Below, piece after piece: positions 1 to 37,311 of a DNA stretch of 37,311 bases. Source of the stretch: Fusobacterium sp. DD2 (GTDB lineage Bacteria; Fusobacteriota; Fusobacteriia; Fusobacteriales; Fusobacteriaceae). Each line of letters starts with the position of its first letter. The stretch's first letter is position 1. The notes beneath the pieces were generated by a model. The model saw only the letters and a program-made list of their open reading frames with translations, did not search any database and was not told the origin of the DNA. The stretch is taken from positions 1 through 37,311 of the forward strand of contig NZ_JADRHM010000019.1 of the NCBI RefSeq assembly GCF_018205345.1, written 5' to 3'. The translations under genes were made by a program, and so were the position numbers.

Positions 1-392
1 GAGTCCTTCATATTTCTATCAAGGACTCCCTTTACATTTTCCCAAATTATCCATTTAGGTTTTTCTTTCATTTCTTTAATTATTCTAATTGTTTCAAATA
101 GTAAGCTTGATCTAGTTCCTGAATTCTTTACTCCTCCTTGCTTTTTTCCTATTCTTGAAAAGTCTTGGCAAGGACTTCCATGCATAATTAAGTCTATCTT
201 TTCATTAGGAGCTTTATATCCTACTACTGATTTTGGCTCATAACTCTCTCCATAAAGTGCGTTGTATGATTTAACACAAGCCTTATCTATTTCTACATAA
301 TCAACAACTTCATAAGGTATCTTTAAATTAATAAAAGCCTTTCTAATAGCACCTATGCCACCGAAAAGCTCTAATATTTTTACCTTATTCAT
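1..392 (-). CDS. DNA (cytosine-5-)-methyltransferase, 3' end beyond window
   Basis: Translating the minus strand from the ATG at 392 gives an open frame of about 130 codons that runs off the window edge. It shows the C5-methyltransferase motifs in order: motif I (KILELFGGIGA) near the N-terminus, the catalytic motif IV (GSPCQDFSR, with the nucleophilic Cys in PCQ) near residue 75, and motif VI (WIIWENVKG) near residue 120. The enzyme methylates cytosine at C5 using S-adenosylmethionine. The target-recognition domain lies outside the window, so specificity cannot be read. Its ATG overlaps the topB stop by 8 bp (ATGAATAA), implying translational coupling inside the conjugative-element operon. 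Such elements often carry an orphan methyltransferase, which may protect incoming DNA from host restriction (inference). Confidence 0.9.
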   Translation of the reverse strand, partial: MNKVKILELFGGIGAIRKAFINLKIPYEVVDYVEIDKACVKSYNALYGESYEPKSVVGYKAPNEKIDLIMHGSPCQDFSRIGKKQGGVKNSGTRSSLLFETIRIIKEMKEKPKWIIWENVKGVLDRNMKD

Positions 393-2106
393 TTAGATTG
401 TTCTTGTACCTATCTACAAGCTCCCTTATACTATTTTCTATTTCTCTTAAAAAGTCTTCTTTATCTACTTCGCCAGAGCTAATCTTTGCAAGTTTCATTT
501 CCCATTCAGATGTTGTTTCTGCTGATTTGAATTTATCCTCTACAATCGATACAAGTCTATTGCCTTTTTCTGTTACAAGTAAATTTTTCTTATCTCTTCT
601 TATGAGATCCTTATGGATAAGATTTTCAATAATTCCTGCTCTTGTAGCTGGTGTACCTAAGCCTTTTCTCTCCACTTCTATGTCTTTCTCCAAAGACTCT
701 ACTCCTGCATTCTCCATAGCCTTTAAAAGTGTATCTTCATTATAATGACTTGGAGCTTTTGTAAATTTCTCAGATATATTTTTAGAAGTTAGCTTAATTT
801 TATCTCCAGTCTTTATATCTGGTAATTCATTTTCTTGTTTTTCTTTTCCATAGCTCTTTAGATACTTGGTATAACCTTCATCGATTACAGTCTTGCCACT
901 TGCATTGAAGTTAAATTTATCATATTCATATCTGATTTTTCTGCTAGATTCCTTTAAGTTATCCGAACATGAAGCAAGTAATTTACCCTTAATTAGATTA
1001 TAGATTTTGCTTTCTTTATCAGATAAATCTTTGGCTTTTACAATACCTGATATAGTAGGAATAATCGCATAGTGGTCTGTAACATTAGATGAATTAAAAA
1101 TAGACTTAAAGTTTGATTTATTGATTTTAAAATCTTCTTCAAGTCCTTCTAATAATTCTTTCATAGTATTAACCATATCATCGGTTAAATACCTGCTATC
1201 CGTTCTTGGGTATGTGATTAACTTTTTTTCATACAAACCTTGTGCTAGATTTAAAGTATCATTTGCTGAATACCCAAAATATTTATTTGCTTCTCTTTGT
1301 AAGGTAGTGAGATCATAAGGCTTATCTGGTTTTGTGCTTATTTCTTTATCTTCTACCTCTGTAATAAATATTTCATCTTCTAGTAGATTTAATAGTTGTT
1401 CCGCAATTTCAATTTTATCAATTCTATCTGATACAAGTTTCAATCCTTTATAAGATAGGTCAACTGTATAATATTTTTGCTTCTTAAATAGGTTTATTTC
1501 ACTATCTCTTTTAGCTATTAAATATAAAGTTGGTGTTTGTACTCTACCAACTGAATATGTTTCCTTGTAAATGCAAGAATAAAGCCTACTTAAATTCATT
1601 CCCACTAACCAATCCGCAATTGCTCTTGCACTTGCCGATCTATATAACTCTTCAAAGTTTTCCCCGTCTTTAAGATTTCTAAAGCCATCTTCAATAGCTT
1701 TGTTTTCCATTGAAGATATCCAAAGTCTTTGAATCTTCTTCTTACATTTAGCTTGATTATATACAAGCCTAAAGATAAGTTCTCCCTCTCTACCAGCATC
1801 ACAAGCATTTATAACTGTGTCGATGTTCTTATCGTTTAAAAGTTTCTTTAAAACTCCATATTGTTTCTTAGTGCTTTTAGATACTTCATAAATATATTCT
1901 TCTGGGATTATAGGAAGAGTGTCTATTGTCCATTTCTTCCATTTTTCGTCTATCTTATCTGGACTTGCCATTTGAATTAAATGACCTACGCACCATGAAA
2001 CAATGTATCCACCTCCCTCATAATATCCGTTTTTTCTTGTTCTTGCTCCAATTACTTTTGCAATTGTAACTGCTACACTTGGCTTTTCTGCTATTACTAG
2101 CTTCAT
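385..2106 (-). CDS. topB: DNA topoisomerase III (type IA), conjugative-element type
   Basis: This 573-residue protein begins MKLVIAEKPSVA, the start of the type IA Toprim domain. It has the metal-binding DAGREGE motif near residue 105 and the active-site tyrosine in ITYPRTDSRYL near residue 300. The family cuts one DNA strand through a phosphotyrosine bond to relax or decatenate DNA. On mobile elements it is thought to help process DNA during transfer or replication. It is somewhat shorter than chromosomal TopB of enterics (about 650 residues) and shows no zinc-finger tail. The start is supported by GGAGGT about 5 bp upstream. A terminator-like hairpin separates it from the upstream DUF4366 gene, and the methyltransferase follows with an 8 bp overlap. 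A topB in this position is typical of Tn1549/CTn-like elements. Confidence 0.95.
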   Translation of the reverse strand: MKLVIAEKPSVAVTIAKVIGARTRKNGYYEGGGYIVSWCVGHLIQMASPDKIDEKWKKWTIDTLPIIPEEYIYEVSKSTKKQYGVLKKLLNDKNIDTVINACDAGREGELIFRLVYNQAKCKKKIQRLWISSMENKAIEDGFRNLKDGENFEELYRSASARAIADWLVGMNLSRLYSCIYKETYSVGRVQTPTLYLIAKRDSEINLFKKQKYYTVDLSYKGLKLVSDRIDKIEIAEQLLNLLEDEIFITEVEDKEISTKPDKPYDLTTLQREANKYFGYSANDTLNLAQGLYEKKLITYPRTDSRYLTDDMVNTMKELLEGLEEDFKINKSNFKSIFNSSNVTDHYAIIPTISGIVKAKDLSDKESKIYNLIKGKLLASCSDNLKESSRKIRYEYDKFNFNASGKTVIDEGYTKYLKSYGKEKQENELPDIKTGDKIKLTSKNISEKFTKAPSHYNEDTLLKAMENAGVESLEKDIEVERKGLGTPATRAGIIENLIHKDLIRRDKKNLLVTEKGNRLVSIVEDKFKSAETTSEWEMKLAKISSGEVDKEDFLREIENSIRELVDRYKNNLNE

Positions 2107-2121
2107 TCATACCTCCATAAA

Positions 2122-2152
2122 TAAAAAAGAGCGAAAGATTTCTCTCTCGCTC
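2122..2152 (-). terminator. Rho-independent terminator or attenuator between the DUF4366 gene and topB
   Basis: On the minus strand a stem formed by GAGCGA...TCGCTC is followed by a run of six T. It lies 16 bp after the DUF4366 stop and 15 bp before the topB start. It may attenuate transcription from the upstream transfer genes into topB. Confidence 0.7.
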
Positions 2153-2168
2153 AAGCTTTTAAAAATTA

Positions 2169-3026
2169 TTATAATAGTTCATCATCTTCATCTAAAGATT
2201 CTTCGTGAGTTTCATCATCGTCATCATCTTCTGACTCACTAATATAATCCTCATCATCTTCTTCAAAGTCTTCCAACATTCTATCTTCTTTTGCTTTAAC
2301 TACCTTAAAATAGTATCCTGCTCCTACAACTCCTCCAATTACAAGTGCAACAATTAGAAATGAACCTATTCCACTTTTCTTTTCTTCTTTTACTGGAACA
2401 GTCTTAGGTTCTTCTTTTTTTACTTCTTCTTTCTTAGGCTCTTCAACCTTTATAGTATTTTTATCTTCTGATTCAATCATATTAAGTAGGTCTTGCTCTC
2501 CTACTTCTGTCAATAGCCTTACATTATCTTGATTTGATGAGTGATCCACTATTAGGTGCATAGTTTTTCCACTTTTAGTTTGAAATGTTAAAAATTGTCT
2601 TACATCTACTGGATTTTCTTTATCTTTTTCTGTATCTCCACTTGGTGTAATATCTTTTCCATTCCTATCTACATTTTCAATTACTGAACCTCTTGCCTTA
2701 TTTTCTTGTGTCGCAAGACTATTTACTGCCTTTGTATTACCACCTTTTACAAGTGGTGTTTTCTTTGGAGGATTATTTGAAGGCTTATTTGCTTCACTTG
2801 TATTTCCTGGTATTCTTGGAACATCTTGATAAGGAATTTCTTCTTTTGATGGTGTAAAAACATCATCTTTAAACATTTTTTCAAATTCTTCTTTTTGTGG
2901 TTCATAGATTGATTCGTTTTGACTTTCTATTTGCCCTTCATTTGTCATAGCAAATGTAGTTGCTGGTACTGTAAATGTAAAAAGGAGTAACGCTATGGCT
3001 ACTCCTCGTTTAATACTCTTATTCAT
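2169..3026 (-). CDS. CD1107-family (DUF4366) mobile-element membrane protein
   Basis: A 285-residue protein with an N-terminal signal peptide (basic start, then VAIALLLFTFTVPATTFA). A proline/lysine-rich linker follows, then a conserved block near residues 140-195 (VRQFLTFQTKSGKTMHLIVD and onward) matching the DUF4366 domain of CD1107-type proteins. Next come an acidic/lysine stretch, one transmembrane helix (SFLIVALVIGGVVGAGYYF) near residues 222-240, and a very acidic cytoplasmic tail. Proteins of this type sit next to the NlpC/P60 transfer protein in Tn1549/CTn-like elements and are presumed parts of the cell-envelope transfer apparatus; a biochemical role is not established. It starts 14 bp after the coiled-coil protein with a good AAGGA ribosome site. 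Confidence 0.85.
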   Translation of the reverse strand: MNKSIKRGVAIALLLFTFTVPATTFAMTNEGQIESQNESIYEPQKEEFEKMFKDDVFTPSKEEIPYQDVPRIPGNTSEANKPSNNPPKKTPLVKGGNTKAVNSLATQENKARGSVIENVDRNGKDITPSGDTEKDKENPVDVRQFLTFQTKSGKTMHLIVDHSSNQDNVRLLTEVGEQDLLNMIESEDKNTIKVEEPKKEEVKKEEPKTVPVKEEKKSGIGSFLIVALVIGGVVGAGYYFKVVKAKEDRMLEDFEEDDEDYISESEDDDDDETHEESLDEDDELL

Positions 3027-3040
3027 TTTTCTATCCTTTC

Positions 3041-4624
3041 TTATTTTACATTTTTAAATACATAGACTGCTTTTCTAGCATTGTCCCATTCTATTGTTTG
3101 GTTTTTGCCATCTTTAATATCTCCATGACTTGCTCCAAAAGCTTTAGCAATATTTGAAATTGAAGCATGAATTCTTCCATTTATAATCACTGGCTTAACA
3201 TCTGAATTGTAGACCTTTCCATCCGAATCTTTCATAACACCAGTATCAATATTTAGTCTTAATGTCTTTTTAGCTAGGATATTATTCTCTTTATTTGAGA
3301 AAATAGCTTCACGAGTAGAGTTGTCATACTCAACATTAAAACCTAGAGTATAAGCGATATATCTTACTGGAATCATAGTTCTTCCTTGGTCTACATAAGT
3401 TTTTACATCCATGTAGACTGTTGTCTTACCATCTTTGTTAATAATGTTATAAAAGTTTTTGTCTACTTGAAAAACTGCAAATTCTTTTTCATCTTTAACT
3501 TGTTTTTTGCCTTGTTGTTCCTCTTGCTTTTTCATCTTGTTAAGATCAAATTGATTTAGGATATTCTTGTCATCAGCTTTCAAAAGTTCATCCCACTTCT
3601 TATCTTGAGATTTCTTATCTTCTTTCTTTTCTTTGTTTTCTTTTTGGAGTTTTAGAAGTTCATCTAATTTCTTAGATAAGTCTTGGTTTAGATTTTTATC
3701 TTTTTCATCTTTAGCTTGTTTTTCAAGTTCTTCTTTCGCTTTTTTATTTGCTTCCTCTATTAACTTCTTTGCTTCTTCAATTTTCTTATCTAATTCTTCT
3801 TTTAGCTTTTTAATTTCTTCTTCAGAAACTTTTTGTTTTTCTTCTAGTCCTTTAATCTTATCTTCTAATTCTTTTTTTGTATTTTCAGAAGATACTTTTA
3901 AACTATCAATCGCCTTTTGAAGCTCTTCAATTTTCTTACAACATTCTGCCTTAGAATTTTCTGTTTCTTTCTTTTTAGACTCTAGTTCTTTTATCTTAGT
4001 ATCTTTTTCATCAAGAACTTTTTCTAAGTCCTTAATTCTATTATCTTTATCCTCGATTTCTTTAGTCTTATTTGCAAGTTCCCCTTCTAAAGACTCGAGC
4101 TTTTCTTGCATTTCTTTGATTTGATTTTCATTTTTATCAGCCTTTTCTTTCTCAGCTTCTAACTCCCATTTTGTAGATGAATAATCTTCTTTTAGTTTTT
4201 CATTTACATCTTGTAATCTTTTTAATTCATCTTTAAGCTGAGTAATTTCTGCTATTAGTTCATCATTATTGGAGTTTTTAAGATCCTCAATTTCTTTTTC
4301 CAATTGAGCAATCTTATTGTCTTTATCTCTAATCTCTTCTTCTAACTTGGACTTTTCTTGTTTTAGTTTTTCTCCATTATCTTTGCAAGATTCTAACTTT
4401 TCCTTTAATTCATCTATCTTTGATTGGTCTTCTTGTTTCTTATCATTTAAGTCTTTGATCTGATTTTCTAAATCACTAATTTCACTTATAGAACTCTCTA
4501 TAACTTTTTTACTACCATCTGTATCATCAGCTTTAGCTAGTACATTAGTAGTTGAGGTTGATGTTAAAACTAATAAAAGAGCCATAAAAAAGGCTCTTAG
4601 TCTGTTCGTATTAAATTTCTTCAT
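3041..4624 (-). CDS. Secreted coiled-coil protein with C-terminal copper amine oxidase N-like domain
   Basis: A 527-residue protein. Residues 1-31 form a signal peptide ending near NVLAKA. Residues of about 35-350 are an almost uninterrupted Lys/Glu-rich coiled coil with heptad-like LxxKxxELE repeats. After about residue 380 there is a globular domain with the pattern of copper amine oxidase N-terminal-like (PF07833) domains: VDQGRTMIPVRYIAYTLGF, VEYDNSTREAIF, SNIAKAFGA and TIEWDNARKAVYVF. Despite its name this domain does not itself imply oxidase activity; it is common on surface proteins of anaerobic Firmicutes. The gene lies in the conjugation operon and overlaps DUF4315 by 14 bp. A long rod with a wall-proximal domain suggests a surface or mating-contact role (inference). 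No sortase motif is visible. Confidence 0.8.
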   Translation of the reverse strand: MKKFNTNRLRAFFMALLLVLTSTSTTNVLAKADDTDGSKKVIESSISEISDLENQIKDLNDKKQEDQSKIDELKEKLESCKDNGEKLKQEKSKLEEEIRDKDNKIAQLEKEIEDLKNSNNDELIAEITQLKDELKRLQDVNEKLKEDYSSTKWELEAEKEKADKNENQIKEMQEKLESLEGELANKTKEIEDKDNRIKDLEKVLDEKDTKIKELESKKKETENSKAECCKKIEELQKAIDSLKVSSENTKKELEDKIKGLEEKQKVSEEEIKKLKEELDKKIEEAKKLIEEANKKAKEELEKQAKDEKDKNLNQDLSKKLDELLKLQKENKEKKEDKKSQDKKWDELLKADDKNILNQFDLNKMKKQEEQQGKKQVKDEKEFAVFQVDKNFYNIINKDGKTTVYMDVKTYVDQGRTMIPVRYIAYTLGFNVEYDNSTREAIFSNKENNILAKKTLRLNIDTGVMKDSDGKVYNSDVKPVIINGRIHASISNIAKAFGASHGDIKDGKNQTIEWDNARKAVYVFKNVK

Positions 4625-4850
4625 TATGAATGTTCTCCTTTTCTTTTAATTTTTCTTCTCTTTTTCTATCATTAATTTTCTCCATTAATTCTTCCAAGCT
4701 AATATTGTTCCTCCTAAGAGTTACAATTATTTCTTCATTTTCAACTTGTATTTCTTCGTCGCAAATTTCCTTGTATTTTGCATTTAAATCTTTCAATTTC
4801 TCTTCTATTTTTTTCTTTTTGTTTCTAATACTTATAAGCTTTCTGCTCAC
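4611..4850 (-). CDS. DUF4315-family small coiled-coil protein, copy 1 (complete 3' end)
   Basis: A 79-residue protein starting at GTG (4850), chosen because GGGAG lies 6-7 bp upstream and because the start then falls 14 bp after the NlpC/P60 stop. It is a short charged coiled coil (NKKKKIEEKLKDLNAKYKEI) followed by IIVTLRRNNISLEELMEKI, which matches DUF4315 proteins always found beside the CD1108-type peptidase in Tn1549/CTn-like elements. Function is unknown. The 3' end overlaps the next gene by 14 bp, so this copy keeps the original downstream arrangement. A second copy lies 5226 bp away (9876-10076) with a different C-terminus. Confidence 0.75.
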   Translation of the reverse strand: MSRKLISIRNKKKKIEEKLKDLNAKYKEICDEEIQVENEEIIVTLRRNNISLEELMEKINDRKREEKLKEKENIHNEEI

Positions 4851-5308
4851 ATAATATCTCCCTTCTATCTTGGTCTTCCAAAACCATAAAAGTGTGATTT
4901 CCAATATTTTGAATTTATTGATGTGTATTGAATTGGATCTCCTGCGTGAATCATCATTCCGTTACCTGCGTATATTCCTACATGAGATATTGGTGTTCCA
5001 CTGTTATATGTTGAGTGAAAAAATATAATATCTCCAGGTTGAGCTTCACTTGGACTCACTGGATTACAATAGTCTTTGTATATTCTCCATGCAGTTGTTC
5101 TTGGCATACTCTTTACACCAGACTTTGTAAATGACCAACATACAAATCCTGAGCAGTCAAAGTTAGATGGTCCACTTGCTCCAAATACATATCTTTTTCC
5201 TATATGTTTTTCTGCTTCATTAAATAAGGCTTTAGCAGTGGCTGAATCAAAAGCAAGACCAGGATTTCCAAAGTTTGGATTATCTACTATTTCTCCTAAG
5301 TCCCCATT
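4659..5308. repeat. Long direct repeat, copy 1 (NlpC/P60 3' end plus DUF4315)
   Basis: This segment aligns without gaps to 9885-10534 at a constant offset of 5226 bp. By eye there are roughly 20 mismatches over about 650 bp. Similarity stops sharply at 5308/10534 (after TCCCCATT) on one side and fades near 4659/9885 on the other. The two copies bracket the sigma/ABC/TetR cassette in the same orientation, as expected after single-crossover integration of a circular molecule. Confidence 0.9.
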
Positions 5309-5407
5309 CATCGTATAACTGCCTTGTAGATAGTGCAGCGATATACCCTTCATAATGTTTAAGAATGGTATTAATAGCATCAACATCACCACTTGCAGCC
5401 AATACAA
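4865..5407 (-). CDS. 5'-truncated NlpC/P60 peptidase copy with chimeric start
   Basis: From about residue 34 onward (GDLGEIVDNPNFGNPG) this frame repeats the last 147 residues of the large NlpC/P60 protein at 10091-12670. It includes the catalytic Cys in NFDCSGFVCWSF and the His in ISHVGIYAGNGMMIHAG, so the peptidase domain itself is intact. The 500-residue N-terminal region and membrane helix of the parent are missing. The first 33 residues come from reading the truncated Tn916-type HTH gene in another frame, so they are not a natural N-terminus and there is no signal peptide. The sequence joins at 5308/5309, the edge of the long direct repeat. It is probably a non-functional remnant, although a short cytoplasmic peptidase could be made from an internal ATG. 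Confidence 0.75.
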   Translation of the reverse strand: MYWLQVVMLMLLIPFLNIMKGISLHYLQGSYTMNGDLGEIVDNPNFGNPGLAFDSATAKALFNEAEKHIGKRYVFGASGPSNFDCSGFVCWSFTKSGVKSMPRTTAWRIYKDYCNPVSPSEAQPGDIIFFHSTYNSGTPISHVGIYAGNGMMIHAGDPIQYTSINSKYWKSHFYGFGRPR

Positions 5408-5453
5408 TGAGAGGGTAGGAAAGTAATTGATTGTTTTTTCCCTTGCTACTCAT
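5280..5453 (-). pseudogene. Truncated Tn916-type helix-turn-helix regulator
   Basis: From the ATG at 5453 the frame reads MSSKGKNNQLLSYPLIVLAA, then SGDVDAINTILKHYEGYIAA and LSTRQLYDE. This is the N-terminal half of the small HTH protein (HTH_16 type) that follows the sigma-like gene in Tn916 relatives. After codon 49 it crosses the repeat junction and runs into NlpC/P60 DNA in the wrong frame, stopping after 57 codons. It overlaps the sigma-factor stop by 8 bp (ATGAGTAG), the usual coupling in Tn916. The recognition half is lost, so it is most likely dead. Confidence 0.75.
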
Positions 5454-5871
5454 GGACATCTCCCTCCATAAAAGTTTTTATCATTTGCAAAGTTCTTGTC
5501 CTTTGGTACTGTACGGTTGAACGCAACATATTCAGCTTGTCCCCTATTTCTCTGTCAGATAGTTCAAGGAAATAGGAAAGTAGGATAATATCTCGTTTCT
5601 GTTCTGGCAAATTCTCTAACGCCCCTGCAATAAAATCATCTGTAACAATGACATCAAGACCTAAGACATTGAAAATTTGTTCAGTAACAAAGTATTTGTC
5701 TACTGTATAAAGCTGATCCATTTCCTTTAAAGATAAATCTGAAAAGCTTTTTTCCTTTTTACGTTGACGTTTCAATTCATCGTAATAATCTCGTGCCTCA
5801 TTCTTTAGGATTTTTTTGCAAAAGCTATCAAAGGCGTGCCTTTTACTTTGATCATGGTTACTAGGTTTCAT
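5446..5871 (-). CDS. Tn916-type sigma-70-like transcription factor
   Basis: A 141-residue protein with the start set at MKPSNHDQSK because AGGGGGTG sits 8 bp upstream. The frame is open further upstream, but that extension crosses a terminator-like hairpin and looks unnatural. The C-terminal half (ALENLPEQKRDIILLSYFLE, LSDREIGDKLNMLRSTVQYQ) is a sigma region 4 helix-turn-helix. Conserved N-terminal features match the small sigma-like ORF of Tn916 elements, which with the following HTH protein is thought to activate element transcription. Here its HTH partner is truncated. It sits in an ABC-exporter cassette inside a Tn1549-like element, so its target promoters may not be present nearby (inference). 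Confidence 0.85.
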   Translation of the reverse strand: MKPSNHDQSKRHAFDSFCKKILKNEARDYYDELKRQRKKEKSFSDLSLKEMDQLYTVDKYFVTEQIFNVLGLDVIVTDDFIAGALENLPEQKRDIILLSYFLELSDREIGDKLNMLRSTVQYQRTRTLQMIKTFMEGDVHE

Positions 5872-5988
5872 ATTCTCACCCCCTTTCGGGTGGTGACTTT
5901 CTTGTTCCCCTTTCACCACTACTACGGTGGGAATTACAAAGCTGCCAAACTTTTGAGAAACTTTTTTTAAAAACTTTAAATTAAACGC

Positions 5989-6024
5989 AAAAATGCCCGA
6001 CTGAAAATACAGTCGAGCATTTTT
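5989..6024 (-). terminator. Hairpin plus T-run in the sigma-gene leader (attenuator-like)
   Basis: On the minus strand AAATGCTCGACTG pairs with CAGTCGGGCATTT across a 6 nt loop and is followed by more T. The stem has one G-T mismatch. It lies about 120 bp upstream of the sigma start, so it would cut transcription before the regulator unless antitermination occurs. Confidence 0.65.
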
Positions 6025-6229
6025 GGAACTATATATACCTATTAGGTGATGCGTGTGTTCATATTGATAGCAATAATATCCCATTGGGTGATATAGGATT
6101 TTTTTAATAGATAGAATTTGTATGCCCTATGATAATTAAAAATAGACACGGCAACACCTTCCTCAATACCGCCGTATCTTTAAAAAGGGCAACTTTAATA
6201 CACCCTACGAATTTCAATTCTTTGAAAAG

Positions 6230-6266
6230 AAAAACGGCGGCTGAAATGTAGTATTTCAAACCGCCG
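6230..6266 (-). terminator. Strong rho-independent terminator
   Basis: On the minus strand CGGCGGTTTGAAAT pairs with ATTTCAGCCGCCG (one bulge, 5 nt loop) and is followed by TTTTTC. The GC-rich stem makes it the strongest terminator in the cassette. Confidence 0.8.
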
Positions 6267-6333
6267 CAACATCTCAAAACCCAATATCGTTGTATGGCAA
6301 CGGTTTTGTGTTTAGGTGCTATATTGTAGAGCT

Positions 6334-6383
6334 AAAAAAAGAGCCGATAACCGCAATTTTAATCTTGCATGCTATCGGCTCTG
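6334..6383 (-). terminator. Terminator overlapping the 3' end of the KTR gene
   Basis: On the minus strand AGAGCCGATA pairs with TATCGGCTCT around a loop of about 28 nt, followed by seven T. The left arm includes the last codons and stop of the KTR gene. Confidence 0.75.
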
Positions 6384-6569
6384 CGTCTTTGCGTCTGGCT
6401 CTTTGATAACTAACATATTCATTTGTTGTACATTAATTAAAGTTTCATGTTTACATTTCGGGCAAAATAATGGGAAATTTAACAATACTGTGTCCTCGTG
6501 AACTTTAATCCGAGTCTTGTTTTGGCAAGCAGGACAAAGTATCCATTCAGCTTTTTTTGTCAAAGCCAT
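6372..6569 (-). CDS. Cysteine-rich KTR domain protein (Tn916/Tn1549 cargo-associated)
   Basis: A small protein, 65 residues from the ATG at 6569. It has two zinc-knuckle pairs (WILCPACQNKTR and FPLFCPKCKHET) and the characteristic ending VIKEPDAKTQSR. This ending is shared by cysteine-rich KTR proteins found beside accessory genes in Tn916-type elements. It probably binds zinc; its role is unknown. A TTG at 6581 in the same frame would add four residues and overlap the permease stop by 7 bp, so the exact start is uncertain. It is the last gene of the TetR-ABC operon, immediately before a terminator. Confidence 0.8.
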   Translation of the reverse strand: MALTKKAEWILCPACQNKTRIKVHEDTVLLNFPLFCPKCKHETLINVQQMNMLVIKEPDAKTQSR

Positions 6570-6574
6570 TTCAT

Positions 6575-7372
6575 TTAGCAATGTATATCTCTTTTTTTGT
6601 ATAGCTTATAGGTGAGGAAAACGAAAACTGCAGCGAAGAATAGGCTTAGTAGTAGATATACTGAACTGATCCCATTTGTCACAACATATGGAGCAAAGAA
6701 ATATCGGAATGGGGTCAGAAAATTCAAAAACTCCATATTTCCTACAAATTCAATAACTGTTGCTAAAACAAACGACAACGCAAAGAATGAAATCGCCATT
6801 GACATTGCTGTGCGGTGATAATTGAACAGAGACGAAAAAAACAATCCAAGAGCAAGGCATAACATTTGTGCAAAAAACATACCAATCATAGTCGTCAAAA
6901 TTTCGGGCATGATACTCTCGCCGTTCATTTGAGAGACCAATGTAAGGATAATACACAAAAATGTAAAAATTGTCATACATAGAACATTAATTGCGGCTGC
7001 GATGATTTTCCCACTGATAATGGTTTTGCGCGAATACGGCATTGTATATATAAATTCCGCGGTCCTGTCCCTTTCTTCTTTTGCTATAATGGTTGCCCCC
7101 AGCACTATCGCATGAGCAAAAGCCACCATGCTATACCATAAGTACATACAAACATAGTAACCGAGGGGTGTATCTATGGGCAGAATATCCATGCCGAATA
7201 TTACTTTTACAATGCGAGGCAGCGCGTCCATCATCGGAATAATAGACACCGCATTTTCTACAACGGTTCCGTATTCTGCGGCTCCAATCGCCACCATGAA
7301 CAGCATTCCGGCCATCCATATAAAAAGGCCTTTTCGGTTTGCTTTTAACTCTCTGAAAACAATTGCTTTCAT
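6575..7372 (-). CDS. ABC-2 type transporter permease (second permease)
   Basis: A 265-residue integral membrane protein with about six hydrophobic helices, for example LFIWMAGMLFMVAIGAA, MVAFAHAIVLGATIIA and LSLFFAAVFVFLTYKLY. The segment AKEERDRTAEFIYTMPYSRK between helices 2 and 3 is typical of ABC-2 permeases (TxEfl..tP.SR). It should pair with the permease at 7388-8185 and the ATPase at 8201-9082 to form an exporter. The start is supported by AAGGGGG 8 bp upstream and the upstream permease ends 15 bp before it. The substrate is unknown; related TetR-linked BcrAB-like exporters handle peptide antibiotics or other amphipathic drugs (inference). Confidence 0.9.
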   Translation of the reverse strand: MKAIVFRELKANRKGLFIWMAGMLFMVAIGAAEYGTVVENAVSIIPMMDALPRIVKVIFGMDILPIDTPLGYYVCMYLWYSMVAFAHAIVLGATIIAKEERDRTAEFIYTMPYSRKTIISGKIIAAAINVLCMTIFTFLCIILTLVSQMNGESIMPEILTTMIGMFFAQMLCLALGLFFSSLFNYHRTAMSMAISFFALSFVLATVIEFVGNMEFLNFLTPFRYFFAPYVVTNGISSVYLLLSLFFAAVFVFLTYKLYKKRDIHC

Positions 7373-7387
7373 ATCTGTACCCCCTTT

Positions 7388-8185
7388 CTAAAGTACCATC
7401 TTTATATCTTTTTTCATGTAAATCATATAGCTTGCTACTATGGAAATTACAAGCAATACGATATATAATATCAAGTAACTGCTTTCGTATTGTGTATTTT
7501 CCATAATATAGTTGCTGTTAAAATATCGGAACGGTGAAAACCGTCTTGCAATATCACTATTGACGACATTTGAAAACAGCCCTGTAACATAAAGTCCAAA
7601 AGCAGCCCCCAGCGCAAGCGGTAATGTAGAGCCAACCCTTGAAATAATTACGCCGATTAGAACGCCAATCAGTAGAAAAAGAACTTGCAAAAGAGGAAAT
7701 ACAAGTGATAAAAGTGCGAATATAGCATTATCAAAGCCACCACCTGTTGCGATGAACATTGCCACAAATCCACCAATGCAATATGCAATGGCTATAATGA
7801 ATATCGCACATAAACCCGCTGCCATCTTTGAAAGAAATATCTGCTTCCTGCTATATGGCTTTGTCATTAAGAAATCTGCGGTATTTTGCATATGCTCTTT
7901 GGTTATAATCGACAGACCGAGATTGATAGCATGAATACTGGCGGCGAGCATTAGGAAGCTGCTCAAAAAAGCGTACACTCCGAGTGGGCTGAAAAAGTTT
8001 TCCGCACTAATCCCCATTGCATCCATCATAGGATTGTCTTGAAGCGAACTCACGACTGACGATTTATCTTCCGTCATAATTCCGCTGAACATTGGAAGAA
8101 GAAACATAATCGCCAATGATAAAGACAACGCCCATATAATAATTGAGGTTTTGTATTGCTTTAATTCAAATCGAAACACACACAT
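7388..8185 (-). CDS. ABC-2 type transporter permease (first permease)
   Basis: A 265-residue membrane protein. The ATG at 8185 is chosen because GGGAGG lies about 10 bp upstream; a GTG at 8194 in the same frame abuts that ribosome site and is unlikely. It has about six membrane segments, such as SIIIWALSLSLAIMFLLPMF and LLQVLFLLIGVLIGVIISRV. The loop TKEHMQNTADFLMTKPYSRK is the same ABC-2 motif as in the partner permease. The two are distant homologues, so the exporter is probably a heterodimer. The gene follows the ATPase stop closely, in one operon starting at the TetR promoter. Confidence 0.9.
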   Translation of the reverse strand: MCVFRFELKQYKTSIIIWALSLSLAIMFLLPMFSGIMTEDKSSVVSSLQDNPMMDAMGISAENFFSPLGVYAFLSSFLMLAASIHAINLGLSIITKEHMQNTADFLMTKPYSRKQIFLSKMAAGLCAIFIIAIAYCIGGFVAMFIATGGGFDNAIFALLSLVFPLLQVLFLLIGVLIGVIISRVGSTLPLALGAAFGLYVTGLFSNVVNSDIARRFSPFRYFNSNYIMENTQYESSYLILYIVLLVISIVASYMIYMKKDIKMVL

Positions 8186-8200
8186 AAAATTCACCTCCCG

Positions 8201-9082
8201 TTATTTGTAGTAGTGCATGAATATCTCTTCGAGTGACGGTTCTTCTATCAGAATGTCAAGCATCTGATGTTGTCGGAGACTGTCAAGAAGAATGTTTACA
8301 TCGCCTTTGAATAAAAAGTTGACTTGCGCCCCATTTTGTTCAAAATTGCTCACTCCCTCCATATCAAGCGTCTGAAGTTCAGTTGATTCAGGCATATGAA
8401 GAATTATTTTTTTGTAGGCATTGGAGCGCATAGTTTCAATGTTCTCAAGACTAATTACTTTCCCATCTTTGAGAATTGCAATTCTATTACACATTTTTTG
8501 AACTTCACTCAAGATGTGGGAAGAAAACAATATGGTTACTCCCTTTTGATTTTCCTCGCGTAGAATATCAAAGAATGTCTGTTGCATCAAAGGGTCAAGA
8601 CCACTTGTCGGTTCATCTAACATCAAGAGCTTTGGCGAATGGAGTAACCCTGCAACAATCCCCACCTTCTTTTTATTTCCAAACGATAAGTCACGGATTT
8701 TTCGGGTGACATCAAGGTTAAGGCGAAAAGTTAATTCCTCAATCCTCTTTGAACAGTCTTTTTTGTATAATGCCGCCGCATAGTTCAGCAAATCCTGTAC
8801 CTTCATATTTTCATAGAAAAAAGTTTCAGAGGGTAGGTAGCCTATATCCTGCGCAATAACAGGGGCTTCCTTGATACAATCCTTTCCGAAAATAGTGGCA
8901 CTTCCTGATGTTGGATGAATCAAAGCTAATAAAGTACGAATGGTAGTAGATTTCCCTGCACCGTTTGGACCAATGAAACCAAAAATTTCCCCTTCCTCAA
9001 CAGAAAAACTAACATTGTCAATTCCTCTATGCTTGCCATATTGCTTTGTGAGATTCTGGATTTCAATTACATTTTTTGTCAT
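8201..9082 (-). CDS. ABC transporter ATP-binding protein (BcrA/CcmA-like)
   Basis: A 293-residue nucleotide-binding subunit. Visible motifs are Walker A GFIGPNGAGKSTTIRTLL (about residues 34-50), the signature IRDLSFGNKKKVGIVAGLLH, Walker B LLMLDEPTSGLDPL and the switch histidine in ILFSSHILSEV. It would energise export by the two permeases encoded downstream. The signature reads LSFGNKKK rather than the standard LSGGQ, a variation common in BcrA-like exporters. It lies 36 bp after the TetR gene and has an AGGGGA ribosome site. The gene is visibly richer in G+C than the surrounding conjugation genes, pointing to a separate origin. Confidence 0.95.
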   Translation of the reverse strand: MTKNVIEIQNLTKQYGKHRGIDNVSFSVEEGEIFGFIGPNGAGKSTTIRTLLALIHPTSGSATIFGKDCIKEAPVIAQDIGYLPSETFFYENMKVQDLLNYAAALYKKDCSKRIEELTFRLNLDVTRKIRDLSFGNKKKVGIVAGLLHSPKLLMLDEPTSGLDPLMQQTFFDILREENQKGVTILFSSHILSEVQKMCNRIAILKDGKVISLENIETMRSNAYKKIILHMPESTELQTLDMEGVSNFEQNGAQVNFLFKGDVNILLDSLRQHQMLDILIEEPSLEEIFMHYYK

Positions 9083-9118
9083 AATAATATTTCCCCTTTC
9101 AACATTCTTTTTTTATAA

Positions 9119-9727
9119 TCACTTATAAAAATTCCTTTTAAAGAGTTGCAGACATTCTTCAAACACTCTATATAATTCATCATAATCAGTCTCTTCCACG
9201 TCTGAAATTTTGCTCATGTATCCCTCAGCAATCCAGTCAATCATGTTCATGACAAGCTTTGGGTCAATATCATCTTTAAATTTTGAAAAATCTGCGCCAT
9301 CAAAAGTTATTTTTTTTCCGATAGTTTTGCCATCATCTTTGCAAAAAATAGTTCTTATCTCTTCCTTAACTTCATCATCATTTTCAAAATATGCACTCTG
9401 AATAAACGAAGGAATATTAGGATGTTTTTCCATCAAAGTAAGCTCAAGCTTGCTAGTATGCAAAATCCTATCAAATAAATCTGTAATACTGTCATCAAAT
9501 TTTTCGACAACTTCAGTGCTAATACTGTCGACACAGGTATTTACCAAGTATAGGTATAGCTCTTTCTTTGTTCCAAAATAATGGAATACCATAGCTTTGG
9601 AAATTACTGCAGTACTGGCTATATCACTTATAGATGTTTTTTTATATCCATGCTTTGCAAATGTTTTTAATGCGGCATCAATAATTAAATTTTGCTTTTC
9701 CATAGGTAAATTCAAAAAATTTTCCAA
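9119..9727 (-). CDS. TetR-family transcriptional repressor of the ABC exporter
   Basis: A 202-residue protein whose N-terminus (IIDAALKTFAKHGYKKTSIS, DIASTAVISKAMVFHYFGTK) is a textbook TetR helix-turn-helix. The C-terminal part is the variable ligand-binding domain. The TTG at 9727 is taken as start because AGGAGG lies 8 bp upstream; an ATG eight codons later has no ribosome site. It is the first gene of the ABC operon. Two palindromes (AAACCGAATTGGTTT and ACCGATTCGGT) in its own promoter are likely operators, so it probably represses itself and the exporter until a ligand binds. Confidence 0.93.
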   Translation of the reverse strand: MENFLNLPMEKQNLIIDAALKTFAKHGYKKTSISDIASTAVISKAMVFHYFGTKKELYLYLVNTCVDSISTEVVEKFDDSITDLFDRILHTSKLELTLMEKHPNIPSFIQSAYFENDDEVKEEIRTIFCKDDGKTIGKKITFDGADFSKFKDDIDPKLVMNMIDWIAEGYMSKISDVEETDYDELYRVFEECLQLFKRNFYK

Positions 9728-9754
9728 GTAGTTTCCTCCTCATTAAAATTTAAT

Positions 9755-9804
9755 AAACCGAATTGGTTTATATCTATGATAACATTATAAACCGATTCGG
9801 TCAA
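9755..9804 (-). promoter_or_regulatory. TetR promoter with two operator palindromes
   Basis: On the minus strand a -35 TTGACC (9799-9804) and -10 TATCAT (9776-9781) are separated by 17 bp. One operator-like palindrome (9789-9803, core ACCGATTCGGT) overlaps the -35 and spacer; a second (9755-9769, AAACCGAATTGGTTT) lies just after the -10. The centres are about 34 bp apart, roughly three helical turns. Confidence 0.75.
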
Positions 9805-9875
9805 GATTTTTTTCACTCATTTTATCTTGAGATATATACGTTTGTAATTCTAATCTTTTGTCTACAATTTTCTAA

Positions 9876-10076
9876 TTATCCTCGTTTTTTTCTAGCATTG
9901 ATTTTCTCCATTAATTCTTCCAAGCTAATATTGTTCCTCCTTAGAGTTACAATTATTTCTTCATTTTCAACTTGTATTTCTTCATCGCAAATTTCCTTGT
10001 ATTTTGCATTTAAATCTTTCAATTTCTCTTCTATTTTTTTCTTTTTGTTCCTAATACTTATCAGCTTCCTGTTCAC
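9876..10076 (-). CDS. DUF4315-family protein, copy 2 (3' end replaced)
   Basis: This GTG-started frame (10076) repeats the DUF4315 protein of 4611-4850 with few changes, but after MEKINA it ends in RKKRG rather than the normal longer charged tail. The change coincides with the edge of the long direct repeat near 9880. The downstream neighbour should be the coiled-coil surface protein; here it is the cassette. This copy follows the full-length NlpC/P60 gene by 14 bp, so it retains the native upstream context and lacks the native 3' end. It may still be functional, because only the tail is altered. Confidence 0.75.
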   Translation of the reverse strand: MNRKLISIRNKKKKIEEKLKDLNAKYKEICDEEIQVENEEIIVTLRRNNISLEELMEKINARKKRG

Positions 10077-10534
10077 ATAATATCTCCCTTCTATCTTGGT
10101 CTTCCAAAACCATAAAAGTGTGATTTCCAATATTTTGAATTTATTGATGTGTATTGAATTGGATCTCCTGCGTGAATCATCATTCCGTTACCTGCGTATA
10201 TTCCTACGTGAGATATTGGAGTTCCACTGTTATATGTTGAGTGGAAAAATATAATATCTCCAGGTTGAGCTTCACTTGGACTTACTGGATTGCAATAGTC
10301 TTTGTATATTCTCCATGCAGTTGTTCTTGGCATACTCTTTACACCAGACTTTGTAAATGACCAACATACAAAACCTGAACAGTCAAAGTTAGATGGTCCA
10401 CTTGCTCCAAATACATATCTTTTTCCTATATGTTTTTCTGCTTCATTAAATAAGGCTTTGGCAGTTTCAGAATCAAAAGCAAGACCAGGATTTCCAAAAT
10501 TTGGATTATCTACTATTTCTCCTAAGTCCCCATT
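9885..10534. repeat. Long direct repeat, copy 2
   Basis: Partner of 4659-5308, in the same orientation with an offset of 5226 bp and no gaps. Mismatches are scattered over both genes, which argues against a simple assembly duplication and for recombination between related but non-identical elements, or for an old duplication. Confidence 0.9.
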
Positions 10535-12670
10535 ACCTGCTCCAAAAACATCTCCCATATTTCCCTTAGCTTCAAGAAGAGCTTCATAATGAACTACATT
10601 GTCTGGATAATCTTTAAATATTTCCCTAACAACTTCATCCATTTCTTTTTTCTTTAAAGTTACAATTAACTTTTTATATTCGTACTCTTCTTTTTCATAG
10701 CTTGTATAAGGATTGCCACGACTATCATATCTTGTTCTTGCTACTGTTCTTGTTCTAATTTCAATTTCTTCCTTAAAATCAAGCTTATACATCTTATCGA
10801 AAAGATCTTTTAAAATTCCTTTTACTTCAGATGCTGATTTTACTTCTCCACATCTTGAAGTTATATAGGATAAAAGTTCATGGGTATTATGACCAATTTC
10901 TCCTTCTTTGTTTATGATATATTCGTCATATCCAGGGTGACTTGTCTTTACACTTTCGATTTGTGATTGTAGGTCATACTCCATTGATGAAAATTCTTGA
11001 TTAACTTCACTTAGAACTGTATCTTGTGATAGGTATGTTGTTGTCATTACTGAGTTGACAGAGTTGCTTAATCCACTCATGCCAACACTTCCGCCACCAA
11101 TCATGATTGATAGCATAAGACCTAGTCCTATTACTAGAAATAGAACCATCTTACTTTTCCTTATGATTAGCTCTTTAGAAGCCTTACCTAAACTTAAAAT
11201 AGCTTTTTTAACCCTATCTACAAGTCTTGTTTCGTGCTTTTTAGCTATCATGCTCTTCATTTGCTTTCTCTGGTGAAACTTCTTAAATCTATTTTTCTTT
11301 ATATAGGCGTCTGACTTTTTTAAATCTTCTAATCCACTTTTAAACTCCAACTTGCTTTTTCTCTTTCTTATTTTTTTATCAAGTTTAGATAGCTTTTTTA
11401 AGGACTTTTTCTTTTTATCTAGCTTATACTTCCTTATTCCATGCTGGAGTTTAGAGCTTACATTAGCGACCTTTTCTCCAGATTCTACACCAGTATTATC
11501 AGACCCTGAACTTAAATAATCTCTCACTAACTCTGAAGACTTAGCTCCAGATAATAAAACCCCAGAAGATAGACTTCCTTTAGTTTTATTCTTTAAAATA
11601 TTATCCTTTAGCTTACTTTTAGACTTTTCAAGTTCTCCAATCTTTTTATCTGAGATAAAGTCTTTAACATCTTGTGCCTTATTAGAATCTTTCGTTGTAA
11701 CTTTCTTAGATTCATTTTTTAAGTCATCAATTTTCTTTCGAGTGAATTTATCACTTTCATAATTTTTTCTCTTGTAGTAGGTCTTCTTTTTATTAACTTT
11801 CTTTTGTTCTGAAAGTTTAAGGCTTGTTTCCTTTTCATCCTTTATAAATTCTTGATTATTGTCTTTAAGCTCAGAATTATCAAAAGTTTTATCTGTATCA
11901 ACTTCGCTTAGCTTATTTTCTTTATCTATCTCTTTAGAAATTTTTTCCTTATTCCTAAACTTCTTTTCTTGATAAAGTTTCTGCTTTTGCTTTTTATCGA
12001 TATTAGTATTACTTTCGTTCTTACTTACTTCATCTTTAACAAACTTATCTTTTCTATACACTCTCTTGCTTTTCTTTGCTTCGATAGGTTTATCTTCACT
12101 TGTCTGGATTCGCTTAGACTCTTTCTCGTTAATTTTGTCTTGGAATTTATCCTTACTATGGATAAGTTTATCCTCATAATTTTTAAGAACTTGTCTTTTA
12201 CTTGATGCCTTCTTATTGCTTATTGGTTGAGCCTTAGCTGAAATATCATCTGTTGTTAGTTTATTAGAATTAATATTTCTACTGTTATCACTATCAAAAT
12301 TTACCTTTTTGAAGTCTACATCTAAGTCTTCATCAAGTTTAAAGCTTTCATCTGCCCTTATTTCAAGATTAGCTTGTTTTGTTTCTTCAGCCTTATCCTT
12401 ATTTTCTAAAACTTCTTTTCTAATTCTTTCCTTGTTTTTAGACTTCTGAAAATCTTTTAGTTTATCTTGTTTTTGATCTTTAGCTAATACATTCTCATGA
12501 ATAAGTTTAGATTCTTTTTCTGAAATTTTATCTCCGAACCTATCCTTAGTCTTAATTATCTTATTGGTATAATCATCTGAATGAACAAGTTTACTATCCA
12601 TATTTTTTTCAGGAGCGTCCCTATTTCGTATAATTTTCTTTTGAAAATCTTTTTTTAGTTTTTTATCCAT
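10091..12670 (-). CDS. CD1108-family transfer protein with NlpC/P60 peptidase domain
   Basis: A large protein of 859 residues. Residues 1-500 are extremely Lys/Glu/Asp-rich and include repeated units such as KDRFGDKISEKESKLI and KDKFQDKINEKESKRI. A single membrane helix (MVLFLVIGLGLMLSIMIGGG) lies near residue 515. After an extracytoplasmic stretch, the last 120 residues form an NlpC/P60 domain with Cys in NFDCSGFVCWSF and His in HVGIYAGNGMMIHAG. Such peptidases cut peptidoglycan stem peptides and are thought to open the wall for the mating channel (VirB1-like role). It starts 7 bp after virB4 with a GTAGGTG ribosome site. Its last 147 codons are duplicated at 4865-5308. Confidence 0.9.
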   Translation of the reverse strand: MDKKLKKDFQKKIIRNRDAPEKNMDSKLVHSDDYTNKIIKTKDRFGDKISEKESKLIHENVLAKDQKQDKLKDFQKSKNKERIRKEVLENKDKAEETKQANLEIRADESFKLDEDLDVDFKKVNFDSDNSRNINSNKLTTDDISAKAQPISNKKASSKRQVLKNYEDKLIHSKDKFQDKINEKESKRIQTSEDKPIEAKKSKRVYRKDKFVKDEVSKNESNTNIDKKQKQKLYQEKKFRNKEKISKEIDKENKLSEVDTDKTFDNSELKDNNQEFIKDEKETSLKLSEQKKVNKKKTYYKRKNYESDKFTRKKIDDLKNESKKVTTKDSNKAQDVKDFISDKKIGELEKSKSKLKDNILKNKTKGSLSSGVLLSGAKSSELVRDYLSSGSDNTGVESGEKVANVSSKLQHGIRKYKLDKKKKSLKKLSKLDKKIRKRKSKLEFKSGLEDLKKSDAYIKKNRFKKFHQRKQMKSMIAKKHETRLVDRVKKAILSLGKASKELIIRKSKMVLFLVIGLGLMLSIMIGGGSVGMSGLSNSVNSVMTTTYLSQDTVLSEVNQEFSSMEYDLQSQIESVKTSHPGYDEYIINKEGEIGHNTHELLSYITSRCGEVKSASEVKGILKDLFDKMYKLDFKEEIEIRTRTVARTRYDSRGNPYTSYEKEEYEYKKLIVTLKKKEMDEVVREIFKDYPDNVVHYEALLEAKGNMGDVFGAGNGDLGEIVDNPNFGNPGLAFDSETAKALFNEAEKHIGKRYVFGASGPSNFDCSGFVCWSFTKSGVKSMPRTTAWRIYKDYCNPVSPSEAQPGDIIFFHSTYNSGTPISHVGIYAGNGMMIHAGDPIQYTSINSKYWKSHFYGFGRPR

Positions 12671-12677
12671 ATCACAC

Positions 12678-15101
12678 CTACTTAGCTTCTTCTGGTTTTG
12701 TTGTCATTAGCTTATATAACATGGTGTCTTTAGGGAATTTATCTATAAATGGAACAATAGTATTTCCAAAGAATAATAGTCCCTCACCTGCATTTGAATT
12801 AGTAATATAGTTTAACTGATAAGGCGATATTTTTAATTTCTTAGCAAGAATATCCCTATCTCCAGATGCTTGATTTAACATTAGAACAAAGTCTGTATTA
12901 TCAAAGATATTTTCAATTTCCTGACTTGTTAAAAGGTCTTTTACGTTTTGAGTTATGCCTGTTGGAATACCTCCCCATTTTCTAAATCTTTTCCAGATTT
13001 CTACTGAATATGAAGCAGTTTGTGGGTCTTTTAATAAAAGGTGGAACTCATCTATATAGTATCTTGTAGACTTGCTTCCTCTATTTAGGGAAACCTTGTT
13101 CCAAACTTGGTCTTGAATTACAAGCATACCTATTTTTTTTAGTTGTGTTCCTAGCTCTTTTATATCAAAACAAAGCAGTTGCCTATTTAGATCAACATTT
13201 GACCTATTATTAAATACATTAAGACTTCCCTTAACATAAATTTCCATTTCTGTTGCGAGCTTCCTACCAACTCCCTCTTCTTGAGATAGGAGCATATCAT
13301 ATAAATCTCCTAATATAGGCATATTTTCTGGTTTTGGGTCTTCAAAATACTTTTGATATATCTTTGGTAAGCACCTATCTATAACAGATTTTTCTGCAGC
13401 AGTAAGACCAGATCCTCCTACTACAAGTTCAAGCATAGACATTATAAAGTTTGCCTTATCTTTTAAAGGTGCGTCCCCATCTCCATAGTTCATATTAATA
13501 TCTAATGGATTTAGGTAGTCCTTTGACTTTGCCGAAACTTTAATAACTTCTCCATTAAATTGTTTTACAAGGTTTGAATACTCGCCTTCAGGATCACAAA
13601 TAATTACATCATCATCTGTGACAAGAATTGCATTTGCCATCTCTCTCTTTGCTGAGAAAGATTTACCAGAACCTGGTGTTCCTAATATTAATCCGTTAGG
13701 GTTCTTTAGTTTCTTTCTATCTGCCATAATCAAGTTTTGGCTAAGGGCATTTAATCCATAGTACAAAGAATTTGCCGAATCAATAAATAGCTCTTCTGTT
13801 GTAAAAGGCATAAATACCGCCGTTGATGATGAAGTTAAAAATCTTTTTATCTCAACTTGGTTAACTCCTAGAGGTAAGACAGAAATGAGTCCTTGCTCTT
13901 GCTGATGAGATAATCTTTTTACCTGACAATTATGTCTGTTTGCAATTGATGAAATTTGAGCAATGGTGTTTTCTAATTTTTGATTAGTCCTAGCAAAATT
14001 CATCATTACAATGGTAACTACAAAGAGCCTTTCATCCCTATTTTGTAAGTCAGATAACATGGACTTAACATCAGCCCCAAAAGTATTTATATCTGAAGGA
14101 ATAATATCCATATCATATCCTGCTCGAACTGCTTTCTTTTGTTCTTCAATTTTCATTCTGTCTAGGTCTGTGTTCTTTCTCTTAATGAGTTTAATGGCTT
14201 CTGCTTGTTCAACTACATCTATATGAAAAGCTACATAAATATTGTCATCAATATCTAAAAACTCAGATAACATTCTGTCTGATAACTCGCTTGCAAGTAT
14301 TTGAAAATGACTTACTGCCCCAATATATTTGCCAAATTTAAAATTATTGGCTGGTGCAAAATTAAAGATATTGGGAGTTATATGTGATTTTGTAGACTCT
14401 TTCTTCTTCAAATCTTTATATGAAAAATCAAAGCTCTTGTCTGGATTTAACATATCGTGAACAAGTCTTAGTCTTTCTTCTCCATCAAGACTTTCTGCTC
14501 TTACTCCCATAGATTTAAAGTTAGATAAAATATCTACTTCAAGTCTATTTAACTTTGCTCTTGCTTGCTCTAGGTTATCAGCTTCTGTTGTAAAGGTTAT
14601 ATACTTCATCTTTTTAAGTCCGTTATTCCCCTTTGCAAGTTGAAGCTTTAACATCTCCCTAAACTCTTTTCTTACATCGTCATAGAAGTCTCCCTTATCA
14701 GCAATTTTAATTGCATCTTGTAGGTCTTTATTTCTTCCTAATTGATTTACATACGAAAGTTCAATGTGGACACTTGGATCAAAAGAATTTAAAAAGTTGG
14801 CAAATTGGTTAAAGATTAAATCTCTATCTTCTTCCAATGCCAACTGGTAATTTATATCTTGAAATGAAATTGTCTTTGAATAATTTTTTTCGTCTAACTG
14901 GCAAATGCCCTCTGATAACATTCTTATATAGGGAATAGTATCCTCAACAGTAAATCTCTTTTTCTCTTTCTTTAAAAGAACACTTAGAAGACTATTTGTT
15001 GGATCTTTCTTTGTTTTTAGCCTTCTTACTTCCTTTCGGTCTTTTTTTAATTGTTTTTCCCTTAGATTTAAGTCGCTGATTTGCTTTTTTCTTCGCTTCA
15101 A
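12678..15101 (-). CDS. virB4: VirB4/TraE-type conjugation ATPase
   Basis: An 807-residue ATPase of the type IV secretion system. The C-terminal half contains Walker A (GLILGTPGSGKSFSAKRE, about residue 475) and Walker B (TRYYIDEFHLLLKDP, about residue 685). The N-terminal half carries conserved elements such as TISFQDINYQLA. It powers assembly or use of the mating channel. The start is TTG at 15101, supported by AAAGGAGG six bp upstream; this makes the gene overlap prgI by about 110 bp, an arrangement that fits the basic N-terminus (MKRRKKQISDLNLREKQLKK) seen in this family. It belongs to the transfer operon between PrgI and the NlpC/P60 protein. Confidence 0.95.
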   Translation of the reverse strand: MKRRKKQISDLNLREKQLKKDRKEVRRLKTKKDPTNSLLSVLLKKEKKRFTVEDTIPYIRMLSEGICQLDEKNYSKTISFQDINYQLALEEDRDLIFNQFANFLNSFDPSVHIELSYVNQLGRNKDLQDAIKIADKGDFYDDVRKEFREMLKLQLAKGNNGLKKMKYITFTTEADNLEQARAKLNRLEVDILSNFKSMGVRAESLDGEERLRLVHDMLNPDKSFDFSYKDLKKKESTKSHITPNIFNFAPANNFKFGKYIGAVSHFQILASELSDRMLSEFLDIDDNIYVAFHIDVVEQAEAIKLIKRKNTDLDRMKIEEQKKAVRAGYDMDIIPSDINTFGADVKSMLSDLQNRDERLFVVTIVMMNFARTNQKLENTIAQISSIANRHNCQVKRLSHQQEQGLISVLPLGVNQVEIKRFLTSSSTAVFMPFTTEELFIDSANSLYYGLNALSQNLIMADRKKLKNPNGLILGTPGSGKSFSAKREMANAILVTDDDVIICDPEGEYSNLVKQFNGEVIKVSAKSKDYLNPLDINMNYGDGDAPLKDKANFIMSMLELVVGGSGLTAAEKSVIDRCLPKIYQKYFEDPKPENMPILGDLYDMLLSQEEGVGRKLATEMEIYVKGSLNVFNNRSNVDLNRQLLCFDIKELGTQLKKIGMLVIQDQVWNKVSLNRGSKSTRYYIDEFHLLLKDPQTASYSVEIWKRFRKWGGIPTGITQNVKDLLTSQEIENIFDNTDFVLMLNQASGDRDILAKKLKISPYQLNYITNSNAGEGLLFFGNTIVPFIDKFPKDTMLYKLMTTKPEEAK

Positions 15102-15402
15102 GGTATGCCTCCTTTCTTATTCTCTTAGTTGGTTGATAAAACTTATGAAGATAGAAAAATTTAAAATACTTTTCAAAAGTTAAGGTGTCTTTTTCATATA
15201 AGGTTATAAAAAAGATTGGCAGGGTTACTATTAGCATTACAATAATTGAAACATCATTGGGTAGATATTTCTTCATAAATAAATAGGTTGGTATGCCAAT
15301 TAGTCCTGCCACAGAAAAACCTATAAGTTGTCTTTTCGTTAAGTTAAAGGCAACTTTTGTTTTTATCTTGTCCAAATCTTTTGGTATTGGTACATATGCC
15401 AT
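14992..15402 (-). CDS. PrgI-family conjugation membrane protein
   Basis: A 136-residue protein beginning MAYVPIPKDLDKIKTKVAFN, typical of the PrgI family. It has two membrane helices (LIGFSVAGLIGIPTYLFM and VSIIVMLIVTLPIFFITLYE), then a conserved FEKYFKFFYLHKF block and a long, very basic tail. PrgI proteins sit next to VirB4 in Gram-positive type IV systems and are VirB3-like inner-membrane components. The 3' end overlaps virB4 by about 110 bp, and a GAGGGAG ribosome site precedes the ATG. Confidence 0.9.
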   Translation of the reverse strand: MAYVPIPKDLDKIKTKVAFNLTKRQLIGFSVAGLIGIPTYLFMKKYLPNDVSIIVMLIVTLPIFFITLYEKDTLTFEKYFKFFYLHKFYQPTKRIRKEAYLEAKKKANQRLKSKGKTIKKRPKGSKKAKNKERSNK

Positions 15403-15403
15403 T

Positions 15404-15694
15404 TTAATCTCCCTCTACTTCTTCTTTGGAAAGTTCAAGTATATGGTCATAATTAGATATTGTTTCTTCTTCTAGGTAGCTAATTCTTTCTTCTAATTCT
15501 TCTTGTTTTTCTTCATTTTTGTCATTGTATTCTCCTTGATACATAACAAATTCATTGTGACATCTTCCGAGTCTATTTATTCTCCTCTTTAAGTTTCTAA
15601 TCTCTTCATTTCTTTTCTTCTCTTTTAAGATCTCATAAGTTTTTCCCAATAAAATTCCAAGTCCCAATAAAGCACAATTTTTCTTTTTTAACAT
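15404..15694 (-). CDS. Small coiled-coil protein in the transfer operon, unknown function
   Basis: A 96-residue protein. A short hydrophobic N-terminus (CALLGLGILLGKTYEIL) could be a weak membrane anchor. It is followed by a charged helical region (KKRNEEIRNLKRRINRLGRC) and an acidic coiled coil near the C-terminus. I do not recognise a family. It sits between the TrbL-like protein (9 bp away) and PrgI (1 bp away) with a GGAGG ribosome site, so it is co-translated with the channel proteins and may be an accessory channel component (inference). Confidence 0.75.
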   Translation of the reverse strand: MLKKKNCALLGLGILLGKTYEILKEKKRNEEIRNLKRRINRLGRCHNEFVMYQGEYNDKNEEKQEELEERISYLEEETISNYDHILELSKEEVEGD

Positions 15695-15703
15695 TTATTC
15701 CTC

Positions 15704-16567
15704 CTAGTGCGTATTCATAATACTTTTTGCAATTGTTCCACTCTTAAACATCATAAGTCCAAGTAGTAGAGCATATCCTAATATACTAAACAAGCTTGCG
15801 TGAATATCTGTAACCTGTACCGTTCTTATTAAAACGGTGTAGATACCTAAACATATCATCAAAAACAAACCTTGTAGTCCCAAGGCAAAAAGTCCCTTGA
15901 TATAATTTGTTCCAATCTGACCCCATTCTTTATTTCCCATAGTCGCAAATGGTATGGATGATACTGATGAGTAGACATATATTTCAAACATACGCCCATA
16001 TACTATTAAGGTAATAGTTAAAGATATACATTGAATTGCAATCCTCACTAGGCTTGTTTCAACTAGTATCATTAAAAGCTCACCTATTTCTTTTTCTTTT
16101 AATGCATCAACCATTGCAACTATCTGATCTCCTGAAACAGTGGCAGAAGTAGTAATTACCCCTGCCGCTTTGTTTACAAGATTTTGTGCCACATCAAAGA
16201 CTGCCATTGAAAATTCAAAGGCATGGCTTGCAAGGTAGACTGCTATAAACATCTTTATAATGTATTTGAAAAACTCAAAAGTATCTGTATCGTGCATATT
16301 ATTCTTCTGCATAACCATATTTATGAGTTCAATACATAAAACTGCTGTTATGATAAGACCTGCTATTGGAACAATCACATTATCATTAATGTTTTTTATG
16401 AAGTTATATACTTCTCCATTCCAACCCATTGGTGTTTTCCCAACATCAGTTGCAATAACTCCTACCTTGTCATTTATATCTAAGAACATGGACTCAAGAT
16501 TTGCTTTGATACCTCCGAGTAGCATATCCTTAAAAAATTCAGTTAGCTTGTCAAAGATACCAAACAT
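15704..16567 (-). CDS. TrbL/VirB6-like polytopic conjugation protein
   Basis: A 287-residue protein with about six hydrophobic segments, including VIVPIAGLIITAVLCIELIN, YIIKMFIAVYLASHAFEFSM, IQCISLTITLIVYGRMFEIY and SLFSILGYALLLGLMMFKSG. The segment SVSSIPFATMGNKEWGQIGT and the overall layout match the TrbL/VirB6-type proteins (CD1112-like) of Tn1549/CTn elements. It should form part of the membrane channel of the type IV secretion system. It lies 10 bp after the Maff2 gene, with an AGGAGA ribosome site. Confidence 0.88.
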   Translation of the reverse strand: MFGIFDKLTEFFKDMLLGGIKANLESMFLDINDKVGVIATDVGKTPMGWNGEVYNFIKNINDNVIVPIAGLIITAVLCIELINMVMQKNNMHDTDTFEFFKYIIKMFIAVYLASHAFEFSMAVFDVAQNLVNKAAGVITTSATVSGDQIVAMVDALKEKEIGELLMILVETSLVRIAIQCISLTITLIVYGRMFEIYVYSSVSSIPFATMGNKEWGQIGTNYIKGLFALGLQGLFLMICLGIYTVLIRTVQVTDIHASLFSILGYALLLGLMMFKSGTIAKSIMNTH

Positions 16568-16577
16568 AGACTTTCTC

Positions 16578-16793
16578 CTAATTTAAAACATTTGCAAGTA
16601 GTGGAATTAATTTAATACCGATTAGTACAATTCCTCCACCAGCCATAAGCTGCTTAATACCTTGAGATTTAGCACCAGGGTTATCATTACCATAACCTTC
16701 CATTAAGTTAATAACTCCCCATGCTCCTAAACCTGCACCAATTGCAGTTACAAGTGTCTTTAAAACTCCAACTCCAGCTGTAAAAAATTCCAT
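16578..16793 (-). CDS. Maff2-family small membrane protein (VirB2/TrbC-like)
   Basis: A 71-residue protein with two hydrophobic helices (GVLKTLVTAIGAGLGAWGVI and LMAGGGIVLIGIKLIPLLA) joined by NLMEGYGNDNPGAKSQGIKQ. This pattern is characteristic of Maff2 proteins, which take the place of pilin-like VirB2/TrbC in Tn1549-type transfer operons. It probably assembles in the membrane as part of the channel. Its AGGAGG ribosome site overlaps the last codons of the SSB-like gene. Confidence 0.9.
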   Translation of the reverse strand: MEFFTAGVGVLKTLVTAIGAGLGAWGVINLMEGYGNDNPGAKSQGIKQLMAGGGIVLIGIKLIPLLANVLN

Positions 16794-16794
16794 A

Positions 16795-17106
16795 TTATTC
16801 CTCCTCGTTTTCTTGTCTTTTTTCTATTTTGTTTAGTGATTTAACTATAAAGTTCTTGTAGATCTTATCTCCTTTTTTGTTTTCTTTGAAATATCCAAAG
16901 ACATGGATTAGATCTCCTTTTTCAAATTCTTTTACAATTTCTACCTTTTCTCCATATACTGAGCAATTTGTATATTCTTTGCCCTTTCCATAATTTTTTA
17001 CAAGAGCAAAATTTGCTACTTGAACACTTTCTCCATCTTTTTCAAATTCTGAAAATTCAGCTTCTTTAACTAAATTTGCATTAATATTTATCATTTCTCT
17101 ATCCAT
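16795..17106 (-). CDS. SSB-like OB-fold protein
   Basis: A 103-residue protein with the strand pattern of a short single-stranded-DNA-binding protein: MININANLVKEAEFSEFEKD, VQVANFALVKNYGKGKEYTN, CSVYGEKVEIVKEFEKGDLI and HVFGYFKENKKGDKIYKNF. It lacks the long acidic-tipped tail of housekeeping SSB. In conjugative elements such proteins may protect or escort the transferred strand. The ATG at 17106 has GGAG 9 bp upstream; a second ATG at 17094 is possible. The gene is preceded by a terminator hairpin (17140-17171), so it may be attenuated or have its own promoter. Confidence 0.8.
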   Translation of the reverse strand: MDREMININANLVKEAEFSEFEKDGESVQVANFALVKNYGKGKEYTNCSVYGEKVEIVKEFEKGDLIHVFGYFKENKKGDKIYKNFIVKSLNKIEKRQENEEE

Positions 17107-17139
17107 TAATTTCTTCTCCTTAATCTAAAAATTTCAATT

Positions 17140-17171
17140 AAAAAAGCGACTGAACTTATAATTCAATCGCT
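17140..17171 (-). terminator. Rho-independent terminator upstream of the SSB-like gene
   Basis: On the minus strand AGCGATTGAA pairs with TTCAGTCGCT across a 7 nt loop, followed by six T. It lies between a tiny open frame (17196-17222) and the SSB-like gene, where it could act as an attenuator of the channel genes. Confidence 0.8.
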
Positions 17172-17195
17172 AAATGCCTTATATATTAAATTGTT

Positions 17196-17222
17196 TTAAG
17201 TGGGACTTCTTATCCTTACCAT
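17196..17222 (-). CDS. Eight-codon mini-ORF with perfect ribosome site (candidate leader peptide)
   Basis: AGGAGG (17228-17233) stands 5 bp before ATG and the frame reads MVRIRSPT then TAA. It lies between two terminator hairpins, 116 bp before the SSB-like gene. A perfect ribosome site before an eight-codon frame followed by a terminator resembles an attenuation leader. It may equally be a relic; there is no direct proof of translation. Confidence 0.4.
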   Translation of the reverse strand: MVRIRSPT

Positions 17223-17245
17223 CTTAACCTCCTAATTTTGAGTAT

Positions 17246-17281
17246 AAAAATAGACGATAGAGTTTTTAATTTCTATCGCCT
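17246..17281 (-). terminator. Terminator after the 91-residue hypothetical gene
   Basis: On the minus strand GGCGATAGA pairs with TCTATCGTC and is followed by TATTTTTA. It lies 16 bp after the stop of the 17297-17572 gene, so transcription from repA through virD4 probably ends largely here. Confidence 0.7.
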
Positions 17282-17296
17282 ATCAACACTTTATTT

Positions 17297-17572
17297 CTAG
17301 TCTTCTAAAATGGATACTTCAAGGTCTATCGCTTTAAATGTAACATTTATTCCTACTTCGTCCTCTACTGTTTTTTCAAATAGCTCAGCTATATCATATG
17401 GAGACATATCATATATATTTTCATACCATTCATTGCTTTCATCGTACATTGTCTCACATATTGCTTCAATATAATTTTTCTTATCCCTTGTGAGTTCTGT
17501 ATCACTTTCCATAATAAATTGCTCACCATTTATATTTAATATAATTAAAGATGATTTTCTATTTTCACACAT
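17297..17572 (-). CDS. Small acidic protein of the conjugative element, unknown function
   Basis: A 91-residue, strongly acidic protein (for example TMYDESNEWYENIYDMSPYD). It has a beta-like N-terminal part (SSLIILNINGEQFIMESD) and no cysteines suited to metal binding. I do not recognise the family. It follows virD4 by 18 bp with a GGAG ribosome site and is the last gene before a double terminator, so it probably ends the repA-virD4 transcription unit. Confidence 0.75.
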   Translation of the reverse strand: MCENRKSSLIILNINGEQFIMESDTELTRDKKNYIEAICETMYDESNEWYENIYDMSPYDIAELFEKTVEDEVGINVTFKAIDLEVSILED

Positions 17573-17590
17573 TTTGCTTTCTCCATAAAC

Positions 17591-19387
17591 TCAAATATTT
17601 AACCTATTTATTTTATAACTTGATTTTAACTTTACCTTATCTCTATTTGTTAAATACTCTTCCACATCAAATAAATTCTTCTTATCATAATCTTCCAATA
17701 ACTTGTAATTCTTATGCTTTGTAATATCGAATTTATCTGACAAGAAAGGTCTTACTCCTCTTAGTTGGTATATACACTTACCGCCATCCATTACAGTTAT
17801 TTCATCTTGGCTCATAAGTTCCTTGCCAGTCTTTTGATAATTTAGTCCAAAAGATTTTTGGTTGGATCTTGTTTCTGATGTGTTATATAAGTCTATTGTT
17901 TCTTTTCCTAAGGTTTCTGATAATTCTTTTACTGTTGTTTTTTCTTTTCCTCCTAGAAATAGTGTTGAGTCACAGTTGCCTACTATTGTATCTGCATGGT
18001 CTTTGTAAATTGCTTTTAATTGAGATTGTGCTTGCAGTATTATACTTGCTGATATTTCTCTTGAACGAATTGTTGCTATTAGTTTTTCAAATTTAGGAAT
18101 CAAACCGATATTTGCAAACTCATCAAGTAGACATCTTACATGAACAGGAAGTCTTCCACCATACACATCATCTGCCTTATCACATAGTAGATTAAATAAT
18201 TGGGAATACATTATTGATACTACAAAGTTAAAGGTATCATCAGTATCTGATATTATTACGAATAAAGCAGTTTTCCTATCCCCAATTTTATCAAGTTCTA
18301 GTTCATCTTCGCTCATTAGTTCTCTAAGCTCTCTTATATCAAAAGGTGCAAGTCTTGCTCCACAAGATATTAGAATTGACTTAGCTGTTTTTCCTGCTGC
18401 CAGCTTATATTTCTTATATTGCTTAACTGCAAAATGACTTGGATCTTTCTTTTCAAGAGCCTCAAAGAGCCTATCAATTGGATTCATATAGGTTTCGTCA
18501 TCTTCTCTGACCTCACTTGCGTCAATCATATCCAAAAGTGTCTTAAAGTCCTTTTCTTCTTCAGGTGCTTCATAATAAATATAACCGATAAGGGCAGTGT
18601 AATATAACTTTTCAGCCTTTACCCAGAAATCTTCTCCTGCCTTTTCTCCATCTCCCTTAGTATTTGCAATTATAGTTTGGACAAGCTTTAAAATATCTTT
18701 TTCACTTCTCAAATATGCAAAGGGATTGTATTTCATAGATTTTTTGAAGTTTATTGTATTTAAAATCTTTATGTCATATCCATTTTCATAAAGCATTTTT
18801 CCACACTCTAACACAAGTGTCCCCTTAGGGTCTGTTACTACATAGGAAGAATGCATTTGCATTAGATTTGGCTTTACATAAAATCTCGTTTTACCTGATC
18901 CAGAACCACCTATTACTAATACATTTTTATTTCTAGCATATTTAGGATTTTTAGGTCTTGAATTCATTGTAAGTCTTTCGGTATTAGTTATGAGAACATT
19001 GTTTTCAAACTTTGGGTCAATATATGGAGCAATATCCTTGCTTTCTCCCCATCTTGCAGATCCATACTCTTTGCCTTGCCTATATTTCTTTTTATTTTTT
19101 CCTTTGCTATAAACAATTAGCTTAACAAGACCAGCAACTGAAATACCTACTAACAAGTCCCTTGGATTAAGGCTTGGTATATAAGATAAAGTTCCTATGT
19201 CAGAAATTCCCACCATTATTCTATCAATAATATCTCCTCCTACATAAGAATTGATGTGCTTAGAAAAGATATTTCCAATGTAGCAAAATGATAAATAGGG
19301 AATGTTTGATAGTATAAATTTCTTTGGGTTGTCTATTTTAATTAAGTTTTTAATATCAGAAAGAATGGCTTCTAATATCCTATTCAT
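17591..19387 (-). CDS. VirD4/TraG-type coupling protein ATPase
   Basis: A protein of about 598 residues. Two N-terminal hydrophobic segments lie near residues 30-50 and 80-95, followed by YGSARWGESKDI, Walker A (VLVIGGSGSGKTRFYVKPN, about residue 165) and Walker B (VRCLLDEFANIGLIPKFEKL, about residue 425). It is a hexameric type IV coupling protein that brings the relaxase-DNA complex to the channel. The ATG at 19387 is preferred because it overlaps the antirepressor stop as ATGAATAG with AAGG upstream; a GTG at 19402 in frame would add five residues. PcfB, two genes upstream, is its expected helper. Confidence 0.95.
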   Translation of the reverse strand: MNRILEAILSDIKNLIKIDNPKKFILSNIPYLSFCYIGNIFSKHINSYVGGDIIDRIMVGISDIGTLSYIPSLNPRDLLVGISVAGLVKLIVYSKGKNKKKYRQGKEYGSARWGESKDIAPYIDPKFENNVLITNTERLTMNSRPKNPKYARNKNVLVIGGSGSGKTRFYVKPNLMQMHSSYVVTDPKGTLVLECGKMLYENGYDIKILNTINFKKSMKYNPFAYLRSEKDILKLVQTIIANTKGDGEKAGEDFWVKAEKLYYTALIGYIYYEAPEEEKDFKTLLDMIDASEVREDDETYMNPIDRLFEALEKKDPSHFAVKQYKKYKLAAGKTAKSILISCGARLAPFDIRELRELMSEDELELDKIGDRKTALFVIISDTDDTFNFVVSIMYSQLFNLLCDKADDVYGGRLPVHVRCLLDEFANIGLIPKFEKLIATIRSREISASIILQAQSQLKAIYKDHADTIVGNCDSTLFLGGKEKTTVKELSETLGKETIDLYNTSETRSNQKSFGLNYQKTGKELMSQDEITVMDGGKCIYQLRGVRPFLSDKFDITKHKNYKLLEDYDKKNLFDVEEYLTNRDKVKLKSSYKINRLNI

Positions 19388-20114
19388 CGTAGAAACCTTC
19401 ACTATCTAATAAAATTAGTAGGTAGTGTCTTCCTTTTGGCGTTATAAATGTTTGTATGCCTACAAGTGTACCTAGTGGATCAACCCATTCTTTTACTTCA
19501 AAATATCCCTTGTTCTTATCTGCATAAGGTAAGAGTTTCTTTTTCTTATCTCTATAAATTAATCCCTTATCCATTAAAAAGCTTATAAATTGATTTTGTG
19601 GTATTCCTAACTCTTTGGCAGTATTTCTAAAGTTTGTAAGTAGGTTATAATCTACTAATTTGTCATAATAGTCTGCCTTTGGTCTTAATTCTTCAATTTC
19701 TTCTTCTCTTTCGGAAATAATTCTATTGGCTACAAGAATTGCATCTGCAAGTAACTCTTCATTAGTTTTCTTTTCTTGCCCTACTATATATCCTCCATTT
19801 TTTCTAATGCTCGGTAAGACTTCTCTAGTTACCCAAGCTTTAAATATTTTTGCTTGTGGTAGTTTTGATGAAAGGATAAGTGAATATAGTCCTGACTCAT
19901 TAATAATTGAAATATTCTGTATTCCTCCAGGGGTGTTCCATTTCGTTACACCCTTATCTTCTTCATCTACATGGTCATAAACAGCTTTTCTTGGATTGAC
20001 ATATCCTAACATAGTTGCTACTTCATTTGCTATAAAGAAAAACTCACCGTCTTTTTCTATAACAGTGAGTTTCCCAAAATTCTTATTTTCAAATGTTTTT
20101 AAATTACTTATCAT
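19380..20114 (-). CDS. BRO-N domain antirepressor-like protein
   Basis: A 244-residue protein. Residues of about 1-115 form a BRO-N domain (VIEKDGEFFFIANEVATMLG, NESGLYSLILSSKLPQAKIF, REVLPSIRKNGGY). The C-terminal half (LLTNFRNTAKELGIPQNQFI, then LMDKGLIYRDKKKKLLPYAD) fits the DNA-binding antirepressor (KilAC/ANT) domain of phages. Phage antirepressors switch off repressors; in conjugative elements such proteins may regulate excision or transfer (inference). It overlaps pcfB by 4 bp and virD4 by 8 bp, so it is translationally coupled to the coupling-protein module. Confidence 0.88.
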   Translation of the reverse strand: MISNLKTFENKNFGKLTVIEKDGEFFFIANEVATMLGYVNPRKAVYDHVDEEDKGVTKWNTPGGIQNISIINESGLYSLILSSKLPQAKIFKAWVTREVLPSIRKNGGYIVGQEKKTNEELLADAILVANRIISEREEEIEELRPKADYYDKLVDYNLLTNFRNTAKELGIPQNQFISFLMDKGLIYRDKKKKLLPYADKNKGYFEVKEWVDPLGTLVGIQTFITPKGRHYLLILLDSEGFYDE

Positions 20115-20596
20115 AAGCTTTGCTCCTTATGTTTATTTTTAACTTTATCTTTACTAATGGTATCCTTAGCCATATCTTTAAACTTATTTATAGTCTTCGT
20201 TATTGAATCTTTCCTATCGGCCTTTCTTTCAGAAGCCTTAACTGCTTTTTTAAAGGCATGTTCCATTACCTTTATATCCTTAGATTGAAAAAACACAGAG
20301 TGGTTACCAGTTTCCTTATCTTTCATAACAGAAAACTTCACTCCGTGTTTATTTAAAATTTTCTTTAATTCTTTTAACTCAGGATCCTTTAGATTAATTT
20401 CTTCTAACTGTCCCTTTTTAACCATATCCTTTAGCTTTACTTCTTCTCCGTTATTTTTTATTACATTTTTCAAGCCTCCTTGTTCTTCTATTTGCTTGTG
20501 TACTTTCTTTAAGGCATCAAGAATTGCTTTACTTGTTGCTTTTGCAAGCCTTACTTCAAGATTAAGACTTGACCTTGATACTTCTTCATTAATCAT
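20111..20596 (-). CDS. pcfB: PcfB-family (DUF3801) conjugation accessory protein
   Basis: A 161-residue basic protein with the PcfB-family start (INEEVSRSSLNLEVRLAKAT) and the block LKKILNKHGVKFSVMKDKET followed by HSVFFQSKDIKVMEHAFKKA. PcfB of the enterococcal plasmid pCF10 associates with the VirD4-like coupling protein and helps deliver the relaxosome. The gene overlaps the DnaC-like gene by 8 bp and the antirepressor by 4 bp and has a GGAGGTG ribosome site. Its Lys-rich tail could contact DNA. Confidence 0.88.
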   Translation of the reverse strand: MINEEVSRSSLNLEVRLAKATSKAILDALKKVHKQIEEQGGLKNVIKNNGEEVKLKDMVKKGQLEEINLKDPELKELKKILNKHGVKFSVMKDKETGNHSVFFQSKDIKVMEHAFKKAVKASERKADRKDSITKTINKFKDMAKDTISKDKVKNKHKEQSL

Positions 20597-21416
20597 CTAT
20601 TCCACCTCCATATAAAAGTAACTCTTTGTATTTTCTTAACTTCTCTTGATGGATTTTTCTTCTAAAATCTTCTCCCGTAACTTTAACTGGTATTGTCATT
20701 TCAAGTATTCTTGAATATATTCTCTGATACTCAAGGTCAATGTTTGGATTTTGAATAATTTCCAATGATAAGTTTGTAGTAAAAATTGTCGGCCTACCCT
20801 TTAAGTATCTTGAGTTTATAATGTTATATACCTGTTCTCTTGCGTAAGATGTGTCCCTTTCAATTCCAAGGTCATCTAAGATTAATAAAGGAATATTAGA
20901 TAGGTTATTTATAATTTCGTTTGAATCTACCTTAAATGCGGATTTTTGTATTTGATTTATAACCTGAGATAAATTCATAATCTTAACTTTAACTTGTTCT
21001 CTTTCAATTAATTCATTTGCAATAGAACATGCAAGATAAGTCTTTCCACTGCCAACATCTCCATAAAATAAAAGTCCAACATTGTCTTCCTTCATTTGTT
21101 CAAAGCTCTTAGCATAATTGTAAGCAACCTTGTAAGCTTGACCTTTTTCATTTAAGAATCTCTCAAAAGTATATTGGTGTTGGTTTTGCGATGAAAAACA
21201 TTCTCTTTTTAGCGATGATATTCTCGTTAATATTTCTCTTTCTGCATTTTCCTTATCTCTTTTTATTTCACATTCACATTTAATTCTTGGAATAAACTTT
21301 GTAAATCCAAGGTCAACTAATTCTCCATCGACTCTTTTACCACATGATTTACAATAGATATGTCCATTTCTTTCAACATCATTTTCTCTTAATACAAAAT
21401 CTTTTAAGTTCTTCAT
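20589..21416 (-). CDS. DnaC/IstB-like ATPase (helicase loader of the element)
   Basis: A 275-residue AAA+ protein. Its N-terminus has a zinc-binding cluster (HIYCKSCGKRVDG ... IKCECEIKRD). The ATPase core has Walker A (LLFYGDVGSGKTYLACSIAN, about residue 120), Walker B (IPLLILDDLGIERD) and sensor-1 (TIFTTNLSLE). This matches DnaC/IstB-type helicase loaders that follow the initiator gene in Tn1549-type elements. It likely loads the replicative helicase at the element origin, in partnership with the RepA-like protein. It overlaps repA by 4 bp (ATGA). Confidence 0.92.
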   Translation of the reverse strand: MKNLKDFVLRENDVERNGHIYCKSCGKRVDGELVDLGFTKFIPRIKCECEIKRDKENAEREILTRISSLKRECFSSQNQHQYTFERFLNEKGQAYKVAYNYAKSFEQMKEDNVGLLFYGDVGSGKTYLACSIANELIEREQVKVKIMNLSQVINQIQKSAFKVDSNEIINNLSNIPLLILDDLGIERDTSYAREQVYNIINSRYLKGRPTIFTTNLSLEIIQNPNIDLEYQRIYSRILEMTIPVKVTGEDFRRKIHQEKLRKYKELLLYGGGIDD

Positions 21417-22186
21417 AAACTCTCTCCTATATCGTAATTCATTTTTCTTGTTGTATTATCATTAATGTTTTTTGCCTGATCATTAAGATACCAATTGATT
21501 ATCGTTGCCTTGTGATCTTGATAAACTCTGTTGTTTGCTTTCATATATGACGACAATCTATCAATGTATTCATTAATTCTACTTCCTAACTCATTTGTTA
21601 AGTCCTTGTATTCTTCATCAGTCAAAAATATATTTTTATATATTCCATAAGGCTTTTGCCCTTTACTAAAATCATTCTTTCTTAACTCATTATTACTAAT
21701 ATTGTTATAGTTACCTTCCGATTTTCGGAAATCTTGAAGTCTGTTATTCGGAGTTCTTGAATTCCGATTATCGGAAGTCTGGACTTCTGCTTTTCGGAAA
21801 TCTGCATTTCTGTTGTTTGGACTGTAAAAAACACTCATAAAATCTTTAACATAAATCCTATTTGGTTTTCCAAGTCCTTGTCTTTTCTTTTCTATTAATC
21901 CAATTCCTGATTTTGTATCAAGTTCATTCATAATTTTTAAGGCTTTATCATTTGCACAGTTGAATTGTTCTTTAATAGAATCCATTGTGTAATAAATAAA
22001 AACTTTTCCATCTTCATCTATCCAGCCATTTTTATATGAAAGACCCATTCGATTAAGCATATATGAATACAAAACTTTTGCTTCAATAGAAATGCTTTCA
22101 AAAATTTCATCTTCCATTAATACCATAGGTAACCTAATGAAGTTATACATCTCAGATTGCCTATTATAAAAATAATCAAAATTCAT
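21413..22186 (-). CDS. repA: Replication initiator protein A (RepA_N family)
   Basis: A 257-residue protein, with the start at MNFDYFYNRQ (22186) because AAGGGAGGT lies about 8 bp upstream; the frame is open further upstream without a ribosome site. The N-terminal winged-helix region (FIRLPMVLMEDEIFESISIE, AKVLYSYMLNRMGLSYKNGW, EQFNCANDKALKIMNELD) is the RepA_N domain. A low-complexity linker (about residues 130-175) is encoded by 23 bp iterons and separates it from the C-terminal part. RepA_N proteins start theta replication and commonly have their origin within their own gene. It begins the dnaC-pcfB-antirepressor-virD4 operon. Confidence 0.88.
   Translation of the reverse strand: MNFDYFYNRQSEMYNFIRLPMVLMEDEIFESISIEAKVLYSYMLNRMGLSYKNGWIDEDGKVFIYYTMDSIKEQFNCANDKALKIMNELDTKSGIGLIEKKRQGLGKPNRIYVKDFMSVFYSPNNRNADFRKAEVQTSDNRNSRTPNNRLQDFRKSEGNYNNISNNELRKNDFSKGQKPYGIYKNIFLTDEEYKDLTNELGSRINEYIDRLSSYMKANNRVYQDHKATIINWYLNDQAKNINDNTTRKMNYDIGESL
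21716..21815. repeat. In-gene iterons with 23 bp period (candidate replication origin)
   Basis: Four copies of a TTCGGAAATCT-like unit start at 21724, 21747, 21770 and 21793, exactly 23 bp apart. The first and third are each part of a palindrome TTCCGA-N3-TCGGAA (21716-21730 and 21762-21776, 46 bp apart). Because 23 is not a multiple of three, the repeat cannot be explained by a repeated peptide. RepA_N plasmids such as pAD1 and pSK41 carry iteron origins within the rep gene at an equivalent position. Confidence 0.75.
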
Positions 22187-22229
22187 TCCTACCTCCCTTC
22201 TTTGAAATAAAAACCTGCTAACAAAAGTC

Positions 22230-22263
22230 AAGCCTACTCCGAAATTAATTTCAGAGTAGGCTT
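22230..22263. terminator. Large symmetric hairpin between IS110 and repA
   Basis: AAGCCTACTC pairs with GAGTAGGCTT and the stem continues inward (GAAAT with ATTTC) with one mismatch. No clean T-run follows on either strand, so it may be a terminator with a poor tail, an mRNA stabiliser or a protein site. It lies 44 bp upstream of the repA start. Confidence 0.5.
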
Positions 22264-22341
22264 GTAATATTTAGTATTGAATTTAAGCATAGCAAATAAG
22301 CCGGTTGATATCGGCTTGTTTTAACTATTCTATTCCTAACT

Positions 22342-23565
22342 CTAAGCTACTTTTAACGCCTCCTTTTCTTGTTTTGATGCCATAACTTTTGCATAGTAGA
22401 TTCTTAAGAACTTATTTAAGCCTGCAAATTTACATACTTTTTTTGCTTTTCCATCTTTTTCTTTTTTTAGCATATATAGATATATTTCATTTTCTGGATT
22501 TTTAACACTCATCATACATTTCATAGATTGGTATCCTATTTTTCTAAGTATTGCATTACCTCTTTTGGTTATTTTTCTCTGATCTGCTTTGAAATTCCCC
22601 GATTCATATGGTGGTGAGTCTATTCCTACAAAGGATATTAGGCATTTTTTATTTTTAAATTTTGATAAGTCTCCAAATTCTGCTGTTATTTGTACTGCTA
22701 ATTTGTCTGATATTCCTGAGAATTTTTTGGCTTCTTGATATTCTTCTAGAGGCTCGGCAATTTCTATCATTTGTGATAAAATATTATATAGAATTTGATT
22801 TATATGTTTGATCAATTCTATCCCTTCTTGTAGGTTCATCTTTATGTATGAGCTATTGGAAGGTTGAGTTGAGATACTTTCCTCTGCAAGCTTGTAAATG
22901 GATTTAGCTTTATCAGCATTAGGATGGTATCTCTTTTCTTTTGCCCAGTTCTTAAAGTCTTCTATGAATTTTTCTTCTGTTTTTTCTAAAACTAGGTCTT
23001 TGTGCCACCATGTTTCTAAGAAATCTAATAGTTTGTCTTTTGAGAAGTCTTTAGATCCATGAGATATTAATTTTTTTATTCCCGGAAATGTTTGACTGAT
23101 TGTTTGGTCTATGAAGTTCATTTGATTGATTCTTAGGTCCATGTAATGCTGATAAGATCTGTTTAATTCTTTTAGAGTTCTAAAATTTTCTGTATCTACT
23201 TTGTGTTCTTGTAATTCTTTCCAATACATCAACCCATATTCTGCTATTTGTGTGGCATCTATATTATCATTTTTTGCTTTTCTGAAGTTTAACACTCGGC
23301 AGAACTGTTTCATTTTTAATGGATTAATTACTGCTACAAAGTATCCTTGTTTTTTTAATTCATAAAGAATTGGCAAATGATATTTTCCTGTTGCTTCCAT
23401 GACTATTTTGATTTCTTGATTTAAATCTTTTAGTTTATTTAAGAATCCTTCTACTTCTGGTTTGTTAAGATTTACATCAAAGGGCTTCCAAATAATTTTG
23501 CTACCTTTTTCTAAGGCACAGGCTGTAAATTTTTCTTTTGCTATATCTATTCCTATAGATATCAT
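22342..23565 (-). CDS. IS110-family transposase
   Basis: A 407-residue recombinase. The N-terminal RuvC-like DEDD domain shows the first Asp in ISIGIDIAKEKFTA, the Glu in IVMEATGKYH and the Asp pair in AKNDNIDATQIAEYG. The C-terminal Transposase_20 domain (FSGISDKLAVQITAEFGDLS, SFVGIDSPPYESGNF, ITKRGNAILRKIGYQ) has a Ser in the ESGNF segment as expected for the catalytic serine. IS110 enzymes use a bridge (seek) RNA from the element to pair donor and target DNA. A GAAGG ribosome site precedes the ATG. The frame is intact, so it may be active. Confidence 0.95.
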   Translation of the reverse strand: MISIGIDIAKEKFTACALEKGSKIIWKPFDVNLNKPEVEGFLNKLKDLNQEIKIVMEATGKYHLPILYELKKQGYFVAVINPLKMKQFCRVLNFRKAKNDNIDATQIAEYGLMYWKELQEHKVDTENFRTLKELNRSYQHYMDLRINQMNFIDQTISQTFPGIKKLISHGSKDFSKDKLLDFLETWWHKDLVLEKTEEKFIEDFKNWAKEKRYHPNADKAKSIYKLAEESISTQPSNSSYIKMNLQEGIELIKHINQILYNILSQMIEIAEPLEEYQEAKKFSGISDKLAVQITAEFGDLSKFKNKKCLISFVGIDSPPYESGNFKADQRKITKRGNAILRKIGYQSMKCMMSVKNPENEIYLYMLKKEKDGKAKKVCKFAGLNKFLRIYYAKVMASKQEKEALKVA

Positions 23566-23743
23566 TTTCTTACCTTCTTTCTTTTAAATTTGTAGTTCCT
23601 ACCTGCACCATTACACTCATTTTAGCTCGTGACACGGACGTTTTGCCCAACCTGCTTAACCGAATATGAATAATGAAGAGGTAGATGACAGTTTTTATTG
23701 CGGATGTTTTAACCCTAAAAGACGATCGTCATACTACTTCTTC
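23566..23743 (-). ncRNA. Candidate IS110 bridge RNA region
   Basis: About 180 bp of non-coding, relatively GC-richer DNA lies directly upstream of the transposase, where IS110-group elements encode their bridge RNA. A TATAAT box (23744-23749, minus strand) stands at its far end, and a perfect palindrome GACGATCGTC occurs at 23721-23730. Position and length fit; the fold and the guide loops were not computed. Confidence 0.5.
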
Positions 23744-23753
23744 ATTATACAAA

Positions 23754-23795
23754 AATAGTGCAAGATAGAAATCACTTTCTTTCTTACACTATTTA
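23754..23795 (-). terminator. Long-stem hairpin upstream of the IS110 left end
   Basis: On the minus strand AATAGTGTAAGAAAGAAA pairs with TTTCTATCTTGCACTATT (two mismatches, 4 nt loop) followed by TTTG. It may be a second terminator after the zinc-ribbon gene or an end structure of the IS. Confidence 0.6.
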
Positions 23796-23802
23796 TGGTA
23801 CT

Positions 23803-23836
23803 AAAAAGACGACAGAATTATTACTTTCTATCGTCT
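23803..23836 (-). terminator. Terminator of the zinc-ribbon gene
   Basis: On the minus strand AGACGATAGAA pairs with TTCTGTCGTCT around an 8 nt loop and is followed by TTTTAG. It lies about 24 bp after the stop at 23860. Confidence 0.8.
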
Positions 23837-23859
23837 AAGATTTACATATTAAATATTTA

Positions 23860-24105
23860 CTAAAACCATTCTTTGTGCATTTTTTCTAACGACTCTTTTG
23901 TAAGTGGATATCCAATAGATTCTCCTATCACTGAGTCAATCCCACAATATGGACAAATTGCTGTCCAATCTGGTTCATCTTCACACCAATCATCTATTTC
24001 ATTTGGAGAAAAGATTCTACAACAATAAAAACAACCACACTTCTTTTCATTTTCAAGCATAGTTTTATTTGCAAAAGAATACTTATGAGCTTCTATACAA
24101 TCCAT
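23860..24105 (-). CDS. Small zinc-ribbon-like protein at the element end
   Basis: An 81-residue protein with two cysteine pairs (CGCFYCCRIF and AICPYCGIDS) spaced as in a zinc ribbon, plus acidic residues between them (DDWCEDEPDW). It resembles small cytoplasmic proteins of unknown function scattered among Firmicutes. It is monocistronic, with AAGGAGG 4 bp before its ATG and a terminator behind it. It lies between the IS110 and the hsdM junction, so it is the outermost gene of the element at this end. A regulatory or scaffolding role would be guesswork. Confidence 0.75.
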   Translation of the reverse strand: MDCIEAHKYSFANKTMLENEKKCGCFYCCRIFSPNEIDDWCEDEPDWTAICPYCGIDSVIGESIGYPLTKESLEKMHKEWF

Positions 24106-24182
24106 ACTACCTCCTTATAAAATTTATAATCTTTATTTATATTGGTATGCTATTTACAATATCCATTATTAAAATGGATACT

Positions 24183-24896
24183 CTAAGCAGCACACCAACT
24201 ATTTATTTTTTGAGTTTTAAACTTTGGTAGAAGTCTTGAACTCCTTATATTTACATAACTATTTGCCTCTATCACTATTATGACACGAAACCCACATGCT
24301 GGGTCAAACACTCTACCTTTTGTAGGTTCCAAGCATGCTACTATAGTTTTAACTATTGAATCAGGTGTATAGAATTGTCCACCATTTTTCCCCTCTGAAT
24401 TAGCAAATTTTGCTAAGAAAAACTCATATACTTGTCCAAGAACATCTTGCCCTTTTCCATCTTTTGTCTGTAAATTTATATTTCCAATTATATCTATTAA
24501 TTCTCCTAGTTTTCCTTTATCAAGCATTTGGTTAGAATATACTTTATAAAGCACATCTTTTAATGATTCATTTGCTTTTTCTATCTCATCCATAGCCTCA
24601 TCTATAATCAACCCAATTTCTGGAGTTTTAGCTTTTTTTACAATTTCACTCCATCTTGCTTTTTTAGGTACCCAGAATATATTTTCAGCTGTATATTCAT
24701 CTATTTCTTCTTCAAATCCTGCCCCTTCTTCGACTAGTTCTTTATATTTTTTCTCAAAACTATCACTTATATATTTTAAGAAAACAAGCCCTAATACTAC
24801 ATATTTATACTCTGCAGGATCCATATTATTTCTAAGTTTATCACAAGCTTTCCAAAGAGTTTCTTTGAAATTTTCTTTTTCTTCTATTTTCGCCAT
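24183..24896 (-). pseudogene. hsdM: Type I restriction-modification methyltransferase HsdM, truncated at motif I
   Basis: From the ATG at 24896 (GGTGAGGG just upstream) the protein reads as a normal HsdM N-terminus: FKETLWKACDKLRNNMDPAE, YKYVVLGLVFLKYISDSFEK, VLGQVYEFFLAKFANSEGKN and GGQFYTPDSIVKTIVACLEP. It stops matching exactly inside the SAM-binding motif I: DPACG is followed by FRVIIVIEAN rather than SGGM. The rest of the methyltransferase domain, including NPPF, is absent. About 35 unrelated codons follow to a stop at 24183. An HsdM without motif I cannot methylate. The break is best explained by insertion of the conjugative element at 24290; the 3' part should lie at the element's other end. 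Confidence 0.9.
24280..24295. other. Probable att junction of the conjugative element within hsdM
   Basis: hsdM coding homology ends after GACCCAGCATGTGGG (24305 to 24291 on the minus strand). The following TTTCGTGTCATAA belongs to non-hsdM sequence. Everything to the left is mobile-element DNA and everything to the right is consistent with host DNA. Insertion of Tn1549-type elements into hsdM has been reported for elements with serine recombinases. The recombinase itself is outside the window. Confidence 0.65.
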
Positions 24897-24929
24897 TTCC
24901 CTCACCTTTTTATATGATTTCTTTATAAC

Positions 24930-24935
24930 ATTATA
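24930..24935 (-). promoter_or_regulatory. Extended -10 box of the hsdM promoter
   Basis: TGCTATAAT on the minus strand is an extended -10 element 34 bp upstream of the hsdM ATG. No good -35 is seen at 17 bp, as is usual for extended -10 promoters. Its site between the helicase terminator and hsdM suggests hsdM is transcribed separately. Confidence 0.6.
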
Positions 24936-24983
24936 GCATATAAATACTACTTTTTGCCTTAAATAGACTTCTATTTTGAAAAA

Positions 24984-25008
24984 CAAAAAAGACCCTCGAA
25001 AGGGTCTT
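24984..25008 (-). terminator. Terminator of helicase-HEPN gene 2
   Basis: On the minus strand AAGACCCT pairs perfectly with AGGGTCTT around a TTCG loop, followed by TTTTTTG. It begins 5 bp after the stop codon. Confidence 0.9.
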
Positions 25009-25012
25009 AATA

Positions 25013-27424
25013 TTACTGAATAGTTATTTCAGGTTCTTTGCAACATTTATAACTGTCTATAATGAAGATATCTTTACCATTGGACTGCTGATATTTTCCA
25101 TTCATCTCATATACTCCGTCCTTTACAAGTCTTGAGCATGCTCCAAACTCCTCATTATCAATCAAATACAGGTAAAGTTCCTTACCATGTATCTTAGATT
25201 TACATCCTTTGGTTATAAGGCTACCAATTTTACTTATAGGATTCTTATTATCATCTCTTTCTTTAACTGCTAAAATCTTATCATATAGTTTCACCAGCTT
25301 TTTATCTTTAAAAATATAGTCCTGTATTACCATCAAATCTTTCTTATTATTTATATCCAAAGTGCTATGAATAGCCAAATTTCTTATTTTAATGAACCCA
25401 AGTTTTATAATCTCTTTGGCAAACTGCTTATAGTCCTTATTGTCCTCAAGATTATGTACCATCTCTCCAAGAGTCATTACAGTATCTTTATATATCTCTT
25501 TTAACACCAGCTCCAAGGCCTTGGCATACTTACCATAGGCAGTTTCTATATCCATAATCTGTTCGGAATAGTAAAGTCCAAGAGCAATATTTTTCAAAAC
25601 TTCATCTGGAAGTTCACCCATCTCTTCACAAACCTTTTTATCATAATCTTCAATTGTAAGTTTGACATTTATATTGCTATTTTGTAGGTCCTTTTCCTTC
25701 TGTTCCAATTTTTCCTGATACTCTTTTTCAAGTTCAGTTTTCTTCTCAAGATTTTCCCCTACTCCAGTATATCTTGGAAGTTTGTTACTTTCAATTATAG
25801 CCTTTTGTATTTTTATATTACTGTCAATTATCTCTTCTATATTCAGATTATCTCCATATTCAAGTTTTGATAGATAATTTTCATCTATACTTTGAATGAA
25901 CTTATTTGCCTCTCCAACAGATAGTATAAACAGCAGTTCCATTGCTCTTGTCATTTGTACATAGTAGTATTTCGCAATCTCTTCGTCAGGTTTGTTCTCA
26001 TTATAGCTGTTGTTTCCCACCATAAATATAATTTTAGATTCCAAACCTTTTACATTATATGGATTATAGATTCTTATTTTTCCTTTATTTGCATCTCTAG
26101 CAGAAACTCCATCTTTATTATATGAATATGAGTCTTTTGAAGAGATATATACTGAGTCTATCCCATTATTACACATTTCAGTTTTATAACTTTTCTCCTC
26201 TTCAACATTCTGAGATATAATAATTATATCGTCCATAGTATAGTTGTATTTTTTCAATAAAACTTTTACTATTTTTATTATAAATTTACTCTCTGCTTCT
26301 ATAGTAGGAGATTCTAATAACATAGGTTTAATTCCCTCATCACTCTGTCCAAAGATAGGATTTACCACTAATTCATTGGCGTCATCTTTATCAGAGTAAT
26401 TAGATAAAAGACTATAGGCACACTGATGAATCTGTCTTGTACTTCTATAGCTAAATCCCAAAGTCTTAACACTTTTTCTTGCATTAATCCCAATTGATTT
26501 AAATGAAGTTATACTATTGAAATAGGAACTTTTATAAATAGATTGAGATATATCATATAGAAAAGTCAGATAATGTATATCATCAAATATCTCCATAATT
26601 TTCTGTAAAGTTCTGATTTTTAGACGACACAAATCTTGACTTTCATCTACTATTATAGCTTCTATATTGGAAAAAATCTGAAAAAGATTAACTCGCTTTT
26701 TATTTTGTAAATCGCTATCATCAGTTACTGTTTCACTTGACACTTGGTCCATTTCTATATCTTTAGCATAATCTTTATCTTTATAATCTTTAAGATATAC
26801 AGTTAAAAACCAGTTGTATGCATCATATATATCAATTTTATTATTATTCTTTAGCATATGCCTATATTTTATGAGGACATCATATATGTTCTTCCTTACA
26901 TCCTTATTTAATCTTCCTTTTCTATGGTTTCTTACTACATCCACATATTCCTCTTTACTAAAACCATTGTACATAATATAGCGAATCTCATCTATAAAAA
27001 AATCCTCGTCCTGATTTAATTCAACTGCCATATTTTTCATAAAGGATTTATAAGGTTCTTCTTTAGAAAAATATTCTTTGTTAAAAGTGCTTATTTTATA
27101 TTCAGAATGCTCTTGTAGAAATATACCTTTAACTAAACTATAAAACAATTTATCATATGTTTTAAACTCTATACTTTCTGAGAATTTTTTATCACAGTAC
27201 TCTCTATTTTTATCTTTTAGTTCATTTATAATGGAGTTATTATAGCTTAAAAAAAGCACCTTCTTATGTTTATTAAAAAGAGAGCCTGCTTGATCCTCTA
27301 AAATCATTTCAGCTCTGGCAAGTCCAACTAGTGTTTTCCCACTTCCTGCTGTCCCTTTTACTATTAAAATCCTTTCACTAGAGCCCACTATTGCAGCCTG
27401 TTCTTTTGATAGCTGTATCTTCAT
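25013..27424 (-). CDS. SF1 (UvrD-like) helicase with C-terminal HEPN-like domain, paralog 2
   Basis: An 803-residue protein, with the start at MKIQLSKEQ (27424) because AAGAGGTG lies 6 bp upstream and the paralog starts at the same place; the open frame 20 codons further up crosses the promoter. Motifs: Q motif LSKEQ, Walker A LIVKGTAGSGKT (residues 24-31), Walker B AIIVDESQDLCR and motif VI YYVQMTRAMELLFI. After a linker coiled coil, residues of about 620-700 form a helical domain with KIRNLAIH at 681-686, the R-N-x3-H pattern of HEPN ribonucleases. A small beta-rich domain with GKELYLYLIDNEEFGACSRL ends the protein. Roughly 60% of residues match paralog 1 by eye. The nucleic-acid substrate and the ribonuclease activity are inferred only. 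Confidence 0.85.
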   Translation of the reverse strand: MKIQLSKEQAAIVGSSERILIVKGTAGSGKTLVGLARAEMILEDQAGSLFNKHKKVLFLSYNNSIINELKDKNREYCDKKFSESIEFKTYDKLFYSLVKGIFLQEHSEYKISTFNKEYFSKEEPYKSFMKNMAVELNQDEDFFIDEIRYIMYNGFSKEEYVDVVRNHRKGRLNKDVRKNIYDVLIKYRHMLKNNNKIDIYDAYNWFLTVYLKDYKDKDYAKDIEMDQVSSETVTDDSDLQNKKRVNLFQIFSNIEAIIVDESQDLCRLKIRTLQKIMEIFDDIHYLTFLYDISQSIYKSSYFNSITSFKSIGINARKSVKTLGFSYRSTRQIHQCAYSLLSNYSDKDDANELVVNPIFGQSDEGIKPMLLESPTIEAESKFIIKIVKVLLKKYNYTMDDIIIISQNVEEEKSYKTEMCNNGIDSVYISSKDSYSYNKDGVSARDANKGKIRIYNPYNVKGLESKIIFMVGNNSYNENKPDEEIAKYYYVQMTRAMELLFILSVGEANKFIQSIDENYLSKLEYGDNLNIEEIIDSNIKIQKAIIESNKLPRYTGVGENLEKKTELEKEYQEKLEQKEKDLQNSNINVKLTIEDYDKKVCEEMGELPDEVLKNIALGLYYSEQIMDIETAYGKYAKALELVLKEIYKDTVMTLGEMVHNLEDNKDYKQFAKEIIKLGFIKIRNLAIHSTLDINNKKDLMVIQDYIFKDKKLVKLYDKILAVKERDDNKNPISKIGSLITKGCKSKIHGKELYLYLIDNEEFGACSRLVKDGVYEMNGKYQQSNGKDIFIIDSYKCCKEPEITIQ

Positions 27425-27463
27425 TTGACACCTCTTTATAAATGTGACCTGTTTTTCAATTTT

Positions 27464-27492
27464 ATTATCCTCTATCAAGACCATATAATCAA
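27464..27492 (-). promoter_or_regulatory. Promoter of helicase-HEPN gene 2
   Basis: On the minus strand -35 TTGATT (27487-27492) and -10 GATAAT (27464-27469) are separated by 17 bp. The same boxes at the same spacing precede the paralog at 30553-30581, and both are followed by a GTGAC element and AAGAGGTG. Confidence 0.8.
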
Positions 27493-27573
27493 TACTTTTT
27501 TACTAAAAATTAAGTATTTAATTTTTAATTTCTCATTTTTAGCCATCTAGATATTTAAAATTTTTTCAAAAAA

Positions 27574-27598
27574 TAAAAAAGACCCCTGAAAAGGTCTT
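27574..27598 (-). terminator. Terminator overlapping the last CRISPR repeat
   Basis: On the minus strand AAGACC pairs with GGTCTT (partly extended by CC/GG), followed by TTTTT. The first arm uses the last bases of the repeat at 27595-27623, so it would end an array transcript made on the minus strand. Confidence 0.7.
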
Positions 27599-27887
27599 AA
27601 AACATCCAATGTTACTATTCAATTTACTGAAGAAGTTACTGAAGAGACAGAAGCTCAGGCATCTTAAAACATCCCATGTTACTATTCAATTCTTGTTAAC
27701 AAGTAAAGATTACAAGTTGCCATATTATCTTAAAATATCCAATGTTACTATTCAATCTACAAAATGGTACTGATAGAGCTTTTGGATGCGTTGTCTTAAA
27801 ACATCCAATGTTACTATTCAATGAAAATGACATTCAAGAAAAAAGTGTTCATGAAAGCGTCTTAAAACATCCCATGTTACTATCAAT
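27595..27887 (-). CRISPR. CRISPR array: five 29 bp repeats, four spacers, no cas genes in the window
   Basis: Repeats (plus-strand coordinates) lie at 27595-27623, 27662-27690, 27728-27756, 27794-27822 and 27860-27887. In plus orientation each begins TCTTAAAACATCC and ends GTTACTATTCAAT; the middle varies (CCAATG or CCCATG), the third has one A-to-T-type change and the last lacks one base. Spacers are 38, 37, 37 and 37 bp and differ from each other. In minus orientation the repeat starts ATTGAATAGTAACAT, resembling subtype I-B repeats of clostridia and fusobacteria. A terminator after the 27595 repeat supports minus-strand transcription, with the leader on the 27888 side. No cas gene occurs within the window. 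Confidence 0.92.
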
Positions 27888-28122
27888 GGTCAAATAACGA
27901 CTTGTTATTATTTTATTTTACGTAACTCCCTTTACATCTAAAGTATAACATATTTTTTCCAAGCAATAACAGATTTTGCCTTTATTTCCATAAGTATCAA
28001 TTTTAGATTAATTCACAAATTATCTATCAGTTCACTTGGAAAATTTACTAATTAAATGTACTACACCCTCCATCTTACTTATCCAAGACTTTAGGTGCAG
28101 TACACAAAATTATTTTAATTTA
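27888..28122. other. AT-rich intergenic region: probable CRISPR leader and helicase 1 trailer
   Basis: No gene is seen. The part next to the array is AT-rich, as in CRISPR leaders. An imperfect inverted repeat (GTACTACACC near 28058-28067 with GGTGCAGTAC near 28092-28101, loop of about 24 nt) follows the stop of helicase 1 and may be a weak terminator; no T-run follows it. Confidence 0.45.
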
Positions 28123-30513
28123 CTATTCTTCTACTGGCTCTTTACACTCCTTAAATTTATCTATCACAAAGATATCCATACCATTAGAAACCTGATACTT
28201 TCCTTCCAGTTCATATCTTCCACTCTTAATAAGTCTTTTGCAGGCTCCAAAATCTTCATTATCAAGAAGATAAAGATATAAATCTTTTCCACGTACCTTT
28301 GCCTGGCAGCCTTTAGTGACAACATAAGCCACTCTGGTAATAACTCCATTATTCTCTTCTCTCTCTTTAACTTTTAGCATCTTATCAAAAAGTTTTACCA
28401 GCTTGTTATCTTTAAAAATATAGTCATATATTTTCTCTATCTCTTTTTTATTCTCTGGACTCAAGTTTTCATGTACAGCTGCATTTCTTATTCTTACAAA
28501 TCCATATTCTATTATCTCTTTAGCAAAATCTCTATAATCTTTATTAAGCTCAAGGAAATTTACCATCTGTCCCAAAGTGAGCTCTCTATCTTTATAGATT
28601 CTTTTTAAAATAAGCTCCAGCCCTTTGGCAAACTTTCCATAGGCAGTCTCTATATCATTTACACCTTCATAATAATAAAGACCCAATCCAAGGTTTTTTA
28701 TCACATCATCTGGCAGAATAGACATATCTGTCTGAACCTTATTAACATATTTTTCAGCTTCTGCATTACCAGTAAAGAGATCCTTATTAATAGTCTGCTC
28801 CCTCAATTCCATTTTTTCCTGGTAAGCTTTATCTGCAGCTGAATTCTTCTCAATATTCTCTGCCACTCCAGCATATCTTGATATCTTATTGCTTTCAATC
28901 ATCTCTTTTTGCATCTCAATATCTCTATCTATTATCTCATCTATATCAAGATTAGGATTGTAATCAACCTTTGTAATATATTTTTCATCTATACTCTGAA
29001 TATATTTGTCAGGCTCTCCCTCTGTCATAATAAATAACAGTTCCATAGCTCTTGTCATCTGTACATAGTAAAATTTTGCATTCTCCTCATCTGTACGTCT
29101 ATGGCTGTGCTTATTAGTTCCCACTATAAATATTACTTTTGACTCAAGACCTTTTACATTATACGGATTGTATATTCTTATTTTACCCTTATTCTCTTCC
29201 CTTGCAGATTTCCTGTTTTCATTATACTCTCTTGATATTTCTGAAGAGATATATGCAGTTTGCAGTCCACTTCCTTCCAGTATCTTTTCAAAACGCTCTT
29301 CCTCTTCTGTATTTTGGCAGATTATAATTATATCATCTGGAGTATATCTATATTTTTCCATCAGAGTATTTATCATTCTTGCAAGAAGTCTTCCCTCATT
29401 TTTTACAGTTGGACATTCTACCAAAACAGGTTTTACCCCTTCATCACTCTGTCCAAATATCGGGTTGACAACCAATTCATTTTCATCATTTTCTTCTGAG
29501 TACTTTGATAAAAGGCTGTATGCACATTGATGTATCTGTCTTGTGCTTCTATAACTATAGCTTAAAGTTTTTACACTCTTTATTGCACTTATTCCCATAG
29601 ATTTAAAAGAGGTTATGCTACTAAAATATGAGCTTCCATAGATTGACTGTGAAATATCATAAAGAAATGTTATATAGTTGATATCCTCAAATATTTCCAT
29701 TATCTTAAGGAGAGTCTTTATCTTTATTCTACAAAGATCCTGACTTTCATCTACAATTATTGCCTTAACATCTGAAAATATTTCATAGATATTAGGTATT
29801 TCATCTATAGTCTCTTTTCCCTCTTTTTTCAGATAAGCATTTTCAATATCAGTCTCATATCTTTTTATTCTATACTCCTTTAAATATACATCTAAAAACC
29901 AGATATATGCATCATATATATCAATTTTTTTATTCTCTCTTACAATATCTCTATACTTTTCAAGAACAGAATAAATCTTTTCCCTAATCTCTTTTGTAAT
30001 TTCCTTTTCCTTATTTTTTCTAACTGCTGTAGCATACTCATCTTTACTAAAGCCATTATACATAATATAGCGTAACTCATCTAATAAAAGCTTCTGTTCA
30101 AGACCTAAATCTTTAGCACTTTTCTCCAAATAATCTGCATATTCTCCATCAGGAGCAAAGTATTCCCTGTTAAAAGTACTTATTGTAAAATCAGGATGAT
30201 ATCCTTTAAAAATATCACAAATCAAATCATAAAAAAATCTGTCATAAGTTTCAAAAGCAACCTTATTTACAAATCTATCTTTACAATATTCTCTATTTTT
30301 ATCTCTAATCTCATTAATAACAGAGTTGTTATAGCTAAAAAACAATACTCTTTTATCCTCATTAAAAAGAGAACGTTCCTGATCTTCCAAAATTCTTTCT
30401 GCTCTGGCCAGTCCAACTAAAGTCTTTCCACTTCCAGCAGTTCCTTTTACTATTAAGGTTCTCTTTCCCCACCTTGCTATTGTATCCTGTTCCTTTGTTA
30501 ATTCTATCTTCAT
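28123..30513 (-). CDS. SF1 (UvrD-like) helicase with C-terminal HEPN-like domain, paralog 1
   Basis: A 796-residue protein. It has the Q motif LTKEQ, Walker A LIVKGTAGSGKT (24-31), Walker B AIIVDESQDLCR, an SF1 motif with LSYSYRSTRQIHQ, and motif VI YYVQMTRAMELLFI. The C-terminal helical domain carries VRIRNAAVH (R676, H681), the HEPN R-x4-H signature, then a conserved beta-rich tail (KGCQAKVRGKDLYLYLLDNE). The architecture is identical to the gene at 25013-27424, so the two arose by duplication including the promoter. AAGAGGTG precedes its ATG. It follows jetD by 141 bp with its own promoter. Location in a defence island suggests nucleic-acid sensing coupled to RNA cleavage (inference); a plain repair helicase is the alternative. 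Confidence 0.85.
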   Translation of the reverse strand: MKIELTKEQDTIARWGKRTLIVKGTAGSGKTLVGLARAERILEDQERSLFNEDKRVLFFSYNNSVINEIRDKNREYCKDRFVNKVAFETYDRFFYDLICDIFKGYHPDFTISTFNREYFAPDGEYADYLEKSAKDLGLEQKLLLDELRYIMYNGFSKDEYATAVRKNKEKEITKEIREKIYSVLEKYRDIVRENKKIDIYDAYIWFLDVYLKEYRIKRYETDIENAYLKKEGKETIDEIPNIYEIFSDVKAIIVDESQDLCRIKIKTLLKIMEIFEDINYITFLYDISQSIYGSSYFSSITSFKSMGISAIKSVKTLSYSYRSTRQIHQCAYSLLSKYSEENDENELVVNPIFGQSDEGVKPVLVECPTVKNEGRLLARMINTLMEKYRYTPDDIIIICQNTEEEERFEKILEGSGLQTAYISSEISREYNENRKSAREENKGKIRIYNPYNVKGLESKVIFIVGTNKHSHRRTDEENAKFYYVQMTRAMELLFIMTEGEPDKYIQSIDEKYITKVDYNPNLDIDEIIDRDIEMQKEMIESNKISRYAGVAENIEKNSAADKAYQEKMELREQTINKDLFTGNAEAEKYVNKVQTDMSILPDDVIKNLGLGLYYYEGVNDIETAYGKFAKGLELILKRIYKDRELTLGQMVNFLELNKDYRDFAKEIIEYGFVRIRNAAVHENLSPENKKEIEKIYDYIFKDNKLVKLFDKMLKVKEREENNGVITRVAYVVTKGCQAKVRGKDLYLYLLDNEDFGACKRLIKSGRYELEGKYQVSNGMDIFVIDKFKECKEPVEE

Positions 30514-30552
30514 CTAACACCTCTTAGACATGTGACATATTCTCCCATTATG

Positions 30553-30581
30553 ATTATCCTATATTAATACTAGATAATCAA
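30553..30581 (-). promoter_or_regulatory. Promoter of helicase-HEPN gene 1
   Basis: On the minus strand -35 TTGATT (30576-30581) and -10 GATAAT (30553-30558) are 17 bp apart. The spacer differs at several positions from that of the paralog's promoter while the boxes are identical, which indicates selection on them. It lies between jetD and the helicase gene. Confidence 0.8.
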
Positions 30582-30654
30582 TACTTTTAATTCATTAATC
30601 ATTCTGAATCAATATGTTATGCCACATTTTCTATGTATTTTAATTTTCTAAATC

Positions 30655-31824
30655 TTATATTATCTCTTTTAAATACTCTTTTAAAAAACTATACCTTATT
30701 CTTTCCTGTTCCAATCTTACATTTTTTCCATAAACATTTTTTTTAAGTTTATACAACACACTAGCTTCTTCTGGAGTCAAATATACTCCATCATTTTTAG
30801 ATTGTTCTTTCTCTATAACCCACATATCTTTATGCTTTAATAGTATTTCCTCTGTCATAAGGAAAGATTTAACATTCTTAATATCCTTTCTCACATTTGA
30901 AAGAATACTGAACCCATGAGTATCTATATCTCCCCAATAATATACATCTCTCTCATTGAGCCAGGAAGCTTTTTGTAATAACCCTGCTTTATATCCTGAA
31001 CCAAATAATATCACTGCATTTTCAACTTTAGGAAAACAGAGAAAATTTATCTCATTTTCAACTATAAATATTTTAGAAAAAGAATTTTTCCATCGTGAAA
31101 ATTCTTCAATAGGAACACTTATATCTGAAAAGTTTAAAATATATTTTTCTGGATCCAATATTCTAAATCTTACAAGGTTCGGCTTACGTTTGAACCCAAA
31201 CATTTGAGAAAAGTCCTCACTGTATTCTATCCTTTCATCAATTAAAATAACAGGCAAAAGCTCTTTTAATAATGGAAAATTATTCTCTATAAATTTAGTA
31301 TCTACACCCTCAATATCTAACTCTCTTATATAAAAATTTCTATTTTTATTATTTTTAAACCACAAAAGTACAGCTATTATATTATCTATATTTTCTATAT
31401 TCAATATTTTAAAAGGCTTATCATATATATAATCTGAAAGTTCAGGAAAATTTGCTATCAACTTCTTACTGTTCAGTTTAAATTTTTCAACATCTTTTTT
31501 CTTCTTTAATAACAAAATAGCATCTTTATTAGATATTATAGATATATAATGGGGAAATTTATATACTTTTTTACCTATATCATGTAATTCTCTATATTTT
31601 ATTTCATATCCATATCCTAAATTCATTTTACTATTGTTTTCAATTTCCTCTACCCACAAGCTTATTTCTTTTAAATCTTTATATATATCATTTTTAGTTA
31701 AATTAGAAACCCGCATTTCCAAATTAAAATTTTCATCCCTAAATATTTTTCTTAAAATCTCCTTATTTCTCCATTTTATACTTAACTTATGGATAATATC
31801 CTTGTAATACTTCAATTTATTCAT
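30655..31824 (-). CDS. jetD: Wadjet protein JetD (Toprim nuclease subunit)
   Basis: A 389-residue protein with the DUF3322/DUF2220 layout. The C-terminal Toprim-like part has RDVYYWGDIDTHGFSILSNV near residue 295, whose acidic residues bind the metal, and the family-typical end NVRLEQERI. In Wadjet, JetD is the topoisomerase VI-like subunit that cleaves circular DNA after the JetABC loop extruder has captured it. The gene overlaps jetC by 8 bp (ATGAATAA), so the subunits are translationally coupled. Length is normal for the family. Confidence 0.93.
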   Translation of the reverse strand: MNKLKYYKDIIHKLSIKWRNKEILRKIFRDENFNLEMRVSNLTKNDIYKDLKEISLWVEEIENNSKMNLGYGYEIKYRELHDIGKKVYKFPHYISIISNKDAILLLKKKKDVEKFKLNSKKLIANFPELSDYIYDKPFKILNIENIDNIIAVLLWFKNNKNRNFYIRELDIEGVDTKFIENNFPLLKELLPVILIDERIEYSEDFSQMFGFKRKPNLVRFRILDPEKYILNFSDISVPIEEFSRWKNSFSKIFIVENEINFLCFPKVENAVILFGSGYKAGLLQKASWLNERDVYYWGDIDTHGFSILSNVRKDIKNVKSFLMTEEILLKHKDMWVIEKEQSKNDGVYLTPEEASVLYKLKKNVYGKNVRLEQERIRYSFLKEYLKEII

Positions 31825-34800
31825 TTATATCCTCTCTTCTCAAAGTGATTTTATCTAAGAACTTTCCTATTTTTATATTCTGTACCCTAGATTCTCTGCT
31901 CATCTCATCCTGCTCAACATTACATACACTTTTAACATATTTTCCTATAACCTCTAGGTTATTCCCTGGAGTTGCAAGTATAAATTGAAACTTCAGATTT
32001 TTGAAAAGTTCTAGTCCAAATCTTGCTGCATCATTGGAACTTTTTAAAAAGGCCTCATCTATAATGACCACTCTAAATCCTATCTCCTGACTATTATCCA
32101 TGAAATAGTTATAAGAAAGACCTGCCCCTAAAATAGTGTAAGCAAGTTTTTCCTTTTGACCTCCAGATTTACCTGATGAATCATCATAATGTTCACGTTG
32201 TTTGCCTGTTTCCTGATCTTTCTCTGTTGCAGAAAAAGCAAACCAGTTTCTTACATCAGTAACTCTGCCAACCCAACGCCCTTCAGGCGTATTTGTACCC
32301 TGCTGTTTAAATTTTTCTATTAAAGCTCTTGCAGCCTTAAAACGTGTCTCAAGTACTGTCTCATCGTCAGTTTGACCACCAATGCAAGAATTTATCTCTG
32401 CTCTAAATTCATTTATTTCACTGTTATTGGTATGATTGACATTAATTGTAATATATGTCCCTACATTAAACTCTATTGTCGATAGTATTCTATTTATTTT
32501 TTCTATTTTAGTACAAATCTTTTTCTCACTCTCTGAGAAAGTACTATTCATAAATCCAAAACGTAGTCCAACTTTATCATGTAGCCCATCTTTAAATTCT
32601 TTTTCTAATTTGTATAATTTGTCTTTTTCCAATTCTTCTAGCATTACGTTACATTCTTCTAAAGAATTGACATTTGCATCAAAACTTATAATTTCAAATT
32701 TATTTACAAATTTTCCAATGGAAGTAATTAATTTATCTCTTAAATTTATTTCATTTTCATTTTTTTTATCTAATTGCGCTTCTAAAAATCTTCTAATATT
32801 GTCACTTATCTCATCTACATTAGCTAAAGATAATTGGGTGTTTATCTTCTCCTTATATATTTTTAATACCAAAGCTAACCCAGTCTCATAACATTCAATA
32901 ATTTCTTTTATCTTAATCTTTTCTTTATTTTTTCTTAATTGACTATCAAAATTCTCTCTTTTAGTAGTAGTTTCTCTTATATCTGCAACTAAATTATTAA
33001 TTTCCGTCTCAGTTAATGCCAACTCATCTCTTTTTTGGGCTACAACATTTTTTAGATACCTTAATTTATCATTTTTCTCTAATTCTGCTATTCTGCCCAC
33101 TAATTCTGCTATTCTTTCCTCTACATTTTTTAAGTTTAACTCCTCAAAGTCTTTATACTGAAGTAAAATAGAAGTAGCTAACTGCTGGATCTCTAAAGCT
33201 TTTTTGTTCTTTTCAATCTCTACATATTTATCCTGTATTAGACTTATGACATTTCTAATATCATCTAAATTCTGTGTTAGCATATTTATCTTTTTTTCAT
33301 TGGTAAAACCTAAACAGTAATAGCTTCTATCATCAATTTTTCTGCTATCATCTTTTTCATGCTTAGTATTAGACCTTATTTGACCTTCAATAGTCAATCC
33401 TCTTGAACATTTATTAAGTATTTCTATTGTTGCACAACACTGATAGTTATATCTTCTAGTCAAAAAATTCTCTAACCACTTTTTAAAATTTATGTCATCT
33501 TTTAACGTTATTTTTTTTAACACTGAGTTATCATCTACATATCGCATTTCTTTTAAATTTGTAATATTGTTATCCACGAAATGATAGACTAATCTATTTT
33601 TCAAATGATGATCATTTATATATTTAGATATTTCATTATACAGATGCTTAGGAATGAGCAACGATTTTGCAAATCCACGGAGCAGTCTTTCAATAGCTCC
33701 TTCCCACTGCAAATCCGTTACCTCTATTAACTCTCCTGCAAATGGAATTTCTTTACTCTGCAGCTTAAATTCGTCACATAATTTTTGTTGAATATTTACT
33801 AAATATTTAGGAATATTGCTAGTTCTTGATTTTAATGATTCCAGTTCCTCACTAATCAACTGTGATTTACGCTGTTCATCATTCTTTTCTATTGTTATTT
33901 CATCCAATTTTTGCTGATAATTACCTATTTCCACTGGCAGAGTTTCATAAAGTTTTCTCAGTTCATTTTGATTTTTATCAAACTCTTCTTTTGTATATGG
34001 AACCTTTAGCTTTAACAACTGGCTTTGTTTTGTATAATCTGCTATCTTTCTTTTTACAGTTTCTTTTTTTTCATTTTCTCTTTTTAACTCTTTTTGGCAA
34101 TTTGCAATGGCATTTCCACCCTGTTCTCCAATATTTATAAGCAGTTCATCTATTTCTTTTCCAAATTTCTTCTTAAGCTCTACTTTAACAGATTTTTTTT
34201 CTTCCAATTCACTCTGTTTAGCATTTAAATTTGCTATCTCAGTTTCTAATAATTCTACTTTGTGCTCACAAGTCCATGGAAGTAAAACTTCCTGTGCTAT
34301 TTTTATAGCATTTATTTCATCAAGAAGATCATTTCTTTTCTTTCCAATCGTTCTTATCGGTCTTAACAATTCCACCTGTTTTTTCGCTTCCAATGCTTTT
34401 TCATATGAAACATTCAAGTCTTCAAAATTATCTATAAGTTTGTTTATTTCATCATCAATAGTTCTGTTGCGTTCTAAAATATACTCACGGACAAACTGTG
34501 TAAGAGAATCTACTTTTTTCATATGTATGGCCTGTTGAAAAATATTTAAGGCCTGTTCATCCAATCCACCTAAAAGCTTTGAAAATTTTGAATAATATCC
34601 TGCATATGTATCCATCATCTTTATACTATTATCTTTAAAATATTTTCGTAATGCAGATATCCCACCTTTAAATTCTTCAAAATCCTTTTTAATGCTGAGC
34701 TCTTTTTCCGCTATTATATATTTTTTCTCCAATCCATTACTCTCATCACCTTTATAATAAAGTAGCATTGCTAAAGTAACTGTTTTATTCTGCTTTTCAT

Positions 34801-35176
34801 CCTTAAAAACAGCCAAAATAACAGAATAATCTTGAAAATCTCTTAATTTCTCAGGAATAGTTCTTCCTTCTTTAGTTACAGTACGTCCATATGTTCCTAA
34901 TACATAGGTATGAATTGTCCTTTCTCTAGGCCCTGACCCAGCAGCCTGATTATAATTAAATTTTCTTCCATCTACTAGTAAAGTTTGAATTGCATCTATA
35001 ACAGAAGATTTACCTAACCCAGACGCACCATATATCAAAGTATTGTCACCATTGAATTCAAAAGGCCAGATAAATTTGTTAAATGTTCCCCAATTTAAAA
35101 GCTCTACTTTATATAATCTTATACCTGCTTTTATATCTGAAGGTGGTAAATTAAATAAACTATGCTGCGTCCCCAT
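31817..35176 (-). CDS. jetC: Wadjet protein JetC (SMC/MukB-like ATPase)
   Basis: An 1119-residue SMC-type ATPase. Walker A is TLIYGASGLGKSSVIDAIQT (about residue 50), the ABC signature is SSGKSGGQKEKLAYTILGAG (about residue 1004), and Walker B is FRVVIIDEAFLKSS (D1040, E1041). Between them lie two long coiled-coil regions (about 270-460 and 660-890) around a hinge-like domain. It is the loop-extruding motor of Wadjet and belongs to the MukB/MksB relatives (COG4913-like). It starts 3 bp after jetB with GAGGAGG upstream. Confidence 0.95.
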   Translation of the reverse strand: MGTQHSLFNLPPSDIKAGIRLYKVELLNWGTFNKFIWPFEFNGDNTLIYGASGLGKSSVIDAIQTLLVDGRKFNYNQAAGSGPRERTIHTYVLGTYGRTVTKEGRTIPEKLRDFQDYSVILAVFKDEKQNKTVTLAMLLYYKGDESNGLEKKYIIAEKELSIKKDFEEFKGGISALRKYFKDNSIKMMDTYAGYYSKFSKLLGGLDEQALNIFQQAIHMKKVDSLTQFVREYILERNRTIDDEINKLIDNFEDLNVSYEKALEAKKQVELLRPIRTIGKKRNDLLDEINAIKIAQEVLLPWTCEHKVELLETEIANLNAKQSELEEKKSVKVELKKKFGKEIDELLINIGEQGGNAIANCQKELKRENEKKETVKRKIADYTKQSQLLKLKVPYTKEEFDKNQNELRKLYETLPVEIGNYQQKLDEITIEKNDEQRKSQLISEELESLKSRTSNIPKYLVNIQQKLCDEFKLQSKEIPFAGELIEVTDLQWEGAIERLLRGFAKSLLIPKHLYNEISKYINDHHLKNRLVYHFVDNNITNLKEMRYVDDNSVLKKITLKDDINFKKWLENFLTRRYNYQCCATIEILNKCSRGLTIEGQIRSNTKHEKDDSRKIDDRSYYCLGFTNEKKINMLTQNLDDIRNVISLIQDKYVEIEKNKKALEIQQLATSILLQYKDFEELNLKNVEERIAELVGRIAELEKNDKLRYLKNVVAQKRDELALTETEINNLVADIRETTTKRENFDSQLRKNKEKIKIKEIIECYETGLALVLKIYKEKINTQLSLANVDEISDNIRRFLEAQLDKKNENEINLRDKLITSIGKFVNKFEIISFDANVNSLEECNVMLEELEKDKLYKLEKEFKDGLHDKVGLRFGFMNSTFSESEKKICTKIEKINRILSTIEFNVGTYITINVNHTNNSEINEFRAEINSCIGGQTDDETVLETRFKAARALIEKFKQQGTNTPEGRWVGRVTDVRNWFAFSATEKDQETGKQREHYDDSSGKSGGQKEKLAYTILGAGLSYNYFMDNSQEIGFRVVIIDEAFLKSSNDAARFGLELFKNLKFQFILATPGNNLEVIGKYVKSVCNVEQDEMSRESRVQNIKIGKFLDKITLRREDINE

Positions 35177-35179
35177 TAT

Positions 35180-35764
35180 TTATTCCTCCTCTTTTTCATC
35201 CTCATTAAAAAACTCTCTATAAGAGTCTAATTTTGTATCTATCCCCTCAAGACAGTGTGCATCAACAAATCTTTCTACAATTCTCAATATTTCATATTGA
35301 TCCTGATAACCCTTTATTTGCCTTATAAATCCCATGTCCGCTATTTTTTTTATTGCACTATTTACACGCTTTATTTCTCTTATCTCATCTGTTTTTTTCC
35401 CTAAAAATAAAGCAATATATTCATATATCTTATCTTTGGATATAACTTCCCGCCCTTTTATAGAAATTGTATTTGGTAAATTTTTTTTTAATAATACAAG
35501 TATTAAGCTTGAATATCTATCCAACTGATTCCTTCTAACTAGCCTTGGCACTCTTGACTCCTTGCTATCATCTAAAATTGTTACATAACAATAGCCATTT
35601 TCACTGTCCAGTACAAACTTTAAGTTTAAATACTTTACATATTCCTCAATTCTAGGTTTATGCCTTATAATGTAATCCCATACTTCTAAATCATCACTTC
35701 TATTGATAATTCCTTTTAATAAGTTTGTTACACTTTTTGAAAATAATATCTCCTGTTCTTCCAT
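35180..35764 (-). CDS. jetB: Wadjet protein JetB (MukE-like, DUF4194)
   Basis: A 194-residue protein. The start is MEEQEILFSK (35764) because AGGAGGG lies 4 bp upstream; an in-frame ATG 7 codons earlier overlaps jetA. The winged-helix pattern (VPRLVRRNQLDRYSSLILVL, ISKDKIYEYIALFLGKKTDE, VNSAIKKIADMGFIRQIKG) matches DUF4194 JetB proteins, the MukE equivalents that bridge the kleisin JetA and the ATPase JetC. It lies 8 bp after jetA. Confidence 0.92.
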   Translation of the reverse strand: MEEQEILFSKSVTNLLKGIINRSDDLEVWDYIIRHKPRIEEYVKYLNLKFVLDSENGYCYVTILDDSKESRVPRLVRRNQLDRYSSLILVLLKKNLPNTISIKGREVISKDKIYEYIALFLGKKTDEIREIKRVNSAIKKIADMGFIRQIKGYQDQYEILRIVERFVDAHCLEGIDTKLDSYREFFNEDEKEEE

Positions 35765-35772
35765 TTTCCCTC

Positions 35773-37269
35773 CTAATCTTTCCAACTATAATATGTCTTT
35801 TTAAGCTGTGCACATTCACCATTTTCTTTCAAATCTATAATATCTATCTCTTCATAATTTATTTCTTTCTTAAAATACTTTCCCAAGTTTAAATATTTCA
35901 AAAATTCGATTTTTCCATATTTTAATGGATATCTCTCAATAACATCTGCTAAACTCACTTTGCCAATTTTGCTTTCTTCTAAACATTTTTTTACTTTCTC
36001 CACCAATTCATGTTCGTCAATAAGAACCTGCTTTGATAGACTTGAGTAATCTATCTCATTGTCAGCTACTTCTAAATCATAAATTTTTTGCTCCATTATA
36101 TCTGGAATAGTAAATAAGCTCCTTGCCATAGGAATATCAATGTCAAGATAAAAACTATCTAACTCTATTGTAAAATTCTTGAGCTCTTTTACCCCTTTTA
36201 ATTTAGAAAATTTATATTCTATACTATTAATGAGCTGATTAATCCTACGATAATCATTTTCACTGTCTCCATTCTCAACACATTTTCTCAAATCCTTATC
36301 ACATCTAGCCATTACTCCTAATATACTTTTTGCAGCTTCTTTTAAATCTGACTCTATTGTATATAATCTTTGAGATTCAGGCACAGCTCTTACAACTTCA
36401 TTTTCCATAACTTTTTTTACCAAACTGGCAAATCTATTTTGGGATTCACGAGACATTAAGTGGTCACAAAAGGCTTTCATACTTTTTCCCTGATTACTGT
36501 CCTTTATACTGTGCTCTCCATTGAAGTAATTGCTCAATAATTCTCCTCTGCCTTTTTTCCATTCTATTGCATCCTCTTTAAATTCCAAGTTTAAATCTAC
36601 AAAATTTTTTTCAACACTCCTTAAATCACCCAAGATGTCATTAGCTGAATCTAAAATCTGATACACATATTCAATAATCTGATGAGGTTGAAGGTTTAAA
36701 ATTTTTCCTACTTCAAGGTCAGATATCTCTTTATTGATTTTGTCACGTTCCTCTTTTAAATAGGAAATTCTTGTTTCAATATTCTCTCCACTACCAACTG
36801 CAATTTGGTATAACAACATAATAATTGTCTTGAAACGTGATTCTGCACCAATAAACTCTCTTTCTTCCAGATTCATTATTGCTTTGATAGCCTTTTGAGC
36901 TCCTGGTGTTAAATCATAATATATATCATTATCCAGGATATATCTTCTCAGATAACCTTTATCTTCATCACACCACCTCAAAAGATATTCTTTTGCAGTT
37001 GTTTTAATTTTTTTATTCTCTTCCCCATCTTCACTAAAAAAATTTATTTCCTCTTTATTAACCATCCCATATTCCAGTTCTTCTATAAAACTCTCCAAGT
37101 CAGATTCTATTTCTTCTTCTATTATTCCTCTGTTATTATTTGCAACAAATTCACTATACAGGAACGATACTATAAACGGAGCATTTTTTTGAGCCAGTAA
37201 TTTCCAGGTTGTATTAGTATCCCGTAATTTTTTGAGATTATGAAAATTCATAAATATATTCGATTGCAA
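35773..37269 (-). CDS. jetA: Wadjet protein JetA (kleisin, MukF-like)
   Basis: A 498-residue protein that begins the jetABCD operon. The N-terminal part is a winged-helix region (SFLYSEFVANNNRGIIEEEI, ESDLESFIEELEYGMVNKEE, TAKEYLLRWCDEDKGYLRRY). Helical segments follow (FKTIIMLLYQIAVGSGENIE, YLKEERDKINKEISDLEVGK), and a C-terminal winged-helix ends the protein. This matches JetA kleisins. The start is taken as TTG at 37269 because GAGGTG lies 6 bp upstream; the ATG at 37251 has no ribosome site. The operon promoter lies at or beyond the window edge. Confidence 0.88.
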   Translation of the reverse strand: MQSNIFMNFHNLKKLRDTNTTWKLLAQKNAPFIVSFLYSEFVANNNRGIIEEEIESDLESFIEELEYGMVNKEEINFFSEDGEENKKIKTTAKEYLLRWCDEDKGYLRRYILDNDIYYDLTPGAQKAIKAIMNLEEREFIGAESRFKTIIMLLYQIAVGSGENIETRISYLKEERDKINKEISDLEVGKILNLQPHQIIEYVYQILDSANDILGDLRSVEKNFVDLNLEFKEDAIEWKKGRGELLSNYFNGEHSIKDSNQGKSMKAFCDHLMSRESQNRFASLVKKVMENEVVRAVPESQRLYTIESDLKEAAKSILGVMARCDKDLRKCVENGDSENDYRRINQLINSIEYKFSKLKGVKELKNFTIELDSFYLDIDIPMARSLFTIPDIMEQKIYDLEVADNEIDYSSLSKQVLIDEHELVEKVKKCLEESKIGKVSLADVIERYPLKYGKIEFLKYLNLGKYFKKEINYEEIDIIDLKENGECAQLKKTYYSWKD

Positions 37270-37311
37270 CTATTTCACCTCTTTTTTATGAAAAAATTTA
37301 CAAAAAAAAGA

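Follow-up and report, generated by a model that had tools for sequence, protein, structure and literature searches.

Two tandem genes in the 37,311-nt window (the whole stretch of DNA that was analysed) encode paralogous proteins in which a complete SF1 helicase is followed by a predicted coiled coil, a domain whose assignment to the HEPN ribonucleases is supported by a structural model, by where the motif lies and by residues conserved in two phyla, and an OB barrel. The genes are part of the defence cargo of a conjugative element. We favour, with a probability of roughly 0.55, the interpretation that the proteins are helicase-gated HEPN RNases acting by abortive infection.

Two intact paralogs with a complete SF1 helicase

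The gene pair and its parts were located as follows.

25013..27484, (-): copy A, same architecture as copy B, 823 aa
25244..25618, (-): HEPN domain of copy A, by alignment to copy B
25367..25384, (-): RNLAIH motif of copy A (R701...H706; residues 701-706)
25865..27424, (-): helicase region of copy A, Pfam UvrD-helicase 4e-12
27594..27887, no strand: CRISPR array between copies A and B
28123..30513, (-): copy B, SF1 helicase - coiled coil - HEPN - OB protein, 796 aa
28126..28347, (-): C-terminal OB barrel of copy B, residues 723-796, by VIA matches to PriB/SSB/RPA OB folds
28348..28722, (-): HEPN domain of copy B, residues 598-722, by VIA matches and conservation
28471..28488, (-): RNAAVH of copy B (R676...H681), predicted RNase active site, by motif and conservation
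28723..28968, (-): linker of copy B with long helix, predicted coiled coil, residues 516-597
28969..30513, (-): helicase region of copy B, residues 1-515, by Pfam UvrD-helicase (7.9e-13), motifs and VIA matches to UvrD/Rep/PcrA

Both copies are intact in the ORF list of the window; 20 additional N-terminal residues of copy A hinge on the choice of start. The two proteins are paralogs that align end to end with 59% identity, which is 63% in the HEPN domain, 60% in the helicase and lowest, 44%, in the linker. Nucleotide differences between them amount to 27, 20 and 49% at codon positions 1, 2 and 3, respectively, a pattern that indicates purifying selection and thus that both copies were kept as proteins. 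A third paralog, 44% identical to copy B, is encoded elsewhere in this genome, on a contig of 3.2 kb (L003:664-2997).

The sequences GTAGSGKT, DESQD, SQSIY, YRST, NVKGLE and MTRAME (positions 24, 255, 288, 321, 452 and 486 of copy B) occur once each in either copy, and in the third paralog the helicase motifs are intact and the corresponding residues largely invariant. With Walker A, DExQD, Q, R, VKG and TRA motifs present, both copies are complete SF1 (UvrD/Rep/PcrA-like) helicases, and the two long SF1-helicase proteins that the initial annotation had placed at 25013-30513 are confirmed. Further Pfam matches of this part were SLFN-g3_helicase (Schlafen group-3) and AAA_19, while a sequence search of solved structures returned HelD, PcrA and UvrD. 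The best PADLOC match was C3a187 'NERD+UvrD' (1.1e-24), and the next were partial matches to GajB models in the 1e-12 range. In a full-length AlphaFold2 (AF2) model of copy B (796 aa, pLDDT 68.4), VIA matched residues 1-520 to UvrD, Rep and PcrA with Z of 17-20 and a large rmsd, the latter probably due to poor modelling of the relative placement of the two lobes; residues ~7-320 matched GajB with an rmsd of ~4.

The linker contains an AF2-predicted helix (residues 549-596 of copy B, low pLDDT). The C-terminal barrel is five-stranded in a separate model of the C-terminal part (residues 178-255 of that model, see below), where it matched PriB, SSB and RPA OB folds (best Z 8.4; VIA rmsd 2.5 over 69 residues). 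Most coiled-coil relatives have tails that align with it, and in relatives from a second phylum it is missing or shortened. The coiled-coil linker and the OB domain had been missed by the initial annotation, as had the third paralog and the position among the cargo of a conjugative element that also occurs in Bacillota.

Evidence for a HEPN domain

RNLAIH and RNAAVH are the sole R-x4-H sequences in copy A and copy B, respectively. Since chance is expected to produce ~0.25-0.28 occurrences in a protein of such size, R-x4-H by itself is weak and was rejected as a HEPN test; the case for HEPN is based on conservation and fold.

To obtain the fold, the three paralogs and relatives from Fusobacteriaceae genomes were aligned and the C-terminal part was folded with AlphaFold2, which yielded a model of moderate confidence (pLDDT 74.4, pTM 0.58). 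In VIA-align, residues 57-181 of this model matched the HEPN toxin 7ae6 (Z 9.7, rmsd 4.0, 119 residues), and other HEPN matches were 7ae8 (Z 9.6), Csm6' 8pe3 (8.5) and 1wwp (7.9), the last of which is a HEPN structure according to PMC3710099. The helical entries that head the VIA list are all HEPN proteins, and the remaining ones shown correspond to the C-terminal barrel. Because a Z of 9.7 lies below the tool's caution level for helical bundles (~13), under which a match is inconclusive, the assignment leans on convergence of several observations. At its end, the alignment with 7ae8 pairs model residue 177 with residue 144, i.e. with an offset of 33, which, if the alignment is ungapped, would superimpose R135 of the model with R102, which is mutated in the 7ae8 structure. 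HEPN domains are defined in PMC3710099 by an Rx4-6H motif and by an upstream acidic residue in the form Ex3[KR]. The model has RNxxxH at a helix end and in the loop before the next helix, and E92-x3-K96 on an earlier helix, as described there; within its moderate confidence, it predicts a HEPN fold of four helices, the third of which ends in the motif.

In an alignment of nine sequences, nine columns out of 231 were invariant, including R, N and H of RNxxxH and E of Ex3[KR]. The probability that four named positions would fall among these columns by chance is ~1e-6, a figure that serves as a guide only, the sequences being related. When 12 sequences from two phyla were compared, five columns alone remained invariant: three (D, K and E) lie in the first part, and the other two are the R and H of the motif. 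The residue that follows R is N in 11 sequences and K in one, and Ex3[KR] can be read from the alignment in 11 of the 12 (it is missing in L087). Thus, R, H and the acidic residue are strictly kept, while elsewhere identity falls to 16-27%.

No curated HEPN profile matched the C-terminus of the copies significantly; HEPN_Swt1 (0.08) and Hypoth_Ymh (0.097) gave non-significant matches, to one member each. The NCBIfam 'HP0729 family' profile recognised four of the 12 HEPN sequences when these were trimmed (best 8.5e-8), and was not seen with the full-length proteins. For the HEPN part, a sequence search of solved structures returned no match, and PHROGs gave none for that of the window's copies. 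A Foldseek search of the PDB ranked OB folds on top, with no E <0.001, and structural matches in BFVD were weak. We conclude that the identification of R-N-x-A-x-H as a HEPN motif is supported by the modelled structural matches (Z 7.9-9.7), by the position of the motif and by the invariance of R and H in 12 of 12 sequences. Neither a missing HEPN fold nor unconserved R and H, two outcomes by which the initial annotation would have been refuted, was observed.

The gene pair is defence cargo on a conjugative element

The remainder of the window contains the following features.

385..22231, (-): conjugative-element backbone
5446-9727: sigma-70-region-4/ABC-transporter/TetR insert within the backbone
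22342..23565, (-): IS110 transposase, adjoining truncated hsdM, NCBIfam transpos_IS110 2.2e-52
24183..24986, (-): hsdM fragment, N-terminal part, HsdM_N 7.5e-27
30655..31824, (-): jetD (Wadjet type I), PADLOC JetD1 1.4e-106
31817..35176, (-): jetC (Wadjet type I), PADLOC JetC1 2.9e-294
35180..35785, (-): jetB (Wadjet type I), PADLOC JetB1 1.5e-48
35773..37269, (-): jetA (Wadjet type I), PADLOC JetA1 8.9e-109

The backbone carries genes for a topoisomerase, CD1107-like, NlpC/P60, TraG/VirB4, PrgI, TrbL, VirD4, BRO and DUF3801 proteins, an IstB-like ATPase and RepA_N. Positions 1-24309 of the window, which comprise it, are ~95% identical to Bacillota plasmids (Anaerococcus, Aerococcus): 52% of 25 kb aligned with Anaerococcus prevotii pAPRE01 at 95.9% identity and 69% with an Aerococcus tenax plasmid at 95.3%. 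The helicase-HEPN and Wadjet cargo had no match in either plasmid. In pAPRE01, the zone adjoining repA holds an N-6 methylase gene and AbiE-type genes, and the locus therefore looks like a cargo site; in related Bacillota elements, the zone near repA contains mixed cargo (AbiE, DUF262 and methylase genes). We conclude that the helicase-HEPN locus is defence cargo on a conjugative element. The presence of a Bacillota-like element in a Fusobacteriaceae assembly implies either a recent cross-phylum transfer or a contaminating contig.

The neighbours named in the initial annotation were found in part. The Wadjet type I operon is complete (jetA-D, 30655-37269) and the CRISPR array is real, but the type I restriction genes are represented by a truncated hsdM only, which comprises the first ~245 residues and covers positions 3-68 of the 311 of the N6_Mtase profile. 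An Rfam SpF39 sRNA match is located just upstream of the IS110 transposase gene (23802-23882, -), and a hairpin-like repeat similar to it (83%) is present at 17248-17282; the match may represent a terminator carried by the element or an RNA linked to IS110. Four 23-nt tandem repeats at 21715-21821, whose period is no multiple of 3, lie inside the RepA_N ORF (21413-22231, -) and are no CRISPR.

The array between the two copies consists of five repeats of ~30 nt, the last of them degenerate, spaced by 66-67 nt, with four spacers of 36-37 nt. No cas genes were found in the window, and Cas1 homologs are encoded on two other contigs of the genome. Elsewhere in this genome the repeat does not occur, and in other Fusobacteriota genomes it was found once, with three mismatches. 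The array had no match in phage and plasmid records; an IMG/VR search for exact matches to two spacers found none. It may be passive cargo, being tied to the helicase-HEPN proteins by position alone.

Distribution of the HEPN module

Among ~860 genomes searched, the helicase-fused form was present in this one genome only. Close relatives of the fused protein were not found in plasmids, where only the helicase part was matched, in phages and IMG/VR, or in GTDB contigs, for which degenerate patterns performed poorly and returned one distant helicase match. In Fusobacteriaceae helicase relatives (L005-L012 and L023:6004-8436), the place of HEPN is taken by a C-terminal IEVK nuclease-like segment and an S24/LexA-type peptidase, which gives a helicase-nuclease-peptidase arrangement in a single chain; the L023 gene, from Ilyobacter polytropus pILYOP01, lies among housekeeping genes.

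The HEPN module is mobile and was found on other front ends as well. In genome G043, a coiled-coil-HEPN gene comes after a type III effector set (Csm3/Cas7-like proteins, Cas6 and a CARF protein), and the ORF table of G057, rather than a profile scan, gives the same gene order. A coiled-coil-HEPN gene in G004 faces Cas6, CARF and Csx20 genes, and in G026 a coiled-coil HEPN-OB protein (L066:8800-9807, +) is encoded downstream of PbeA and PbeC of a Pbe defence locus. A search of 398 genomes of a second phylum (probably Bacillota, judging from a RepA_N replicon in the centre genome of that set) revealed four further HEPN domains. One is C-terminal to TPR-like repeats, in a metabolic gene neighbourhood (G690, L090:7522-10110, +); another is joined via a linker to a response-regulator receiver domain and is possibly a phosphorylation-controlled RNase (G686, L087:949-1935, +); the third is C-terminal to a region without assignment, beside a shorter ORF (G780), and the last is a 115-aa fragment (G799). 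The occurrence of the same module on different front ends is the pattern expected of an effector domain.

Two genomes that belong to one genus carry, within type III CRISPR loci, a coiled-coil HEPN-OB gene that directly adjoins a CARF gene (L062:9167-9961, + and L068:89-409, -). It had no PADLOC match, and its product is a candidate for an unannotated type III ancillary effector.

By the terms of the initial annotation, homologs located mainly outside defence contexts would have spoken against its reading; on this point the outcome is mixed. The window's two copies and four other loci (two with type III CRISPR/CARF genes, one with Cas6/CARF/Csx20 and one with Pbe) are beside known defence genes, while near four more (G017, G021, G690 and G686) no defence gene was seen; the third paralog, G799 and G780 are left out of this tally. 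In this small sample, the HEPN module is thus often, but not exclusively, next to defence genes.

Proposed mechanism and alternative explanations

The proposed mechanism combines in one chain an SF1 (UvrD-like) helicase or translocase as a putative sensor, a coiled-coil linker, a HEPN effector and an OB nucleic-acid binder. The roles of sensor and effector are assigned by reference to described examples (PMC3710099; CoCoNuTs, PMC11090510; Schlafen 11, PMC11615386). SLFN11, according to PMC11615386, acts as a receptor for ssDNA and restricts viruses, its endoribonuclease activity being directed against translation. The helicase and the OB barrel would engage exposed ssDNA, DNA ends or a transcription intermediate that arise when a phage or plasmid invades. 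The placement of the coiled coil between sensor and effector points to gating, either by conformation or by dimerisation, in which ATP turnover would lift inhibition and pair two HEPN domains. The paired RNxxxH motifs would then cleave cellular RNA (tRNA or mRNA), which would stop translation and abort the infection. Since the two copies have diverged, heterodimers are allowed; the tandem proteins may form homo- or heterodimers, or respond to separate triggers.

If this is true, the proteins provide a compact one-gene link from the sensing of damaged or invading DNA to RNA cutting, the HEPN module lies outside current profiles and is a candidate for an overlooked effector beside type III CRISPR and Pbe, and such cargo travels on a conjugative element common to different phyla. 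We also consider, as a tentative reading, that HEPN(-OB) is an effector module, unnamed so far, carried on interchangeable sensors (an SF1 helicase; a coiled coil, in genes next to type III CRISPR or Pbe; TPR; a response regulator), and that the window's tandem helicase version is a one-gene, helicase-gated RNase immune system and, in its logic, a bacterial counterpart of Schlafen 11.

Other explanations were weighed against the same data. The proteins could be DNA-repair or transcription-recycling helicases (HelD/UvrD-like) whose HEPN-OB tail merely binds nucleic acid, as befits an OB barrel; the NCBIfam HelD model does match copy A (2.8e-18), but partially and with 65 bits versus a 419-bit cut-off. 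The invariance of R, H and the acidic residue in a domain that otherwise diverges, the sporadic distribution and the location among defence cargo speak against this explanation, which we regard as rather unlikely. Carriage on a conjugative element and a HEPN toxin (7ae6) as the best structural match would fit a selfish stability module, in which the helicase restrains the HEPN toxin, loss of the element or complex frees it (addiction), and phage defence is secondary. However, these are single-chain proteins, no partner antitoxin gene was seen, and related Bacillota elements carry mixed cargo, not helicase-HEPN genes, at this place; we regard such a module as unlikely.

A DNA-restricting helicase that, like GajB of Gabija, needs another nuclease and uses HEPN for dimerisation or docking is suggested by the GajB models among the PADLOC matches and by Gabija chains among the structural ones. 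Given that no GajA/OLD gene was found in the window or beside the third copy and that the HEPN motif is intact, this explanation appears improbable. The least credible is a CRISPR-guided effector that uses the array lying between the paralogs: two genomes have type III CRISPR genes next to HEPN homologs, but no array was found near the homologs retrieved, the repeat is restricted to one place in the genome, the Cas1 homologs are on other contigs, and the architecture contains no known crRNA-binding part. The helicase-gated RNase remains our preferred interpretation, against which stand the HEPN Z below the caution level, the absence of a significant HEPN profile match, the moderate confidence of the model, the restriction of the fused form to one genome among those searched, and the HEPN relatives in non-defence neighbourhoods.

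Comparison with known systems

The initial annotation had suggested an undescribed abortive-infection system, which is plausible. Fusions of HEPN with SF1 helicases have, as a class, been on record since 2013 (Anantharaman et al., PMC3710099), in conflict and restriction-modification contexts; for the arrangement of copies A and B, with C-terminal HEPN-OB, no report was found in PADLOC or in the literature searched, which covered few subscription papers and preprints, so that a prior name is possible. The fusions of Anantharaman et al. (PMC3710099) likewise combine a HEPN RNase and an SF-I helicase in one chain, as DUF4145-UvrD or as giant N-terminal-HEPN proteins with transglutaminase, Vsr and wHTH. 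In contrast, the HEPN domain of copies A and B is C-terminal with an OB barrel behind it, and none of the Pfam HEPN families gave it a significant match. CoCoNuT CnuH/CnuE (PMC11090510) also couple an SF1 helicase to a HEPN effector and contain coiled coils and OB folds, but their helicase is UPF1-like, with HEPN on separate proteins and McrBC partners, whereas that of copies A and B is UvrD-like and fused to HEPN; no McrB/McrC genes, which mark CoCoNuT types II and III, were found among the window ORFs scanned.

Gabija GajB is a close defence helicase by profile and is among the structural matches; copies A and B add the HEPN-OB tail, and no OLD-type/GajA gene, by which Gabija is recognised, was found among the window ORFs scanned. 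In PADLOC C3a187 'NERD+UvrD', a NERD nuclease occupies the place that HEPN-OB has in copies A and B. Human Schlafen 11 and SLFN14 likewise join a helicase part to an endoribonuclease; the analogy is one of logic only, the RNase part being N-terminal and of another kind. Csm6 and Csx1 are recognised by a CARF domain fused to HEPN; CARF had no match in copy A or B. They are likewise HEPN effectors, of type III systems; Csm6' is a structural match of the C-terminal model, and HEPN homologs of copies A and B adjoin type III loci.
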